From: Candidatus Kapaibacterium sp.
GTDB taxonomy: Bacteria; Bacteroidota; Ignavibacteria; Kapaibacteriales; UBA2268
Reading direction: 5' to 3'
DNA: 64,000 nucleotides
Assembly: GCA_013414795.1 (NCBI GenBank)
Contig: CP058732.1
Location: forward strand, 1-64,000
Positions within the stretch are counted from its first letter, which is position 1. Each line of letters begins with the position of its first letter. The position numbers and the translations under genes were made by a program. This document shows, piece after piece, positions 1 through 64,000 of this stretch. Below the pieces are notes generated by a model. That model saw only the letters and a program-made list of their open reading frames with translations, was not told the origin of the DNA and searched no databases.

Positions 1-551
1 CCATTTTGCTGCTCAAAATCGCTGAACATTTCCAATGCGGTAAAGTCAAACGATTCTAAAACGTGCTTGATTAAGTTTGTGGCTTCTAATGTTACTTTTT
101 TTTGGTTTAAGTCATATTTAAGTTTATCAACATTTTTAACAACTCCTACAAAAACTGTAAAATACTGTGATTGACCCAAAGGTTTAATATTAAGATTAAC
201 TAGAGTTCCTAATACAAACTCAAACTTTCTGTATTTATCACCAAACCAAAAAGTCCAATCATAATACATCGCAGGATTTAAAATGGCTTTTTTGAATTCA
301 ATATAATCATCTGTATTAGGAATTTCAAGCAAACTTAACTCAATATTGAGAGCCGGTGCCTCCGGCATCCCAAGTGGGAATCTGTCATACTTATATGAGT
401 ATCTAAGATTGACAAGTGTCCCACTTGGTAGTTCAATTATTGTTGGATTGTTTAAGTTGGTTGTATCCGGTGGAATAAACTCTAAGACATATTCCCATTG
501 AGTTTTCAGTCCTTTCCATTTATACTGATATATAACATTTGTATTTGGCAT
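1..551 (-). CDS. Distal tail protein, hypothetical (partial, C-terminus missing)
   Basis: I translated this reading frame directly from the minus strand. It begins MPNTNVIYQYKW at 551, overlaps the stop of the upstream gene in a TAATG arrangement, and stays open for 183 codons to the window edge. It lies downstream of the tape-measure gene in the late operon, the usual place for distal-tail and baseplate-hub proteins. No motif identifies it. Aromatic-rich beta-strand-like stretches (for example a run with WTFWFGDKYRKFEF) fit a structural protein. The start is set by the coupling to the gene before it. The function is inferred from position only. Confidence 0.7.
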   Translation of the reverse strand, partial: MPNTNVIYQYKWKGLKTQWEYVLEFIPPDTTNLNNPTIIELPSGTLVNLRYSYKYDRFPLGMPEAPALNIELSLLEIPNTDDYIEFKKAILNPAMYYDWTFWFGDKYRKFEFVLGTLVNLNIKPLGQSQYFTVFVGVVKNVDKLKYDLNQKKVTLEATNLIKHVLESFDFTALEMFSDFEQQN

Positions 552-1015
552 TATACCACCGGCTTTTCTTTCCTAGCTTTGATCTTGACAACTTTGATAC
601 CGTTTTCATAGTCGTCTTCGGTAGATGGCATTGCAGATATTCGAATTGCCTTGCCATCTGGATGTATCGACCAGTTAGTAAAATTATATTCTCCTTTAAA
701 TAAGTAAATATACTTATTTCTCAACAAGGCAAATAACCCCTCATATTGATCCATATCATCTGGAAAAACAAATGGAATAAACTCAATTTCAAATGTTTGG
801 ATTTGAGCTGGATTATGTACTTGAATGCCACCTATCCGTTCTTCGTTTTCTCCATAAGGTTCTTTGTGAGGGGACATTCCTTTAATGTAGAATTTTAACC
901 AGGAATCATCAGTCATTGGATTAGTAACCCCCAATGTAGACAAATCAACCGTGGAGTCATCTGCTATTTCATAGTATTGGTTTGTTCCGAACAAAGCAAT
1001 TTTCCAGCCATCCAT
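551..1015 (-). CDS. Phage tail protein, hypothetical (154 aa)
   Basis: This 154-residue protein is encoded immediately after the tape measure; two bases separate the tape-measure stop from this ATG. It is coupled to the next gene by a TAATG overlap. The protein is acidic to neutral with no signal peptide or membrane segment. In tailed phages this slot usually encodes a distal tail or hub-associated protein. I recognise no family motif. The function is inferred from synteny only. Confidence 0.7.
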   Translation of the reverse strand: MDGWKIALFGTNQYYEIADDSTVDLSTLGVTNPMTDDSWLKFYIKGMSPHKEPYGENEERIGGIQVHNPAQIQTFEIEFIPFVFPDDMDQYEGLFALLRNKYIYLFKGEYNFTNWSIHPDGKAIRISAMPSTEDDYENGIKVVKIKARKEKPVV

Positions 1016-1017
1016 TT

Positions 1018-4000
1018 TTAAAGCCTTTTTAGTCTACTATCTTTGTGGATTTGAACCCTTTCAACTATCTCTTTGGCGTTAAAGTCTACATCTACATTTA
1101 TTTCGTTTATGGTTTTGCGAACGTATCCCGAATTTCTTATTGTCTCAGCAAGGGATTTAAGCCCTTCCCTTAGGTTTTCATTCAATTCATCAAGTCGTCT
1201 TGAATTATTTAAGTTTTCAATCAATATTTTTTCTAATAGTAAATTCTTTTGCTTATTTATTACTTCTTTTTCGTCATCAATATATTTTGAAATAAGTTTC
1301 TGAGCAGTTTGTGGTTGTTGGGTAAGATAAAATTCTATCGCCGGCCGTCCGGTTCTGTTTAACCATTGGAATAATTCTTTGTTTCCATCTGCCTTGGTGG
1401 CTCTCGCTGTGATAACGCTTTCTCCCTTGGAAAGTCGAGCCGGGATACTATCAGATGTCTCTGTACCTGGACCTTGGATATCAACTGCGCCTTTGTAGGC
1501 AGATACGGCTGATTTTGCAAGTTCCAATGCAGAGGTTACAATTGCAATAGCAGCTATAGCTGCGGGCATACCCAAAACACCTAACTGTGCAAAGAATGTT
1601 GAATAGATTACCGGAATGTTGGAGAGGATAGATTTTTCCGCAATGTCCAATATGTTTGTAATCAAACCTTTCTTAAAAGCCTCGGCCAGTGAGGCACCAC
1701 TTGCTAACATAGAAGCAAAAGAACTCAACGCAGAAGCTGAAGCACCTATTGCAAAATCCCTAAGGCTTTCCGTTTGTTGCTTTTGTAGCTCCGCTAGCTG
1801 TTGCACCTGTTCTTCTGTTGCGGTTCCATTCTTTTCTATTTGTTTTTGGAGTTCTAATATTGCATCGTGAGAATCAGTGAATTTTTTGAGGTTAGATTGT
1901 GCGTAAGCATTCCAAGTCTGAGCCATCGATTGGAATCCACGTGTCAGCCCCAGCTGAGTTTTAAGGAAAACTTGTTGGATGTAAGATGCATTTCGTTCCT
2001 GGAGTTCGGTTCTTCTTTTATCAAGATCATTGACCTTTTTATAGTACTCTTCGACTGATATTTCTCGTTTCTGCATAGAAGAGATGAGTTCTCTTTCTTC
2101 TTTATGAATGTTTTCTATTTCGTTTTCTGTTTTATCATTGGATAGTTCTTGCAGTTTATCCTGAAGGGTTTTGATTCTTTGTTCTAATGGATCTATTGAG
2201 TTTTTTGCTATCGATTCAGCAAACCCTTCTAACGAAGCCAGAAAAGAACGTGTAATAGTTGCATTTAAGTTCTTACTTTTCTGTAAATATTCTTCTTCAA
2301 CTTGTTTGATGGTAGATATATATTTCAAAAAAGCATCTGTGCGGGCTTTGACATTGTCTTTCGCTAAAAGCAATTCTTTTTGGTAAGTTTCTTTTGCTTG
2401 TTGAATTTTGATGATTTTTTCCTTTTCACTCTCATCAAAAATCAAAGAAAGTTGTTCTTCTGCAAGTTGAGCTTGTAAATTTTGAGTTTCTAATGCAATC
2501 TCATGATTCAGCTTCTTAATTTGTGATAAAGTTTTTTGATATTCTACAAAGGCATTTGGGTCAGCAAGGATATCTACTCCTATTGGAACTTTAAGATTTT
2601 CTTGTAATTGTTGAATTTCGAATTTCAGTTTTTCTATTTTGGCTTGAGTAGCCTCTGACTCTGGTGCTAACCCTAATTTCACCAAAATCTCTACATCATT
2701 TAGCTTATTCTCCGCTGACAACTTTGCTATTTCTTCTCTTGCTTTTTTCAAATCTTCTTGAAGTTTTTGTTTTTCTTCTTTGATTTTAATCCCGATACGG
2801 AGTTTATTGTTTTCATTCTCTTCAATTTGCGTTTTAATATTTTGGTATTCTGAAAAAATCCTTTCCGCTTCTTCTTTTTTAATGTTCCCAACAAAAGAGA
2901 TTTTACCAAACTCATCGATTTTGATTTTATATTTATTAATAAGATTGTTAAGTGTTTCAAATTGCTTTTTATATAAAGATTCTTTTGTCTCGATGATTTT
3001 TAATTCATCCTGGTTCGAACGTTCCAATTTGCCAGATAGAAGATTATTTCTGTCTATTTGTATTTCTAATGTTTTAATGGATTCATCATTTCGTTTCTTT
3101 TGTAGTTCATATAATTCCATCTCAACTTGAAGTTGTCCCTTTTTCTCTGTCGTTGCTTCCTTTTCCTTTATAGCGGTTTCGTCTTTGATAAGCATTGCAT
3201 CAATACCCAACTTTTTAGCTTCCTTAGCCGCCTCATTCAGTTCCTTTTGTAACTGTCCGCCCTTCTTAATCTTATCCATTCCTTCGCTGACTCGCTTATT
3301 GTATTCTTCTTGCGAGATGCGACCTGCTTTTAAATCTGCAATGGCTTTAATAATTTCACCACGACCTTCTTCTTGATTTTGTTTGGCAATCGACAGAGCG
3401 TCTGCAAAACTTTTTGCCGCCAGTTCTGACTCTTTTATCTCTGATGTTATTTTTTTCTGACCTTCCAAAATTTCTTGAACCCGCTCTTTGGTTGTTTTGT
3501 ATTTTTTAGCCAATTGTTCAATGAGTTCCGGTGTGATTTTGCCTTGTTTATTCGCTTCTTCTAATTCTTTTGCCAGCGGAATTTTCTTTGCTTCTTCTGT
3601 TGAGATTCCAAGAGTTTTAGCGATTGTTTCAAGAGATTCGTTTGTCATTAAGCCTGCTTTTGCCCCTTCTACAAATGCATCAATGAGTTTTTGTTTGTTC
3701 TCATCGAAGGCACCGGAAAGTTCGTTATATCTTTTAGTTAGTTCTTCAACTTGTTTCGGGTCCGTTGTTTGTTGAATTCTTTGCTTAAGTTCATCAAGGT
3801 GGGCTTTTTGCGATTGTAAAGCATCAGCTTGATTTTGCAGTGATTGTGTGAACGAACGGGTAATATTTTGTAATCCTTGTTGCTGTTTTGCTGTATTAGT
3901 ATATTCTTTTACTTTTTCGATATTAACATCCCAGACGGTCCTGATTTTACCAGTATCATCCACAATGGTTTTCATTTGTGCGCGTGCTTCCGGAACAATC

Positions 4001-6189
4001 TGGGCTATCGAATCTGATGTTTCCAATGCTTTACGTTTCAATTCTTCAAGTTTTTCCTTCTCTTCGTCCGTTAATCCAGTGGTTTGGCTTTTTATGGTCA
4101 AGCCTTGAATCTGGTTTTGCATATCCTCTAAATCTTTTACCATATTGTCTACGGTTTCTTTTTTGTCAATTTGAATTTTGATTTGCGAGCTCTTTTCCAA
4201 TGATGCTTTAATTTTTTCTCCCGCTTCGTCAAAATTAGTTTGATTAATCTCCTCCGTTAGTTTATCAGCAAAGGCTTGACCAGCATCTTTGCCAGCATTT
4301 CCTAATCCAGCAATAAACCCAGCGATATCTCCTTGTAAAAGCTTTCCAATAGCAGAACCAATACCACTTACAAAATTGCTAATTGCTGCGGATACAGCTT
4401 TGACCACGTTTAGAACATTGTTTAATATTCCCATAACAAAATCAAAGGCTTGACCAAGGGTCTCCATTATAGATGAAAGCCCCTCGCTGGCGCCTGATAA
4501 GCCCAGAATATTAGAAATTAGATTTCCAATAGCAGAACCGACAGACTTGATACCTTCCCATAATAGTTGGAATGGTGCGATCAAGATTTGCACCACGATT
4601 TTACCAAGTTCATATACAATTTCACCAATCTTTTTGAGAACTTCCCAGGCGTATTTTGCCCCAGTAGCAATCATTTGCCAGGCAGAATCAAAAACATTGC
4701 GGACACTTTCCACATTTTTGTACAAAAGAATCATCCCCGCAACCAGGGCCCCTATACCAACCACAATCCAACCAATCGGTGAAGCAACGAAGGCGGCGTT
4801 TAAAGCAGTCTGCGCTGCTGTCAACAATCCTGTGGCTCCCGTCAGAACGGTTCGGGTTGCGGCATTGGCAAGGTTGGCTGCGGACTCTCTAATTGTTGCG
4901 AGAGTTAAAGCTTGTTTTTGCAAAGTTAATGTTCCGGTCAATGCGTTTTCAGTTACCAGAGCAGGAATAACTTTTTGAAGGATAGATAGTCCAAATTGTG
5001 TGGCGCTAGTTGCCAAATTGACAAAAACTTTAATACCCTGCAAAGCGAACAACGATGTTACCAATGCACCGGCGGCAAGTCCAGCAGAGACAAAAATCGG
5101 TTGTAAAGGCTTAACAGCATTGACAAGAGCAGATAAAGCCCCTACTGTTTTTTGAAAAATAGGAATTAAATATTCGGAAAATGCTGTTATAAAAGGCGAA
5201 GCCGCTTCTATCATAATTTTTCCGAGGGCGGTTTTAATCTGCCCCAAGGCATTTTGAAATTTTTGTACCGAGCCAATTGCTCCAGTGGACACTTCTTCGA
5301 GTTGTTTAATGGCAGGAGAGAAAAATTCTAATGCTTTTTGAGTTGCTTCTGCTGGATTCTTCACATCTTTTAAAGCAGCTGCGAGAGCGGGAAATTGTTT
5401 GGTTAGTCTTCCAAGAGCGAATTGGGACTCAGGGTCAGATACACCTTTTGAAAAGAGCCGAATTGCCATTTCACCAGAGACTAAACCCTCCGACACTTTC
5501 TCAATTGCAACTGCTAATAAGGTAAGGTCTTGATTGGCTTTGCCAGTTGCACCACCTATTCCAGCTGCAATACGACTAAAATTCCTTATTTCCGCTGTTG
5601 GAAGAGCAAATCTTTGTGCAAGCTCATAAGCATATTTATTAGTTTCTTTTATCGTTTCATTTAGCTTATCTCCTGACACTCCTGCTTGAGCGAAAACCAC
5701 ACTCATTCGTTCAAAGTTTTCTAAGCTTTTCTTGCCAGCTTCATAAATGCTTTGCAAACCTCCGGTAATTCCAGCAAATCCTTGAAGCAATAATCCACCA
5801 CCAAAGAAACCCAGCATCGGGGTAAGAAAACTTTTGAATTTAGATTCTAATCCAGCAAAAGCAGAGGTAAAACTAGTTTTAATAGTTTCTGAAGTGCTTT
5901 TTGCTTTAGGACCTATTTTCTCTGTTTCTTCAGCAACCTTTTTCAAAGTAGTTGAAGCAACCTTGGAACTCTCTTCTACTTTTTGAGAGAATGTTTGATA
6001 TGATTGTGCAGTTTTGTTGACATTCGTTTTTATGCTGTCTAAAGAAGAACTAAAAGTTGAAGTATCAATAGGCTTTAATGTTTTTCCTAAAGGTCCAAGG
6101 GCATCCTTGATGCTATTAATAATGGCATTAAAGCCTTGGGTATCAAAAACTGGAATAAGGTCAAATGTAACTTGAAACGAGGATGCCAT
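1018..6189 (-). CDS. Tail tape measure protein (1,723 aa)
   Basis: This is the longest gene of the window. It acts as the length ruler and chaperone-bound core of the phage tail. The sequence shows the family's hallmarks: an N-terminal helical region, a Gly/Ala-rich hydrophobic stretch near residues 120-150, a long hydrophobic block near 345-620, extended charged coiled coils from about 680 to 1,450, and a C-terminal motif DSIPARLSKGESVITARAT typical of tape measures. It follows the tube gene and the chaperone pair, as in most long-tailed phages. The ATG directly follows the stop of the preceding ORF. Its length is large; tape-measure length scales with tail length in characterised phages, so a very long tail is expected. 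Several apparent ORFs on the opposite strand are shadows. Confidence 0.95.
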   Translation of the reverse strand: MASSFQVTFDLIPVFDTQGFNAIINSIKDALGPLGKTLKPIDTSTFSSSLDSIKTNVNKTAQSYQTFSQKVEESSKVASTTLKKVAEETEKIGPKAKSTSETIKTSFTSAFAGLESKFKSFLTPMLGFFGGGLLLQGFAGITGGLQSIYEAGKKSLENFERMSVVFAQAGVSGDKLNETIKETNKYAYELAQRFALPTAEIRNFSRIAAGIGGATGKANQDLTLLAVAIEKVSEGLVSGEMAIRLFSKGVSDPESQFALGRLTKQFPALAAALKDVKNPAEATQKALEFFSPAIKQLEEVSTGAIGSVQKFQNALGQIKTALGKIMIEAASPFITAFSEYLIPIFQKTVGALSALVNAVKPLQPIFVSAGLAAGALVTSLFALQGIKVFVNLATSATQFGLSILQKVIPALVTENALTGTLTLQKQALTLATIRESAANLANAATRTVLTGATGLLTAAQTALNAAFVASPIGWIVVGIGALVAGMILLYKNVESVRNVFDSAWQMIATGAKYAWEVLKKIGEIVYELGKIVVQILIAPFQLLWEGIKSVGSAIGNLISNILGLSGASEGLSSIMETLGQAFDFVMGILNNVLNVVKAVSAAISNFVSGIGSAIGKLLQGDIAGFIAGLGNAGKDAGQAFADKLTEEINQTNFDEAGEKIKASLEKSSQIKIQIDKKETVDNMVKDLEDMQNQIQGLTIKSQTTGLTDEEKEKLEELKRKALETSDSIAQIVPEARAQMKTIVDDTGKIRTVWDVNIEKVKEYTNTAKQQQGLQNITRSFTQSLQNQADALQSQKAHLDELKQRIQQTTDPKQVEELTKRYNELSGAFDENKQKLIDAFVEGAKAGLMTNESLETIAKTLGISTEEAKKIPLAKELEEANKQGKITPELIEQLAKKYKTTKERVQEILEGQKKITSEIKESELAAKSFADALSIAKQNQEEGRGEIIKAIADLKAGRISQEEYNKRVSEGMDKIKKGGQLQKELNEAAKEAKKLGIDAMLIKDETAIKEKEATTEKKGQLQVEMELYELQKKRNDESIKTLEIQIDRNNLLSGKLERSNQDELKIIETKESLYKKQFETLNNLINKYKIKIDEFGKISFVGNIKKEEAERIFSEYQNIKTQIEENENNKLRIGIKIKEEKQKLQEDLKKAREEIAKLSAENKLNDVEILVKLGLAPESEATQAKIEKLKFEIQQLQENLKVPIGVDILADPNAFVEYQKTLSQIKKLNHEIALETQNLQAQLAEEQLSLIFDESEKEKIIKIQQAKETYQKELLLAKDNVKARTDAFLKYISTIKQVEEEYLQKSKNLNATITRSFLASLEGFAESIAKNSIDPLEQRIKTLQDKLQELSNDKTENEIENIHKEERELISSMQKREISVEEYYKKVNDLDKRRTELQERNASYIQQVFLKTQLGLTRGFQSMAQTWNAYAQSNLKKFTDSHDAILELQKQIEKNGTATEEQVQQLAELQKQQTESLRDFAIGASASALSSFASMLASGASLAEAFKKGLITNILDIAEKSILSNIPVIYSTFFAQLGVLGMPAAIAAIAIVTSALELAKSAVSAYKGAVDIQGPGTETSDSIPARLSKGESVITARATKADGNKELFQWLNRTGRPAIEFYLTQQPQTAQKLISKYIDDEKEVINKQKNLLLEKILIENLNNSRRLDELNENLREGLKSLAETIRNSGYVRKTINEINVDVDFNAKEIVERVQIHKDSRLKRL

Positions 6190-6441
6190 TTACCACTCGA
6201 AAGCTTTATGATACATTAGCATTTCATAAACCTCCACTAAACTTGCCTCTTCATAAAGTTTTTTCATTTCGGTGTAGATTCCTCTGGCAGCGGAATAACA
6301 TAAGGCTTTATAATAATATTCAACTTCCTCTTCATACTCATAACCCTCTGATACACTCGGTATAAGGTTGTAAGTGTGCCATCTTGCGTTTTTCTTCTTT
6401 TCAATCAACTTTCGCTCTTCTTCTGAAAGATTTTTTACCAC
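6190..6441 (-). CDS. Tail assembly chaperone, downstream frame (GT-like extension)
   Basis: This reading frame lies between the chaperone gene and the tape measure. As a free-standing gene it would need a GTG start at 6441, with no convincing ribosome site. The same frame is open upstream to 6522, so it overlaps the last 37 bases of the preceding gene. The extra residues (ending WLLDVPAFNV) read as ordinary protein. A +1 shift at the end of the upstream gene would therefore make a fused product, the classic G/GT arrangement of tail assembly chaperones. Residues are strongly helical with many Glu, Lys and Tyr. Whether it is translated by frameshift or separately is not settled. Confidence 0.65.
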   Translation of the reverse strand: MVKNLSEEERKLIEKKKNARWHTYNLIPSVSEGYEYEEEVEYYYKALCYSAARGIYTEMKKLYEEASLVEVYEMLMYHKAFEW

Positions 6442-6484
6442 ATTAAATGCCGGTACATCCAGTAGCCATTTTATTTTGATATCC

Positions 6485-7012
6485 TCAGAGCGAATTAGTT
6501 CTGCGAAAGTAGCGATTAATTTCTACCACCTTTCCAATATTAGCATTGTTCCAAAAATCAGATTTGGGTTCCGAAAAAATTAAATCTTTTTGTTCTTGAT
6601 TTAGTTTTGACGGGTCAACTATGATTTGAAAAAGTTTGATGTTCCATTCATCATTATAAGCCCAGTTTTTAATAAGTGTTTCTTCTCTTTCTTTCAGTTC
6701 TTCCTCTGTTATATCCTTAATTAATTCAAGCAAAAACTTAGTCTTTTCAACTTCTATTTCTTCTTCTGTTATGTTTGGATTGCTTTTTTTGATTTGTTCG
6801 ATTTTCTTATTAAGCTTGCTTTGAATTTCGGTTTCTTTTTTAAGTGCCTCTTTATTAAGGATTTCCTTCTCGTATTTTTTGAACGCAATTTGCGATGCGG
6901 TATCATGCTTGACGATTTGAACTCGAAGAGAAGGGGTTAGGAATTTTAAACTGATGGGGATAGTTTTCACCCCATCCCCATCATAATATTCTAGTTCAAA
7001 CAGTTCGTTCAT
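6485..7012 (-). CDS. Tail assembly chaperone, upstream frame (G-like, 175 aa)
   Basis: This highly charged, mostly helical 175-residue protein sits between the major tail protein and the tape measure, the conserved place of the tail assembly chaperone. Such chaperones bind the tape measure and recruit tube subunits. The start is well supported by AAGGAGG just upstream of the ATG. The stop is reached as CUC UGA, and the +1 frame is open across the junction into the 6190-6441 ORF. This suggests a programmed frameshift. Assignment rests on synteny and composition, not on a recognisable motif. Confidence 0.75.
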   Translation of the reverse strand: MNELFELEYYDGDGVKTIPISLKFLTPSLRVQIVKHDTASQIAFKKYEKEILNKEALKKETEIQSKLNKKIEQIKKSNPNITEEEIEVEKTKFLLELIKDITEEELKEREETLIKNWAYNDEWNIKLFQIIVDPSKLNQEQKDLIFSEPKSDFWNNANIGKVVEINRYFRRTNSL

Positions 7013-7023
7013 TTTCTACCTCC

Positions 7024-7656
7024 TTATGTATGCTTGTTTACAAACTTCCTAACAAAGCAAGCATTCTTTGGTATCTTTGGAATTTTGGTTCCAACATCGG
7101 TTGCATCGACAAGCCCATCTGTTCCAGAATGGAACAATGCTGCATCAATTTCAAGGTCGAACTCAGCTTTAACACCATTGAACTCGAAGGTTGGTTTGCT
7201 CCAATCATCAGCCTTTTGCCCCCAGGACCCGCTTGTCCTTGCAACGTGCCCTAATGCAACCAAAACTTTTATTTTGGTTCCATCCTCCGAGTAAGCTCCA
7301 TAAGTTATCGCAAGCACTAAAGAATCTCCGCTTCCACCCACACCTTTTTTAACCCCATTTTCAAGTGTATATTCTGGGGCTTTGGCAGACGTGGTTGAGG
7401 CTGGGGGATTAATTGTGTCAAGAAAATCATAAAGAGCAGGATCGTCTTGATAGTTTTCGAACGATATTTTTACTGTTCCGTCTTCTTGAAATTGAGGTTT
7501 TGTATCCACAAGCTCCACCAAAGAAAACGCTTTATCACTGCGTGCTGCCGCTACGGTTGAGCCAGTCAAACCTGACAAAATCTCATAGTCAGTGCCTGCG
7601 GTATTTTTCGCTACACGGAAAAAGTCAGTTAATGATTGTCCACCTGATATTGCCAT
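7024..7656 (-). CDS. Major tail tube protein (210 aa)
   Basis: This 210-residue, beta-rich, Gly/Ser/Thr-rich protein begins MAISGGQSLTDFFRVAKN and is preceded by a strong AAAGGAGG site. It is the first gene of the tail block, directly before the chaperone pair and the tape measure, which is where the tube subunit is encoded. No sheath gene lies beside it, which favours a flexible non-contractile tail. The strong ribosome site fits a protein made in many copies. Family membership is inferred from position and fold-like composition. Confidence 0.8.
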   Translation of the reverse strand: MAISGGQSLTDFFRVAKNTAGTDYEILSGLTGSTVAAARSDKAFSLVELVDTKPQFQEDGTVKISFENYQDDPALYDFLDTINPPASTTSAKAPEYTLENGVKKGVGGSGDSLVLAITYGAYSEDGTKIKVLVALGHVARTSGSWGQKADDWSKPTFEFNGVKAEFDLEIDAALFHSGTDGLVDATDVGTKIPKIPKNACFVRKFVNKHT

Positions 7657-7708
7657 TTCAATCCTCCTTTTGTTGTTTTAACATAAAAAATTGCTTCTCT
7701 AACAACCT

Positions 7709-8707
7709 TTATACAGTCCAGGTTTTATTCACAGAATGATTTCCAAGGTATTCTATATCAACATACCCAAATTCTAATTGCCTATAAAAAGCTGTCGGTT
7801 GCGGTAAATTTATTCTGATATAAATATTCGTCGAAGAGAGACAAGAAACGATTTTTGAACCTTGAAGCGAGTGAACAAACAAAGCGTCGCCGTAAAGTTC
7901 AGTATTCGGTGCAATATCGATAAATTTATATTGGTCATCATCTGTTCCAATTTCTAAAGTTTTTGATACTGTGTCGGGAACTAACACTTGCTGATTATCA
8001 AGCTCACTAACCTTAACAAAAACATCAACTTGATATGTTCCTTTTAATGGTACTTGAATGGTTTTTAAAATGGGTTCAAAGGTTGTAATCGTAACCGGGG
8101 AAAGTTCAATTCTTGCACTCCATTGTATGCTTTCATAGGATAACACTCTCCATTTCGAAACGCTGGCATCGAAACGAAGATGAGCCATACGAAGCCGGTA
8201 TAAATTCCCCGCTTCACCAGTAAGTATCGGAAATGCTTTGCCATCGAGAAAATAAGGAACAGCTGCGTCATTACCGATTGCAAAATATGAACCGCGGGTA
8301 GAAGAAATAATCACTTCGACACCATGCCAAAGAGCGATGTCGCCGGCAGATTGATTAAATCGCCCAACGAAGGAAATTTTACCGTGATTTCCAGCAATGT
8401 AAGTACCCGGCGGATCTATATATATCGAAAGTTTTCTATGATAATTTCGGTAATAGACAGGGTTAATATTATCATCGCAAAGCATATAGTTTGCATCATC
8501 TTCTGTTGCTGCTTCGCCACCTGATTGTATCTCTGTTAGTTCATATGCCTGGGGTCGCCCGAAAGCTATCCAATTTGTTCCATCCCAATAAAACATTTGT
8601 CCTTTATAAAGAACAATTCGACCCCTCTGAGCAGTTCCAAGTCCGGTCGGCAAGGTACTTACTTGTTCGATTGCGAATTGTTTTGCTTTGCTATGTAAAA
8701 AATCCAT
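7709..8707 (-). CDS. Fibre-type structural protein (332 aa)
   Basis: The protein has an N-terminal segment, GRIVLYKGQMFYWDGTNWI, which closely resembles the N-terminal segment of the next fibre gene (tail fibre at 8733-10271). Both probably dock on the same virion component. The remainder is beta-rich with no enzymatic motif. I place the start at MDFLHSKAKQ (8707). This matches the layout of its paralogue and avoids reading into the end of the upstream gene. A longer frame to 8746 exists but overlaps the upstream stop. It is likely a virion fibre or receptor-binding accessory; the target is unknown. Confidence 0.7.
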   Translation of the reverse strand: MDFLHSKAKQFAIEQVSTLPTGLGTAQRGRIVLYKGQMFYWDGTNWIAFGRPQAYELTEIQSGGEAATEDDANYMLCDDNINPVYYRNYHRKLSIYIDPPGTYIAGNHGKISFVGRFNQSAGDIALWHGVEVIISSTRGSYFAIGNDAAVPYFLDGKAFPILTGEAGNLYRLRMAHLRFDASVSKWRVLSYESIQWSARIELSPVTITTFEPILKTIQVPLKGTYQVDVFVKVSELDNQQVLVPDTVSKTLEIGTDDDQYKFIDIAPNTELYGDALFVHSLQGSKIVSCLSSTNIYIRINLPQPTAFYRQLEFGYVDIEYLGNHSVNKTWTV

Positions 8708-8732
8708 AATTTTATTCCACAATTTGCACATA

Positions 8733-10271
8733 CTAACCCACAACAACTACGCGGAACTGGTTACTCGAAGGAGCAACTGCAAATCGGATGGTAACTGAGT
8801 TTGCATTCGTAATTTCAACATCGGTCAGAACTACATCATAAGGTGAGGAATTACGATAAATTTGAACTACAACATCCATCGTACCTAAATTATGATTTAC
8901 CACAAAGTTGGTTGTGGAACCATCTCCTATTGTAGTAGCATATTTACCCGTGGCACCAAGATTTGCTCTTGCCCCAGCTGCGGTTGTAGCCCCGGTTCCG
9001 CCGTTTGAAATCGGCAGTGTACCGGTAACTTTTGTAGCAAGGTTAACGGCACCGTTGGCAATTTTCTCCTCGGTTATACCCCCGTCTTTAACTCGAAGCG
9101 TATCAGAAACAATTTCGATGGAAGAGTTATCAACATTGACATCGAGGGTGTTTCCCGTTTTTGAAAGTCCATTACCAGCATTGATTTGTCCAGCTCCAGT
9201 AAATTGTACCCAAGTAACAGCTGTTGTACCGAGAGTCCCGCCAGGATCGACAGTACAAAGCCAGCCAGTATCACCATTTTGAGTTCCACTCTCTACCCAA
9301 ACAAAAGCGCTAACAAGTTCTGCCCAAGTGTCAGCATCGCTTGCTCTTGACCAGGCACCGCTCGCTACCACATAGATTCCATTTTGCGAAGCAGTTGTTT
9401 GGTCTTTAACCAACACTCGGTCGCCAACAGAAAGAGAGACACCATCGATTGTTTGTGTTCCAGAGAGAGTTATGTTCGCTGTTGTTGCTGCGCGAACCGA
9501 TGCCTTGGCGTCTATTCCTTGAATGGCATTGTCTACATATTGTTTGTTGGCAGCATCCGTGGGATTGACCGGATCAGCCAGGTTGGTAATCTTTTTGTTG
9601 TTCAGAGATACATCGCTGGTAGGTGCTGGGATTTGATTTAATGTGGTATTACCAGGCATAGCCTTGGTACCATCATTAATCCCTAGCGATACAACAAGGC
9701 CACTGGTAGTTTCATTGATTAAGCCCTCACTTCCAGATACAAGTCCAGACGTTTTTCTTTTGACATCGGCTTTAATTTGATTGTTTGTATCGTCATAAGT
9801 AAAGTCAATGGAATTAGTATCTACTAATGCGTTTCCGACAGCATCTTGTGCCGCCTCATTGAAGTCTGTTATACCTGCTGAAGTATGTGTATGGTTACCC
9901 GGTGCGGCCTGGTTAGATCCGCTACCAAGGACAACAAACAAACCATTTGAGTCTACCGAAATTTGACCTTCGTTAGTTCCCAGCGAAGTTTTGAGGCGAA
10001 CATCTGCTTGAACCTGCTTGTTCGTTGAGTTGTATGTGAAATCAACTGAATTTGTGTCTATAAAAGCATTGGCAATCGTTTCTATGATTTGGTCACTATT
10101 GTAAATTTCAATCCAATTTGTTCCGTTATAGTATTTTAATTTATTTGTAGAAGAGTCATAATATATTTGACCAGAAACGGGCGAGCTTGGAGGCGTAGAG
10201 AGTTTTTGAATTACCAAGTTAAGAATTTGGTTTTTGTTTAGATCAATATTGTTTAGAAAGTTTATCGCCAT
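8733..10271 (-). CDS. Tail (or head) fibre protein (512 aa)
   Basis: This is a modular fibre protein. The N-terminal dock (about residues 1-55) ends in YYNGTNWIEI. Two similar repeats follow (near 70-90 and 145-165, each containing NSIDFTY or NSVDFTY). Next comes the NLADPVNPTDAANKQYVD motif typical of phage fibres, then GGTGATTAAGARANLGAT-type collar sequence. A C-terminal beta domain ends QFRVVVVG. The start at 10271 is chosen because GGAG lies six bases before this ATG; an in-frame ATG at 10283 lacks such a site. It would mediate host recognition. Repeats of this kind evolve quickly by recombination. Confidence 0.88.
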   Translation of the reverse strand: MAINFLNNIDLNKNQILNLVIQKLSTPPSSPVSGQIYYDSSTNKLKYYNGTNWIEIYNSDQIIETIANAFIDTNSVDFTYNSTNKQVQADVRLKTSLGTNEGQISVDSNGLFVVLGSGSNQAAPGNHTHTSAGITDFNEAAQDAVGNALVDTNSIDFTYDDTNNQIKADVKRKTSGLVSGSEGLINETTSGLVVSLGINDGTKAMPGNTTLNQIPAPTSDVSLNNKKITNLADPVNPTDAANKQYVDNAIQGIDAKASVRAATTANITLSGTQTIDGVSLSVGDRVLVKDQTTASQNGIYVVASGAWSRASDADTWAELVSAFVWVESGTQNGDTGWLCTVDPGGTLGTTAVTWVQFTGAGQINAGNGLSKTGNTLDVNVDNSSIEIVSDTLRVKDGGITEEKIANGAVNLATKVTGTLPISNGGTGATTAAGARANLGATGKYATTIGDGSTTNFVVNHNLGTMDVVVQIYRNSSPYDVVLTDVEITNANSVTIRFAVAPSSNQFRVVVVG

Positions 10272-10295
10272 AGAGTACTCCAAAGTTTAATTACA

Positions 10296-10580
10296 TTAAT
10301 TGCATATAGCTTTCCCCGAAAATTCTGCTGAAAAATATATTTCAACAATGTTATCGTCAATGTATTTGATTTCGCCTTCCACCTTTGTTCCCGCAGAATC
10401 TATCACTTCAACAGATGGTTTCTTGTTCAGATTATGAGATATTGTCCAAACGCTCGCTGGTACGTCTTGATGGTGAACATAATTCTTGTCGGCAATGCCA
10501 GGAGCAAGCTCGTCCGGTTGGATTTTGCCTAAATAGCTTTTTTGCGTATTAAGGTCAAACTTTTTAATTAATTTGCTCAT
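10296..10580 (-). CDS. Small virion-associated protein (94 aa)
   Basis: This 94-residue protein has a C-terminal beta domain with the motif WTISHNLNKKPSVEVID. Its HNL segment resembles the HNLGTMDVVVQIY segment in the C-terminal domain of the neighbouring fibre. I recognise this as a recurrent small phage protein linked to fibres, but its exact role is not known to me. It overlaps the upstream spanin-like gene by four bases, so the two are translationally coupled. Confidence 0.65.
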   Translation of the reverse strand: MSKLIKKFDLNTQKSYLGKIQPDELAPGIADKNYVHHQDVPASVWTISHNLNKKPSVEVIDSAGTKVEGEIKYIDDNIVEIYFSAEFSGKAICN

Positions 10581-11041
10581 TTGATCCTTCCTAAAAGAAA
10601 CCCGACAACGATTCCACCACCAATTTTCAAAGCATCTTGCGTCCAGTTTGTCTTTTGAACCTCGTATTTAATAATAGGCTTTTCGATAATTGTATACTTT
10701 GTGATTGTGTCTGGTTGGTATTTGATTAGCATTTCGAATTTATTCTCTGGATAATAATAACAAGTATTAATTGTAGTCTTTGCAACAATTGTATCTATGC
10801 AGGCAATAAATGAGGTACTATCGATCGCTTCTTCTTTCGTAATTGAAGAATCGGTTTTTGCAATTATCTTTGTCCGATATACTATTCGTGCTTTTGCTTC
10901 CAATTTAATCGTATCTCTGATAATGATAGTATCTTGCTTTTGAACTTCTTTGACCACAAAACCAGGTTGGGTAATTGTTTTGTATCCTAGCAAAACTAAA
11001 AGAATCAGAATTATTATTCCAAAAACCAAATCCTTAATCAT
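10577..11041 (-). CDS. Spanin-like membrane protein (154 aa)
   Basis: The protein starts with a single hydrophobic helix (about residues 5-22, DLVFGIIILILLVLLGY), followed by a charged periplasmic-type region and a Gly-rich hydrophobic C-terminus (IGGGIVVGFLLGRIK). The position right after the endolysin and the overlap with its 3' end fit an Rz/spanin-like lysis protein. The ATG at 11041 is preferred; the longer frame would need a TTG. The second hydrophobic end is unusual for an i-spanin. The role is therefore inferred. Confidence 0.6.
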   Translation of the reverse strand: MIKDLVFGIIILILLVLLGYKTITQPGFVVKEVQKQDTIIIRDTIKLEAKARIVYRTKIIAKTDSSITKEEAIDSTSFIACIDTIVAKTTINTCYYYPENKFEMLIKYQPDTITKYTIIEKPIIKYEVQKTNWTQDALKIGGGIVVGFLLGRIK

Positions 11042-11600
11042 ATTGAAACCCAACTAACCCAACAACGACCATCCTTTGCAGAGGATGGTATATGTTTCTG
11101 ATTTTGTAAAACACACCAGACTTTCCACCACTTGTGGTGTTAAATCCTATGGTTTTTACCCAACCTTTTTGTTTCACCTCCACAATCCTTTCTATATGTC
11201 CATTTATGCCGATTCTTTTCTTCCAAACCAACAGATCGTGTTTTGCTGCCGTGTAAACGACTCTTTGCCCCCTCGCAACAGCATCCTCGTAGACTGCAAA
11301 TGCCAACCCGGTTTTTTTGATGGGAATTAGATTCTCTGGAAGATTGAGATTTTGAGTGGCTTTCCAAAAGCAATAATATTGACCTGCGGCACAATAGGGG
11401 GCGCCTGCCGGAATTCCAACACACTTCTGGTATTCATATATTTTCTTGCCTCTATTTTCCGCCTCTTCGAGCACCCCCACTTGCGCCACAAGAACCCTTT
11501 CGGATTCATCTATAATAACCAACGAGCTGGGGAGGAGAACCTTGGTTGGTTTAAATCCCGAAAGTAAGAGAAAAAGTAAAATCAAAAGCAATATTCTCAT
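11034..11600 (-). CDS. Exported CHAP-type endolysin (188 aa)
   Basis: The first 16 or so residues (MRILLLILLFLLLSGF) form a signal peptide or SAR-like anchor. The rest resembles a CHAP cysteine peptidase. It has the likely catalytic Cys in PYCAAGQYYCFW (near residue 70), a His in NGHIERIVEV and an Asn in GFNTTSGG, in the Cys-His-Asn order of the family. It would cleave peptidoglycan peptides during host lysis. The signal sequence implies Sec export, so release may be controlled by membrane depolarisation rather than by holin holes alone. A GGGA ribosome site precedes the ATG. Its neighbours are the holin-like and spanin-like genes. Confidence 0.8.
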   Translation of the reverse strand: MRILLLILLFLLLSGFKPTKVLLPSSLVIIDESERVLVAQVGVLEEAENRGKKIYEYQKCVGIPAGAPYCAAGQYYCFWKATQNLNLPENLIPIKKTGLAFAVYEDAVARGQRVVYTAAKHDLLVWKKRIGINGHIERIVEVKQKGWVKTIGFNTTSGGKSGVFYKIRNIYHPLQRMVVVGLVGFQYD

Positions 11601-11610
11601 AGCTTTTCCC

Positions 11611-11949
11611 TTACGGAGTTATAAACATAACAAAGTAAACTCCGAATATGCATAAACCAATCAGAATGTGTACACCCAAAAAAATGTAGCCTAAGGAATT
11701 GGTCTGCTTATAATTAGTGAATTTAATCTTAGTGTAAGCCCACTGAGCAAAACCTGACATAAAAATGGCAAAACATTCAAGTAAACCTAAAAGCAGAAGT
11801 ATTCGTATCTCTTCCCAACGAGGTGACAAAAAGTATAAAAACACGCAACCTAATATGATAAGAACTGCATGGCGTTTAAGAAAATCCCAAAAGTCTTCCT
11901 TAAACCAATCGAAAGAAAATATTTTATTGCTGGCTTTTTCGTTTGGCAT
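11611..11949 (-). CDS. Holin-like membrane protein (112 aa)
   Basis: Three hydrophobic segments are visible: near residues 30-45 (VLIILGCVFLYFL), 50-68 (ILLLLGLLECFAIFMSGF) and 90-110 (GVHILIGLCIFGVYFVMFI). The N-terminus is charged. Size, topology and position just upstream of the endolysin fit a phage holin. An AAAGGAGAG site precedes the ATG. It overlaps the preceding coiled-coil membrane gene by 26 bases. No specific holin family is recognised. Confidence 0.7.
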   Translation of the reverse strand: MPNEKASNKIFSFDWFKEDFWDFLKRHAVLIILGCVFLYFLSPRWEEIRILLLLGLLECFAIFMSGFAQWAYTKIKFTNYKQTNSLGYIFLGVHILIGLCIFGVYFVMFITP

Positions 11950-12379
11950 TTTTCTCTCCTTTTGTGTAACCTATAAATTCATATACAACCTTTGTAAGTT
12001 TTTCTATGTCGTTAAGTCGTTGAACTAATTCAGAAACTCGATCGTTCAAACCTTTTATCAAAATCATTAAATTTTCAATGGAGGCTCGTAATTTTTCTAT
12101 TTCCACTGCTTTTTGGCTTTCTGAAAAATGTACATTCATTTTTAATATCTCCAACTCGTTATTTAATGTGTTTTCAACTTCCTGGATTTTGCCAAAAACC
12201 TTTTGTTCCTTTTGGTATTCTTTGTCTTTCTCAGCAACAATTGTTTGAACCAATTCTTTATATCTTTGTTCACTCTCCCTCAATTCACGCCTCTTCTCTT
12301 TGCGAATTACGACAAGAATTGAGATTAAAGTCAAAAGGTTAACTAATATCGTTGATAAGACCGAGATTGTATCCATCAT
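11924..12379 (-). CDS. Membrane-anchored coiled-coil protein in lysis cassette (151 aa)
   Basis: An N-terminal membrane helix (residues 5-25, ISVLSTILVNLLTLISILVVI) is followed by about 110 residues of heptad-like coiled coil. The protein then ends in a basic tail (GEKNAKRKSQQ). It overlaps its upstream and downstream neighbours by a few bases. A lysis-associated role is likely from context, such as an antiholin or inner-membrane spanin component. A tail-associated role cannot be excluded. Confidence 0.6.
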   Translation of the reverse strand: MMDTISVLSTILVNLLTLISILVVIRKEKRRELRESEQRYKELVQTIVAEKDKEYQKEQKVFGKIQEVENTLNNELEILKMNVHFSESQKAVEIEKLRASIENLMILIKGLNDRVSELVQRLNDIEKLTKVVYEFIGYTKGEKNAKRKSQQ

Positions 12380-12828
12380 AACACCAACTGAACTGGATGA
12401 CCTATGATTTTTTTTCGCGTCTCAAAGAGCAGTTGTCGCCAGTAAACATTGTTTGCATCAACCATAAGTTTTGAAATGGAAATCGGACGCAACGGGGAAT
12501 AATCACCTATTTTTAAGTGTATGAGCTTGGACTCTATTTTTTCGACTAAAACATCCAAATCCGGCGCCCCCGCAAATGTTCGCAAACCCACAGAAACTAC
12601 AACCCAATTCGTTCTATGATAAATATGTGTCCTGAGTTCTTCTGTCTCAATCCTTTTATTTATGTCTGCATAATTTGGAACTGAATCGAGCCAAACTAAA
12701 ATTACTCCTTTGGCATCCATTAAATCATAGTACTGAGGCGCGTTAATCGCTTCCGGCGATGCTTTAACTGGTACATCATTGATTTCGTCGTTTAAAAACT
12801 CAACAAGCTTTGTTATATAGTTAAGCAT
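12376..12828 (-). CDS. Mu gp37-like neck/tail completion protein (DUF1834-like)
   Basis: This 150-residue protein resembles the DUF1834/Mu gp37 family in size, in its alternating strands and helices, and in its position directly after the DUF1320-like gene. These proteins act at the head-tail joining stage. Its ATG directly follows the stop of the gene before it. It then overlaps the lysis cassette by four bases, so head completion and lysis genes are co-translated. Confidence 0.7.
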   Translation of the reverse strand: MLNYITKLVEFLNDEINDVPVKASPEAINAPQYYDLMDAKGVILVWLDSVPNYADINKRIETEELRTHIYHRTNWVVVSVGLRTFAGAPDLDVLVEKIESKLIHLKIGDYSPLRPISISKLMVDANNVYWRQLLFETRKKIIGHPVQLVL

Positions 12829-13251
12829 TTAGAAATTGTCGTTTAATGAGAAAAACCTTGTCCTTTGGGTATATCGATAAAATTTGGGTTTGGAATCCTG
12901 GTTTCCACTGTTGAGTTTGATTATTCCCCGCTGGATTTTGTCTAAATTATCAATTGCTTCATCTCTTCTTCTTTGAAGTGATTCTGAATAATCTAAACCT
13001 ATCCTTCTTCGGTAAAGTTCAGTAACTACCAAACTTACACAAATGCTACGTAAAATCTCTAAATCCATAGCGTCAGTAATCGGAAGTGGGTATCTTTCAA
13101 CAAGATACCCGTCAATGTATTTGCTCGCTTCTTCAATTTTAGATTCCACTAATTGTTGATTATAATTCTGGGGTACATCAGAGTCGTCGGTGAGCTCCAC
13201 TAGCGTTTTTTCGGTTATATCGGCAATTATGTCTGCTACTGTGCAATACAT
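12829..13251 (-). CDS. Mu gp36-like head-tail connector (DUF1320)
   Basis: This 140-residue helical protein begins MYCTVADIIADITEKTL and includes KIEEASKYIDGYLVERYPLP and LRSICVSLVVTELYRRR. This is the pattern of the DUF1320 family typified by Mu gp36. The proteins are thought to be head completion or connector components. It lies between the decoration protein and the gp37-like gene, matching Mu-like gene order. Confidence 0.85.
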   Translation of the reverse strand: MYCTVADIIADITEKTLVELTDDSDVPQNYNQQLVESKIEEASKYIDGYLVERYPLPITDAMDLEILRSICVSLVVTELYRRRIGLDYSESLQRRRDEAIDNLDKIQRGIIKLNSGNQDSKPKFYRYTQRTRFFSLNDNF

Positions 13252-13263
13252 TTTTCTTTCGTT

Positions 13264-13596
13264 TTATAATAGTTTAACTCTAATTTTTTCTCCCGCTGAG
13301 GCAGCGGAATCAAGAGCATACCCCAGAACTGTTCCAGTGGTCTGAGTAACAGCTCTTCCTTGTGCATCGCTTTCTACTTTTGCACCCACAGTAATAGCTC
13401 CCCCGGTCTCAACTAAAACAATCCCATAAGTAATTACCGGGGCATATTCTCCAGCGTTAGTCGCTGCATCTAAAACACCAAGTGCAGGCGCTCCAGCAGC
13501 TGCATAGTTCCCATCATAACCAATAAATCGCATTATGTTCTCTAAATTTACAGCCGCTTTAATTGAGGTCTTTTGTACTGGTTGCTGTGTCTTCAT
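13264..13596 (-). CDS. Capsid decoration protein (DUF2190-like, 110 aa)
   Basis: This small Gly/Ala/Thr-rich beta protein contains ITVGAKVESDAQGRAVTQTT and GYALDSAASAGEKIRVKLL. These are the typical elements of capsid cement proteins related to DUF2190. It lies immediately downstream of the capsid gene region and has a GGAGAAA ribosome site inside the end of the upstream small gene. It would stabilise the packaged head. Confidence 0.85.
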   Translation of the reverse strand: MKTQQPVQKTSIKAAVNLENIMRFIGYDGNYAAAGAPALGVLDAATNAGEYAPVITYGIVLVETGGAITVGAKVESDAQGRAVTQTTGTVLGYALDSAASAGEKIRVKLL

Positions 13597-13774
13597 TGTT
13601 TCTCCTATTTGAATTACTTACATTTTTTTTGTTTGTATTTTTTTCTGGTTTTTCTGATTCAAATTCGACATACGGCTCTAAGAATGTGATATCCTCCGAG
13701 TCTATCTCAAATATTTCTTCTATCTCGTATCTTACTCCTTTGTACCGGAGAGGATATTTAGCCTTTACTTTCAT
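13559..13774 (-). CDS. Small phage protein between capsid and decoration genes (71 aa)
   Basis: This 71-residue protein has an N-terminal domain (MKVKAKYPLRYKGVRYEIEE) followed by an acidic and then Asn/Ser-rich, probably disordered tail. Small proteins with this N-terminal pattern are common in Mu-like head modules, but the role is not known to me. A GGAG site precedes the ATG. The gene overlaps the decoration gene by 38 bases. Confidence 0.7.
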   Translation of the reverse strand: MKVKAKYPLRYKGVRYEIEEIFEIDSEDITFLEPYVEFESEKPEKNTNKKNVSNSNRRNNEDTATSTKDLN

Positions 13775-13787
13775 ATGCCTCTCCTAA

Positions 13788-14705
13788 TTATAGCACATCC
13801 TTGATGAGATACGCGGACTCTATTCCTACGATTTTGACAGCAAAATTATCGGTTGTTCTTACCTTGGTTATTTTTCCACCGTTCTCTTCCCAAGTGTCAA
13901 CGATGGGATAATCACGCAACCGCAATGTATATCCGAAACAAGGTTCGTAAGGTGTAGTAGCCATTCCAGATGGATTGGTTACATAAGCCAGGATGATATT
14001 GTCTTTCCAAATGTCCGAGAAGGTTACGCCATCATCAGAGAAAACGCTTTCGCCAACATAAATGTTGGGTACATCGAAAATTGCTTTAAGTAGATCGAGC
14101 GTAATTACTCCAATCTGGGAAAACTTTACTCTTTCTATGATTTTCGGATGATTTTTCAAGGCATCGTAAACCGAAGCACCCATAACTATCGTGTTGGGTC
14201 TTTTTCCTATAATTGCACGCAAAGCACTCTTCTTTTCCTCTATAATCTCGACTACATCTGTGTTTGCATTGTTGAATTTGTCGGTTGTGATTATTTCTTT
14301 ATTGGACGCCGGATACAGCGTATCGTCCTGGGCAAGGTCGGCAGCTATTTTCTCATGCTTCAACCTGATTGCCTCGGTCGTAATTTCTGTTGCCCTGGTT
14401 TTTAAGTCTATCTCTGCTTCTCTGATTTCCCTGTAGTCGATTGGATAGGCCAGGTCGTGTTCGGTGGTAACAAAGTCAATTGTTGCAATTCCAAACGATA
14501 GCATTTCGTTTGACTCTGCTCTTATTGCCCTCTCGGTATCATATACACGAAAGCTTTCTTTTCCAAATACTGGTATTTTCCCGGCCTCTTTTTCGACTGT
14601 TACAAATGGGAATAGTTTATCTGCTATGAATTCATTATTGCTGTATCCACGGGCTATTGTGGTTAAAACTGGATCAACGACTCGCAAATTACTCAATCGT
14701 CCCAT
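13788..14705 (-). CDS. Major capsid protein (305 aa)
   Basis: This 305-residue protein starts MGRLSNLRVVDPVLTTIARG. It has the order expected for an HK97-fold capsid protein: a helical N-arm (REAEIDLKTRATEITTEAIRLKHEKIAADL), then IVMGASVYDALKNHPKIIERV and a C-terminal beta region with GYTLRLRDYPIVD. An AAAGGAGG site precedes the ATG. It follows the protease/scaffold gene, as in Mu-like phages, and overlaps its stop. Confidence 0.9.
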   Translation of the reverse strand: MGRLSNLRVVDPVLTTIARGYSNNEFIADKLFPFVTVEKEAGKIPVFGKESFRVYDTERAIRAESNEMLSFGIATIDFVTTEHDLAYPIDYREIREAEIDLKTRATEITTEAIRLKHEKIAADLAQDDTLYPASNKEIITTDKFNNANTDVVEIIEEKKSALRAIIGKRPNTIVMGASVYDALKNHPKIIERVKFSQIGVITLDLLKAIFDVPNIYVGESVFSDDGVTFSDIWKDNIILAYVTNPSGMATTPYEPCFGYTLRLRDYPIVDTWEENGGKITKVRTTDNFAVKIVGIESAYLIKDVL

Positions 14706-16171
14706 TACTGGCCTCCTTTAGTTATGATTGACAATGCTTCTTTGTATGAAATGTTTTTGCCTGATTTTCTGGTTTCTTCAATATAGTTCATCACTTTTGT
14801 ATGCAGATCTAATGCGGATTGGTCTACTTCGAAATTTTGAAATTCGTTATATTCTTTTGATGTAGATTTCTTTACTTGTTCATTAAATAATCCGATTTCA
14901 GGATAGCTCTCCAAAAGTTTCTTCACAAGACTAACGCCATCGATTTCGACCAGTTTGTTTTTCTCTGCATACATTGTAGAGCCTTGCTTATGCCCGAGTT
15001 CCAGGAGCGAAATAGCTAGATTCTCTTGATTGGGGAATAGCTTACCTTGGTGTATTAATTGCTCGGTATACGCCTTGAAGTCCTTTAATCGGTTCTCTGC
15101 TTCAAGTTGATTAATCCGTTTTTGTAATTCAATCACCAAAGCATTTTCGTTTTCGTTCATCGCTGGTGCCGATGTTTGCTGTGTTGCTTGAGGTGCTTGT
15201 GAAGCGGGCGAAGTTTGGGTATCTTGGTTACCGCTCGATGGTGTTAAGTATTTGGATTTGTTTTCATCAAGCCAGGCGGACGTTTGTGCGGAAACCTCTT
15301 CGCCAAAGGTTTCGCTCAGCCACCCTAATAGATCCACTAAAAATTGTTCAAATGTTGCCTCGTTCATTTGTAGTTCCTCATATGTTTGTTGTAAATTTTT
15401 ATTCCATAAGTCAATTAGTTGTTGGCGTGTGAGATTCTCGATGGGTATATCAACAAACTGCGAATACGCCCACTTGAAAGGCGTTAGATTGATTTTGTGA
15501 TTGCGAGCTGAACGAAGGAGACGCGAAACAATAATTCGTGCCTCTTCCTCAGTATAATAACGACGCGCTGATGGACGTGACCAGGTTGCAAGAGAAGCCA
15601 AGACATATTGTTTGGTAAGTGGGAATTTGTAGTGTACAGGATCGGCAAAGTCCTCATCTGTTAAATTCTGGTATATTTGTGGCTTTGTAAACCTCAATTC
15701 GCTCTTGATTTTTATACCATATTTTTCAGATCGTCGACTTTGTTCGTTTTTGTCTGCTTCTTCAAATTCGAACTCAAACGAACCTAAATTTTCATCAAAC
15801 TGTGGATCTGCCAATCCTTTTACGGCAGGTGGTACACCACCTAAAAAACCAATATGTTTAAGCATCAAGTTTTCATATAAAGCAATGGACCGCTTTCGAT
15901 ACAATCCTTTTTTAACCCACTCTACAAATTCCTTCGCAAGGTCTTTTAGCTTTGCATATAAAACATTTCCCCGACGCTCTAACTTCTCAACCCAGCCATA
16001 GGCTGGTGAGTCCGTCACCGGGTGCCCAATCACAACCGGTGCTTCGTGTCGAGTTTCTTCTGGTTGGTTGTTGTAGATTTCACAAATCTTATCCAAATCT
16101 TCTGCTGTCCATTGGCGGGTATTTCCCGAGGAGTCTGTGTGTATACCGGTTTTGAATACTTCAATCCACAT
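14705..16171 (-). CDS. Prohead protease fused to scaffold (Mu gpI-like, 488 aa)
   Basis: The N-terminal part (about residues 1-140) has HEAPVVIGHPVTDSPAYGWV and YRKRSIALYENLMLKHIGFLGG, the conserved pattern of Mu-type head maturation proteases. A middle insert (near 185-255) resembles a small phage domain often found in such proteases. After a Ser/Gln/Pro-rich linker, the C-terminal 150 residues are helical and scaffold-like. The start at 16171 (MWIEVFKTG) is preferred. The longer frame to 16249 would run through the inverted repeats of the divergent promoter region. The protease trims scaffold and capsid during head maturation. Confidence 0.85.
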   Translation of the reverse strand: MWIEVFKTGIHTDSSGNTRQWTAEDLDKICEIYNNQPEETRHEAPVVIGHPVTDSPAYGWVEKLERRGNVLYAKLKDLAKEFVEWVKKGLYRKRSIALYENLMLKHIGFLGGVPPAVKGLADPQFDENLGSFEFEFEEADKNEQSRRSEKYGIKIKSELRFTKPQIYQNLTDEDFADPVHYKFPLTKQYVLASLATWSRPSARRYYTEEEARIIVSRLLRSARNHKINLTPFKWAYSQFVDIPIENLTRQQLIDLWNKNLQQTYEELQMNEATFEQFLVDLLGWLSETFGEEVSAQTSAWLDENKSKYLTPSSGNQDTQTSPASQAPQATQQTSAPAMNENENALVIELQKRINQLEAENRLKDFKAYTEQLIHQGKLFPNQENLAISLLELGHKQGSTMYAEKNKLVEIDGVSLVKKLLESYPEIGLFNEQVKKSTSKEYNEFQNFEVDQSALDLHTKVMNYIEETRKSGKNISYKEALSIITKGGQ

Positions 16172-16340
16172 TCTATAAATTCCAATTTTTCTCGTTGCAA
16201 ACTTAAAACAGTGTTTCGCCCAGATGGTAACAACAATGTTACTCCTCATTGGTGTGCCTAATGTGTTGGCACATTGTTGTTACTATCGGACTACTTTTTT
16301 TGGTTGTTTTGCTTTGGATTTTTAAAAAACTTGAGAAAAA
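16172..16340. promoter_or_regulatory. Divergent late promoter region with inverted repeats
   Basis: This gap separates the two late arms. It contains a perfect 13-bp inverted repeat, GTAACAACAATGT at 16227-16239 and ACATTGTTGTTAC at 16271-16283. A second pair (TGTGCC/GGCACA) is nested around TAATGTGTT. Such symmetry suits binding of a dimeric activator or repressor. The Mor-like protein at 32,124-32,429 is the best candidate. No clear -10/-35 pair is assigned; activator-dependent promoters often lack a good -35. Confidence 0.6.
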
Positions 16341-17774
16341 ATGGAAAAAATCAAAGAATTAACGAAAAAAATCCAAAGAATTCCAGCAACAATAATTAAT
16401 GCTCTTCCAGAAACTGAACGAAAAATTTTTGCTAATTACAAATTTATTCCGATTGACTTGCTCGTTCCTGCCGATTGGAACTATAAGGCTGATGATGAGT
16501 TTATGTCACAGCAACTTTTAAACAATATCAAACGCAATGGTCAAATCGTTACTTGCCAAGTACGAAAGCTTACTAGTGGTTTCTATGAGGTTGTCGATGG
16601 AAATCATAGACTAATCGCCCTTAAAAAACTTGGTTACGAATATGTTATAGTCTACGACCACGGGGAAATCTCACTGAGCCAGGCCCAGAGACTTGCAATT
16701 GAAACGAATGAAACTAAATTCAATGCTGATCCAACTAAATTGGCAAATCTATTCAAAGACCTTTCTTTAGATTTTCCTGATTTTGATTTGTTCGAAACCC
16801 TTCCTTTTACTCCTGAACAATTTAACGATATACTTAATTCATCTGAAGTTACAAGCATTGAAGATTACGAAGACTTCGAAGACCAACCAGAAATTGAAGA
16901 ACCAATTGAACCGAAAACAAAAAGAGGCGATTTATATGAACTCAACGGACATCGACTGCTTTGTGGAGATTCTACGTTAGCAGAAGATGTTGCGAAACTT
17001 ATGGACGGAAAAAAGGCTCATTTGCTTTTTACTGACCCCCCTTACAATATTAATTATACAGAACTAAACAAAGAGCGAAAATTCGGCAAAGGAAAGGATT
17101 GGATTGAAGCTAATTGCACGGGATGGAAAGATTTTATGAGCAACGAAGAATACCCAATATTTTTAGAAAAGTCTCTTGCAAATGCAAAGAATAATTTGAT
17201 TGAATATGCTCATTATTATGTCTGGCACGCCACGACTAACTTGCCTTCATTGATTCAAGCTTTTGAAAAAAACCAAATCCCTTACGATCCAATCCCTATA
17301 ATCTGGGTAAAGCAAGTTGCCCCAATTTCTTGGGTAAATTATTGGCGTATATATGAACCTTGCTTGTTTGGCGGTAAAGGAGCTATCAATGGTCAAGGTA
17401 AAGGTGCTCGCTGGTTCGGCGGAAACCACGACGTTAATGTTTGGAATGTTGATCGGGACCATAATGTTTTTTACATACATCCTACCCAAAAACCGTTGGC
17501 TCTCGCTCTTCGCGCAATGAAAAATAGTTCCAAAGAAAAAGAGATAGTTTTAGATTTGTTCCTGGGGTCAGGTTCTACTCTTATCGCTGCTGATTATTTG
17601 AATCGAATTTGTTATGGAATAGAATATGAACCTAAATTCTGTGATATGATTGTGCTTCGCTTCATAAAATATTGCGAAGATAAGAATAAAGAATATACCA
17701 TTAAACTCAATGGTAAAATTATAACCAAAGATTACTTTGACTATCCAAAAGATACAATAAAAATAAAGGACTAA
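16341..17774 (+). CDS. ParB-like nuclease domain fused to DNA methyltransferase (477 aa)
   Basis: Residues about 34-130 are a ParB/sulfiredoxin-type domain (VVDGNHRLIALKKLG at 84-98). Residues about 195-450 are an amino-methyltransferase with DPPY at 232-235 (motif IV) and DLFLGSGST at 405-413 (motif I), a beta-class order. Such fusions are common in phages near the terminase. They are thought to modify phage DNA to evade restriction or to regulate packaging. It is the first gene of the plus-strand late arm, before the terminase genes. Confidence 0.9.
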   Translation: MEKIKELTKKIQRIPATIINALPETERKIFANYKFIPIDLLVPADWNYKADDEFMSQQLLNNIKRNGQIVTCQVRKLTSGFYEVVDGNHRLIALKKLGYEYVIVYDHGEISLSQAQRLAIETNETKFNADPTKLANLFKDLSLDFPDFDLFETLPFTPEQFNDILNSSEVTSIEDYEDFEDQPEIEEPIEPKTKRGDLYELNGHRLLCGDSTLAEDVAKLMDGKKAHLLFTDPPYNINYTELNKERKFGKGKDWIEANCTGWKDFMSNEEYPIFLEKSLANAKNNLIEYAHYYVWHATTNLPSLIQAFEKNQIPYDPIPIIWVKQVAPISWVNYWRIYEPCLFGGKGAINGQGKGARWFGGNHDVNVWNVDRDHNVFYIHPTQKPLALALRAMKNSSKEKEIVLDLFLGSGSTLIAADYLNRICYGIEYEPKFCDMIVLRFIKYCEDKNKEYTIKLNGKIITKDYFDYPKDTIKIKD

Positions 17775-17777
17775 TTT

Positions 17778-18377
17778 ATGATGGAAGGAATTCAAGAACC
17801 TTGGGAAAGACTACCAAAAGAACCTCTCAAAGCCTTTAAGGCGTTCCAAGCATACCGTGATATGGGCTATCGGCGTGATAAGTTTGTAATTGCGGAACGA
17901 CTTGGTATTCCATATCAAAACATCAAGAGAATTTCAACAAAATGGAAATGGGAAGCACGCATTGACGCCTGGGAGAAACATCTTGACAAAGTTCGAACCG
18001 AGGCAATAAAAAAGGAAGTAGAAGAGATGACTCGTCGCCATATTCAGCAGGCTCTGATTTTTCAACGTGCCTTGGTACTGCCAGCAGAAGCCCTACTTAA
18101 TCGTATCCGACCGGATAAGGATCCTGGCGGGCAAAATCGCAACTTCGAAATGTTGTCATTCGATAAGCTCTTTGACCTCGTCGTTGATGCAGCTCAAACT
18201 TTTGGTAAAGCAGTTGACATAGAGCGCAAAGCCCGCGGTGAACCAAACGAAATATCTAAAGTCAATATGAATACTACTGAAACGGTTCGCGTGATTCTAC
18301 CTAAAATTCAATTACCAAAAGAAAATACTAACGATAATGATAACGATAACGAAAATGAAATGAAAGATGACGTTTGA
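17778..18377 (+). CDS. Terminase small subunit (199 aa)
   Basis: The N-terminal region has a helix-turn-helix-like segment (FVIAERLGIPYQNIKRISTKWKW) suited to binding the packaging site. The C-terminus is helical and ends in a low-complexity Asn/Asp/Glu tail. It lies directly upstream of the large subunit and overlaps it by 11 bases. AAAGGA precedes the first ATG at good spacing. It would select phage DNA and hand it to the ATPase. Sequence similarity in this family is weak, so position is the main evidence. Confidence 0.8.
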   Translation: MMEGIQEPWERLPKEPLKAFKAFQAYRDMGYRRDKFVIAERLGIPYQNIKRISTKWKWEARIDAWEKHLDKVRTEAIKKEVEEMTRRHIQQALIFQRALVLPAEALLNRIRPDKDPGGQNRNFEMLSFDKLFDLVVDAAQTFGKAVDIERKARGEPNEISKVNMNTTETVRVILPKIQLPKENTNDNDNDNENEMKDDV

Positions 18378-19674
18378 TTTTAGCAATCTGGATTTGTTCA
18401 ATCCTATATATTTACCTCTATTGGAAGATAAAAACCGCTACAAAATTCTGTACGGCGGAAGAGATAGTGGTAAGTCCGACTTCGTTGCTCAGTATTTTAT
18501 TATTTCTGCTATCAGAGAGAAATTTTTTCGAGGCTTGCTTATTCGTAAATTTTATGATAGCATAAGAGCAAGCCAGTTCCAAACACTGATTGATTATATT
18601 AGACTTTGGGAACTTGGTGATTATTTTCATATTACGCATAACCCAATAACTATAACTTGCGTTCTAAATAACAATATGATTTTAGCCCGAGGACTCGATA
18701 AACCTGACAACACAAAATCAATCAAAGACCCGACCTGTGCTTGGTATGAAGAGGCTGACCAAATCTCCGAAAGTGCATTCATAGATACAACTCTGTCTTT
18801 GCGCTCATCAAAAACGGATAAAATCTTCGAGTTCATCACTTTTAATCCACGTAGAGAACAATGTTGGATTAACTCTTTTTTCTTTCCACCTAAAAACACT
18901 TATGAACGGGAAGATGGAAATTTCCATTGGGTCAAATCTCCAAGAAATAACGTAACCATTCTGCACACCACCTACAAAGACAACAGATTTTGCCCTCCCG
19001 AACGAGCAGAAACCCTTGAAACTTTAAAGAAACATGACATAAACCTGTATAGAGTTAACACACTTGGACTTTGGGGTGGCATCTCGAAAGGTCTAATTTA
19101 TCCTTCCTGGACGCCCACCGACTCATTCCCTTACGGCAGAGGAGACGAGGTTTTTGGTTTAGATTATGGAATGAACAATCCAACCGCTTTTGTTCATACC
19201 TCTTTTTATGAAGGGAAGTTATATATTGACGAGTGTTTTTATGTTACTAATCATACTCATCGTCAAATCGTTAATCTTTTGGTTTCAGACTTTAAAAACA
19301 TTATTGGGAAAAAGCCTATAGTTGTTGACTCGGAAGAACCAGCTTTAATAAAAGAACTTAGACTGGCAGGATTCGCTGTTATACCGGCTTTTAAAGGTCC
19401 AAACTCTGTATATCACGGAATTATGCTTGCAAAACAATTCGATTTTTATATTACAAAACGCTCTTTGAATATCATAAAAGAAATTCAATCTTATAAATGG
19501 AAAGAAGATAAAGATGGAAACTTAATTGATGACCCGGTAAAAGTTGATGACCACGCAATGGATGCTATTCGATATGTTATCCAAACTTACGGAGCTAAAC
19601 ATTGGCGGCGACCATCGACCGCTGATTTGATTTATAAACTAAAAAAGAAAGAAGATAAATTTATAGGTTTTTAA
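18367..19674 (+). CDS. Terminase large subunit, PBSX/Terminase_3 type (435 aa)
   Basis: The packaging ATPase-nuclease shows Walker A at 30-37 (GGRDSGKS) and a Walker B/catalytic Glu in CAWYEEADQI. The C-terminal nuclease has the acidic motifs GLDYGMNNPTAF, VVDSEEPALIKEL and VDDHAMDAIRYV. Length is typical. It would translocate phage DNA into heads and cut it. It sits between the small subunit and the portal in conserved order. Confidence 0.95.
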   Translation: MTFDFSNLDLFNPIYLPLLEDKNRYKILYGGRDSGKSDFVAQYFIISAIREKFFRGLLIRKFYDSIRASQFQTLIDYIRLWELGDYFHITHNPITITCVLNNNMILARGLDKPDNTKSIKDPTCAWYEEADQISESAFIDTTLSLRSSKTDKIFEFITFNPRREQCWINSFFFPPKNTYEREDGNFHWVKSPRNNVTILHTTYKDNRFCPPERAETLETLKKHDINLYRVNTLGLWGGISKGLIYPSWTPTDSFPYGRGDEVFGLDYGMNNPTAFVHTSFYEGKLYIDECFYVTNHTHRQIVNLLVSDFKNIIGKKPIVVDSEEPALIKELRLAGFAVIPAFKGPNSVYHGIMLAKQFDFYITKRSLNIIKEIQSYKWKEDKDGNLIDDPVKVDDHAMDAIRYVIQTYGAKHWRRPSTADLIYKLKKKEDKFIGF

Positions 19675-19675
19675 T

Positions 19676-21127
19676 ATGAACTACTCATTATTTAAAACTA
19701 TCGCAACAGGAAAAACAAAGCTCCTGAAAAAATTTTTTTCAGAACTTCCTAATCCAAACTTGACAATCGCAAGCATTGGCGAGCGCCAAGTGACATTGGA
19801 AAATATTGCCACTGACCCGCATGTTTCGGCTTGCATTCAAAGTAGAAAAAGTGGCGTGCTGTCACAAACTTGGGAAATACAACCTGCTTCCAATGTTGCC
19901 CCGGAAATAAACGAAATCGTGAACAGTAGCTTCCAAGAATTGGATTTGTTTCGTGTTATCTCTGAGCTTTTGAATGCACCCTTATTCGGTTTCGTTGTGT
20001 CGGAAATCACATGGAAACCAAGCATATACCAAAATCGAAATTTGATTGTTCCATCTTCAATTAAAAGCAAACCGAATAAATGGTTTGTCTTTGACCAAAA
20101 CAACATACCTCGCTACCGTAACCCTGAAACTCGTCAAGATGAAATTCTTTTGCCATATAAGTTCTTGGTTGTTCAACATAACGCAACATTTGATAATCCA
20201 TATGGCACCGCTATACTTTCCAATTGTTTATGGCCCGTGGTTTTTAAAAAGACTTTTATGACGTTTTGGACTAACTTTGCCGAAAAGTTTGGAATGCCAC
20301 ATTTTATTGGAAAAACTGACATGCCACCCTCATCTAATGATTTTGAAAAGTTCCAAGAACTTCTGGATAATTTAATTCAAGACGGATCGGCTGTTATCTC
20401 GACTTCAGACTCCATCGAGGTGCTTAACGCTACAACAGCAAACTCTGCGAGCATTTTTCGAGAATTTATAGAGTTTTGTAACGCGGAAATTTCAAAAGCA
20501 ATTCTGTCTCAAACTTTAACGACTGAACTTGGCGATGTAGGAAGTTATGCCGCTGCTAACGTTCACGCAAATATCAGAGAAGACATTGTTAAATCGGATA
20601 AATTATTAATTGAAAAGGCGTTAAATAAACTAATTACCTGGATTGTTGATTTAAATTTTGGTAAACAAAAAGAATATCCACGATTTATAATATACCGTGA
20701 AGAAGATGTGGATAAGCCTCTTGCTGAAACTGTTGAAATTTTGAAAAGAGCTGGCATCCGCGTCCTTGAACCTTTTGTCATTCGTAGAATGGGATTGCAA
20801 AAAAATGAATTCAAATTGATAGAAGATAATCAAACACCAAACGACTTGTCTACTCTTGGTTTCTCCGAAAAGAACAATATATCTACTGACCAAAAACTTA
20901 TTGATTCAGAAGTAGAACAAAACATCGAAGAGAAAACAGCTCTCGATGAGATCATAGACCAAATAAAAGGTTTTTTAGAAAGTCAAAATGATTTCGATGA
21001 AGCGATCAATAAAATTTATTCGTTCTTTCCAAAAATTCAAGATAAAAAGTTTATAGAAGAACTTACTCGACAATTGTTTGCAGCTCATTTGATTGGTAGA
21101 ATGTCAGTTCAAAAACAAGAAAAATAA
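19676..21127 (+). CDS. Portal protein, Mu gp29-like (DUF935, 483 aa)
   Basis: The protein matches the Mu gp29-like portal family. It has ATDPHVSACIQSRKSGVLSQ near the N-terminus, then the core with VVQHNATFDNPYGTAILSN and GMPHFIGKTDMPPS. The stretch QTLTTELGDVGSYAAANVHA follows. It forms the dodecameric ring through which DNA is packaged and the tail is attached. It is followed without a gap by the gpF-like gene (TAATG overlap). Length is close to that of Mu gp29. Confidence 0.93.
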   Translation: MNYSLFKTIATGKTKLLKKFFSELPNPNLTIASIGERQVTLENIATDPHVSACIQSRKSGVLSQTWEIQPASNVAPEINEIVNSSFQELDLFRVISELLNAPLFGFVVSEITWKPSIYQNRNLIVPSSIKSKPNKWFVFDQNNIPRYRNPETRQDEILLPYKFLVVQHNATFDNPYGTAILSNCLWPVVFKKTFMTFWTNFAEKFGMPHFIGKTDMPPSSNDFEKFQELLDNLIQDGSAVISTSDSIEVLNATTANSASIFREFIEFCNAEISKAILSQTLTTELGDVGSYAAANVHANIREDIVKSDKLLIEKALNKLITWIVDLNFGKQKEYPRFIIYREEDVDKPLAETVEILKRAGIRVLEPFVIRRMGLQKNEFKLIEDNQTPNDLSTLGFSEKNNISTDQKLIDSEVEQNIEEKTALDEIIDQIKGFLESQNDFDEAINKIYSFFPKIQDKKFIEELTRQLFAAHLIGRMSVQKQEK

Positions 21128-21813
21128 TGAAAGAAATTACTTTAAACTTACAAACCTTATTCTCTTTGGAACCAGAGAAAGCGATCAAGTATTTAGAGTC
21201 GCTTGGTTATACCATCACCTGGAATTGGCAACAACAATTGAATGCAATTCGAAAGCACGCTTTCACGATAGCAAAAGTTACCAAAGCCGATATTCTTATG
21301 ATTTTTAAAAATTCGCTTGAAAAAGCCCTTAAAGAGGGAATGACCTATCAAGATTGGAAAAAATCTATCGATACCATTCTTGCACAGAAAGGCTACACCA
21401 AAAGAGAAGATGGAACAGCTTGGAGAAAGGATGTGATTTACAGAACCAATTTGCAATCTGCCTACCAGGCTGGACGATATCTTGAAATGAAGGAAACGAT
21501 CGATGATATGCCATATTGGCAATATATTGCAGTTCTTGATTCAAGAACCAGACCAAGTCACGCAGCGTTAAACGGTAAAGTTCTCCGAGCAGATGACCCT
21601 TTTTGGAAAACACATTATCCTCCAAATGGCTACAATTGCCGTTGCCGAGTTCGACCCTTAACAGCTGAACAAGTGAAACAAATGGGGCTTAAAGTTTATA
21701 GCGGCTCAGAACTAAAAATCCAACCCGACCCCGGATTTGAAATTAATCCCGCAGAAACTTGGTCGCCAGATTTACGGGAATATCCTAAAGAATTAAGAAA
21801 GGAACTAAAATGA
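21127..21813 (+). CDS. Minor head protein, Mu gpF-like (228 aa)
   Basis: The protein shows the SPP1 gp7/Mu gpF head-morphogenesis signature: YRTNLQSAYQAGRYLEM, then VLDSRTRPSHAALNGKVL and the conserved HYPPNGYNCRCRVRPLT. These proteins enter the prohead with the portal. It is shorter than Mu gpF, comprising mainly the conserved domain. It overlaps the gpG-like gene by four bases. Confidence 0.93.
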   Translation: MKEITLNLQTLFSLEPEKAIKYLESLGYTITWNWQQQLNAIRKHAFTIAKVTKADILMIFKNSLEKALKEGMTYQDWKKSIDTILAQKGYTKREDGTAWRKDVIYRTNLQSAYQAGRYLEMKETIDDMPYWQYIAVLDSRTRPSHAALNGKVLRADDPFWKTHYPPNGYNCRCRVRPLTAEQVKQMGLKVYSGSELKIQPDPGFEINPAETWSPDLREYPKELRKELK

Positions 21814-22364
21814 GTGAACTTGAATCTTCAATTGATAAGTTCAAAGAAGAGCTTATTAAAAAGTTCCAATCCCCTAACCTATCAAAAATTTTGCCTACAA
21901 TACGGAACATTGTTCGAAGCAGTATTGACCAAAATTTCATAAGTGAGGGTCGGTTCGGAGAAGGTTTATTTGGGGGCGGAACTCAAAAATGGATTAAGTC
22001 TCAACGAGCAATTAAACAGAAAGGTCAGACTCTTTCTGATACAGGACAACTTGCATCAAGCATTCAAGTCATAGTAACCCAACAAGGAAATAGTTTAAAT
22101 ATCATTGCGGGCAGCAACCTTCCTTACGCAGCAATACATAATTTTGGTGGAACCATTCATATTCCTCCCCGCTCACGATTATATGTTCAGAAAAGACAAA
22201 CCAAAGGTCCTAACAAAGGAAGATTCAAAAAAGGAACTACTTTTGGAAAAGGCTCTACAACCAAAGCATACACAATAAACATCCCCGCTAGACCTTATTT
22301 GGTTCTTCAAGATGAGGATATAATTGCAATCCTTAAAAAGATAGGAGAGGAAATCTTAAAATAA
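21810..22364 (+). CDS. Virion morphogenesis protein, Mu gpG-like (184 aa)
   Basis: The segments TLSDTGQLASSIQVIV, NLPYAAIHNFGGTIHIPPRS and NIPARPYLVLQDED are the hallmarks of the Mu gpG/phage virion morphogenesis family. They act in tail completion and head-tail joining. This is the last gene of the plus-strand late arm. It ends six bases before the convergent accessory gene at 22370. Confidence 0.92.
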   Translation: MSELESSIDKFKEELIKKFQSPNLSKILPTIRNIVRSSIDQNFISEGRFGEGLFGGGTQKWIKSQRAIKQKGQTLSDTGQLASSIQVIVTQQGNSLNIIAGSNLPYAAIHNFGGTIHIPPRSRLYVQKRQTKGPNKGRFKKGTTFGKGSTTKAYTINIPARPYLVLQDEDIIAILKKIGEEILK

Positions 22365-22369
22365 CTTTT

Positions 22370-22732
22370 TTATATTGCTTGGAATTTTTTTAAATTCTCA
22401 ATTAATTCTTCAATCTTTTCATCCAAAAATAATCGTGGGGCTTCTTTCGCATTAAATTGAACCTTGATTGTGTAATTCTTTTTGTTTTTTGCAAATTGTA
22501 AATTTTCAATAACATCATCAATTGAAGTTACGATATATCCCGAGCATTCATTACATTCTTCTGAATGCCCAAATCTTCCATAACACCAGCACCAAGTAGC
22601 CTCAGCACTGGTATTATAGTGTCGACGAATCTCACCGTCTATAAATTCATAGACGGTGGAAAACCAATATCGACCCCCGGTAGCAGAGTTTTGGGGGTCG
22701 TAGTCAGTCCAGTCGGTGATAATTATTTTCAT
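22370..22732 (-). CDS. Hypothetical protein with Cys/His cluster (120 aa)
   Basis: Not recognised. The protein has a possible zinc-binding cluster in WCWCYGRFGHSEECNECSG (near residues 47-65) and a Lys/Glu-rich helical C-terminus. GAGGAAAT precedes the ATG. It is the last gene of a short minus-strand accessory operon that also holds a ribbon-helix-helix protein. A regulatory or inhibitory role is possible but unproven. Confidence 0.7.
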   Translation of the reverse strand: MKIIITDWTDYDPQNSATGGRYWFSTVYEFIDGEIRRHYNTSAEATWCWCYGRFGHSEECNECSGYIVTSIDDVIENLQFAKNKKNYTIKVQFNAKEAPRLFLDEKIEELIENLKKFQAI

Positions 22733-22759
22733 ATTTCCTCAAAATAGTTAAACAAATAA

Positions 22760-22936
22760 TTAAATTTGATTTTGACTTTTTTGTTTTGAAATTTTTTTCT
22801 CCATTGCATTCACGTACATACGCAGAGCCTTTCGGACGAAAGCCGAAAGGCTCATATCCATTGATTTTGCGAGTTTTTGGGCTTTTTCTAGTAGTTCTAA
22901 ATCAACTCGAAAATTGATATTCTTATTTGTTTTCAT
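22760..22936 (-). CDS. Ribbon-helix-helix DNA-binding protein (58 aa)
   Basis: This small protein carries NINFRVDLELLEKAQKLAKS and MSLSAFVRKALRMYVNAM. The strand followed by two helices is the CopG/Arc fold, which binds DNA as a dimer of dimers. Two equally good starts exist. An 18-bp tandem repeat duplicates the sequence AAGGAATCCAAAATG, giving ATG at 22936 or at 22954. The shorter form contains the full fold. It overlaps the end of the upstream gene. Confidence 0.75.
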   Translation of the reverse strand: MKTNKNINFRVDLELLEKAQKLAKSMDMSLSAFVRKALRMYVNAMEKKISKQKSQNQI

Positions 22937-23198
22937 TTTGGATTCCTTCTTCATTTTGGATTCCTTCTAAAATTTCTTTTTCATTATCTAGAATCCATTC
23001 TCGAAAAGCCAATTCAAGATAATCATCATCTAGATAGGCTTCCCGCCATTTTCGGCAATCAATATAATATGTTTTTGGTTTGTTAAATTGCCAATATGTA
23101 ACGATTTCGCCATTTTTTTCTTCAATGGCGACATAACCTTTTCCCCCAATTAGATGGGGAATTGCAGAAGCGATTGTTTCAAAAATTTCTTTTTTCAT
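22923..23198 (-). CDS. Hypothetical protein (91 aa)
   Basis: Not recognised. It begins MKKEIFETIASAIPHLIGGKG, with a strong GGGAGG site before the ATG. The C-terminus carries two copies of the hexapeptide EGIQNE, encoded by the 18-bp tandem repeat at 22933-22968. That repeat also supplies duplicated starts for the RHH gene. The composition is typical of a small cytosolic phage protein. Confidence 0.7.
   Translation of the reverse strand: MKKEIFETIASAIPHLIGGKGYVAIEEKNGEIVTYWQFNKPKTYYIDCRKWREAYLDDDYLELAFREWILDNEKEILEGIQNEEGIQNENK
22933..22968 (-). repeat. 18-bp perfect tandem repeat duplicating a ribosome site and ATG
   Basis: Two adjacent perfect copies of an 18-bp unit lie at 22933-22950 and 22951-22968 (minus-strand core GAAGGAATCCAAAATGA). 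In one frame they encode EGIQNE twice at the end of the 91-residue protein. In another they give two AAGGA...ATG starts for the ribbon-helix-helix gene. The change is frame-neutral for both genes. Confidence 0.9.
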
Positions 23199-23232
23199 AA
23201 AACCTCCCTAGAAAAATTGTTAAACATAATTT

Positions 23233-23853
23233 TTATATTTTCCGTCGATAAACTTCGACGGTTTCGAAATTTTCTTTTGGAACTTGGGAAAGAAGCACCG
23301 GTGGCACTTTTTTTTCTACTGGTAGATTAATTTTGATTTTTTCAAACATTTCCTTGAAAAGGTTTTCCGCCTTTTCGAAAAAATTATTCGCTTCTTGCTC
23401 AATAGAGGGTTTAAACTCACCCTCTTCAAAATACTGCATCATCACTCCATAATCATACGGGGTGTGATAAATACTTTCCCAGACGTGTTTATACACAACA
23501 TCCCACGCCTGGGATTCGTTATAGATGTTTTGCGAGGGTGAAAAGATAACTTTTCTATCTACTCCACCCCACCTATTTGTTTCCTCGTCCCACCAGGCTC
23601 GATATATAACACGTGCCTTTTCGAGCCCGTGGTATTTTTGAATATAAAGAATTTTCTTAAAGTCGGGGTTACCAGGCAACCCCAACCAAACAAAAAGCCG
23701 ACCGTAATCTTCATCAGTTACGGTCGGCAAAATTGAATTTAGAAAGGCAGCGGCATCGATTTCGTACTCTGCCGCCAATTTTTTTATGACATCTTCTTTA
23801 CTTATTTCCGCTTTTTCTTTGCACTTCATAAAATCCATTTTTAAATACTCCAT
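23233..23853 (-). CDS. Hypothetical phage protein (206 aa)
   Basis: Not recognised. This 206-residue soluble protein contains many aromatic residues and an amphipathic C-terminal part. AAAGGAGG stands at ideal spacing before the ATG at 23853, so it is probably well translated. It leads the short minus-strand operon with the 91-residue, RHH and Cys/His genes. It lies downstream of a curved, T-tract-rich promoter region. Confidence 0.75.
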   Translation of the reverse strand: MEYLKMDFMKCKEKAEISKEDVIKKLAAEYEIDAAAFLNSILPTVTDEDYGRLFVWLGLPGNPDFKKILYIQKYHGLEKARVIYRAWWDEETNRWGGVDRKVIFSPSQNIYNESQAWDVVYKHVWESIYHTPYDYGVMMQYFEEGEFKPSIEQEANNFFEKAENLFKEMFEKIKINLPVEKKVPPVLLSQVPKENFETVEVYRRKI

Positions 23854-24170
23854 TTTAAACCTCCTTTTTTTTAAAGATTATTAAACATCACCCAATACAA
23901 AAATATAAAACTTTTTTCAATTGTGCAAATTTTTTTTACAATTTTTTACAAATTTTTACAAAAAATGTATTTCTGTATTTTCAGGGTTGGAACTTCGCAA
24001 CTGATAAGCATTTTCAGACCTACTTGGTGTTGCTATCCGATTTTGGAAAATCGCATCCAATCAGCGTTTTCAGACGCTCTACTCCTTACTTCTGGTGCGG
24101 GTTTGCGGTAGACAGTTTTAAAAATAAAATATACAAAAAGTTGAAATATCCAGAAAGATTCTGCCTCAAA
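23854..24170. promoter_or_regulatory. Intergenic region with phased T-tracts and an imperfect 34-bp repeat
   Basis: This 317-bp gap contains three TTACAA motifs at 23936, 23946 and 23956, set exactly 10 bp apart and each preceded by a T-tract. That is the pattern of intrinsically bent DNA. It probably forms the upstream part of the promoter for the minus-strand gene at 23853. Further on, an imperfect 34-bp direct repeat (23987-24020 and 24043-24076, 26 of 34 identical by eye) has a 56-bp period. It overlaps a CGATTTTGGAAAATCG palindrome. A plus-strand 62-codon frame here lacks coding character. Confidence 0.5.
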
Positions 24171-24419
24171 TTAATCTCGACGATTGTCTCCTGTCTCTTC
24201 GGGTATCAAAAAACCAAATCTTATTAAGTCGTTAATAAAAGTTTTCGGTTCATCAACGTTTATCACAGCTCCATTGTAAAGATAACACGCCCTAGCGGTT
24301 TCATCCATAAATTCCTGCCGAACCCGGCCAGGATTAAAACTAATCCTGCGAAGTGCTTCTATAATCTCCTCGGGAGTAGCCCCTTCGACTACTCCCCCAC
24401 CTAATAATTTGTACTTCAT
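24171..24419 (-). CDS. Small partner protein of amidoligase (82 aa)
   Basis: This 82-residue protein begins MKYKLLGGGVVEGATPEEI and contains RQEFMDETARACYLYNGA. It follows the amidoligase gene by nine bases and has a perfect AAGGAGG site. Small proteins of this pattern recur in phages and mobile elements, to my recollection beside amidoligases. It could be the partner or acceptor of amide-bond modification, but the sequence gives no direct proof. Confidence 0.7.
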   Translation of the reverse strand: MKYKLLGGGVVEGATPEEIIEALRRISFNPGRVRQEFMDETARACYLYNGAVINVDEPKTFINDLIRFGFLIPEETGDNRRD

Positions 24420-24428
24420 TCTGCCTCC

Positions 24429-25394
24429 TTAAAATCCAAACTTCGCCCTTCTTTGTTTAATGTAATTTATCAAATTTAAACTTAAAATCCCAGTTAAAAG
24501 ATTGAAATCTTGATTTTGAAATTCATTTTGTTCTGAGAAATTCATTAATCTGTTTAAAATTCTTATCCAATTTGATATCTTTTCAAATTCTACAGTTCCA
24601 CTATGCTGTCTAAATTCTACTGTTTTATGTCTCCAGTAAGATTCAATGTTGACTTTAAAATATCTGCTTCGATAGGTTAATTCCCCCGACAAGCTTTCTA
24701 ATGAATCGCACTCAAATATTTTTCTTCTTGCTAATCCTTTGTTTAATACTAATCCCATTATGTATTGTGCACTTAAACTTCGGCAGTATCTATTATTATT
24801 GCCTCTTCTTGACTCTGGCATCATCTTGTCAATTTCGCTTTCCATCAAAATGTAATTGTAAACCAGTCTCTTCCAGGAATCCAAGCTGTAACCCCTCGCA
24901 TCAAAATGAACATGAAGTCCACAGGATTTGTTTACTTTTGCTTTAACTCTGACTAAAACCTCGCATACCTTTCGAAGCTCTTCTAATCCTTGTTCGCCTC
25001 TTAGTGGCGGGCTCACTAATTCAAAACTATTGGTGCCCTGGATTGAACTGTCTGATACTATCTTCCAGTAATCTCGGTCGATATGATTGTAACTTTCAGC
25101 ATTTACATTAATTCCTGCTTCTCTTAGTTTTGCTAAAACTATGTCTACTGGTACCCCGTAAGCTTCAATTTCAACTCCGAAGGTTCTCTTCCAGGCTCCC
25201 AGTTGATCGTTTGAGTTTTGGTTCAAATTCCTGGGGTTCCTTCTTGTCCCGTAGATACTTACATAGACATTGTGTGCGAATCCGTAATTCACGTTGAGCA
25301 ACTTTGCTACTTGTTTCCTTGTTAATCCCAGTTCAAAAAGTTGCTTCATTTTGTTTGTCTTGCTTGTGTTTTGGTTTAAAATTTGTTCAATCAT
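24429..25394 (-). CDS. Amidoligase family protein with N-terminal HTH-like region (321 aa)
   Basis: The core matches the glutamine-synthetase-like amidoligases. It has FGVEIEAYG (near residue 72), SFELVSPPLRGEQG, NKSCGLHVHFDARG with its metal-binding HxH, and HKTVEFRQHSGTVEF. The family forms ATP-dependent amide bonds, probably between a peptide or protein and an amino-group donor. Residues about 15-45 (LTRKQVAKLLNVNYGFAHNV) look like a helix-turn-helix, an unusual addition. AAAGGAG precedes the ATG. The substrate is unknown. Confidence 0.88.
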   Translation of the reverse strand: MIEQILNQNTSKTNKMKQLFELGLTRKQVAKLLNVNYGFAHNVYVSIYGTRRNPRNLNQNSNDQLGAWKRTFGVEIEAYGVPVDIVLAKLREAGINVNAESYNHIDRDYWKIVSDSSIQGTNSFELVSPPLRGEQGLEELRKVCEVLVRVKAKVNKSCGLHVHFDARGYSLDSWKRLVYNYILMESEIDKMMPESRRGNNNRYCRSLSAQYIMGLVLNKGLARRKIFECDSLESLSGELTYRSRYFKVNIESYWRHKTVEFRQHSGTVEFEKISNWIRILNRLMNFSEQNEFQNQDFNLLTGILSLNLINYIKQRRAKFGF

Positions 25395-25658
25395 CTTAAC
25401 TCCTTTATTTTCAATTGTTTAACTTAATTCGATAGCAACTTAATATGAAAAAATTTAACTTGCAAGTCTTTTTGCAACTTTTTTTGAAAATATTTCAATT
25501 ATTTTCAATGGGTTACGAAAAAAAAGTTTGGCACAAGGGTTGACTAGTGAAAAATTTTTTGGAAGGGAATTAGTATGGCACAGATATTGAATTGGAAGGA
25601 TTTTTTTTTGAAGGTGATGATTCTGGAATAGAAGTTGATTACGGTTACTTCAAAAAAC
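25395..25658. promoter_or_regulatory. Upstream region of amidoligase gene with TTGCAA-N6-TTGCAA
   Basis: This gap lies between the stop of res and the start of the amidoligase gene. It contains TTGCAA at 25460-25465 and again at 25472-25477, a 6-6-6 dyad. Its geometry resembles TTACAA-N6-TTGTAA in the lysogeny switch region. A regulator site for the amidoligase operon is plausible. A possible remnant reading frame on the plus strand (about 25,574 to 25,660) has no support. Confidence 0.45.
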
Positions 25659-28337
25659 CTATGATTTATTTTTTAAAAGTTTTGCCTTTAACATTTCTTC
25701 AAATTCATATTTTAATCTGGCGTTGTAAAATGGCAAGCTTAAAATTTTATATTCAGGAGTTTCCCACTCAATCATTGCTACTTGTTCCAATGTTTGGATT
25801 AATTCTTGTTTCCAGGGTTCGTTTTTAATATAAATATCATCCTTAGGTTCTATAAATATTTGTTTAATTTCAATTTTTTGATTGTTCTTTTTTCTTAAAA
25901 ACAAAACAAAATCTGGATAAAAAGCTTGACCATCTTCGAAATTATAAATTGCCCAAAATTGTTCATTGCGAATTAAGATGATGTCGTCATATTCTGCTTG
26001 TAATCTTTGATAGTAATCATTATCAAATTGTTTCAAAAAATCCAATTCAAGTCCGGTTCCCCAAAATTCATTTTGCGCATACCATTTTTTTTCTCCAATT
26101 CTCATCTTTTCGCTCGCAGAATTTATTTTGCTACTGTAAAAATCAAACGTTATTATTTTATCTCGTAATTTTTTCTTTATTTCTTCAGCATAAAACTTTT
26201 TTGATCCCCTAAACTGCTTGTTCCCCTTTATCATTCCCTGTGAAATCTTATTTAGAACAGTAATTAAAGCACCAAGTAAAGCTGGAAAGATTTTAACATC
26301 TTTCCTTCGAATCATTTCGATATCGGTCTCTTTTCCTACAAATTCTATTTCAATACCTCCTAACCAATTATCATTTTGATAAAAATCTTTAATGGTTCTC
26401 AACCCTGGAATAAAACGTTTTAAATTATCAAAATAGTAGAACTTGTTTTTATCTAATGCAAAGCGAACAATGTTTTCAGGTAAATCTTTTATTTTTAAGG
26501 TGGCACGATACGAAGGAACGTCTTGCTTTAAATCAAGTTCATTACTTAATATTGCCTCTTCATGGGTAAAATAAGTAGACAACGGGTAAACATGGCGACA
26601 TGGCACTGAAAAATCTTCGAGGGATTTAAATTCAGTTTTATCTACTTTGGTTAATTCGTTTAAAAAAATGAACCCTTCTTTCCAAAAATAAGTGTTTTTA
26701 AATTCTTCTTTGACCTTAATTTCTACTTCTCTTCGTTGCTTTTCCATTGCACCAATGTCCACAAGTGCCTTCTTAATCTCCGAAACATACTGGGGTTGAT
26801 ATGAACAATGATAATGCAATTGTTCCAAAATACGCAAGGGATTGCTAATATCCTTGTCAAATTTTCTTTTGTACTTATCCTGCTCCGAGTTTAAAGCAAA
26901 TGGCCAATACCGCATTCCCCGGCCGATTAATTGGGCTTCAGCGATAGTAGTCTTTCCAGGTTTGTTATTCCTGGAATCTCTTGTCTCATAAAGTCGAACA
27001 ATATCAAAAAGATTTAGTACGTCCCAGCCTTCGTTTAACATATCTACAGCAAAAATAGCCCTAATTTCATTATTGGGATCTTCCAATGAATTAACTAGAA
27101 TTTGTTTTTCTTCGCTATCTTGTTTTGAATTAACCGCTAAACATTTTTCCGGCGCAAAATCATTTTTAAGTTCTTCAACTAAATTTTCCAAAGGAATATC
27201 GTTTTCCTTAAAATATTGAAACGCTTCTGCGATAGACTGGAAAACGCTTTGGCTGATTTTGACTAAGTCGTAAACAGTTAAGTTATCTATAAGTTTTCTA
27301 AAGTCCAGTTCGTTTCGTTTGCTTTCTTCTATTGTTTTAGATTTGAATAAGATAACTGGCTTTAAGGGAAGCCCATTCTTCTCAGCTATCTTCCTTCTGT
27401 ACTGACTTAAAACAACCGCCTGCAACGCCCGTTCCATTGGATTGCGTATATCGGATTCAACAACTTCAATTTCCTTGGAATAACCTTCTTCTCTAAATCT
27501 AACCAAATCATATTTAAAGATGATTTTATTTTCGTACTTTTCCTTGATGGCTGGATGATTTAAGTCTATCGTTGCTGTGTATTCTAATAAAATATTTTTG
27601 CTTTCCCCATTTTTGTTTCTTTTCGGCAAAATTTTTTCTTGGATCGTCTTTTCCCACGCCCTTAATTCCTCTTTTTCTTCTTCCGATAACCCCTTGATTT
27701 GTTTTAGTTCCAAAATATCTGTATCCCAGATTAATTGTTGGCCTTTTTTGTCTTTGAGTTTTGTATAGGCTTGATAATGATGAGCTTCGTCAGCAATCAA
27801 AACTACTTCTTTCCCTTCAAAATCTTCCTCTGTTAGTGCGTTTTCTTTCGGCTTATTTATTCTTTCGTGCAATGCATTTATTGTAGTAAACATTATGTTG
27901 ATATCATCCTCAACCACATCGGACAAATTTTTAATTTCTCGTATTTTAACCTCTTTTCCATTAAAAATAACTTTTTCAGAAAACAAATATTTTGTTGATA
28001 AAGGATTTAAAAAGTTGTCCCGAGTTTTTTCTAATATATTGTTTCGATGGACAAAATAAATAAAAATCCGATAACCCAATTTATAAAGCGCAAGAATATT
28101 GGCGGCAATAATTAAAGTCTTTCCGCTCCCTGTTGCCATATTAAAAAGAAGATGGACCGGATATTGTTTCTTTTGGTAACCGTTAAAATAAAAATCAAAT
28201 CTTCCCAACGCCTCTTTCTGATATTCACGCAATTCGAATCTTGGGTTGAGGTTTTGAATAATCTCTTCGCTAACTCGAGATGTAAAAAAATTCTCTCCGA
28301 ATGATTCCTTCAAATCATCAAATTTTTGGTATAGCAT
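25659..28337 (-). CDS. res: Type III restriction endonuclease subunit Res (892 aa)
   Basis: This is a SF2 helicase-nuclease. Numbered from the ATG at 28337, Walker A ATGSGKT is near 68-74 and DEAH near 183-186, followed by helicase C-terminal motifs (AVDMLNEGWDV, QLIGRGMRY). The C-terminal nuclease shows YPDFVLFLRKK and IFIEPK, a PD-(D/E)XK pattern as in type III Res. It would translocate on DNA and cut unmodified targets together with Mod. A longer frame uses TTG at 28355; I prefer the ATG two bases after the stop of the HEPN-like gene. Length is typical and no break is seen. Confidence 0.93.
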   Translation of the reverse strand: MLYQKFDDLKESFGENFFTSRVSEEIIQNLNPRFELREYQKEALGRFDFYFNGYQKKQYPVHLLFNMATGSGKTLIIAANILALYKLGYRIFIYFVHRNNILEKTRDNFLNPLSTKYLFSEKVIFNGKEVKIREIKNLSDVVEDDINIMFTTINALHERINKPKENALTEEDFEGKEVVLIADEAHHYQAYTKLKDKKGQQLIWDTDILELKQIKGLSEEEKEELRAWEKTIQEKILPKRNKNGESKNILLEYTATIDLNHPAIKEKYENKIIFKYDLVRFREEGYSKEIEVVESDIRNPMERALQAVVLSQYRRKIAEKNGLPLKPVILFKSKTIEESKRNELDFRKLIDNLTVYDLVKISQSVFQSIAEAFQYFKENDIPLENLVEELKNDFAPEKCLAVNSKQDSEEKQILVNSLEDPNNEIRAIFAVDMLNEGWDVLNLFDIVRLYETRDSRNNKPGKTTIAEAQLIGRGMRYWPFALNSEQDKYKRKFDKDISNPLRILEQLHYHCSYQPQYVSEIKKALVDIGAMEKQRREVEIKVKEEFKNTYFWKEGFIFLNELTKVDKTEFKSLEDFSVPCRHVYPLSTYFTHEEAILSNELDLKQDVPSYRATLKIKDLPENIVRFALDKNKFYYFDNLKRFIPGLRTIKDFYQNDNWLGGIEIEFVGKETDIEMIRRKDVKIFPALLGALITVLNKISQGMIKGNKQFRGSKKFYAEEIKKKLRDKIITFDFYSSKINSASEKMRIGEKKWYAQNEFWGTGLELDFLKQFDNDYYQRLQAEYDDIILIRNEQFWAIYNFEDGQAFYPDFVLFLRKKNNQKIEIKQIFIEPKDDIYIKNEPWKQELIQTLEQVAMIEWETPEYKILSLPFYNARLKYEFEEMLKAKLLKNKS

Positions 28338-28339
28338 GG

Positions 28340-29353
28340 CTAAATTTGAATACAATGCTGAAAAAATATCATAGCTAAATTTAATATCATTCGAGCATTT
28401 TTCTCTGTTGCATATTCTTTTTTGGGATGCGAATCTCCAGTATGCTTTCTTTCTTGCGCAAATATCTCTTTAATGTTTTTGAAAATTAAACTAGTAAAAG
28501 TATCATTTGGAATAAGATTTTTCTTCTGTGCTTCTAATATTAATTCTGCAAGGGTACCTTTCCCAGTTTTTCCATATAAAATTATCTGGAGAAACGCCTC
28601 GATAGAAGAAATTGTGTGAGTAATGCAAGAACTATGACCATCAGGGGTTTTTTGTTGATAATCTCTAAATGCATCCTTCAAGTCACGATTAACCGGCGAC
28701 CATTTTTCGTCAGAGAGAAACTTCAAAACTGGTTCATAAATCTCTTTTGTGATTTTTTCGTCTTGTCTAGGAATAAATCCTTGTCTGGTGAGCACAACAT
28801 TAACACCAAATTGTTCAAAAACATCATTAAGCCTTTGGGCAAAGTCATCAAATTCTTTCCAATTTTTTAATCTATTTTGATATTCCTCTTCTGTCTCGTC
28901 CTTCCCTTTTTGAATATCTCTACTTGCTCTTTCGGAAATTAAAGCCTTGCAATATAAAGAAAGCAATTCCATAACAACATTTTCCGATTGCATTATAAAA
29001 ATGTCATAAAAATCACGGCAAGCTGTATCGATGTTTGGATGTTCTAAAAAATTTTTGGCATAACTTTTAGCTTTATATCTCTCGTTCAGAGTCGTGAGTG
29101 CAGATATAACTCGCTGCAATTTTTTATTTTGTTCCCAACTTTTGCCCAAAAACTCAAAGGATGCTACTTGAAATCCGAAATCATCTTTTTCATCCTTTTT
29201 TACAAAAAAATAATTTTTTAAATGTATCCAAATTTTATGTTTTTCCTCTTTGGTCAATGCATCCCAACTTCGCCAACCAAGATTTGGTTTTAATTCCTCT
29301 ATTGCAATTGGATTCAATTCACTCCAAAGTTTAAAGTTGCATTCATCTTCCAT
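28340..29353 (-). CDS. HEPN/Abi_C-like protein between mod and res (337 aa)
   Basis: The C-terminal 100 residues resemble the abortive-infection C-terminal (HEPN-type) domain. They comprise a helix SITHTISSIEAFLQII, a long loop, and then R302-X6-H309 within AQERKHTGDSHPKKEY, followed by a helix ending MIFFQHCI. The R-x4-6-H motif is the catalytic signature of HEPN ribonucleases. The N-terminal 230 residues are helical and not recognised. Its start overlaps the mod stop by 11 bases, with AGGGA ahead, and res follows at once. The three are one translation-coupled operon, which suggests a backup suicide function for the RM system. Confidence 0.75.
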   Translation of the reverse strand: MEDECNFKLWSELNPIAIEELKPNLGWRSWDALTKEEKHKIWIHLKNYFFVKKDEKDDFGFQVASFEFLGKSWEQNKKLQRVISALTTLNERYKAKSYAKNFLEHPNIDTACRDFYDIFIMQSENVVMELLSLYCKALISERASRDIQKGKDETEEEYQNRLKNWKEFDDFAQRLNDVFEQFGVNVVLTRQGFIPRQDEKITKEIYEPVLKFLSDEKWSPVNRDLKDAFRDYQQKTPDGHSSCITHTISSIEAFLQIILYGKTGKGTLAELILEAQKKNLIPNDTFTSLIFKNIKEIFAQERKHTGDSHPKKEYATEKNARMILNLAMIFFQHCIQI

Positions 29354-31226
29354 AAAATTCCCTATTTAATTTTTTATCCTCTTCCGATACCTGATAAGTT
29401 TCATCTTCAATTTCACTATAATTTACATACCAATGATTTTTGTCTAAACACTCATGTAAAAATCTTTTTTGGTCATCAATAGATAAATCATCAAAATCTG
29501 TTGCGTGTTCGTCAATTGTTTTTATATCAACTTTATAACTCAAGAATGCTTTCTCTTTCATTTCTTCCCACAATTTTTTAAGTTCTTCTTTTGTTTTTGC
29601 CTTTTTAATCTTATCAGCAAAGTTTGCATTCCATTTCATAAGTTCTAAATAGATAAAATCGCCATTACCTAACTTTTTAACAACATTTTTTGCTCGTGGC
29701 ACTGTAATTGTATCTACATAGTCAAGTTGTTCGCAGAGAATAAATTGTCTGTTACCGCCGTCTTCTTTATTAAGCTCCAAAACTGCTTGTGCAGTTGTAC
29801 CACTTCCGGCAAAGAAGTCCATAACAATACCTTCTTTTTCAAACATCATAATCGATTTAATTAAGATTTTTATTAATTCTACGGGTTTTGGATATTCAAA
29901 ACCTTTTAATCCTAATCTTTCAAAATCATACTTACCCTTCTCAGATAAAAAACCTTCGATAACCGGACCTTCTGCATTGTTGATATTTTTTATTATCGAA
30001 TAAAAAGTTGAATATGCCGTCTCTAGTGGCTCTAATCTACAAACTATATGTTTACCGCTTGGATGTTTTTCTAGTATGTATTCCCCAGATTTAATTTTCT
30101 CATCAACTTCTCTTTTCTTCTCTTTTCCTTTATATTTTTCTATCTCTTCGTAAAAACATCTTCTATCGAATTCTTCGGTTTTATTTTCACTATATTTTCC
30201 AAATACTTTTCGCAAAAAATCGTCGTTCTTAATATATTTTCGTCCATTGATTTCTATAATTGGCTTCTGAATACTTTTTTGTCTTTTTAAAGTTATAGGT
30301 TCATCAAAACTTCTATAAACCAAAATGTAATCATGTCCCCGCACAATCTCTTTTGCCTGACCTCCTCCTTTTGCCCTTTGCCAAACTAAAACTCCTACAA
30401 ATCTGTCTCTATCAAAAATTTCATCACATAACACTTTTAGATAAGCCTGCTCATAATCATCACATTGAATAAATATCACACCTTCATCGTTAAGTAATTT
30501 TTTAGCAACCTCTAATCTATTTTTCATAAAAGTAAGCCAAGTAGAGTGATTAAAAGCGTCGTTATATTTAAATTCATCATTGCCAGTATTATACGGTGGG
30601 TCAATATAAATTAGTCTTACTTTTCCGGCAAAGCGTTTTTTAAGTGAATGAAGGACTAACAGATTATTCCCTTTGATGATTAAGTTGTCTTTAATGTTTC
30701 CTTTATCGTCGGTCTTAAATCCATCGAACGAATGTTCTCCGTTTGCATCAATTCTTTTTGCGTTGGTAAAAACTTTTGGGTCTAAAAGGCGTGTTATTTC
30801 ATCTGGCGATAAGGTTTCATTCCAAAAAATTTCATCTCGTTTTTGGTCTTCTTTGGTCATATCTCCTTCTAAAACGCAATCTTTATAAGGCCAGGATAAA
30901 ACAACCTCTTTTTTTTCGCTTATAAACTCCCCTTTTTCATCTACTAAACCGATTTTGTTTTTAAAAGCAGTGTAACTATCGGGTAAAAATTGTTTGTTTG
31001 ATACGAACTTTATAAACTTGTCTTTATCAAAAACCAGAACTTCATTGATTTCCACAAAAAAAGTTTTTTTTAGCCTTTCATCATTCAAAAGAATTTTAAG
31101 TAACCCCTCATCGAGTTTCAGAGCAACCTCAACAATCTTATTTTTCAACAATAAATTACCTTCACCAACAAATCTTTTATCTTGAATCAACTTTTGCTTG
31201 AGATATTCCAACAAATCCGTATCCAT
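29343..31226 (-). CDS. mod: Type III DNA methyltransferase Mod (627 aa)
   Basis: This adenine-N6 methyltransferase has DPPYNTG at 209-215 (motif IV), a variable target-recognition region near 290-440, and DFFAGSGTT at 470-478 (motif I). The motif order and the flanking regions match type III Mod subunits. It recognises the asymmetric site, methylates one strand, and guides Res. GAGGG stands just before the ATG. It leads the mod - HEPN-like - res operon. The whole unit lies between phage early and late blocks, as cargo. Confidence 0.95.
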   Translation of the reverse strand: MDTDLLEYLKQKLIQDKRFVGEGNLLLKNKIVEVALKLDEGLLKILLNDERLKKTFFVEINEVLVFDKDKFIKFVSNKQFLPDSYTAFKNKIGLVDEKGEFISEKKEVVLSWPYKDCVLEGDMTKEDQKRDEIFWNETLSPDEITRLLDPKVFTNAKRIDANGEHSFDGFKTDDKGNIKDNLIIKGNNLLVLHSLKKRFAGKVRLIYIDPPYNTGNDEFKYNDAFNHSTWLTFMKNRLEVAKKLLNDEGVIFIQCDDYEQAYLKVLCDEIFDRDRFVGVLVWQRAKGGGQAKEIVRGHDYILVYRSFDEPITLKRQKSIQKPIIEINGRKYIKNDDFLRKVFGKYSENKTEEFDRRCFYEEIEKYKGKEKKREVDEKIKSGEYILEKHPSGKHIVCRLEPLETAYSTFYSIIKNINNAEGPVIEGFLSEKGKYDFERLGLKGFEYPKPVELIKILIKSIMMFEKEGIVMDFFAGSGTTAQAVLELNKEDGGNRQFILCEQLDYVDTITVPRAKNVVKKLGNGDFIYLELMKWNANFADKIKKAKTKEELKKLWEEMKEKAFLSYKVDIKTIDEHATDFDDLSIDDQKRFLHECLDKNHWYVNYSEIEDETYQVSEEDKKLNREFYGR

Positions 31227-31387
31227 TTCCCTCTACCCAAAATTTTCAAATCAAACCATTCAAAAACAATAACTATGAGAAAATCATAACAAATTATTAA
31301 GTAAATAAAAAAAATAACAAAATTAAAAATTTAAAAATTTTTGTGTTTATAAAATGTAAAAATTGTTTTATTTTGATTTTTAAAAAA
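31227..31387. promoter_or_regulatory. Divergent intergenic region between mod and thermonuclease
   Basis: This very AT-rich 161-bp gap must hold the minus-strand promoter for the type III RM operon and the plus-strand promoter for the thermonuclease gene. I see long A/T runs but no convincing pair of hexamers and no clear operator palindrome. Confidence 0.4.
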
Positions 31388-31894
31388 ATGACAAAAATGA
31401 AACCAAGAGGATTTATACTAACCATAGTTTTTTTCTTATTTGGTCAATTGTTTGTCTTTAGTGACCAAAACCAGACTTGCGTCGTCGACTACATCATCGA
31501 CGGCGATACCTTCGCTTGCGGTGAAGAACACATACGACTCATCGGTATCGACTGCCCTGAAAGTTCATTTAACGCACGCGTAAAGAAACAGAAAGAACTT
31601 GGCGACCCGAAAACTGTAGTTGCCCTTGGGAAAAAAGCAAAAGAATTCGTTCAGTCGATTTTAAAGCCTGGAACAAAAGTCAAACTTGAATTTGATGTTC
31701 AAGAGAGAGATGTTTACGGACGGATTCTTGCATACGTTTGGTTGCCCGATGGACGCATGCTTAATGAAGTTATCCTTGAAGAAGGTTATGCAATGCTGTT
31801 GACCATTCCACCAAATGTTAAATATGTCGACAGATTTAAAGAAGCATACCAAAAGGCTCGGGCAAACAAAAAAGGTTTATGGAAAGACAAATAA
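31388..31894 (+). CDS. Exported thermonuclease (SNase family, 168 aa)
   Basis: An N-terminal signal peptide (about residues 1-24, with GFILTIVFFLFGQLFVFS) precedes a staphylococcal-nuclease domain. The catalytic features are present: DYIIDGDTFACGEEHIRLIGIDCPES, a central ERDVYGRILAYV with the conserved Arg, and the terminal KGLW. It would degrade DNA or RNA outside the cytoplasm using calcium. The ATG at 31388 removes a basic extension of the longer frame and gives a normal signal peptide. In a phage such a nuclease may degrade competing DNA or host debris. Confidence 0.88.
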   Translation: MTKMKPRGFILTIVFFLFGQLFVFSDQNQTCVVDYIIDGDTFACGEEHIRLIGIDCPESSFNARVKKQKELGDPKTVVALGKKAKEFVQSILKPGTKVKLEFDVQERDVYGRILAYVWLPDGRMLNEVILEEGYAMLLTIPPNVKYVDRFKEAYQKARANKKGLWKDK

Positions 31895-31921
31895 AAAAGC
31901 CCTCGTATCTTACGATACGAG
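31895..31921 (-). terminator. Rho-independent terminator of the early operon
   Basis: Read on the minus strand, an 8-bp stem CTCGTATC/GATACGAG encloses a GTAA tetraloop (31902-31921). It is followed by GGC and TTTTTT. This is a textbook intrinsic terminator for transcripts arriving from the Mor-like gene at 32124. The plus strand lacks a T-run after the stem, so it acts mainly on the minus-strand operon. Confidence 0.8.
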
Positions 31922-31925
31922 AGCC

Positions 31926-32050
31926 GCGTCCTCATAGGTATGCTATAATCAGTGCATGCACTGTGAGAGGGTTTATTTTTAATATTTCCATTCCTTATAG
32001 GTAGGCTTAAATATCAGTGCACTGATTTTGGTTAACCCACCCTCTCAAAT
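31926..32050. repeat. Pair of structured repeats with CAGTGCA...CACTG palindromes
   Basis: Two related elements lie between the thermonuclease and Mor-like genes. One spans CTCATAGGTATGCTATAATCAGTGCA (from 31931) and contains the 14-bp palindrome CAGTGCATGCACTG at 31950-31963. The other begins CTTATAGGTAGGCTTAAATA (from 31994) and contains TCAGTGCACTGA at 32014-32025. GAGAGGGT occurs inverted at 31965 and 32039. A TATAAT lies in the first element (31944-31949). Operator pair and small structured RNA are both possible. Confidence 0.55.
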
Positions 32051-32123
32051 GCAAAATTATAAAAAAAATTTCAATTTTCCAAATTTTTTTAAAAAAAATT
32101 TTAAAAAATTTTTATCTTTTTTT

Positions 32124-32429
32124 TTAAACTGTTTTTCTCTTATCGCTCGCTTCGATTTCCTTGATATATTGTTTGATTTTTTTCATACTCAAACCGGTCT
32201 TCCTCGAAAGCTGCCGAACAGTCAACTTGCCAATATTTGCTCGGATAACTTCTTTCATAAGTTCCTTGTTTCGTTCAAGGGTGGGAATATACATCACTCG
32301 CATAGATGGATATTCCCGTAATAACTCTTTGACGTACTCGAGCCCGCTGTTCTCAGCGATTTCCATCAACTCTGAATTGTTCTGCAAATGCTCAATTTTT
32401 AAATATTGCAAAACAAAAGCTCTATCCAT
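32124..32429 (-). CDS. Mor-like transcription activator (101 aa)
   Basis: The C-terminal half resembles the Mor/C activator family of Mu-like phages. The conserved MRVMYIPTLERNKELMKEVI region contains the YIP motif, and it is followed by the HTH KLTVRQLSRKTGLSMKKIKQ. Mor proteins bind dyad sites as dimers and recruit RNA polymerase to middle or late promoters. It is the last gene of the early operon, right before the terminator, as expected for a switch to late expression. The ATG at 32429 overlaps the end of the VRR-NUC gene. Confidence 0.8.
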   Translation of the reverse strand: MDRAFVLQYLKIEHLQNNSELMEIAENSGLEYVKELLREYPSMRVMYIPTLERNKELMKEVIRANIGKLTVRQLSRKTGLSMKKIKQYIKEIEASDKRKTV

Positions 32430-32706
32430 TCTTATCCCCAATTTGTTTTAACAAATCTTCTACTTCCTTTAAATTTCTTACAACCACTCCTACCCCCCCA
32501 GCCTGGGTAATCTTTCTCAAATTAAATTCTTGTAATGGCGTTGGCTTGTTTTGCTTCGATTTCACTTCAATGCCTATAAATCTGCCTCGAATACAACATA
32601 ACAAATCTGGAACCCCGTTTCGAGAGGAAAGATTTACCTTGCAAACATATGCGCCGTTTGATTTTAATAGCCTGATTATTCGGGCTTGCAATTCCTTCTC
32701 CCTCAT
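32422..32706 (-). CDS. VRR-NUC domain nuclease (94 aa)
   Basis: The protein is a stand-alone VRR-NUC domain. It contains EKELQARIIRLLKSNGA, VPDLLCCIRGRFIGIEVKSKQNKPTPLQ and the C-terminal VVVRNLKEVEDLL. The PD-(D/E)XK residues Asp in PDLL and Glu-x-Lys in IEVKS are intact. Phage VRR-NUC proteins cut branched or flap DNA and are usually paired with a SNF2-type helicase, as here. It overlaps the helicase gene by four bases. Confidence 0.92.
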   Translation of the reverse strand: MREKELQARIIRLLKSNGAYVCKVNLSSRNGVPDLLCCIRGRFIGIEVKSKQNKPTPLQEFNLRKITQAGGVGVVVRNLKEVEDLLKQIGDKNG

Positions 32707-33986
32707 AAACCCACCCTATCTAAAACCTTATGTTTACCACTTGAAGACTCCAAAAAGTCTTTTCGAAAATAAAAACTTGTATAATCTTTCTTGCGTCGAA
32801 CTACATCCAGAATCTTTTGCTCAATACCATCCTCAATAAATACCCAGTAAATCTTGGGATTGCTTGTTAAAAATCTGTTTTGAACTCGGTTGCGTGCTTG
32901 CCAGTAGTTTGTAAATGAATAGTCAATGTTATAAAACACCAGAGCCTTCGCTGAGCTTAAATCTATCCCCATCGACCCTGACTGAATTTGGGATAGAAAA
33001 ACCAAATTGGGATCCTTGGCAAACTCAATGGGATCAAATGTGTGATTCGGAAACACTGAACGCAAGACATCTCCTTCAGCTTGGAACTTGTAGAATATTG
33101 CTATTCGCTTTGTTCCTAAATGGTTCCTTATAAAATATGCTTTTGTTTTATCCAAAACTATTGTTTTGCCCTCCTCTGTTATCACCGTGCCGGAACAAAC
33201 CTGATGGATTTTGGTTAAAAGTTTAGCTGCTGTATCGGCAACAACTTCATAAAAAGAACCTTCATGCTCTAATCTTACATACCGATTTCGTAATAGATAT
33301 TCCATGACTTTGTATACAATTGGTTTGGCTCGAACTTCCAAAACCTCATCTTCCAAATACAAAATCTTAAAACCCGCCTGCTTTTGAGTGAAGGTTAAAA
33401 AATATGGCGAAATGATTGGTTTAATCAAGTGCTCCTGAGCGTCTGAATAATCTTTCACTTTGTATCCGTTTATCATTCGCTCTCTAACTCTTACATATGT
33501 TTTTGCCCATAGGTAAAAGTTCTTCTCTTTAAATGGAGAGTGGCTTGAAATCCAAAACTGATGGTAAATCTGCGAAAAACTCTCTGGCGTGGGTGTTCCG
33601 GACATTAGAATTAAATACTTCTCTTTAACTAGATTTTTTAACCTCGCTGTCCTTAACGATGGACGGGGAAAAGCACCTAACGAGTGCGCCTCGTCCACAA
33701 CAACCAGTTCGTATCCATCAGGATTGAATTTATGAACTTGTTCGTAATTGGTGACATCCAAATCAAAGACCAAGTGATAGTTTTCTCTTATATAATCGCT
33801 TAAAATTGAACTGATTGCTTTCTTCTTTGTAACGAATAGTACCTTTTTGACTCCAAGTCTGTATGCGGTTTCCAATGCTATTAGGGTCTTCCCCACCCTC
33901 ATCTCCATCGCCAAGTAAACTATCTTCTTCTCTCGCAATATTGGTTCTGCTTGCTTTGCTAAGTCGATTTGATGTTGCCAAAGCAT
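32703..33986 (-). CDS. SNF2-like SF2 helicase (427 aa)
   Basis: The helicase has a Walker A variant MRVGKT (near residues 28-34) and DEAH in VVVDEAHSLG. Motif III is SGTPTPES, and the C-terminal motif VI-like segment is QARNRVQNR. It is of the small phage SNF2 type that is commonly followed by VRR-NUC. It would remodel or unwind replication intermediates for the nuclease. GAGGAGA precedes the ATG. Confidence 0.9.
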   Translation of the reverse strand: MLWQHQIDLAKQAEPILREKKIVYLAMEMRVGKTLIALETAYRLGVKKVLFVTKKKAISSILSDYIRENYHLVFDLDVTNYEQVHKFNPDGYELVVVDEAHSLGAFPRPSLRTARLKNLVKEKYLILMSGTPTPESFSQIYHQFWISSHSPFKEKNFYLWAKTYVRVRERMINGYKVKDYSDAQEHLIKPIISPYFLTFTQKQAGFKILYLEDEVLEVRAKPIVYKVMEYLLRNRYVRLEHEGSFYEVVADTAAKLLTKIHQVCSGTVITEEGKTIVLDKTKAYFIRNHLGTKRIAIFYKFQAEGDVLRSVFPNHTFDPIEFAKDPNLVFLSQIQSGSMGIDLSSAKALVFYNIDYSFTNYWQARNRVQNRFLTSNPKIYWVFIEDGIEQKILDVVRRKKDYTSFYFRKDFLESSSGKHKVLDRVGL

Positions 33987-34003
33987 TTTCTCCTCGTTTA
34001 AAT

Positions 34004-34303
34004 TTACAACACACCTAATCTCTGAAGTGCGATTTTGAAACGAACCAAATCTATTTGGTCGCTTCCTTCGCTAACTTCGAAAAATATTTTCTCTACTTCG
34101 TCTTTGAAATACCCTTTTCCTTTACAGAATTGACATTCTGTTTCCTCAGGAGGTAATGATTCATAGTTTGGTGTGTATCGTCCCGTAAATCCTTCGTAGA
34201 CTTCTCTTGGGTCATGCTGGGAATATTTTTCGAAGTATAATTTCCAAAATGGATGTTGAACGATCCCAACTCCTTTACAATGTGTGCAAGTTATTTTTTT
34301 CAT
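34004..34303 (-). CDS. DnaJ-like zinc-finger protein (99 aa)
   Basis: Two CxxC pairs, CTHCKGVG near residues 6-13 and CQFCKGKGYF near 57-66, match the CxxCxGxG repeats of the DnaJ central domain. A helical C-terminus follows. It has no J-domain. AGAGGTGAG precedes the ATG. Such small zinc-finger proteins occur in phage early regions and may act as adaptors for the adjacent helicase, but the role is unknown. Confidence 0.75.
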   Translation of the reverse strand: MKKITCTHCKGVGIVQHPFWKLYFEKYSQHDPREVYEGFTGRYTPNYESLPPEETECQFCKGKGYFKDEVEKIFFEVSEGSDQIDLVRFKIALQRLGVL

Positions 34304-34316
34304 TGTCTCACCTCTG

Positions 34317-34901
34317 TTATGTTTTGAAAAATATTATTTCAAGACCAAGTTTTTTTGCTAAATCGTATTCTATCTTCGCTCCTTCTGACTCTTCCCAATC
34401 CGGCAACAAACATATGGCATCGCAATATGATAGGTATGGTACTAACGTTCTCATTGCAAGTTCCCACCCTACTTCTTCTGGTATTAAACTCGTGGGATTT
34501 ATAACGATGTAGCCATTTCTTATTAACTCTTCTTCTGCCTTTGCAAATTTTTCTATTACGTGCTCATACGAGGAGTTTGAAACTTTGCCAGCTAAATAAA
34601 TTATTTGTTTCTTATATGCTTGCTTTACTAATAGTTTTATCCTTTCTGAGTCATCATAAGTATGTTGAAGCCTTTTCAGTGGTCTTGCATCCAAGTTTTT
34701 TAACCCCAAAAACTTCCCTATTTGTATTCTGTCATAACCTAATTCCAATGCTACATACTGAAACAATGTCCTTGCAAATCTAATTTTTTGTGAAAATGTG
34801 TTTTGAAAGCGATATTTATTGATTATGGCGCCCAGGGGGACTCCGCATATATAAGCGGTTACACGGGCTAAGCGGTCTAATGAGTTGTTTTTATTGTTCA
34901 T
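34317..34901 (-). CDS. DnaA-C-like HTH fused to DUF4406/nucleotide-hydrolase-like domain (194 aa)
   Basis: Residues about 35-85 (FARTLFQYVALELGYDRIQI then GKFLGLKN) resemble the DnaA domain-IV helix-turn-helix. Residues 97-194 (IIYLAGKVSN, NPTSLIPEEVGWELAMR, CDAICLLPDWEESEGAKIEY) match DUF4406, a relative of nucleoside 2-deoxyribosyltransferases. The combination suggests a DNA-binding protein with a nucleotide-sensing or nucleotide-processing domain. AAAGGAG precedes the ATG. It overlaps the upstream gene by 11 bases. Confidence 0.75.
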   Translation of the reverse strand: MNNKNNSLDRLARVTAYICGVPLGAIINKYRFQNTFSQKIRFARTLFQYVALELGYDRIQIGKFLGLKNLDARPLKRLQHTYDDSERIKLLVKQAYKKQIIYLAGKVSNSSYEHVIEKFAKAEEELIRNGYIVINPTSLIPEEVGWELAMRTLVPYLSYCDAICLLPDWEESEGAKIEYDLAKKLGLEIIFFKT

Positions 34902-35193
34902 ATGCTTCTCCTTTTTGATTTAACAAACTTTCGTTGATTTGATACAATCTTTTGTGGTTGCTTTCATACAGAAGGTATTTTCTGTATTCATCTTTGAATA
35001 TCTTGTTCAGACATTTGGTTACGTTCGTAGGTGTTTTAGGTTGCTGGTGATAAGACAACATAGCGTCTACCAGCTCCGCCTCCTCCCCTATTTCCTTGCC
35101 GAGGATAGCAAACACCTTCTGCCAGTATTCAATAATTTTTGGGTTAAATTTAGTTTGCATAAGGTTTTCGTTTCCTTTGTGAAACTTAATCAT
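34891..35193 (-). CDS. Hypothetical early phage protein (100 aa)
   Basis: This mainly helical 100-residue protein is not recognised. Either the ATG at 35193 or an in-frame ATG at 35160 could be used; both have GGA-type sites at imperfect spacing. It lies between the iteron-like region and the DnaA-like gene, so a replication-linked role is conceivable. Confidence 0.6.
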   Translation of the reverse strand: MIKFHKGNENLMQTKFNPKIIEYWQKVFAILGKEIGEEAELVDAMLSYHQQPKTPTNVTKCLNKIFKDEYRKYLLYESNHKRLYQINESLLNQKGEAYEQ

Positions 35194-35196
35194 TTT

Positions 35197-35614
35197 TCAA
35201 ATTTCCTTTCCAAATGCCGAAAAAATTGGGGCTTGCTGAAAATCTTTTTTTGTTTTTTCGGCACACATAAGTGGTTGTTTTTTTATTAACTTATAAATAT
35301 TTTCGGTTTTTAGTTGCAGAAAATCTACAAACTTTTTCGGCAGTCCTAACCTATTGGTTTTCATAGAGTTGCAAACATTTGCCGAAAAACTTTTTACTTT
35401 TATAACTATAAAAAATTGAAAATTTATATAGGGGTATATATAGTAGTATATATATATATAAGGGGGGGATATACAAGTTTTTCTTTTTCGGCATTTTTCG
35501 TCTAACTCCTTAATTTTATAATAAGTTAAGTGTGCCGAAAAACTTTTTCGATTTTCGGCTTTTCGGCATTTTTCAGCAGATTGCGTTGTTTCGGATATGC
35601 GTAAGTCGTTTATT
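35197..35614. other. Candidate phage replication origin: iteron-like repeats and AT-rich core
   Basis: Copies of TTTTTCGGCA, in either orientation, lie near 35215, 35254, 35333, 35380, 35484 and 35533, with a shorter copy at 35560. One more copy lies at 35701 inside the primase gene. Between them runs an AT-rich block with alternating TA (about 35425-35460), a natural unwinding element. The region directly follows the primase-helicase gene. Repeated binding sites plus a melting region are the classic makeup of an origin. A 175-codon minus frame across it is treated as spurious. Confidence 0.6.
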
Positions 35615-38047
35615 TTAAAAGGGTTCATCATAGTCATCATATTCTTCAATTTTATCGTTATTTTTATCAAAATTTGAAAGATTTTCAGCACAAGGTTGAG
35701 TTTTTCGGCATAAAGACAACCCAATGAAAACTTTTTGTTGTTTACGGTCTTTTGTACAAGGAAAGCCTTTTTCTTCTAAAAGTCTGAAGAAGGTTTTCTT
35801 TCCTATTGGATGTTCCTTATGCTCCTCACACCACTTTGTGTAAGCCTCGTAAAGATCCGTACCCTTTTCTTTTCCATCCTTGTCTATCACAATGCTATCG
35901 TTAAAAAAGTCGAAAAGCAAATCCTGGTCATCTTTGTAATTCGACGTTGCCGTGGCTACAATTTTAGGAATCTTCAAACCTTCATCAATATATTTTTTCC
36001 AACCATTAACAATCCAAGTCAAAATCCCCGGAGCTTCACCCTTAAGTTGTTCAAGAATAACCGACTGTGGTAACCTCTTCTCTGGTGGAATCGTCTGCTC
36101 GAACGGTATCAGGACCATCCGACGCCAGATACCATTGTCAGCCCCCTTAATTTCAGGTTTATGATTACCAAAAATCCATAGAATAAATGTAGGCTCGAAG
36201 GTAAAGAAGTTCTGATAAAGATTACGGACCTTGACAGCATCACCACCGGTCAACATCTTAACAGTAGCCTCATTCAGATGTTTGTTAATAGGAATCTCTG
36301 TTGTAACAACGAACCTTGCACCTACCAGGGAAGCTATTTCCGACTTTTTGCTGTCATCAAAACGTTGTGTAATTAACGCTTCAATCGGAAGCAAACTAGC
36401 ATACTCGCCATAAATATATCTGATAGTATTTACAAAAATAGACTTACCATTCGCCCCGGTACCATATAGAAACACAATGATTTCCTCGAGGTGAGCACCG
36501 CAGAGAGAGAGCCCACATATCTTCTGAACAAATTCAATCAGTTCCTGATTACCGTTAAAATACATATCAAGTGCAGCCAACCAGGTTGGACATTCAGCCT
36601 TTGGATCGTACTCAATAGGGATAACTTTGGTAATCATATCATTAGGATCGTTCTTGCGAAACTCCATCGACTTTAAATCCAACGTACCATTCGCAAAATT
36701 GACCAGGTACAAGTTTCTATCCCAATCGTTGTGAGTAGTTGCAAACTCGGGCTCACAAGCTGCAAGTTTAAGCGAATCATCAATGTTTCGAAGCGTTTGT
36801 GATGATTTATGCCAGGCACGAATAGCCTTCGGGTCGTAACCAGCAGCAATATACAATCCCTCGTCTTCAATAATAGAATCACTAATTGCTTTTGCCAAAA
36901 GTCTAATATTATCCTTGGTATCCGGTCTCCATCGAGTACCATCCCAAATCAACCATTCTTTGGTTGTAAAGTTATATTTCAAAGTGTCTTTATACTTTTT
37001 CAAAAATCGCATAGCATTGCCGATTTGAGTCAAAGGCGGTAAATCCCCGTTTAAAGAATGGTTTAAATCGACAGATGTTTTGTCAATGATGACCGACACT
37101 TTCTTTAACCTGGGTTTCCCGTTACCAACAAAACCAAGCTCTGCCAGCTCCTTTGCAGCCTTTCGGAAATCACCACCGTGTTCAAGCAAAGCATAAACGC
37201 TGAATTTATCGTAGGAATGTTCCGGTTCAAAGGGTGGGGCGTTAGACGAGAAGACATAAAACTTGTTCGGAATAAAATTAAAAGTAGCACTCCAGCCTCT
37301 ACCACTTTTACCCGGCCTTTGCCAAAATTCCCGCGGACCAGAACGGTGGACCAGCCGCCAGCCGTGCTTTTCCAAATACTTATGAATGTCGCCCTCTTTG
37401 TTGAACAAATCACCCGGTCTATCTTTCTTTGTTTCTGATGTATACTCTTTTGATTTGATGGTAGGAGGTTCTTTCTCTATTTGATTAAAAGAGCGACAAA
37501 TATCTAAAAGCAATTCCCGTTCCTCGGCAGATATGACAGGAACCTCGGGGAAAGTGTTTTGAAGTAAAGAATAACCGTCCGAAGGATAAACAAGCGCATA
37601 ACCACCCTCGCCTCTGGTCTCAATAAAAGTATCATGCTTGCCGTTTACAACCCGAGATGCAAGTTTTGTGTTCCCAGAGATAACAGTATTGGCACGATAC
37701 ACAATATGATATCCCCCAGACTGAGTTTTTTGAATCACAAGTTTGTCAAAGAGCCCTGGCAATGTCCCGTTTAATATCTCTTTCCATTCCCAAAAAATCC
37801 GGTCAGCGTCTCCAATATGATTATCAATGTCAATAAACTCCAGATTCCCGCTGACACGTCCGGCAACAATGGCAACATCCATCGGATGCTTTCTTTGAAA
37901 CCATTTCCTTGCCTCTTCAATGGTGGGTAGCCTTTCTTGGTATACTTTCCAACTTACAGCGGGTTTCTTGGTGCCAGGTACAATGGGAAGAACAGATAAT
38001 CCACGTTTTAAGTAACCATATATCAGATTTAAAAAGCCTTCATTCAT
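35615..38047 (-). CDS. Prim-Pol / SF3 primase-helicase (810 aa)
   Basis: The N-terminal part (about 1-190) is a bifunctional primase-polymerase domain. FIDIDN at 71-76 supplies the catalytic acids, and GYHIVYRA is present. A middle region follows. The C-terminal half is a D5/SF3 helicase with Walker A GTGANGKS at 529-536, FVVTTEIP, and ILWIFGNHKPEI (motif C). The D5 C-terminal wing comes last. It primes and unwinds phage DNA at the origin. The start has AAAGGGGG. The acidic C-terminus ends DDYDEPF. Confidence 0.93.
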   Translation of the reverse strand: MNEGFLNLIYGYLKRGLSVLPIVPGTKKPAVSWKVYQERLPTIEEARKWFQRKHPMDVAIVAGRVSGNLEFIDIDNHIGDADRIFWEWKEILNGTLPGLFDKLVIQKTQSGGYHIVYRANTVISGNTKLASRVVNGKHDTFIETRGEGGYALVYPSDGYSLLQNTFPEVPVISAEERELLLDICRSFNQIEKEPPTIKSKEYTSETKKDRPGDLFNKEGDIHKYLEKHGWRLVHRSGPREFWQRPGKSGRGWSATFNFIPNKFYVFSSNAPPFEPEHSYDKFSVYALLEHGGDFRKAAKELAELGFVGNGKPRLKKVSVIIDKTSVDLNHSLNGDLPPLTQIGNAMRFLKKYKDTLKYNFTTKEWLIWDGTRWRPDTKDNIRLLAKAISDSIIEDEGLYIAAGYDPKAIRAWHKSSQTLRNIDDSLKLAACEPEFATTHNDWDRNLYLVNFANGTLDLKSMEFRKNDPNDMITKVIPIEYDPKAECPTWLAALDMYFNGNQELIEFVQKICGLSLCGAHLEEIIVFLYGTGANGKSIFVNTIRYIYGEYASLLPIEALITQRFDDSKKSEIASLVGARFVVTTEIPINKHLNEATVKMLTGGDAVKVRNLYQNFFTFEPTFILWIFGNHKPEIKGADNGIWRRMVLIPFEQTIPPEKRLPQSVILEQLKGEAPGILTWIVNGWKKYIDEGLKIPKIVATATSNYKDDQDLLFDFFNDSIVIDKDGKEKGTDLYEAYTKWCEEHKEHPIGKKTFFRLLEEKGFPCTKDRKQQKVFIGLSLCRKTQPCAENLSNFDKNNDKIEEYDDYDEPF

Positions 38048-38104
38048 AATTTCCCCCTTTTTTCCCTAGCGAAGTAGGTATCAAGATGAATGTTTAGGTC
38101 TTGT

Positions 38105-38782
38105 TTAGCGTCGCCATCGAGGTGATAAGACCCCATCGACCGCTGGAGCACCAAACTTTTCGAATTCCGGGTCGAACATAGTAGTGAAGCGAGCATTTTC
38201 CCAGCTCAGGACTTTGGCATATCGGTCGTAAAACCAAAGATATGGAAGTTCTCTGGAAACAATATATGCCCAAATATCCAACCAACTCCAGTTACCAACG
38301 GGATAATATTCTTTTATCGCCGTGAGGCTGAATTCGGTTTTGATACGTTGTTTTCGTTTCGTAGATTCTGCTGAACGCAAGCCTACAAAAACACCATCAT
38401 AACCTTTTTCTTGCATATGTTTCGCAAGGTCCGAAAGAACAATTCCCATTACACCAATTGTTCGCTCCGGTGGAAGTCGGAAGATTGGATGGGCATATAT
38501 TTCGAAATTCCAATTCATTTCTTTTGCTATTTTTCGAATCTCTTTGTGAATTGGTCTAGGAATGAGATATTTTCCATAATCGATATGCAATACCAAAATA
38601 CCTGGTTTGATTAGGTTTGCCATATGAGAAACTACCAAACTATCTTTTCCACCGGAAAATGTGCTGTAAACATTTCGTTCAGTGAGAGCATTTCGGATAA
38701 TTTCTGTGGCTTGTTGTACTTTCGCTTGAAATTCATCACTTTTGCTCCATTCTAAAAATGTTTCACGCCATCTATTTTCCAT
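38105..38782 (-). CDS. cysH-like: CysH-like PP-loop protein of type IV-B cassette (225 aa)
   Basis: The protein belongs to the PAPS-reductase/PP-loop family. It has SGGKDS at 43-48, followed by HIDYGKYLIPRP and the family's GLRSAESTKRKQR. True PAPS reductases need a C-terminal Cys. This protein has no cysteine anywhere, so simple sulfonucleotide reduction is unlikely and ATP pyrophosphatase or adenylylation chemistry is more plausible. A cysH-like gene is the known companion of subtype IV-B csf cassettes. The gene overlaps csf3 by 11 bases. Confidence 0.85.
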   Translation of the reverse strand: MENRWRETFLEWSKSDEFQAKVQQATEIIRNALTERNVYSTFSGGKDSLVVSHMANLIKPGILVLHIDYGKYLIPRPIHKEIRKIAKEMNWNFEIYAHPIFRLPPERTIGVMGIVLSDLAKHMQEKGYDGVFVGLRSAESTKRKQRIKTEFSLTAIKEYYPVGNWSWLDIWAYIVSRELPYLWFYDRYAKVLSWENARFTTMFDPEFEKFGAPAVDGVLSPRWRR

Positions 38783-39539
38783 TGTCGAGCCTCATTAATT
38801 CAAGGGTTTCTGGGAGAAGTTCAACATCTGCCAAAGGTGGAACGCATCGCTCTTCGAAATCCGAACTCCAATATGGAGAACGCCAGGTGAGAACAAAACT
38901 GTCAGAATATTTTTTGCAAAATCGCACCGGGATTGGTCTTTGGGCTTTTCCGTTCCAGACTATACTTCTGTCTTCGTCAATGGGATTAATTTCATATTTC
39001 AGAACTCGACCCCAACCAATTCGAGTATTATCGCCCAAAGAGACAACCTCATCGAGCATTTGACGCAACCCTTCGATATCGCCTACAATGTAAAAGCGAA
39101 TTTTTGAGGCTGGAACATAGATATGGTGCATTACATAGGCTTTGAAATGTCCGGAGCCCTGATAAAGTTTTTTAAGTTTACCGAGCCAAGCAATTTCGGC
39201 TTTTTTGTACATTTTTTCGCTTTTCATTATGGATGGTTCGAAGAAGGATATAGAGCATTGGGGAATCAATCCAGCAGAACGATACGGTAGATATGGGATT
39301 TCCACATCTTTCATCAGACGTCCAATAGGAAATTTCGATGGAAGCAGGAAATAATCATATCCCAAAAGTTTCCGAAGAGCAAGATGTGAAATTAATCCAT
39401 CCAGATGAATCCAGGGATGCGAAAGAGCGATTGGAGATGCCATAGTGAAAACAATTTCAAGGGGCTGGAAATGCCATTTGCGAGGCAAATCCATAGCCCC
39501 AAGTAGTATTTTGTCTAAAAAATACTGACTTTCTGTCAT
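38772..39539 (-). CDS. csf3: Csf3-like protein, Cas5-type RAMP of type IV CRISPR system (255 aa)
   Basis: The N-terminal part (PLEIVFTMASPIALSHPWIH then LDGLISHLAL) and the late Gly-rich loop (GDNTRIGWGRVLKYEI) match the type IV Csf3/Cas5 pattern. The RAMP-type fold caps the 5' end of the guide RNA in type IV complexes. Length is typical. The start overlaps csf2 by four bases. Identification is by pattern and by gene order (csf1, small subunit, csf2, csf3, cysH). A profile search would confirm it. Confidence 0.8.
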   Translation of the reverse strand: MTESQYFLDKILLGAMDLPRKWHFQPLEIVFTMASPIALSHPWIHLDGLISHLALRKLLGYDYFLLPSKFPIGRLMKDVEIPYLPYRSAGLIPQCSISFFEPSIMKSEKMYKKAEIAWLGKLKKLYQGSGHFKAYVMHHIYVPASKIRFYIVGDIEGLRQMLDEVVSLGDNTRIGWGRVLKYEINPIDEDRSIVWNGKAQRPIPVRFCKKYSDSFVLTWRSPYWSSDFEERCVPPLADVELLPETLELMRLDNGK

Positions 39540-40372
39540 AGCATATCCGAAAGTCTGTTCAACAAATTGAGGATTTTGTCTTTATTGTCCCTAATATGTG
39601 CCAGATATAAATTTCCAGATGGAGGTTCTGGAGTATATTCAAAAAGAACCTCGCCATTTCCAGTACCAGAAAGTCCACCCACCCAAGGATTGAAGCGGAA
39701 AAGTTCAATTAATCGTCCAAAAACAGAGGCTTCAATTTCATTTGCGTATTCAGTGACAAACCAGTGATAGAATTTAGTTCCGGGAATAAAACATTCAAAA
39801 TCAACTTTCATTTGAACTGCTTGTTCATCTTCTTGTCTATTTGCCCGCAGGTCATCTCTCCGAGTTTGGAACGATTCGTCACAGAAAGAACGAACATATC
39901 TATTTGTTCGTTCATCGTTTTGTAGAAAGTTTGGAAGGAAAACAGCATATTCTTTGCAAACCGGGAAGGCATGTCCCACTTTGAGTTTCCCCTGAATAAT
40001 TTGATTCCCGATTGAACCGCCAAGAAGAGAGAGATGGGGAAAAGTATCCCGGATTTCACGTCGCAAAGAAAGGTCTATACCAGCATTATTTGATTCCGCT
40101 GCTTCTAGTGCTCCTCCGGAGAAGAATATGTGATATACTTTTGGGTTCAAATCTTCTGGGGTAAGCCCAAGAATTTCAAAATATTCATTCATAAGCATTC
40201 GACGAAGTTTTCCTCTGATTGCGTTCCCGTTTATATATGGCATTTGAACTTCGCCAATTCCATCGACATACATAAAAATAGTTCGCAAGACGGGAGTACT
40301 GCCAGTTTTTTCATTTCCACCGTGATGAATGGTGGTTTTTGCAAGCATCCATCCATCATATTTCTGAATCAT
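39536..40372 (-). CDS. csf2: Csf2-like protein, Cas7-type backbone of type IV CRISPR system (278 aa)
   Basis: The Cas7-like RAMP pattern is clear: PYINGNAIRGKLRRMLM from residue 45, IFFSGGALE, and then SLLGGSIGNQIIQGKLKVGH. Csf2 polymerises along the guide RNA as the backbone of the type IV effector. I choose the ATG at 40372 because GGAG lies seven bases upstream; the longer frame to 40426 only adds a hexanucleotide-repeat peptide. It overlaps the small-subunit gene by 17 bases and csf3 by four. Confidence 0.85.
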   Translation of the reverse strand: MIQKYDGWMLAKTTIHHGGNEKTGSTPVLRTIFMYVDGIGEVQMPYINGNAIRGKLRRMLMNEYFEILGLTPEDLNPKVYHIFFSGGALEAAESNNAGIDLSLRREIRDTFPHLSLLGGSIGNQIIQGKLKVGHAFPVCKEYAVFLPNFLQNDERTNRYVRSFCDESFQTRRDDLRANRQEDEQAVQMKVDFECFIPGTKFYHWFVTEYANEIEASVFGRLIELFRFNPWVGGLSGTGNGEVLFEYTPEPPSGNLYLAHIRDNKDKILNLLNRLSDML

Positions 40373-40781
40373 TTTCAATCTCCGAATTGTTGAACAAATT
40401 GATTTCATTTTCATTTTCATTTTCAATTTTTTCTACTGTGTTTTTCGTGTCTTCTTTCATTTTTGCTTTCTTTGCTTTTGCACGTATTATTGCCTTCACA
40501 CAAAAAGGAATATGTTCCTTGGAAAGCGTGTTGAGTACCCAATATTGATATGGTCTGAGGATTTCAAGTTTTTCTAATGCTTCTTCGGGAATAGATTGTA
40601 ACCCGAAATAATTAGATAGTTTCGAAGCGAAAGTAAAAAGACTATCACGTCTTGATGCGGCGCGAACCCGGTGATTAAAAATATCATGCGGGTTCTTGGA
40701 AGTTCGCATTTTACCCCAAGGCACCCGTCCGTAGATGATTGCCAGGAAATCGACGAGTGCCTCTTCAAGTTCAGCATACAT
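40356..40781 (-). CDS. Cas11-like small subunit of type IV cassette (141 aa)
   Basis: This small, mostly helical protein begins MYAELEEALVDFLAII and contains LRPYQYWVLNTLSKE. It lies where subtype IV-B loci carry cas11. The fold is inferred from size, helicity and position. GGGAGG, which sits at the end of the methyltransferase gene, is the ribosome site for the ATG at 40781. The last 30 residues are an acidic Glu/Asn tail, partly encoded by GAAAAT hexanucleotide repeats. Confidence 0.65.
   Translation of the reverse strand: MYAELEEALVDFLAIIYGRVPWGKMRTSKNPHDIFNHRVRAASRRDSLFTFASKLSNYFGLQSIPEEALEKLEILRPYQYWVLNTLSKEHIPFCVKAIIRAKAKKAKMKEDTKNTVEKIENENENEINLFNNSEIENDSEI
40403..40426 (-). repeat. 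GAAAAT hexanucleotide microsatellite
   Basis: Three perfect copies and one imperfect copy of a hexamer (plus strand TTTCAT three times, then TTTCAA) lie in the 3' part of the Cas11-like gene, 30 to 50 bases upstream of the csf2 start. Unit changes keep the reading frame, so they alter tail length only. Confidence 0.7.
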
Positions 40782-40819
40782 ATACAACTACCTCCCAATT
40801 TGGTTGTGAGACATATTTT
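40772..40819 (-). repeat. 48-bp direct repeat, distal copy (remnant csf1 3' end)
   Basis: This segment matches 41477-41524 at 39 of 48 positions (counted by eye). In the csf1 frame it encodes KYVSQPNWEVVVYVC and then TGA, against KYVSQPNWEIVVYVI and TGA at the true end of csf1. It spans the methyltransferase 3' end and the cas11 start. Confidence 0.9.
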
Positions 40820-41519
40820 GAATTGGTAACCCTTGTTGGTAGAAAAATTCAATCAAACAAGCAAGCCTTCGTTTGTTCAGTTCAGTGCCGAAAAAGGTTT
40901 TCCCCAAAGAATGCGCGGTTCTAGCGGTAAGTCCAATTCCGGTGCATAGATCAAGCACAGAATTAATATTTGGTTCAAACTGCATTGCAAGTCGAGGAGT
41001 AAATTCATCATCAATACCCGTGAAATCGAAATCAATAATCATAGGAGTTTCAAAACTGTATCGAATTAAAAAACAGGGATGCTTATGATAGTACTTAATT
41101 TTCCAAATATTCGTAACAATTCCGTTCTGTGAAGTAATTAATTTTGTTACGAAGTCAAGGTTTTGCCTTCCCATTTCAAGATAATTTATCCGTGGAGAAT
41201 AAGTACTAATCAAGTTAATCAGTTTTTCCATAAAGGGTTCAAATTTTTTTCTTTGCGAAAATCCAGCCTTTGTATAAAAAGCATTCAAATTCCCGGTACT
41301 CCAAGGAGGATCGCAGTATGAAATATCAAATCGAGAGATACCAAAGAAGTCCAAATTGGAAAGTTCCGTAATATCCTTCACTGCCAAAATATGTTTTCCA
41401 ACTTGCCAAACCTCACCATCTTCAATAGGGAATTTTTCCCAGGAATCACCATAAAGCCATTTTCTATTTTTCTTCTCAGATAACATAGACAACAATTTCC
41501 CAGTTTGGTTGTGAAACAT
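40788..41519 (-). CDS. DNA methyltransferase (DPPW type) inserted in csf cassette (243 aa)
   Basis: The protein carries CDPPWSTGNLNAFY (DPPW at 70-73, motif IV) and VLDLCTGIGLTAR (motif I at about 190-196). This is an adenine-type amino-methyltransferase with motif IV before motif I. The open frame starts inside the last 44 bases of csf1 and ends just before cas11. Both ends lie within 48-bp direct repeats, so the gene appears to have been inserted. An in-frame ATG at 41486 is an alternative start. It may modify phage DNA or mark targets for the csf complex; neither role is shown by sequence. Confidence 0.85.
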   Translation of the reverse strand: MFHNQTGKLLSMLSEKKNRKWLYGDSWEKFPIEDGEVWQVGKHILAVKDITELSNLDFFGISRFDISYCDPPWSTGNLNAFYTKAGFSQRKKFEPFMEKLINLISTYSPRINYLEMGRQNLDFVTKLITSQNGIVTNIWKIKYYHKHPCFLIRYSFETPMIIDFDFTGIDDEFTPRLAMQFEPNINSVLDLCTGIGLTARTAHSLGKTFFGTELNKRRLACLIEFFYQQGLPIQNMSHNQIGR

Positions 41520-42084
41520 ATTTTTTCACTTCATCAAGAAGGTTGGCAAAACCTTTTTCAATCCCTTTACGATACGTGCTCATTGAGAATTCTCCGGTTT
41601 TTAATTCGGTTTTAGAAACCTTTTGTTCATGCAGTTTTGAAGCAATTTCAAAAAGATATACCAGCTCTTGAAACTCCGTAAAAACACAGCCAGCAAAGTC
41701 TGTATGGATGAAGAATTTTTCCTTTGAAAAACTTATTCGCCGAAAGCCACGCAACCAGCCTTGTTTCTGTCCGGTGCTGGTAATATAAACTGCAAATGGT
41801 AGAGGTTTATTGGGATTTATCAAAAAAGCAGCAATTTCCTCTCTTTTTACAAACTGCACACCATTTTCGGACAATATCCAGTTTTTGCGCCGGAAATTTT
41901 GGTCTTGGAAAAACGCAGCACAAAAGGGACATAACACATTGCCGTATTGCAATTCAGAATAGGCCGTGAAAGTATCTGACGGCTTGAATTGATGTCCGTT
42001 TTTAGTGTATGTTCCGCATAGTACACAATATCCACTTTCAGAGCCATCTTTTATTGGTTGCAAAAAATATGATATTGCTTTCAT
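41476..42084 (-). CDS. csf1: Csf1-like protein with zinc finger, type IV CRISPR system (202 aa)
   Basis: The protein has a four-cysteine zinc finger, C20-x2-C23 (GYCVLCG) and C52-x2-C55 (VLCPFCA). Length, the zinc finger and first place in the cassette match Csf1, the signature large-subunit-like protein of type IV systems. Near the C-terminus lies KYVSQPNWEIVVYVI, which is duplicated after the methyltransferase gene. GGGGAA precedes the ATG. It starts 18 bases after the SSB-like gene, so it has no promoter of its own. Confidence 0.78.
   Translation of the reverse strand: MKAISYFLQPIKDGSESGYCVLCGTYTKNGHQFKPSDTFTAYSELQYGNVLCPFCAAFFQDQNFRRKNWILSENGVQFVKREEIAAFLINPNKPLPFAVYITSTGQKQGWLRGFRRISFSKEKFFIHTDFAGCVFTEFQELVYLFEIASKLHEQKVSKTELKTGEFSMSTYRKGIEKGFANLLDEVKKYVSQPNWEIVVYVI
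41477..41524 (-). repeat. 48-bp direct repeat, proximal copy (csf1 3' end / methyltransferase start)
   Basis: This is the intact csf1 3' terminus and also contains the methyltransferase ATG at 41519. It pairs with 40772-40819 at a distance of 705 bp, an exact multiple of three. Most of the nine differences are at third positions of csf1 codons. Confidence 0.9.
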
Positions 42085-42102
42085 TTTGTTCCCCGCAAAA
42101 TG

Positions 42103-42672
42103 TTAAAATGGTAAATCTTCATCATCAACAACAGATACAGTATCATCTGCTTCTTCATCTTTGATTAAATCCTTTTTGGGATCGAACGGCTTGAGTTCAT
42201 ACAAAACATTAAACCATTTGTCAACAATCTTCTTAAGGTGAGCAATCTTTTCCTCACCATCCTTCCCGTTAAATTTCAAATCAGAAAACTTGTATTTCCA
42301 CCTAAGATATGCACCGTTCCATCTGACAAATATGTTTAAGTTGCTCTCCTTCTTCTTCATGATTAACCGGATGTGATTGTTGCCAGCGGTCAATTCGTTG
42401 GGGGGAACAGACAACAATTGATTCAAAAGCTTAAACGCTAGCCAACTATACTTGCCAAATTCAAGGCAGTAGACGTAACCGTCCTCAATGTAAATGTCAA
42501 TCTTTTTCTGTGGTTTTCCTTTGAACTCATACTCATGAGTATTGATTCCAAGGAAAGTTCCTTCAAATCCCGGGTAGGTTTGCCCATCAACGATAAACCC
42601 ACCGTCGTCCTTGTCAATATTTACAAACTGGATTTGCTCCTTAGCCAGTTTATCTTTTGATATAGCACCCAT
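42103..42672 (-). CDS. Phage single-stranded DNA-binding-like protein (189 aa)
   Basis: The C-terminus ends VVDDEDLPF, the acidic tip with terminal Phe used by SSB proteins to recruit replication partners. The preceding 150 residues are beta-rich with aromatic residues (VYCLEFGKYSWLAFKLLNQL), consistent with an OB-fold, though not a classical SSB by sequence. AAGGAGG precedes the ATG. It lies beside the recombination nuclease and just upstream of csf1. Confidence 0.75.
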   Translation of the reverse strand: MGAISKDKLAKEQIQFVNIDKDDGGFIVDGQTYPGFEGTFLGINTHEYEFKGKPQKKIDIYIEDGYVYCLEFGKYSWLAFKLLNQLLSVPPNELTAGNNHIRLIMKKKESNLNIFVRWNGAYLRWKYKFSDLKFNGKDGEEKIAHLKKIVDKWFNVLYELKPFDPKKDLIKDEEADDTVSVVDDEDLPF

Positions 42673-42682
42673 TGTAACCTCC

Positions 42683-43321
42683 TTATTTAATGACTAAAGT
42701 TGATTTTTGGAAAATTCGAAGTCCAGGAATTGAACGCACGCCCGCTTGAATCGCTTGTCGAACTTTGGTTTCGTTCAGTTCCAGATATTCAAGCGGAATT
42801 TTTGAAAAGTCCTCTACTTCAAATGTCCAAATCATACGCAGAGAAGAAGATTTTTCTGAAAGCGCAGCTGCCTTTTGTTCAATCTCGGCTAATTGTTGTA
42901 TTTTTGTAATTTGATCTGCGTCGTTCTGAGTTTGCGCACGGCGTAGTTCTTCTTCTTGGCGACGCCTCTCTTCTTCGATGCGGCGAAGTTCTTCGAGGCG
43001 TCGTCTCTCTTTTTCCTCTTCATATTTTTGAATCTGTGATCGCAGAGATTTGACCGCGTTGTTCAGCTCGTTGGTTAGAGATTTTGCGAAGTCGTCGATT
43101 TGCTTCTTGCGATCCAGAAGCGGCTTAGTAACCTCTTTCCTTTTCTCCTCGATGAAAGTCTCGATTTGCTTCGCTTCCTTAACAAGCTTTTTCCCACGCT
43201 CGAGTGTTTCGTCATTATGCACGACAAAATTCTTGCAAGCATTAGCTAGCGCGTCGATTTGCTGTTTTGCAGTTGCAATGACTTCCAGCCCGTTGGGTTG
43301 GACTTTTTGCATTGTTTCCAT
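42683..43321 (-). CDS. Coiled-coil phage recombination-associated protein (212 aa)
   Basis: A long Arg/Glu-rich coiled coil (about residues 90-135) is followed by a conserved C-terminal domain, WTFEVEDFSKIPLEYL then VRQAIQAGVRSIPGLRI. This domain recurs in phage early regions next to RecB-like exonucleases and recombinases. It lies between the nuclease and the SSB-like gene. The precise function is unknown. AGGAGG precedes the ATG. Confidence 0.75.
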   Translation of the reverse strand: METMQKVQPNGLEVIATAKQQIDALANACKNFVVHNDETLERGKKLVKEAKQIETFIEEKRKEVTKPLLDRKKQIDDFAKSLTNELNNAVKSLRSQIQKYEEEKERRRLEELRRIEEERRRQEEELRRAQTQNDADQITKIQQLAEIEQKAAALSEKSSSLRMIWTFEVEDFSKIPLEYLELNETKVRQAIQAGVRSIPGLRIFQKSTLVIK

Positions 43322-44421
43322 TATGCCTCCTCCTTAAGTTGTTGAAAAAATGAGTCAAGTTCAGATAAAACATCAGATGCTACCTCTACGGCAGTCATCT
43401 CTTCGTTAGAAACATCAGAGATTTGTATATCTTTCTTAACTGTTCCATTTTCTGGAACCTCGTTCTCTTGAACAATTGAATTTTGTGGAGAGAACTTATT
43501 TCTAATAAGATCGGCATAATCAACAAATTTCACGCGATCTGAATTGTCTGAGTTGAGTTTCAAAACCCCATCAAAAACTTTGAAAGTGTGATTTTTGATA
43601 GAGTCATCAACTTGATAAATTGCGAGATAATTAAGAATCCTAAACGCCTCTTTGCTCTGTGTCTGGTCCTTTAATGAATATTTCGAATCACTTTCACTTG
43701 TCCATTCTTTCGGAGCCCAATTGAACAATTTGATAGGTGTTTGAGTAAGCTCGGGAAAATTCTCTTCGACAAGTAAGCGATAAAAATGAAGTTGAGCCTC
43801 ATGGCTACGGTAAAACCCGTGCCTGCCCGTTTTCCAGTCGATGATAGCCAGAACCCTTTGAGTTTGCGAGTCCCTTTTCAATTTTTTTCCATTCACACCG
43901 CTACCTATACTCATCCAACCTATTGCATCAATGGTCCCAGCGAACTTGTATTTGGTTGAGACCAAAGGTAATTCTACTGCGATAGGTTCAAACGAGTAAT
44001 CATGAATAAAACACGCAAGGGAGAAAAGGTCTTCTTTGAGTCTTTGTACCCAAAAATCAGTTGGGAAATTAATGTTATTCGCATAGCGATACGTTGCAAC
44101 GCGTGCCTCGATAGTTGATAAATCGATTTGTTTGGAGCGAATAAAGTCAGCAACGATCATACTAAATAGAATACCATAATGTGCTGCTTGATTTCGCCGT
44201 TCGATCGCCTGTTCGTAACCCCAATGAGCTATCCATCTAACCAACCACTCCTCCATCGGAAGAGTGTTTGCAAGAATCGTTGTAACTGAGGGTAACTTCA
44301 AAAGGCTTCCATTATACATTGCAAAGTAAAATCTTTCTTTGTCGACTCTACTTCTGTAAATGGTATAGTTCACATTCAGAGAAGTCGAGAAGAAAGGCTG
44401 AATAATTTCAAAGTTTTCCAT
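43321..44421 (-). CDS. RecB/Cas4-like PD-(D/E)XK exonuclease (366 aa)
   Basis: The nuclease core reads FAGTIDAIGW (Asp), then AIIDWKTGRHGFYRSHEAQLHFY, giving the D...D-x-K...Q signature of RecB-family nucleases. It lacks the Fe-S cysteines of true Cas4. The C-terminal 90 residues are acidic and likely disordered. It would resect phage DNA ends for recombination with the neighbouring SSB-like protein. The ATG at 44421 has GGGAGG immediately upstream and is preferred over 44433. Confidence 0.85.
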   Translation of the reverse strand: MENFEIIQPFFSTSLNVNYTIYRSRVDKERFYFAMYNGSLLKLPSVTTILANTLPMEEWLVRWIAHWGYEQAIERRNQAAHYGILFSMIVADFIRSKQIDLSTIEARVATYRYANNINFPTDFWVQRLKEDLFSLACFIHDYSFEPIAVELPLVSTKYKFAGTIDAIGWMSIGSGVNGKKLKRDSQTQRVLAIIDWKTGRHGFYRSHEAQLHFYRLLVEENFPELTQTPIKLFNWAPKEWTSESDSKYSLKDQTQSKEAFRILNYLAIYQVDDSIKNHTFKVFDGVLKLNSDNSDRVKFVDYADLIRNKFSPQNSIVQENEVPENGTVKKDIQISDVSNEEMTAVEVASDVLSELDSFFQQLKEEA

Positions 44422-44432
44422 ATTCCCTCCCA

Positions 44433-44666
44433 TTAATTTTTAATGATTGAATTAAACTTATGATGAGCCTTTTCAATAGCTTCCCATTCGTTTCTCGCTT
44501 CAACAGTCAGGCAAGGGTAAATCTCCCTTGCCCTACTCTTTGCCAAGATTTTTAAGTTAGTTCCGTAAATGTAAATGTTGGTTCCAATCTGATATCTAGG
44601 TTGCTCGAAGGATAAACGATACACTTTAAATTGCTTTTTGCCGTTATTTTGAGCTAATGTAGTCAT
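44433..44666 (-). CDS. Hypothetical early protein (77 aa)
   Basis: Not recognised. This small basic protein has VYRLSFEQPRYQIGTNIYIYG and a C-terminal helix. AAGGAGGAG precedes the ATG, which overlaps the upstream stop by four bases. It is part of the tightly packed early operon. Confidence 0.7.
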   Translation of the reverse strand: MTTLAQNNGKKQFKVYRLSFEQPRYQIGTNIYIYGTNLKILAKSRAREIYPCLTVEARNEWEAIEKAHHKFNSIIKN

Positions 44667-45004
44667 TTCTCCTCCTTACTTTCAATTTCCACAAATTTTA
44701 TTTGTAGTTTGTTGAGTTTCTCTAAAACTGCATCAGAGATGTGTTTTTGAAAATCCAAAAGTGCCTCGAGAAGTTTGTTATATAAAATTATCGCTTCGGA
44801 TTGAGTGTAGATTCTATATTGAAAAGTGCGAAGCAGAATGTGATTAAGAGAAGGCAAGATATTGTTAGGATGAATGGTTGCGCTATTCTCTTTCTCTTGG
44901 AATACAACAGCTTTGTAATCCAGCAAAGAGAAATACTTTTCGCGGAGAACATTAGCCTGTTCAATCAAGGCTAGTTTTTCCTTTAATTCAGGACCTTGGT
45001 TCAT
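44663..45004 (-). CDS. Hypothetical helical early protein (113 aa)
   Basis: Not recognised. The protein is almost entirely helical with coiled-coil-like stretches and ends in EIESKEEK. It overlaps its neighbours by four bases on each side. The size and pattern resemble those of the next gene upstream; the two may be partners. Confidence 0.65.
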   Translation of the reverse strand: MNQGPELKEKLALIEQANVLREKYFSLLDYKAVVFQEKENSATIHPNNILPSLNHILLRTFQYRIYTQSEAIILYNKLLEALLDFQKHISDAVLEKLNKLQIKFVEIESKEEK

Positions 45005-45303
45005 ATCTCCTCCCCAATTTGTTTGATTAGAGTTTTAGTTTGATTAAACACACTTTCCAGTTGCTCGTTGAGCGATTTAGAAAACGCTTCTTCAACAGGT
45101 GCAGACAACGAAGCAAGCAGTTCATCAGAAAGTGAAGAGTAAAATCGCAGTTGATCTTTCCACAGAGAAGCAATATAGCCTCCCGATTCCTTTTTGGTTT
45201 GAAGAAGAGCGAAAAGGGTAATTAGGTTATCTCGCAGCGATTCGAGTTTCTCAATGAGTGGCGCTTTTGATGCCAAATCATCAAAAAAGTTTGGCGAATT
45301 CAT
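45001..45303 (-). CDS. Hypothetical helical early protein (100 aa)
   Basis: Not recognised. This helical protein begins MNSPNFFDDLASKAPLIEKL. It overlaps both neighbours by four bases, so translation is coupled. No membrane segment or known motif is seen. Confidence 0.65.
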   Translation of the reverse strand: MNSPNFFDDLASKAPLIEKLESLRDNLITLFALLQTKKESGGYIASLWKDQLRFYSSLSDELLASLSAPVEEAFSKSLNEQLESVFNQTKTLIKQIGEEI

Positions 45304-45659
45304 AAATTCTCCTTAATTTTGTGAGACATTCTGTGTGATGTCACCCCCTTGTTGGCGTTTCCATTGTGGTGGGTAGCCTTCAAGGGGGCTTTGTTTAAAT
45401 TCAATAGAGAATCAAAGAAAGATTCTGGGATTCGTTCGTTAGGTCGAGGCGAAGATAAAAATCGATCCAATTCCTTTTTTTGAACCTCTTCGAGGGCAAG
45501 CCGTTCCGCCTCAAGGAAAGCCTCAATGGAGAACTTTTTACGATTCCCAGAAATCTGAGTAGGTACAAGAAGGCCTCGGCGCACCCAATCATACAGCAAA
45601 TGTTTGCTGGTACCAGTAAGCCGAGACAATTGATTAATAGTGTACCTATGATAGTCCAT
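45300..45659 (-). CDS. MerR-type HTH regulator (119 aa)
   Basis: The N-terminus, YTINQLSRLTGTSKHLLYDW followed by VRRGLLVPTQISGNRKKFS, is a MerR/excisionase-type winged HTH. The C-terminus is unstructured and basic. As the second gene of the early operon it may act as an early regulator or as an excisionase for the tyrosine integrase. It overlaps the upstream HTH gene by 14 bases. Confidence 0.8.
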   Translation of the reverse strand: MDYHRYTINQLSRLTGTSKHLLYDWVRRGLLVPTQISGNRKKFSIEAFLEAERLALEEVQKKELDRFLSSPRPNERIPESFFDSLLNLNKAPLKATHHNGNANKGVTSHRMSHKIKENL

Positions 45660-45882
45660 TGAAGCGTTTCAATTGTTCCTTAATAAATTCAAGTTTCAGT
45701 TTAGCTCGTTGGTTCCGTTCGTTTTGTTCTTTGATATAATCACGGAGCACATTTTCCAAGAGGTCAATAGTAAATTCATCATTGCGTTTCAATCGCTGAT
45801 AAACATTTTGCCTTGTGATGCCAAGTTTGCGGGCAACAAGCTGAATAACACCGCGAGGCAGGTAAACTTTTTTGGTTTTCAT
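45646..45882 (-). CDS. Cro-like HTH protein, first gene of early operon (78 aa)
   Basis: This short HTH protein has GVIQLVARKLGITRQNVYQR (residues about 11-30) and a charged helical tail. It is transcribed away from the CI-type repressor gene across a 363-bp control region. This is the position of a Cro-like regulator. GGAGG stands before the ATG. Confidence 0.8.
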   Translation of the reverse strand: MKTKKVYLPRGVIQLVARKLGITRQNVYQRLKRNDEFTIDLLENVLRDYIKEQNERNQRAKLKLEFIKEQLKRFNGLS

Positions 45883-46245
45883 AGAACCTCCAATGGAAAA
45901 TTTTGATTTTTACAATTTTTTTTGTAATTTTGTTGAAGTTTTTTTGAAAAATTGAATTTAAATTTTGAAAAATGAAATATTGACATTATAAAATCGTAAG
46001 TTTGTATTATGAAATAGAAATATGAATAAGAGAAAATCAAATGATAACTTTTTGTTTTTTGGGTTTTGGTTTTGTTTTGATTATCGTTTTTCATTTTTGT
46101 TTTCCAAATCATTTTGTTTTTCCTTTTGCAATAAATTTTCTCTGTTTCCTATATTGTTCATTACAAAATTAAGAAATTAATCTTAAATATGCAAATTTTT
46201 TTTTGCAAAAAATAGATTTTTTTTTAAAATTTTTTAGGTGTAATC
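45883..46245. promoter_or_regulatory. Lysogeny/early switch region
   Basis: This divergent region lies between the Cro-like and CI-like genes. It contains dyads TTACAA-N6-TTGTAA (45910-45927) and TGCAAA-N6-TTTGCA (46190-46207), candidate operators. TTGACA at 45980 is followed by TAAGTTTG (45997-46004), a match to the Bacteroidota -7 element TAnnTTTG, and by TATTAT at 46005. That would drive the CI operon with a long leader. A 77-codon minus frame across the region has no coding character. Confidence 0.6.
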
Positions 46246-46731
46246 GTGGAAAATGAATTAAAGGTTGAGGATTTGATTGAGCGATTAAAGGAATATTTTA
46301 ATGCCAAAACACTGGCAGACTTAAGCAAACATCTTGGTATAAAAGAAGTAACATTGGCCGGATGGAAGTATAGAAATTCTTTTGATTTGGTTCGAATGTT
46401 CCCAAGATTAAAAGGCATTGATTGGCATTGGTTAATAACCGGTCAAGGGGAAATGACTTATGATTCTCGGAAACAAAAAGAGTTAGTTGCCCAGGTCGAA
46501 TATCTTTTGAGACAAATAAAAAGATTAGAAGAAGAGAATGATTTATTAAAAGCAATGATTAAGAATTTGCTTGCTGGCAAAGAAGAAGGTAAAGAGCCAG
46601 AAAACATTGAAGAAACAGTTAAAGTACCTATGATTAATCTGCCCGATGAAACTGAGATATACAAGCGAGAAATGGAAAAGGGTGGCGGGATTTATGCAAG
46701 AGAAGGTAAGAGAAAGGAAAAAAAACAATAA
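46246..46731 (+). CDS. CI-type phage repressor, HTH part (161 aa)
   Basis: Residues 5-70 match the CI-repressor HTH family (TLADLSKHLGIKEVTLAGWK ... IDWHWLITGQGEM). A leucine-zipper-like coiled coil (about 78-108) and a charged tail follow. There is no S24 peptidase domain; a separate S24 gene lies 2 kb downstream. The start is GTG at 46246 with AGGTG upstream. It probably represses the early operon by binding the 45883-46245 region and leads the lysogeny operon. Confidence 0.88.
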   Translation: MENELKVEDLIERLKEYFNAKTLADLSKHLGIKEVTLAGWKYRNSFDLVRMFPRLKGIDWHWLITGQGEMTYDSRKQKELVAQVEYLLRQIKRLEEENDLLKAMIKNLLAGKEEGKEPENIEETVKVPMINLPDETEIYKREMEKGGGIYAREGKRKEKKQ

Positions 46732-46749
46732 TAATAAAAGGATTGGCTT

Positions 46750-47721
46750 ATGTATCAAGATCGAATTGATTTATACAAAGAAATCGAGAAGAAACAGAAT
46801 AGCAAGTTAATTGTTTACGTTACTAGCGATAGGGGAGGATTTGAAGGTCAAATATCCCAAGATATATTACCCATATTTACAGAGCATCTTAACAAAATTG
46901 GGAAAACAAAAAAAATTTCACTGTATATTTATACACAAGGGGGTGAGTTTTGCGCAGCTTGGAGTTTGGTGAATTTGATTCGAAGTTACTGCAAAGTGTT
47001 TGAGGTTATTGTGCCGTTTCGATGTCTGAGTGCAGGGACTTTGATTTGTCTAGGTGCGGATAAGATAATAATGACAAAACAAGCTTTGTTGGGTCCAATC
47101 GATCCAAGTTTGAATGGCTCACTTAATCCTATAAGTCCAATTAACCCCGGGGTCCCTATCCCCGTGAGTGCAGAAGCAATCAACGCATACTTAGAAATAG
47201 CCAAAAAAGAACTTGGAATAAAAGACCCTATTGCTTTATCCAATATTTTGATTGATTTAGCTCAAAAGGTACATCCTATAGTCCTAGGTCAAGTATTTAG
47301 GCTTCGAGCCCAAATTCAAATGTTGGCAAGACGTTTATTACGGCATCAAAATTTAAAACAAGGCCAAATAGAAAAAATCGTGAAATTTCTTTGTAGTGAA
47401 TCGGGAAGTCACGATTACACCATTAACAGAAAAGAAGCCAAGAATGAATTGGGATTAAACATAGAAAAACCAGATGATAATTTTTATCAGTTAATAAAAA
47501 AGGTTTACGACAATATTTGCCAGGAGTTGGAACTTCTGTCTCCTTGGAATATTAATTTGTTTTTAGGCAATGAAAACGAGAAAGAATTTTGTTTTCGTAG
47601 AGCATTAATAGAATCGATAGAATATGGTTCTAACGTTTTTGTTTCTGAAGGAAAATATATAAGGGAAAATGGCCAAATAACGACCAAATTGGATTATGAT
47701 GGTTGGAAATACCTTGTATAA
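46750..47721 (+). CDS. SDH-family (ClpP/SppA-like) serine protease (323 aa)
   Basis: The protein belongs to the serine-dehydrogenase-proteinase/ClpP-fold group. It has the oxyanion Gly pair in YTQGGEFCAAW, a nucleophile Ser94 in CLSAGTLICLGADKI, and ALLGPIDPS. No signal peptide is present, so it acts in the cytoplasm. It lies between the HTH repressor and the S24 peptidase genes, 18 bases after the repressor. It may process regulatory or structural proteins or take part in defence. The substrate is unknown. Confidence 0.85.
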   Translation: MYQDRIDLYKEIEKKQNSKLIVYVTSDRGGFEGQISQDILPIFTEHLNKIGKTKKISLYIYTQGGEFCAAWSLVNLIRSYCKVFEVIVPFRCLSAGTLICLGADKIIMTKQALLGPIDPSLNGSLNPISPINPGVPIPVSAEAINAYLEIAKKELGIKDPIALSNILIDLAQKVHPIVLGQVFRLRAQIQMLARRLLRHQNLKQGQIEKIVKFLCSESGSHDYTINRKEAKNELGLNIEKPDDNFYQLIKKVYDNICQELELLSPWNINLFLGNENEKEFCFRRALIESIEYGSNVFVSEGKYIRENGQITTKLDYDGWKYLV

Positions 47722-47747
47722 TAAATTTTTTTTGTTATTTTAGTATT

Positions 47748-47945
47748 ATGGAAATTAATAAAGCAGAAAATTGGGTTTCGTTTTATACTGGATACCCCGC
47801 AAGCATCAAGGAATATACAGGAATGCCTTTTAATTTTCACCTGGATTCATATACACTAATAGAAAGAAAATTATTTTTATATCAAAACAAAAAAGATTTT
47901 ACTTCTAAGGAACAAAATCAAGTTCAAAATAAATTGATAAAATAA
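47748..47945 (+). CDS. Hypothetical protein in lysogeny operon (65 aa)
   Basis: Not recognised. The ATG at 47748 is preferred over an earlier TTG because the upstream extension is hydrophobic noise. The protein reads MEINKAENWVSFYTGYPASI. It lies between the protease and lipoprotein genes. Codon use is similar to its neighbours. Confidence 0.5.
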   Translation: MEINKAENWVSFYTGYPASIKEYTGMPFNFHLDSYTLIERKLFLYQNKKDFTSKEQNQVQNKLIK

Positions 47946-48019
47946 ATAACTAAAAGGATTTGGAAAAACAAAATATATCGATAATCTGTCGGTTTTTTTT
48001 CATAAACTAAAGGTGTCTT

Positions 48020-48541
48020 ATGAAACGGTTTTTCTTCTTTTTCTTTGTCCTTTCGTTTTTGCTTCTCTCTTGTGGTGAAAGCCCAGAGAAGTATAACAAA
48101 CGTGCGTTTGCTGTAATTGACTCTATCAATGAAGCTACGGATATGTTTTTCACTTTTGCCTCGTCTTGTCAATCGATGTGGCGGTCTGTTATTTTTGACC
48201 ACGAATATTCTCACCCAATAACGGGCGAAAAAAAGTATTGTTCAGACTTTAACATTGGAATAATGTACTATCTTGAGGATATGAAACCTTTTGATTCATT
48301 GACCAAGAAAACTATTTTGCCTAAAATCGATAGCCTATTTGGAACGATTAAAGAACCACCTAAAAACTCTCAAAAGATTTTTGAGTTAGCAAAAGAAGTA
48401 TATGCTATTAATAAACAAGCTTATGAACTTTCTTTTAAACCAAGTGGTTCTTTAAACAGTTATACAGAGAACATTAATACTTTGTTTAGAAAATACAAGG
48501 AATTAAAAAGTCAAATAGACATAGAAAAGAAAACGAATTAA
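48020..48541 (+). CDS. Prophage-encoded lipoprotein (173 aa)
   Basis: A signal sequence ends in the lipobox LLSC, with the lipidated Cys at residue 18. A helical soluble domain of about 155 residues follows, with no known family. AAAGGTG precedes the ATG. A surface lipoprotein made from the lysogeny operon fits a superinfection-exclusion or lysogenic-conversion role; this is inference. Confidence 0.75.
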   Translation: MKRFFFFFFVLSFLLLSCGESPEKYNKRAFAVIDSINEATDMFFTFASSCQSMWRSVIFDHEYSHPITGEKKYCSDFNIGIMYYLEDMKPFDSLTKKTILPKIDSLFGTIKEPPKNSQKIFELAKEVYAINKQAYELSFKPSGSLNSYTENINTLFRKYKELKSQIDIEKKTN

Positions 48542-48547
48542 TTTTGT

Positions 48548-48649
48548 TTTGAAATAGTTTAGAAACTATTTCAAATTTATTTTGAGACGATTTCAGAACA
48601 ATTTTGAAATAATTTTAAAATTATTTCCTTTTCGTAAAAACACGAAAAG
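48548..48649. promoter_or_regulatory. Three palindromes upstream of the S24 peptidase gene
   Basis: A 28-nt palindrome with arms TTTGAAATAGTTT and AAACTATTTCAAA lies at 48548-48575. A related 22-nt palindrome (arms GAAATAATTT and AAATTATTTC) lies at 48606-48627, with the GAAATA starts 55 bp apart. A third hairpin, CTTTTCGT/ACGAAAAG, lies at 48628-48649. No T-run follows any of them, so operators are more likely than terminators. A local promoter for the S24/integrase pair is plausible. Confidence 0.65.
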
Positions 48650-48684
48650 CCCAAATTGCTAAATTCAAAAGCAGGAGATGTCAA

Positions 48685-49104
48685 ATGGTAGAAACTGTAT
48701 CAGTTCCTTGTTATGTCAGTTGTGTTTCTTGCGGCAATGGCGTTCCTTTCTTTGATGGTGTTGAATATAAGGATGTGCCAGTTGAATATGTTAAAGATTT
48801 GGTTTATCCGTTAATTGTTAGGATTTCAGGAAGTTCAATGGAGCCTTTTTATTACAATGGTGATTTTGTATTAGTTGACTTAGAGGCAGAGCCCAGAAAC
48901 GGTGATGTAATATTGATATTCCTTAACGGAGAGTTTTTTATTAAACGGTTGGAATTTAAAAATGGTAAAATAACATTGGCATCGGCAAATTATTTGTTCC
49001 CGAAGATTGTATTATGTGACTTTGATGAGTGGCGGATCGTAGGCGTTTGTAGAAAAAAATTGGAGGGAGAAAAAAGCAATGCCAAGGTATTCTCAACCCA
49101 GTGA
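48685..49104 (+). CDS. Free-standing S24 (LexA/UmuD-like) peptidase (139 aa)
   Basis: This is the S24 fold without a DNA-binding domain. The nucleophile Ser lies in RISGSSMEPFYYNGD and the general-base Lys in EFFIKRLEF. A possible self-cleavage site is the Cys-Gly in SCGNGVPF, near the N-terminus. Such proteins respond to RecA filaments by self-cleavage. It could act with the HTH-only repressor as a split SOS-responsive switch. AGGAG precedes the ATG. The gene overlaps the integrase gene by 26 bases. Confidence 0.88.
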   Translation: MVETVSVPCYVSCVSCGNGVPFFDGVEYKDVPVEYVKDLVYPLIVRISGSSMEPFYYNGDFVLVDLEAEPRNGDVILIFLNGEFFIKRLEFKNGKITLASANYLFPKIVLCDFDEWRIVGVCRKKLEGEKSNAKVFSTQ

Positions 49105-50137
49105 AAACCGTTGGTTACATCCCACCTATCGGAAAGCATACTGCTACCGATATCGAAATGGGATGGTGTATACTTCTGTGAACTCTGTTAGGAAAGCTAC
49201 GGGTTTAGTTTGGCATCCAAAAAATAAAAAATTAGCAATGGATATTTTAGAACATCGCATCCAAACGGAAGTGTTAGGCAAAAATTTGCAACGAACAAAA
49301 TACGTCCGCGATCTATTGGAGCGATTTTTTGCTGATAGAGTGTCCAAACTCGCACCGGCAACTCAAATTAGATATAAAAGAATAGTTAAGTATTTTTTCT
49401 ACGAAAATTGGCCTCTTTACGATGTGCAATTGATACGAACGAAAATACTTGAAAGAATGAATGAAATGACTAATTATAGTCTGTACTATATAAGAAAAAT
49501 GCTGACTGACATAAAGGGAATCTTTAATTATGGAATTGAATTAGAATGGATGGATAAAAATCCTATTGTTAACTCTATGTTGCCAACGATAAAAAAGAAA
49601 GAAGTAAGGGCGGTAACATCTGAACATATTGAAAAGTACAAAGAGTTTTTCCTATCCAAGAACAAAGAGCCGATGGCATTGGTTGTCGAGTTTGCATATT
49701 TAACAGCAATGCGGATTCAAGAGATAATAGATTTGACTTGGGAAGATATAAACGATAGGTTCTTTATTATCAAAGGGAAAGGGGGCAGAGATCGTGTCTT
49801 TCCTTTAAATCCTTTTCCAAGAGTAAAAGAGATTTTAACAAAGTTAAAGGAATTAGGGTTTGACCGACCAGGAATTTATCGAAGGCAGCAGACATTGGCA
49901 AAGAACCTAAAATTGGCGAACGATGAACTATCAATGCTATATCCAGAAATGCATTTTGAGAAGGTTACCTTTCACGTAATCAGAAAGGGAGCGATTAACA
50001 ACTGGCGCGCGCTGGGCGTGGAAACAGAGGTCAGGAATATGCTTTCTGGGCATACGCAAGCGGTCGAAAGAGATTATTATCTGGTTGTACCAGATGTAAA
50101 TTTGATAGAAAGCAAACTTACGAAAATTAAGTTATGA
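49079..50137 (+). CDS. int: Tyrosine integrase (352 aa)
   Basis: The tyrosine recombinase catalytic residues are all visible: R212 (TAMRIQEIIDLTW), K234 (KGKGGRDRV), H299-x-x-R302 (FHVIRKGA), H325 (LSGHTQAVE) and the nucleophile at Y333 or Y334. The N-terminal part includes the SAM-like core-binding domain. It would integrate and excise the phage at the tRNA-Val gene about 0.8 kb away. GGAGGGAG precedes the ATG. Use of an integrase is at odds with the otherwise Mu-like head genes. Confidence 0.95.
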   Translation: MPRYSQPSENRWLHPTYRKAYCYRYRNGMVYTSVNSVRKATGLVWHPKNKKLAMDILEHRIQTEVLGKNLQRTKYVRDLLERFFADRVSKLAPATQIRYKRIVKYFFYENWPLYDVQLIRTKILERMNEMTNYSLYYIRKMLTDIKGIFNYGIELEWMDKNPIVNSMLPTIKKKEVRAVTSEHIEKYKEFFLSKNKEPMALVVEFAYLTAMRIQEIIDLTWEDINDRFFIIKGKGGRDRVFPLNPFPRVKEILTKLKELGFDRPGIYRRQQTLAKNLKLANDELSMLYPEMHFEKVTFHVIRKGAINNWRALGVETEVRNMLSGHTQAVERDYYLVVPDVNLIESKLTKIKL

Positions 50138-50141
50138 GTTA

Positions 50142-50396
50142 TTAATTTTCTAAGTCTTGAAGTTGATCTTCTAATTCTTGGTTTTTGTCTTCGAGTTCAT
50201 TGATCTGCTCTTTAAGTTCATCAATCTTGGTTTCCATTTGTCTTAATTGTTCATTTTCATATTCAAGCTCTTGGATTCTTCTTCTTAATGCATCACAATC
50301 ACAATCTTTTGAGGTATTATCACAAAAGGTAGTAGAAATAATAAAAACCAAGACCAAAAATAATATAATACCCGAACGTTTTAATAATCTTAGCAT
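50142..50396 (-). CDS. Exported coiled-coil protein (84 aa)
   Basis: A signal peptide (LFLVLVFIISTTFC) is followed by a Glu/Leu-rich heptad coiled coil to the C-terminus. The site before the Cys is Phe, so it is not a classical lipobox. The gene overlaps nothing and is co-directional with the OB-fold gene at 50797, two bases apart. AAGGGAAA precedes the ATG. It lies between integrase and tRNA, so it is probably phage cargo. Function unknown. Confidence 0.65.
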   Translation of the reverse strand: MLRLLKRSGIILFLVLVFIISTTFCDNTSKDCDCDALRRRIQELEYENEQLRQMETKIDELKEQINELEDKNQELEDQLQDLEN

Positions 50397-50398
50397 AG

Positions 50399-50797
50399 TT
50401 ATTTCCCTTTAAGTTTCGTAATACTTCCGTCGGTAGCATCAATCTCGTTATAAAAAGTATAACGCCCAACATTTTTTTCTTTTTGAAAATAGCCAACGAC
50501 TTTAACTCTGTCACCATTAGACAGATTAAATCTGCCGAAAGAAAAAACTGTAATACTCGCCGATTCCCCCCGTAAATCGAAAGTAATGTAGGCGTTACCA
50601 CGTTTTGAAACTTTTGACTTAAAGTTTTCTACCTTGCCAACAACCTCAACCAGTTCTCCATCATAATTATCGGGATTTTCCAGAATGCTTTCGACGGTTG
50701 TCTTCGTTTGAGCAAGGACAAAGGAAAGACTGGTTATGAACAGTAATAGATAAAACAAAACTTTGTTACGGTGAGAGAGAGGGTTAGAAGTATTCAT
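50399..50797 (-). CDS. Exported OB-fold protein (132 aa)
   Basis: An N-terminal signal peptide (about residues 8-30, KVLFYLLLFITSLSFVLAQ) precedes a domain with VEVVGKVENFKSKVSKRGNA, YITFDLRGESASITVFSFGR and GDRVKVVGYF. This is an OB-fold of the tRNA_anti/YgiW-like type. The ATG at 50797 has GGAGGTAAAA upstream; the TTG start is rejected. It is likely periplasmic. It forms a two-gene unit with the coiled-coil gene. Confidence 0.75.
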   Translation of the reverse strand: MNTSNPLSHRNKVLFYLLLFITSLSFVLAQTKTTVESILENPDNYDGELVEVVGKVENFKSKVSKRGNAYITFDLRGESASITVFSFGRFNLSNGDRVKVVGYFQKEKNVGRYTFYNEIDATDGSITKLKGK

Positions 50798-50860
50798 TTT
50801 TACCTCCAATATTAAAAAAAACTAAAATAAAAAAAGAACTTGAAAAAAACAAAAAATAAT

Positions 50861-50985
50861 TAAGCAAAATGTAAGCAAAATAATATTAAAAAATTGGCAT
50901 TTTGGGGAAGGTTTAAAGGTTGTAACTGCTTGTAAATTAAGGTTTTTAAAGGTCGGCTGTGGGCTCTACAGGATTCGAACCTGTG
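50861..50985. other. Probable right attachment region at tRNA-Val
   Basis: The 3' end of the tRNA-Val gene (minus strand, 50961) faces the prophage. About 80 bp inside the prophage lies the direct repeat TAAGCAAAAT at 50861-50870 and 50872-50881, the form expected of integrase arm-type sites. The att core should be a tRNA 3' segment; its duplicate must lie outside the window on the left. Confidence 0.55.
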
Positions 50986-51035
50986 ACCTCTTCCGCGTCA
51001 AGGAAGCGCTCTAAACCAAGCTGAGCTAAGAGCCC
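50961..51035 (-). tRNA. tRNA-Val (anticodon GAC)
   Basis: This 75-nt gene folds into a standard cloverleaf. The 7-bp acceptor stem is GGGCTCT/AGAGCCC. The D stem is GCTC/GAGC. The anticodon stem is CTTCC/GGAAG around the loop TTGACGC, with anticodon GAC at 50997-50999. The T stem is ACAGG/CCTGT with a TTCGAAT loop. CCA is not fully encoded. It is the likely integration target of the phage. Confidence 0.95.
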
Positions 51036-51134
51036 AATCCGAAATACAAAATTGCAAAATTTTTATAAAATTTCCAAAAAATTTTTTTTCTCTTTTTTCT
51101 TCTTATACTTCTGAATTAGGCAAAAGTTGGAAAA

Positions 51135-52991
51135 ATGAAAAAATTGTTGTTTGCTGTTGTTGTTTTTGCTTTTTTAGCAAGCGTTGTCCACGCTGAATAC
51201 AAATTTACTGCAACAGCAAGTAGCACAACGGTTTCCGTTGGCGAACAGATTCAAGTTACCTTTACGCTAAACTCGACCAATGGCAAGAACTTCCAACCGC
51301 CTACGTTCAAAGGATTCACTGTACTGGCTGGTCCAAGCCGTTCGATGAGCACGCAAATCATAAATGGGCAAATATCAAGTTCGATGTCCTTCATCTACAT
51401 CCTCTCCGCCGATGTTGAAGGAACATTCACAATCGAGCCAGCCAAAATCACTGTCGACGGAAATGTCCTCCAATCCAACCCAATAACAATTAAAGTGGTT
51501 AAAGGCAACACAAGTCAACAACAACCGAACCAACCTCAAAGCCAGGGGAAAACTCTTTCCCAGCAAGCAGATGAAATTATCCGAGACAATCTGTTTATAC
51601 GCTTGATTGTCGACAAAAGCCAAGCATATCTTGGGGAAACAATTGTTGCAACTTATAAATTGTATGTCCATCCCGAACTAAACATTGTAAACATAAATGT
51701 CCCCAAAATGCCAAGTTTCAATGGCTTTTGGACCCAAGATTTTGGTATTAAAGAATTGAAGTTCACAACCGAAGTTATAAATGGAATACCCTATCGCGTT
51801 GCCGATTTGAAACAAGTCGTCCTCATTCCACAACAAAAAGGTACCTTGACAATCGACCCGATGGAAATTGAATTCATAGTTCGGTTGCTTGTTCGCCAGC
51901 AACCACAAAAGAAACGATTCCGCGACCCATTCGATATGCTGTTCGACGACCCATTTTTCAACGACCCGTTTTTCACCACACAATTCAAGGACTTTCCATT
52001 CACGGTGCGTTCCAAGCCAGTGTCGATTAAAGTAGTACCTTTGCCCTCGCCCGAACCCGAAAATTTCTACGGAGCAGTTGGAAATATGCAAATGAAAGCC
52101 TGGTTGGACAAGAACCAGGTGAAAACTGGCGAAGTTGCAACTCTTAAAGTGCAAATCTCTGGGAAAGGCAATTTGAAATTGCTTTCACCATTTCAACTGA
52201 ATTTGCCAGCGGATATAGACACATACGAACCCAAAGTTGTCGACAATACAAACGTTACACCTACGGGCGTCAGCGGTAGCATTACTTTTGAATATTATCT
52301 TGTCCCAAAAAATCCAGGGCAATTTAAAATTGACCCAATAAAGTTTGCATATTTTAATCTTGATAAGAAGGAATACGTAACGCTAACATCCGAGCCGTTT
52401 GTTCTAAATGTCGAAAAAGGAGCAACGACGCAAACTTTGGTTGCTAACATAAAGAAAGAAGATGTGCAATACATTGGAAAAGATATTCGATATATTAAAA
52501 CGAAAAGTTCGAATTTCAAGCGTGAAGGTGAAAGTTTCATTGTAAGTCCTTTGTTTTGGCTTTTGAATTTGGTTCCCGCTGGACTTTGGTTGCTTGTTTT
52601 CTGGTACGTAAAACGAAAGGAAAAAATCGAAGGGAATGTTGTACTGATGCGTCAAATCCGTGCTTCTAAAATTGCTCAAAAGTATTTAAAAAACGCAAAG
52701 AAATTGGTTTCAGATGGGCAAAAGGATTTGTTCTACGAGGAAACTGCCCGAGCCCTCTGGTCTTTCGTTGCAAACAAACTAAACATTAAGCCTACAGATT
52801 TAACAAAGGACAATATCAAAGAAGAGTTGTTGTCGAAAGTTGACGATGTTCAATTGGTGGACCAATTAATTGAGTTAATCAACAGCTGCGAGGCTGCAAG
52901 ATATTCTCCACAATTCGATAATGTTCCGCTCGAAAAAATTTATAATCAATCTGTGGATGTTCTGTCAAGACTGAGTGAGAAGTTGCTATGA
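51135..52991 (+). CDS. batD: BatD family protein (618 aa)
   Basis: A signal peptide (MKKLLFAVVVFAFLASVVHA) is followed by several beta-sandwich domains (YKFTATASSTTVSVGEQIQV; MPSFNGFWTQDF). One membrane helix (near residue 480, LFWLLNLVPAGLWLLVFWYV) precedes a cytoplasmic C-terminal domain. This is the layout of BatD oxygen-tolerance proteins. It is the first gene of the host bat cluster and overlaps the next gene by four bases. The role is in envelope stress tolerance with MoxR and VWA proteins. Confidence 0.92.
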   Translation: MKKLLFAVVVFAFLASVVHAEYKFTATASSTTVSVGEQIQVTFTLNSTNGKNFQPPTFKGFTVLAGPSRSMSTQIINGQISSSMSFIYILSADVEGTFTIEPAKITVDGNVLQSNPITIKVVKGNTSQQQPNQPQSQGKTLSQQADEIIRDNLFIRLIVDKSQAYLGETIVATYKLYVHPELNIVNINVPKMPSFNGFWTQDFGIKELKFTTEVINGIPYRVADLKQVVLIPQQKGTLTIDPMEIEFIVRLLVRQQPQKKRFRDPFDMLFDDPFFNDPFFTTQFKDFPFTVRSKPVSIKVVPLPSPEPENFYGAVGNMQMKAWLDKNQVKTGEVATLKVQISGKGNLKLLSPFQLNLPADIDTYEPKVVDNTNVTPTGVSGSITFEYYLVPKNPGQFKIDPIKFAYFNLDKKEYVTLTSEPFVLNVEKGATTQTLVANIKKEDVQYIGKDIRYIKTKSSNFKREGESFIVSPLFWLLNLVPAGLWLLVFWYVKRKEKIEGNVVLMRQIRASKIAQKYLKNAKKLVSDGQKDLFYEETARALWSFVANKLNIKPTDLTKDNIKEELLSKVDDVQLVDQLIELINSCEAARYSPQFDNVPLEKIYNQSVDVLSRLSEKLL

Positions 52992-53758
52992 AGAAATTAA
53001 TTTGGTTTTCGTTCGCAATTTTGTTTTTAACAAGTTTATCTTTATTTACAAAAAGCGATACAAGTATCGACTCCCTTTTTTATAAAGCAAATGAATACTA
53101 CGCCAGGGGCGAGTTCCAAAATGCAATCGAATTGTACCAAAAGATACTTTCCGAAGGTTTCCGCAGCAAAGAACTTCTTTTCAATCTTGGCAATTGCTAC
53201 TATCGATTGGGTGAATATCACAAAAGCATACTGTATTATGAAAGGGCAAAAATCCTCGACCCATTCGACGAGGATATAAATTTCAACTTACAAATGGCAA
53301 ATTTGCATACAGTCGATAAAATCCAAGAAATCCCGAAATTCTTCTTGAAACAATGGTGGGAAGACCTACGAGACAGTCTCGCCTCGAACCAATGGGCTAT
53401 CTTTTCGGTCATAACTATTTGGATTGCTTTTTCTCTTTTTTCAATATTCCTCCTTGTGTACAACAGCAAAGTCAGAAAAATTGCATTCTTTTCGGGAATT
53501 GTTTTCATCTTTCTTTTCTTGATGTCTACTTCGTTGGATTACAGCCGTTACAAGTATGAAACCAACCACAATTGGGCAATTGTGTTTAACATAAATGCAT
53601 ACATCAAAAGTTCGCCAGAAGAGTCATCGACCGACTTGTTCATCTTGCATCAAGGTACAAAAGTCGAAATAATGGACGAAATTGGTAACTGGTACAAAAT
53701 TCGACTCCCCAACGGGCACATTGGGTGGATAAAAAAAACAGATTTGGAACGAATATAA
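52988..53758 (+). CDS. batE: BatE-like TPR and SH3 domain protein (256 aa)
   Basis: After a signal peptide come two TPR units (residues about 28-100, including ANEYYARGEFQNAIELYQKI). Two membrane helices follow (near 140-185). A C-terminal bacterial SH3 domain then reads NAYIKSSPEESSTDLFILH, EIGNWYKIRLPNGHIGWI. It is coupled to batD by a four-base overlap. It belongs to the same envelope-tolerance cluster as a scaffold. Confidence 0.88.
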   Translation: MKKLIWFSFAILFLTSLSLFTKSDTSIDSLFYKANEYYARGEFQNAIELYQKILSEGFRSKELLFNLGNCYYRLGEYHKSILYYERAKILDPFDEDINFNLQMANLHTVDKIQEIPKFFLKQWWEDLRDSLASNQWAIFSVITIWIAFSLFSIFLLVYNSKVRKIAFFSGIVFIFLFLMSTSLDYSRYKYETNHNWAIVFNINAYIKSSPEESSTDLFILHQGTKVEIMDEIGNWYKIRLPNGHIGWIKKTDLERI

Positions 53759-53909
53759 TTATCAAACAATGTTTATATTTCAAGATTAAGACAATGATTC
53801 GTAATATATTCCAAAAATTTCAATTGCTTGTATTGATTTGATGAAAACCAGACTACTTTAATTAAATATTATATATTTAAAATCGTTTATTGCAATTAAT
53901 TTTTGTAGG

Positions 53910-54902
53910 ATGAATATGGTAGATATCAGGGAACTTAACGAGCGAATACAGAGGGAAAGTTCGTTTGTCGATGCTGTTCTTCTCGAAATCGGCAAAGTAA
54001 TTGTCGGACAAAAGAATATGGTCGAGCGACTACTTATCGGTTTGCTCTGCAATGGACACATTCTTCTGGAAGGAGTACCTGGGCTTGCCAAAACGCTTGC
54101 TATCAAGACACTTGCCTCGACAATCAATGCTTCTTTCAGTAGAATTCAGTTCACGCCCGACCTTCTACCAGCCGACTTAATTGGAACAATGATTTACAGC
54201 CAGAAGAACGAAACTTTTACCGTACGTAAAGGACCAATTTTTGCAAATTTTGTGCTGGCTGACGAAATCAACCGAGCACCAGCAAAAGTGCAAAGTGCTT
54301 TGCTGGAAGCAATGCAAGAGCGACAAGTAACAATTGGCGAACAAACATTCCAACTGCCCGACCCATTTCTGGTAATGGCAACACAAAACCCAATCGAACA
54401 AGAAGGAACTTATCCATTGCCCGAAGCACAAGTCGACAGATTTATGCTAAAAGTTGTTATTACATATCCAACGAGAGAAGAGGAACTTGCAATAATACGA
54501 GAGAACTTGGCACAAGAATTCCCAAAGCCAAACAAAGTCATCGAGCCAGAAGATATTGTTCGTGCTCGCTCGCTTGTCAAAGAAGTTTATATGGACGAAA
54601 AGATTGAGCAATACATCCTTGATATTGTTTTCGCAACAAGATACCCAGAGAAATATGGTTTAGAGAAAATTAAACCCTGGATAACCTATCCAGCCTCGCC
54701 ACGTGCCTCGATTTATCTTGCCCATTCCGCAAAAGCCTATGCATTCATCAAAAGGCGTGGATATGTCGTACCCGAAGACGTCCGAGCCTTGTGCCTCGAT
54801 GTCCTTCGCCATCGGATTGGCCTTTCCTACGAAGCAGAAGCAGAAAACGTTACCACAGAAGACATAATAAATGAAATCTTGAACAAGATTGAAGTTCCAT
54901 AG
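53910..54902 (+). CDS. MoxR family AAA ATPase (330 aa)
   Basis: The AAA+ features are clear: Walker A LEGVPGLAKT, the MoxR insert DLIGTMIYSQ, Walker B LADEINRAPAKVQSALLEAM, and sensor 1 MATQNPIEQEG. The protein is the chaperone partner of the DUF58 and VWA proteins downstream. The start is ATG at 53910; an ATG six bases later has a slightly better AGGA spacing. A 150-bp gap with no clear hairpin separates it from the batD-batE pair. Confidence 0.95.
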   Translation: MNMVDIRELNERIQRESSFVDAVLLEIGKVIVGQKNMVERLLIGLLCNGHILLEGVPGLAKTLAIKTLASTINASFSRIQFTPDLLPADLIGTMIYSQKNETFTVRKGPIFANFVLADEINRAPAKVQSALLEAMQERQVTIGEQTFQLPDPFLVMATQNPIEQEGTYPLPEAQVDRFMLKVVITYPTREEELAIIRENLAQEFPKPNKVIEPEDIVRARSLVKEVYMDEKIEQYILDIVFATRYPEKYGLEKIKPWITYPASPRASIYLAHSAKAYAFIKRRGYVVPEDVRALCLDVLRHRIGLSYEAEAENVTTEDIINEILNKIEVP

Positions 54903-54910
54903 TCGAAAAT

Positions 54911-55786
54911 ATGGAAACAACGGAACTTTTGCGAAAAGTTCGAAAGATTGAAATTAAAACCAGGAAACTCTCGCAGAATATTTTCTCGGGTCAATATCAT
55001 AGTGTGTTCAAAGGTCAAGGTATCGCATTCAGCGAAGTGCGTGAATACCAGATTGGCGACGATGTTCGTTTAATTGATTGGAACGTAACTGCTCGGTTCA
55101 ACCACCCGTTTGTAAAAGTATTCGAGGAAGAGCGTGAACTTACACTTGTCCTTTTGATTGACGTGAGCGGTTCCGAGTCCTTTGGAACAAGAGAAACATT
55201 CAAGCGTAATTTGATTGCAGAGGTTTCTGCCGTTCTCTCTTTTTCGGCACTGCAAAACAACGATAAGATTGGTGCAATACTTTTTTCGAACGATGTGGAA
55301 AGATTCATTCCCCCGAAAAAAGGTCGAACCCACGTACTCCACATTGTGCGAGAACTTCTTAATTACGAACCTAAAGTAAAAACAACGAATATTTCCAGAG
55401 TCTTGCAATTTGTTTTTAATTCAATCAAAAAGAAGGCAATTGTTTTCATCATTTCAGATTTTCTCGATTCTGGCTTCGAAGACGCTTTGAAAATTGTCGC
55501 CCGAAAGCACGACACAATCGCAATCCAGGTTGTAGACCAACGAGAAGGCGAACTTTTGCCCGTCGGGTTGATTTACTTGCAGGACGCCGAAACAGGCGAA
55601 TCTATTTGGTTCGACACAAACGACCCAAATGCACTTAAAAATTACAAAATATGGTGGCATTCCCGACAGTTGAAACTTAAAGAAATGTTTCAAAAGTACA
55701 AAGTCGACCATATCCAAATCAATACTGGCGAGTCATACATCGAACCACTGATTGAGTTTTTCCGTCGAAGAGGGAAAAGGACATAG
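54911..55786 (+). CDS. DUF58 domain protein (291 aa)
   Basis: The core motif SGQYHSVFKGQGIAFSEVRE, followed by YQIGDDVRLIDWNVTARF and the degenerate VWA segment LLIDVSGSESFG, marks the DUF58 family. This family pairs with MoxR in all bat-like clusters. It has no membrane segment. It follows moxR by eight bases. Confidence 0.94.
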   Translation: METTELLRKVRKIEIKTRKLSQNIFSGQYHSVFKGQGIAFSEVREYQIGDDVRLIDWNVTARFNHPFVKVFEEERELTLVLLIDVSGSESFGTRETFKRNLIAEVSAVLSFSALQNNDKIGAILFSNDVERFIPPKKGRTHVLHIVRELLNYEPKVKTTNISRVLQFVFNSIKKKAIVFIISDFLDSGFEDALKIVARKHDTIAIQVVDQREGELLPVGLIYLQDAETGESIWFDTNDPNALKNYKIWWHSRQLKLKEMFQKYKVDHIQINTGESYIEPLIEFFRRRGKRT

Positions 55787-55788
55787 AT

Positions 55789-56736
55789 ATGGGAAAACTC
55801 ATTGTAAAACTGTTAGCAGTATGTCTTTTGTTTGCAAATTCCCTTGCCCAGGCTCAAAATGTGAATGTCCAAGCCAAAATAGACACAAATTCAATATTCA
55901 TCGGCGACCATATCAAACTTTCGATAAATGTAATTTCCAAGCCACCAACTGAAATCATTATCCCAGAAATCAAAGATTCGTTGGGGAAGTTTGAAGTTGT
56001 CGAACATGGTAAAATAGATACCAGCAGAACCAACGATGAGTTGCGTCTTTCCCGCAATATAATACTAACTATTTTCGACACTGGGTATTATTTCGTGCCT
56101 TCGTTAAACATACTTTACTTAAAAAAGGATATAAATCAATTTGCAACTATTCAAACAGATTCGTTTCAAGTCTTTGTCAAAGGAATAGAAGTCGACACAA
56201 CCAAAGACATAAAAGACATTAAGGGAATAATAGAAGTTCCATACACATTTTGGGACTATTTGCCTTATATTTTGATTGGATTAGGCGTATTAGTAGTTGC
56301 ATACCTGGTATATTTCTTTTTGAAAAGAAAGAAAACCAAAGAGGAAATCGCAGAAGAATTGAAACTTCCCCCACACGTTGTTGCATTGAAAGAGTTGAAA
56401 GAACTGGACGCACAGAAACTTTGGCAACGAGGCGAAATCAAAGAGTTTCATATTCGATTGACAGAAATCATTCGTAAGTACATCGAACGGCGTTTCTCAA
56501 TTCCAGCACTTGAAATGATAAGTTCTGAAATAATCCAAAGTTTGCACCAGATTGACACAATCGACCCCAATCTTACAAGCAAACTTCAGCGTTCGTTTGA
56601 AATTTCCGACCTTGTGAAATTTGCAAAATTTGTTCCCTTGCCCGACGAACACACATTCTGTATGAAAGTAGCATACGAATTCGTCGAAGGTACAACTCCG
56701 AAAGAAGATGTTGAACAGCCGAAAGAAGAAAAATGA
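55789..56736 (+). CDS. Bat-cluster membrane protein with beta N-domain (315 aa)
   Basis: A signal peptide (about residues 1-22) precedes a beta-sandwich domain (AKIDTNSIFIGDHIKLSINV). One membrane helix follows (near 160-180, YLPYILIGLGVLVVAYLVYF). The cytoplasmic C-terminal helical domain reads RLTEIIRKYIERRFSIPALE. The layout resembles a short BatD relative. It overlaps the VWA gene by four bases. Confidence 0.85.
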   Translation: MGKLIVKLLAVCLLFANSLAQAQNVNVQAKIDTNSIFIGDHIKLSINVISKPPTEIIIPEIKDSLGKFEVVEHGKIDTSRTNDELRLSRNIILTIFDTGYYFVPSLNILYLKKDINQFATIQTDSFQVFVKGIEVDTTKDIKDIKGIIEVPYTFWDYLPYILIGLGVLVVAYLVYFFLKRKKTKEEIAEELKLPPHVVALKELKELDAQKLWQRGEIKEFHIRLTEIIRKYIERRFSIPALEMISSEIIQSLHQIDTIDPNLTSKLQRSFEISDLVKFAKFVPLPDEHTFCMKVAYEFVEGTTPKEDVEQPKEEK

Positions 56737-57731
56737 ACTTCGGGAACTATCATTTTGCAAATCCCGAATTCTTCTGGTTGCTCGTTTTGATACCAATTCT
56801 TGTGATTTGGTATTATTTCAAGCATAGAACTATCTTTGTCCCTTTGAAATTCTCTTCGCTCGAAGGTTTCCAAAGGACAAAGCCAAATCTCAAAGTTCGA
56901 CTTCGTCATCTTCCATTTGCTCTTCGATTGCTTGCATTAGTGTTTTTTATCATTGCTCTTGCCCGCCCACAAACTTCAAGTTCAGAGCGGGAAATCGAAA
57001 CCGAAGGCATTGATATCGTCATTACTCTCGATATTTCTGGCTCGATGCTTGCCGAGGATTTCAAACCCAATCGACTTGAAGCAGCAAAGCGAATTACAGA
57101 AAAATTTATCGACGCTCGGAAAAATGATAGGATTGGGCTGGTCATATTCAGTGCTAAAAGTTTCACCCAATGTCCGATTACAATCGACCACGCTGTCTTG
57201 AAAAACTTGTTGAAGCAAATCAAGTCGGGACTTATAGAGGACGGCACTGCAATTGGAATGGGACTTGCCACTGCTGTCGACCGCTTGAAAGATAGCAAAG
57301 CAAAAAGCAGAGTTGTCATTCTTATTACTGACGGAATTAACAATACTGGGATTATTTCCCCATTAACTGCTGCCGAACTTGCAAAGAACTTCGGTATTCG
57401 GGTTTATACGATTGGTGTTGGAACCATTGGAAAGGCTCCATATCCATTCCAAACACCTTTCGGAATTCAGTATATGAATGTCGATGTCGAAATCGACGAG
57501 CCGCTGTTGAAAGACATCGCTACTGCCACTGGTGGAAAATATTTTCGTGCGACAGACAATAAATCTCTCGAAAAGATTTACAACGAAATCGACTCGATGG
57601 AGAAAACAAAAATTAAACAAACTGTATTTACTTTATTTACAGACAAGCACTTTCCCTTTGTTCTTGCTGGTGCATTAATTCTTTTGTTGGAGATTCTATT
57701 GCGTCTACTTGTTTTTAGAAAAATACCATAA
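56733..57731 (+). CDS. batA: BatA/BatB-like VWA membrane protein (332 aa)
   Basis: Two membrane helices near the N-terminus and one at the C-terminus frame a VWA domain. The MIDAS residues are intact: TLDISGSM (D-x-S-x-S), a Thr in DGTAIGMG, and Asp in LITDGINN. It is the metal-dependent partner of MoxR in envelope maintenance. Only one VWA protein is seen; many relatives carry two. Confidence 0.93.
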   Translation: MNFGNYHFANPEFFWLLVLIPILVIWYYFKHRTIFVPLKFSSLEGFQRTKPNLKVRLRHLPFALRLLALVFFIIALARPQTSSSEREIETEGIDIVITLDISGSMLAEDFKPNRLEAAKRITEKFIDARKNDRIGLVIFSAKSFTQCPITIDHAVLKNLLKQIKSGLIEDGTAIGMGLATAVDRLKDSKAKSRVVILITDGINNTGIISPLTAAELAKNFGIRVYTIGVGTIGKAPYPFQTPFGIQYMNVDVEIDEPLLKDIATATGGKYFRATDNKSLEKIYNEIDSMEKTKIKQTVFTLFTDKHFPFVLAGALILLLEILLRLLVFRKIP

Positions 57732-57735
57732 TCCG

Positions 57736-58380
57736 ATGGCTACACACTACGATTTGCTAATTGTTGGATTGGGCAACCACAAAGAAAACTATCTTGAAAC
57801 ACGGCACAACATTGGTTGGATGGTTGCAAGTGCCTTTGCAGAAAAACATAAAGGGAATTTTGTCCCCTATGCACCAGAGTTCTACCTTGCCAATGTTCGT
57901 TTTGCTGGGAAAAATGTGCTGATTCTACTTCCCCGCACTTATATGAACAACTCTGGGCTGGCAGTTAAAATTGCAACCAAAAAATTTAACATTCCATCGG
58001 AGAATGTGCTGATAATTTGCGATGAATACAATTTCCCCTTGGGTCGCATTCATTTGAAAGACAGCGGAGGCGACGGCGGTCACAACGGCGTTGCTTCTGT
58101 TATTGAACATCTTGGCTCGTCCAATTTCCTTCGCCTTCGTTGCGGAATTGGCAGAAATTTTGGCGAAAACGAACTTGTCGACTATGTTCTTTCCCCTTTT
58201 GACGCAGAAGAGATACCGCTTCGGGACGCAATGATTAACCGTGCCGTCGAAGCAATTGAGTATCTTTTGCTAAAAGGAAAAAGCCGTGCTATGAGCGATG
58301 TCAATTCCGAAAAACTTTGGAAAATCCAACCCCAAGAGAAATCTCAAAAGGATTCTCAAAACCAAAGCAATCCAGATTAG
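57736..58380 (+). CDS. pth: Peptidyl-tRNA hydrolase (214 aa)
   Basis: The conserved residues are visible: VGLGNHKENYLETRHNIGW with catalytic His, RTYMNNSG, and DEYNFPLGRIHLKDSGGDGGHNGV. It releases peptides from stalled peptidyl-tRNA. The ATG at 57736 is used because the longer frame needs a TTG inside the VWA gene. The C-terminus has a hydrophilic tail beyond the usual end. Confidence 0.95.
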   Translation: MATHYDLLIVGLGNHKENYLETRHNIGWMVASAFAEKHKGNFVPYAPEFYLANVRFAGKNVLILLPRTYMNNSGLAVKIATKKFNIPSENVLIICDEYNFPLGRIHLKDSGGDGGHNGVASVIEHLGSSNFLRLRCGIGRNFGENELVDYVLSPFDAEEIPLRDAMINRAVEAIEYLLLKGKSRAMSDVNSEKLWKIQPQEKSQKDSQNQSNPD

Positions 58381-58400
58381 TAGTCCCAAATATTTGTAAC

Positions 58401-58426
58401 TAATCCTTTCGAAAGGTTTTTGTTTT
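58401..58426 (+). terminator. Rho-independent terminator after pth
   Basis: The palindrome CCTTTCGAAAGG (58405-58416) is followed by TTTTTGTTTT. It lies 24 bases after the pth stop, so it probably ends the bat-pth transcript. The stem is short but symmetrical. Confidence 0.65.
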
Positions 58427-58535
58427 ATTGGCTTAAATCAACATTTTTTAAATTAATTTTTATTGGAAACTAAAAATTAATCACTGCCAACCTGTTTTTT
58501 TGTAATTTTCATTTTAATTTTCGGAAGTTTAAGAA

Positions 58536-60134
58536 ATGAGGAAAATTCTGTTTTTGATTTTGAGCATTCTAACAACTTGGACAATTGCTTATTCGCAAGA
58601 AATACTTTGGTGGTACGATTTGCGTGATTCAGCATTTGGGCAAGCAAGCAGTAACGACATTGACGGCGACGGGAAGAAAGAAATTGTTTTCGGTTGCTAT
58701 CGAAACGACAGTTGTGTCTACGCTTTAAACGCAGAGGATGGCTCTTTGCTATGGAAATACAACACTGCGACTAAAACATCCGAAGGTTGCAATGATGTGG
58801 CTACTCTGATTTACGACATTGATGGCGACGGAAAAAACGAAGTAATCGTACCAAGTTCTTGTAATCCAACAACTTTTTGTTTCAATGGTGCTGACGGCAC
58901 AATAAAATGGGCTTCGCCAACCCGAGGTAGCGATTCCCCGCCAACGATAGGCGATATCGATGGCGACGGAAATTTGGAAATTCTCCACGGAGAATTTGGT
59001 GGTTACGTGATTTGCCTCGACGCAAAGACTGGAATCAAAAAATGGGAAATTCTGGTACAGGCGAATACCTGGATTCAAACTGCTCCAACACTTGTCGATA
59101 TCGACGGCGACGAGTTGCTGGACTTTATCGTCGGTACCTGGTGCCTTTCTAAATCAGACACAAATAGAATATACGCATTTCGTGGCAACGACCAGAAACT
59201 CCTTTGGAAGAGAGAAATTAACGCTACGGTTTACCACGGCACATCTGTTGCAGATATTGATAAAGATGGTCGACTTGAACTCATATTCGGTGACTACGAT
59301 GGGATTCTTTATGTTTTAAATGCTGAAAACGGAACAACAAAATGGACTTATACCGACAACGATTGGTACTACATTGGTAGCCCTATTTCTATTGCTGACC
59401 TAGAGGGCGATAATTATTGCGAAATTGTGTTTTCGACCGCATTCCACGTCATAGCAATGAAGCACGATGGAACTATTTTTTGGACATATCGTTTGGATTA
59501 TGACAGCCCGTCCTTCCGTGGAGTAGCATTGTCGGACCTTGATAATGATTATTTTCCAGATATTGTCTTCGGCACAAACAATGGAAAAGTTATCGTCTTG
59601 AATGGCAAAAACGGAAACGAATTGTTTAATATCGACCTACGAAAGCACATTGGAAGAGAATTTTCGATTGACCATTGCCCATTGGTTGCGGATTTCAATC
59701 AAGATGGAAAACTCGACGTGTTTGTAGTTGGGGGAAAAACCGACTATCCCGACTTTTCGCAAAATTATGGAAGAGCATATTTGATTTCCTTTTCAAATGG
59801 CAGAGGACCCGAGTGGTTAATGTTTCAAAACAACATTCATCGAACCGGAAGCCTTTGCGAAATCATCACATCATCATTCAGTGCAAACAAAGGGGGGAAC
59901 TCATTTGAAATTTATCAAGATTCAAAAAATGATATTATAGAAATTTTGTGCAAAGAAAATAATTGTACTGAAATCGAAACCCACATTATGGATTTGCTCG
60001 GACGGAATATTGTTTCGGAAACAACTTGCAACAAACATAAAATATCAATTAAAAATTTGAACACGGGTGTATACTTTCTTATCATTAAAGCAAAAAATAA
60101 TTGGCAAACAAAGGCAATAGAAGTTATTAAATAA
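58536..60134 (+). CDS. Secreted FG-GAP/VCBS repeat protein with T9SS sorting domain (532 aa)
   Basis: A signal peptide (ending AYSQ) precedes a series of calcium-binding-like repeats of the DIDGDGKKEIVFG type and PQQ-like LNAEDGSLLWKYN strands. Together they form a beta-propeller. The C-terminus (HIMDLLGRNIVSE ... GVYFLIIKAKNN) is a type IX secretion sorting domain. The protein would be exported through the T9SS to the surface. Its ligand is unknown. Confidence 0.9.
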   Translation: MRKILFLILSILTTWTIAYSQEILWWYDLRDSAFGQASSNDIDGDGKKEIVFGCYRNDSCVYALNAEDGSLLWKYNTATKTSEGCNDVATLIYDIDGDGKNEVIVPSSCNPTTFCFNGADGTIKWASPTRGSDSPPTIGDIDGDGNLEILHGEFGGYVICLDAKTGIKKWEILVQANTWIQTAPTLVDIDGDELLDFIVGTWCLSKSDTNRIYAFRGNDQKLLWKREINATVYHGTSVADIDKDGRLELIFGDYDGILYVLNAENGTTKWTYTDNDWYYIGSPISIADLEGDNYCEIVFSTAFHVIAMKHDGTIFWTYRLDYDSPSFRGVALSDLDNDYFPDIVFGTNNGKVIVLNGKNGNELFNIDLRKHIGREFSIDHCPLVADFNQDGKLDVFVVGGKTDYPDFSQNYGRAYLISFSNGRGPEWLMFQNNIHRTGSLCEIITSSFSANKGGNSFEIYQDSKNDIIEILCKENNCTEIETHIMDLLGRNIVSETTCNKHKISIKNLNTGVYFLIIKAKNNWQTKAIEVIK

Positions 60135-60145
60135 TTTTTGAAATT

Positions 60146-61753
60146 ATGCGGGATTATTTCACTTTAAAACAACTTGTTCGGGAGTTTCAATCTTTGATTG
60201 GCTCGGTTGTGGTGGAATGCTTTACGCAAGAGAAAAATAGCCTTTACATTCAATTTTACAACGGGGAAAAGATAGAAACCTTGCAATTCTCAACTGAATC
60301 GGGGCTGGAAGCCATCTTTCTGAGAAAGGTTTTTTCCAAAGCAAGGTCGAACTTCAAAGATTTGTTCCCAGAAATTATTGGATTGAAATGCAATGCTGTC
60401 CATCTAATAGAAGGAGAACGAATTGTAGTTTTCGATTTTAATGGACTTGAACTTTGGTTTGTACTGTTTGGCGGAGCGAAAACCAATGCTTTTCTTATCG
60501 ACAAAGGAGGAAAGATAATCGACAGTTTCTTGAAACCGAAAGAGTTCGTAGGAAAAAGCATTGAAATAATCCGTGAAAAGAAAACGAAACAAGAACCAGA
60601 AACAGTCGGAGAATATCTACAGCGAGTAAAGTATTTCCCTAAGGAAATTGCTAATTACATTTGTAAGAAGATTAATCTGGATTGTAATGCAAAACTTGAA
60701 GTTTTACCACAGGATATAATGCATTTGGTTGACGAAACAATTGAACAAACAAAACAAAAGATAGAAGACGCAAGCGAATTTTATGTCTACTTCGCCAATC
60801 ACAAATACTTTATTTCTCCAATTGATTTGGAAGATAGTACTATTCTAAAAAAATTTCAAAGCATTTCCGAGGCTGTCAACTTTGTTTATGTCCAATCAAT
60901 TGTCTATAAACAAGCAAAAGAAAAATACAAAGAGATAGAAAGGCAACTTGAAACCGACTATAAATACTTCAATAAGGAACTCGAAGATTTTCAGAGAACG
61001 AAACAGATTGAGAGCAAGATTAAAGAATACCAGTTGTTCGCCGATTTTTTGATTTCGCAAACCGATTTGACAAAGAAAGGATACAAAACAATTGACATAG
61101 TCGACTTTGCTGGTAGAACAATTCGAATGCCTTTGAAACCAGAGTTGAATTTGAGGGAAAATGCTGAAAATTACTATCAGAAAATCAAGAAATTGAAGTT
61201 ACTTATCGCAACATCTTCACGAAAGATTGATGTGATACAGAAAAAATTCGAGACTATCAAACTGGCAATAGAAACTCTTCGAAAAATTGAAAACTATTTG
61301 GAAATCTACGATTTTGAGAAGCAATTTGCTGATTTACTAAATCAAGTTGAGGTTTTCAAACAACCAAAAGAGACAACCGAAAGGTTTCGCAGTTTCGAAA
61401 TCGACGAAGGCGCGGTCCTTTACGTCGGGAAAAATGCAAAAAATAATGAAGAACTGACTTTTGGTTTCGCAAAGCCAAACGACTACTGGTTCCACGCTCA
61501 GGATGTTGGCGGAAGCCATTGTGTGTTAAAGTATTCCAAAGGCAAAGAGCCAACGAAAGAAATCATAAAAAAGGCAGCAGAAATTGCAGCCTACTATTCG
61601 AAAGCACGAAATTCAGATTATGTACCAGTTTCGTACACTCAAAGAAAATACATTCGCAAGCCAAAGAAAGCAGAAAAAGGGACCGTCGTAATGATGCGAG
61701 AGGAAGTAGTTTTTGTAACACCAAAGAAACCAGAGGGGTCTGGAACAGACTAA
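60146..61753 (+). CDS. rqcH: NFACT/RqcH-like ribosome quality control protein (535 aa)
   Basis: The protein has an N-terminal NFACT-N domain, a long central coiled coil (about residues 250-410) and a C-terminal NFACT-R domain. The latter carries the conserved GFAKPNDYWFHAQDVGGSH. RqcH relatives bind stalled 50S subunits and add alanine tails. The Asp/Arg pair expected in the N-terminal tip is not obvious. It overlaps the convergent DUF202 gene by four bases. Confidence 0.88.
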   Translation: MRDYFTLKQLVREFQSLIGSVVVECFTQEKNSLYIQFYNGEKIETLQFSTESGLEAIFLRKVFSKARSNFKDLFPEIIGLKCNAVHLIEGERIVVFDFNGLELWFVLFGGAKTNAFLIDKGGKIIDSFLKPKEFVGKSIEIIREKKTKQEPETVGEYLQRVKYFPKEIANYICKKINLDCNAKLEVLPQDIMHLVDETIEQTKQKIEDASEFYVYFANHKYFISPIDLEDSTILKKFQSISEAVNFVYVQSIVYKQAKEKYKEIERQLETDYKYFNKELEDFQRTKQIESKIKEYQLFADFLISQTDLTKKGYKTIDIVDFAGRTIRMPLKPELNLRENAENYYQKIKKLKLLIATSSRKIDVIQKKFETIKLAIETLRKIENYLEIYDFEKQFADLLNQVEVFKQPKETTERFRSFEIDEGAVLYVGKNAKNNEELTFGFAKPNDYWFHAQDVGGSHCVLKYSKGKEPTKEIIKKAAEIAAYYSKARNSDYVPVSYTQRKYIRKPKKAEKGTVVMMREEVVFVTPKKPEGSGTD

Positions 61754-62097
61754 TTATTAATTTTGTGGTGCCTTGCTTCCCGCACAAAATCTTTTTCGAG
61801 TTGGAAAATGTAGCGTCGAGTTTTTCTATAGCGAACAAAGCCAATAGTTAAAGTAAAGATGGCAGCAGGAACCAGTAGCCAACCAACAAGTTGAAACCAA
61901 AAGTTCTGGAAGAATTGGACCAGAGTGAGCCCAGCAGCAAGCGTGGCAAGAGAAGTTCTTTGGTAAGCAAGGAAAGTTCTTTCGCTTGCAAGAATCGAAC
62001 GGATAGCAGCAAGTTGGTCGTTGAGATTAAGTTCCTTTTCAACAAACCTTTTAAACAAATCGTCTGTTAATAGAGAAAGACGAAAAAATTTCAACAT
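61750..62097 (-). CDS. DUF202 family membrane protein (115 aa)
   Basis: The protein has ILASERTFLAYQRTSLATLA, the conserved motif of the DUF202 family, followed by two hydrophobic segments (LAAGLTLVQFF; LVGWLLVPAAIFTLTIGFV). The proteins are small inner-membrane proteins of unknown role, often near transporters. The gene converges on rqcH. Confidence 0.85.
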   Translation of the reverse strand: MLKFFRLSLLTDDLFKRFVEKELNLNDQLAAIRSILASERTFLAYQRTSLATLAAGLTLVQFFQNFWFQLVGWLLVPAAIFTLTIGFVRYRKTRRYIFQLEKDFVREARHHKINN

Positions 62098-62172
62098 ATC
62101 TAACTTTTATTTATTTTTGTTATTTATGTAAAAAAAGAAAACGAAGTCGGATTTTTCTTATTTTGAAATGTT

Positions 62173-63492
62173 ATGGAAAAGAAATCGACACTAATTAAAC
62201 GAACAGCGGAAGAATGGATAGAATTTGGCGACGAAGCATTTAACAACGGCGATTACGAAACGGCATTTCAATATTACAAAAACGCAATAATGGAAAATTC
62301 GAGTTCCCCTTTTGCCTACTTCAAAGCTGGGAATTCTCTTTCGATGTTGAAAAAGTGGCAAGAAGCAATTAAATATTACATTGGAACAATTACTCTCGAC
62401 CCGACATTTTCCTTTGCTTATTACAAAAAAGGACTATGCCACCTTGAACTTCTTCAAATAAACGATGCTATTAAAGACTTTACCACTGCTATTGAATTGA
62501 ATCCAAATTTCAATCTTGCGTACTTTCGTCGAGGATATTGCCTTTACATTGTTAAGAAATTTGAAGAAGCAATTCAAGATTTTACCAAAGCAATCGAATT
62601 GGACCCGAACTATGCCCAGGCTTATATTTATCGAGGAAATTGTTATTTCCATTTGCAAAACCACAACCAGGCAATTGCCGACTACGACAAAGCAATTGAA
62701 CTTAACCCAAGCGACCCAAAAGTGTTTATTTCACGTGGCGTCGTTAACCTCAAACTTGGGCAATATAAAGAAGCGATAGGAGATTTCACTCTTGCAATTT
62801 CAATCGACGACAAAAATTATCTTGCTTACAACTACCGTGGTTTTTGCTTTAATCAATTAAAGCAATATGACCTCGCAATAGAAGATTTCGAAAAGGTAAT
62901 AAGTTTGAAAAGCGACTTTACCGATGCTTATAACAACATCGGAATTGCATATGTCGGGTTGAAACAATTTGACAAGGCTATTGAATATTTCGACAAAGCA
63001 ATAGAACTAAATCCCAAATCTGCAACTATTTATTTCAACCGTGGAAATGCCAATCTACAACTTAAAAACTACGTCGAGGCAATAATTGATTACGATAAAG
63101 CAATAACAATCGACCCAAACTACGCTTATGCTTTCTACGGACGAGGGCAAGCCAACTACGTTCTTGAACAATGGAGAGATGCACTACGGGATTATTCTAA
63201 AGCCATTGCTCTTAAACCAGACTTTATCAATGCATACATTGCACGGGGCAATGTTTACTTAAAAATGAAACATTTGAAGAAAGCCCTCGAAGATTTCACC
63301 ACGGCAATCGAACTCGACCCCGAAAACCCAATTCCATACCTTAATCGGGCAATTGCATACCGTTCGGACAATATCTTTTCTTACGCAGCAGCCGATTTCA
63401 ATGAATTCCTTCGCTTATATCGGAAGGAAGACCGACTTGCCGAAAAAGTTCGCACCTGGATTCGAAATATGGGCTATGCACCAGAATACTAA
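62173..63492 (+). CDS. TPR repeat protein (439 aa)
   Basis: The protein is built from about twelve consecutive TPR units, many with the AIELDPNYAQAYIYRGNCYF form. There is no signal peptide or membrane helix, so it is probably cytoplasmic. It would act as a protein-protein scaffold. It is separated from the DUF202 gene by a 75-bp divergent gap. Confidence 0.92.
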   Translation: MEKKSTLIKRTAEEWIEFGDEAFNNGDYETAFQYYKNAIMENSSSPFAYFKAGNSLSMLKKWQEAIKYYIGTITLDPTFSFAYYKKGLCHLELLQINDAIKDFTTAIELNPNFNLAYFRRGYCLYIVKKFEEAIQDFTKAIELDPNYAQAYIYRGNCYFHLQNHNQAIADYDKAIELNPSDPKVFISRGVVNLKLGQYKEAIGDFTLAISIDDKNYLAYNYRGFCFNQLKQYDLAIEDFEKVISLKSDFTDAYNNIGIAYVGLKQFDKAIEYFDKAIELNPKSATIYFNRGNANLQLKNYVEAIIDYDKAITIDPNYAYAFYGRGQANYVLEQWRDALRDYSKAIALKPDFINAYIARGNVYLKMKHLKKALEDFTTAIELDPENPIPYLNRAIAYRSDNIFSYAAADFNEFLRLYRKEDRLAEKVRTWIRNMGYAPEY

Positions 63493-63526
63493 AAATTATT
63501 AATATTGTCTTTTGCAGATTGTTCTG

Positions 63527-64000
63527 TCAATCACAACCAATCTTGTATATATGTGCTGTTTGATTCTTATTATATTTTGGATTCAGTTTGTAAACAATCC
63601 AATCCACCAAAGATGGTTCCACTTTCGCAAGGAATTTCATTTGCTTTCCCAATTTCATTTCTGCTGAACTTCGAAGGCTATCAACTTCTTCGTTCTCACC
63701 GTAAATAACGGCATAGTTTGGTTGATAAGTGTTTGATGTAAACTTGTCCAAACTATCCAAATGTGGAATTTCGACCACTGGCGTTCCATATTTGTTTAGA
63801 TAAAACTCTGGCGGTTTGAATGTCCCAAGTTTTCCAGTAATTTGATAAACTCCCATAACATCATTGCGTTTGGAAAGAAAGTATAAGGCTTCGCATCTGG
63901 TTTTCTTACCATAGTTCAACGATAAAACAACAAGCAACGGAATGTTAAAAATCCAAAAGATTGTCCAAATCGTTTTATAATACCTCTTCCGATTTGTAAA
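63527..64000 (-). CDS. C-terminal part of a membrane protein, possibly glycosyltransferase (partial)
   Basis: The frame is open to the window edge (158 codons), so the N-terminus lies to the right. A hydrophobic helix (YYKTIWTIFWIFNIPLLVVLSL) is followed by a soluble domain with ALYFLSKRNDVMGVYQITGK and PNYAVIYGENEEVDSLRS. This resembles the soluble end of GT22-like membrane mannosyltransferases, but I am not certain. No start within the window is proposed. Confidence 0.5.
   Translation of the reverse strand, partial: FTNRKRYYKTIWTIFWIFNIPLLVVLSLNYGKKTRCEALYFLSKRNDVMGVYQITGKLGTFKPPEFYLNKYGTPVVEIPHLDSLDKFTSNTYQPNYAVIYGENEEVDSLRSSAEMKLGKQMKFLAKVEPSLVDWIVYKLNPKYNKNQTAHIYKIGCD

Follow-up and report, generated by a model that had tools for sequence, protein, structure and literature searches.

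Three consecutive genes on the minus strand of the window (the whole 64,000-nucleotide stretch analyzed here) form a type III restriction-modification (R-M) operon with an additional gene between its two enzyme subunits. The first gene, mod (29343–31226), encodes a type III DNA methyltransferase of 627 aa with DPPY at 209 and FAGSGT at 472, and matches PF12564 (TypeIII_RM_meth; 4.7e-23), N6_N4_Mtase (8.6e-36) and the PADLOC profile MTase_III (2.4e-151). The last gene, res (25659–28337), encodes a restriction subunit of 892 aa from its ATG, and matches ResIII (4.5e-25) and PADLOC REase_III (6.3e-116). Its product contains both helicase and PD-EXK nuclease motifs (GSGKT, DEAH, QLIGRG, PDFVLF...FIEPK), so that the features by which a type III system is recognized, a Mod profile with methylase motifs and a Res with helicase and PD-EXK motifs, are all found. 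Because the catalytic motifs of Mod and Res are kept, the R-M system is intact, as judged by motif. The middle gene (28340–29353) encodes a protein of 337 aa, which we assign from the family alignment and predicted structure to an unnamed, AbiJ-like family with a predicted HEPN domain.

The order mod-middle-res and the coordinates given by an initial annotation of this DNA are correct, and the 11-base overlap that it reported between the end of mod and the start of the middle gene is exact (29343–29353, ATGGAAGATGA). Within this overlap, the ATG of the middle gene falls where mod encodes its terminal FYG, and it is preceded by a Shine-Dalgarno-like AGGGA. In the ORF list, the start of res is placed at 28355, a TTG within the middle gene, which is a mechanical choice; in the nearest relatives the protein opens with MLYE from an ATG corresponding to 28337, so the start is probably there, 2 bases past the middle-gene stop and thus right after it, as had been described. 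This anatomy fits translational coupling. A fixed stoichiometry, which had been deduced from it, does not follow, since an overlap alone does not imply such a ratio. A scan for promoters and terminators returned signals no more frequently than in shuffled sequence, and the boundaries of the operon are therefore not fixed.

The operon lies within a prophage (about 551–50137), as evidenced by genes for tape measure and head proteins, terminase, a Mu-type portal, primase, an S24 repressor (48685–49104) and an integrase (49079–50137), all in the window. The three R-M operon genes have a G+C content of 31–32%, as compared to about 38% in the remaining prophage, which fits a later acquisition.

A predicted HEPN domain of AbiJ-like type

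The middle protein had been proposed as a HEPN ribonuclease from the presence of R302-X6-H309 in its C-terminal domain. The motif is indeed there (RKHTGDSH, 28427–28450, minus strand), as a predicted RNase active site. Taken alone it is uninformative, and we rejected it as sole evidence for HEPN identity: an R-X4-6-H motif occurs in 64% of shuffled versions of the same protein. Alignment of the five known family members, which are 47–64% identical to the window protein, shows R302 and H309 to be invariant (5/5), and in the predicted structure the motif lies between the last two helices (285–304 and 317–336) of a HEPN-like fold. For these reasons, the motif is more than a chance occurrence. Two secondary HEPN features, described as typical but optional (PMC3710099), are a polar residue (N, D or H) after the arginine and an upstream E-x3-[K/R]; family members have K, G or Q at the former position, and no conserved E-x3-[K/R] is evident in the five-member alignment.

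Structure comparison supports the HEPN identity. An AlphaFold model built on a four-row alignment was confident in the C-terminal half and poor in the N-terminal half (mean pLDDT 60.6), with the loop that bears H309 below 50. The HEPN-like domain spans about residues 215–337 (28343–28711, minus strand). When the C-terminal part (about residues 214–337) was compared with the PDB, the best rows were all HEPN proteins, led by sacsin (Z 10.9), AF0298 (10.1), TT1696 (10.1), the C-terminal domain of AbiA (8oz7; 9.3) and LsoA (8.6), followed by HepT-type toxins and Csm6. The model of a 53%-identical homologue from an unclassified MAG (L003) gave a similar result, with Z up to 9.8, ten best rows of HEPN proteins down to Z 7.3, and a first non-HEPN row at Z 5.6. 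Helical bundles may reach middling Z-scores by chance, and the Foldseek E-values were all above 0.6 and thus not significant; the HEPN assignment therefore rests on the consistency of the lists, their agreement between two members, and the placement of the conserved motif. On these grounds we consider a HEPN fold very probable for the middle protein, and catalytic activity probable, with less confidence.

Activity is the point on which one alternative turns. AbiA shares with the middle protein both the fold and an R-X6-H motif (RNSNPVSH), and its HEPN domain, which accompanies a reverse-transcriptase-like domain of AbiA's own, showed no RNase activity (PMC11077055). Along with the precedent of MtlR and the position of the gene directly before res, this could point to an inactive HEPN domain serving as an RNA- or DNA-binding regulator, for example of Res expression, or as a dimerization module. 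Such a role appears unlikely given that the arginine and histidine are invariant in all five members, and that the family is also found without res and outside R-M loci.

We also sought to place the middle protein among named HEPN groups. It passes no curated family cut-off in any of the sequence-profile libraries, has no profile match for an NTPase domain, and has no relative in the PDB by sequence search; its N-terminal part is without a family match or a confidently predicted fold. The matches, weak though consistent, were to NF046078 (STM4504/CBY_0614; 2.6e-7, 30.2 bits; 9e-8 for L003), the PADLOC candidate PDC-S32 (2.9e-7), and PHROG 20794, annotated as of unknown function (5.4e-6). As the curated cut-off of NF046078 is 150 bits and the best homologue reached 31.7 bits, we regard the family as a distant relative of this group rather than a member.

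An Abi_C identity, suggested in the initial annotation, found no support. Abi_C proteins share with the middle protein the C-terminal position of the domain and the R-X6-H spacing, occur beside hsdS in one genome (L029), and in one case (L028) carry an R-X6-H in register with that of the middle protein. They differ in that the PF14355 profile matches no protein of the middle family (nor any in the host's own genome), and profile comparison was no better than shuffles, with 8/60 shuffles reaching the score of L028 and 36/60 that of L029.

By contrast with these shuffle results, a protein that matches NF046078 and carries AbiJ_NTD4 (PF18863; 1.4e-11) aligned with the middle-family profile over residues 168–335 better than 60/60 shuffles. 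This relative (L032) lacks an R-X6-H at the aligned position, so the middle protein may be described as AbiJ-like with its own version of the active site, outside the named families. The AbiJ_NTD4/STM4504-CBY_0614 group is thus the nearest relative found, with a similarity that is remote but significant. Its proteins resemble the middle protein in the C-terminal half, in length and in two-part build, but AbiJ_NTD4 was reported for none of the five middle-family members. NF046078 members above the cut-off were absent from sets of 60 and 296 genomes.

Family contexts and the mod-res junction

The five members of the family come from the window, a genome of the same taxonomic family (L002), the unclassified MAG (L003), a Sumerlaeota bacterium (L004) and a Magasanikbacteria bacterium (L005). 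Wider searches of 395, 380 and 40 genomes yielded no further member, and no relatives of the middle protein were found in plasmids, phages or viral contigs. In L003, the gene follows HSDR_N-N6_Mtase and T5orf172 genes and precedes, by 24 bases, a gene for a Methylase_S protein, an order that we read as a BcgI-like arrangement. In L005, it lies between EcoRI_methylase and GmrSD_N-HNH genes with junctions of 2 and 11 bases. No R-M gene was found within about 8 kb on each side of the gene in L002/L011, while the truncated L004 protein sits at a contig edge and its context is unreadable. Two of the three homologues with readable context are therefore inside R-M loci and one stands without an R-M neighbor. 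Counting the window, three R-M contexts and a solitary one were observed, and the family so accompanies R-M systems of varied make-up, and in one case none.

The gene upstream of the EcoRI_methylase in L005 encodes a Bro-N protein (3895–4767), and a similar Bro-N protein is encoded between mod and res in another operon (L023, 4806–5651), such that proteins of this type adjoin two different R-M systems.

To survey the mod-res junction, we read it in the operon of the window and in 17 others, the latter comprising six from near the host (L019–L024), five from the same phylum (L040–L042, L044, L045) and six from plasmids (L034–L039). The two genes were adjacent in 12 of the 18 (including L035, where res is annotated in two pieces and the slot was counted as empty), and one or more genes lay between them in 6/18, a fraction that is not a census, as the loci were chosen as relatives of the window Res. 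Besides the Bro-N gene, the slot held an SLFN_AlbA_2 gene with an additional ORF, which may reflect a split gene (L019); genes for an SLFN_AlbA_2 protein and then a Fic protein in a close relative (L020, 2731–5756); a PDDEXK_3 gene (L040); and a gene whose 145-aa product matches no Pfam profile (L034). The middle gene of the window was found in none of the 17 other operons. Surveying type III loci for the same middle gene had been proposed as a check, and the result argues against mod-HEPN-res as a defined system: five slots hold other genes, and elsewhere the middle gene accompanies different R-M types or, in one case, stands by itself.

The same observations bear on two further readings. Operon position and overlap might suggest that the middle gene supplies the type III enzyme with a third subunit, whether structural or for specificity, but we consider this highly improbable, with the slot empty in 12 operons, unrelated genes in the five other filled slots, and homologues in other R-M types. 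The diversity of slot contents (SLFN_AlbA_2, Fic, Bro-N, PDDEXK_3) would also suit an unrelated passenger without a defense role. Recurrence of one family between the methylase and its partner in two other R-M types seems too specific for a random passenger, making this reading improbable as well.

The window, L019 and L020 share a manner of entry into the slot. In all three, the ATG of the inserted gene falls within the FYG codons near the mod end (TTT TAT GG) and is preceded by AGGGA or AGGGG, so that whichever gene follows may find both a ribosome-binding site and a start in the tail of mod. We treat this as an observation rather than a rule, since the three loci are few and related. A more speculative extension, which we think doubtful, is that the mod end is a built-in loading site (Shine-Dalgarno-like AGGG plus ATG) through which interchangeable effectors of a second defense line (HEPN, Schlafen-AlbA_2, with Fic) would be co-translated with the R-M enzyme, the HEPN family acting as a general guard that responds to one signal shared by unrelated R-M systems.

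A putative second line of defense

HEPN effectors linked to R-M systems are already known. At least 16 such clades have been described, a two-layer defense has been proposed for them, and PrrC is the tested case (Anantharaman and colleagues 2013, PMC3710099). What is new here is this family and its slot; our search of the open-licence literature found no description of the family or of a mod-HEPN-res operon. The window locus resembles PrrC/EcoprrI in having a HEPN RNase gene (predicted, in the window) inside an R-M operon as a second defense line. It differs in that PrrC belongs to a type Ic system and carries an NTPase domain of ABC type, whereas the middle protein lacks an NTPase domain and its R-M system is of type III.

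We propose, with a probability of roughly 0.6, that the middle gene encodes a HEPN ribonuclease of AbiJ-like type, and that R-M operons carry it as cargo that can be exchanged and is translated along with them; in the window it occupies the mod-res junction of an intact type III operon within a prophage. The protein would be translated from the same mRNA, with its ATG embedded in the final mod codons, and would be kept inactive until infection, when it would cleave RNA and stop growth. It would thus act as an abortive-infection RNase, set off either on its own or by a signal shared among infections. The RNase activity, its inhibition at rest, the trigger, the target and the benefit against phage are parts of this model that we infer. 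The idea in the initial annotation of restriction followed by RNA-cleaving arrest, already published in general form, is plausible for this locus.

The main rival is a guard of the PrrC kind, in which the R-M enzyme would bind and silence the HEPN protein, releasing it once the enzyme is attacked by an anti-restriction protein of a phage. Embedding and co-translation of the gene in the operon, the precedent of PrrC itself (PMC3710099, PMC12707154), and the R-M context of two out of three readable homologues all speak for this arrangement. However, the partners differ (type III Mod/Res, a BcgI-like HSDR_N-N6_Mtase with specificity subunit, and an EcoRI methylase with GmrSD-HNH), and one copy has no adjoining R-M system, leaving PrrC-like guarding possible but rather unlikely. 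Because these partners have no obvious common subunit family, we favor a common infection trigger or autonomous action over PrrC-style docking.

If our proposed reading is true, an undescribed family joins the R-M-linked HEPN effectors, and one effector family moves between unrelated R-M types. One could then test whether effectors of this kind respond to their R-M partner, as in the PrrC model, or to a common infection signal. The mod-res junction would also be a place to seek unknown defense genes.

Other genes of the prophage

Several other genes in the prophage were noted. An Amidoligase_2 gene (24429–25394, minus strand; 2.6e-45) adjoins the cassette on one side, and a Staphylococcal-nuclease-like gene (31343–31894, plus strand; SNase 6e-23) is divergent from mod on the other. 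A ParB-like domain fused to a DNA methyltransferase is encoded immediately before the terminase genes (16341–17774, plus strand). No CRISPR array was found in window positions 36000–51500, and type IV CRISPR-Cas effector genes are present at 38105–42084 (minus strand), with matches to Csf3/Cas5 (9.2e-49), Csf2/Cas7 (1.6e-67), Cas11 (2.6e-36) and Csf1/Cas8 (2.1e-37). A methylase-like gene (40788–41519) lies amid them. This locus also includes a CysH-like gene (PAPS_reduct), a link that recalls type IV-B.
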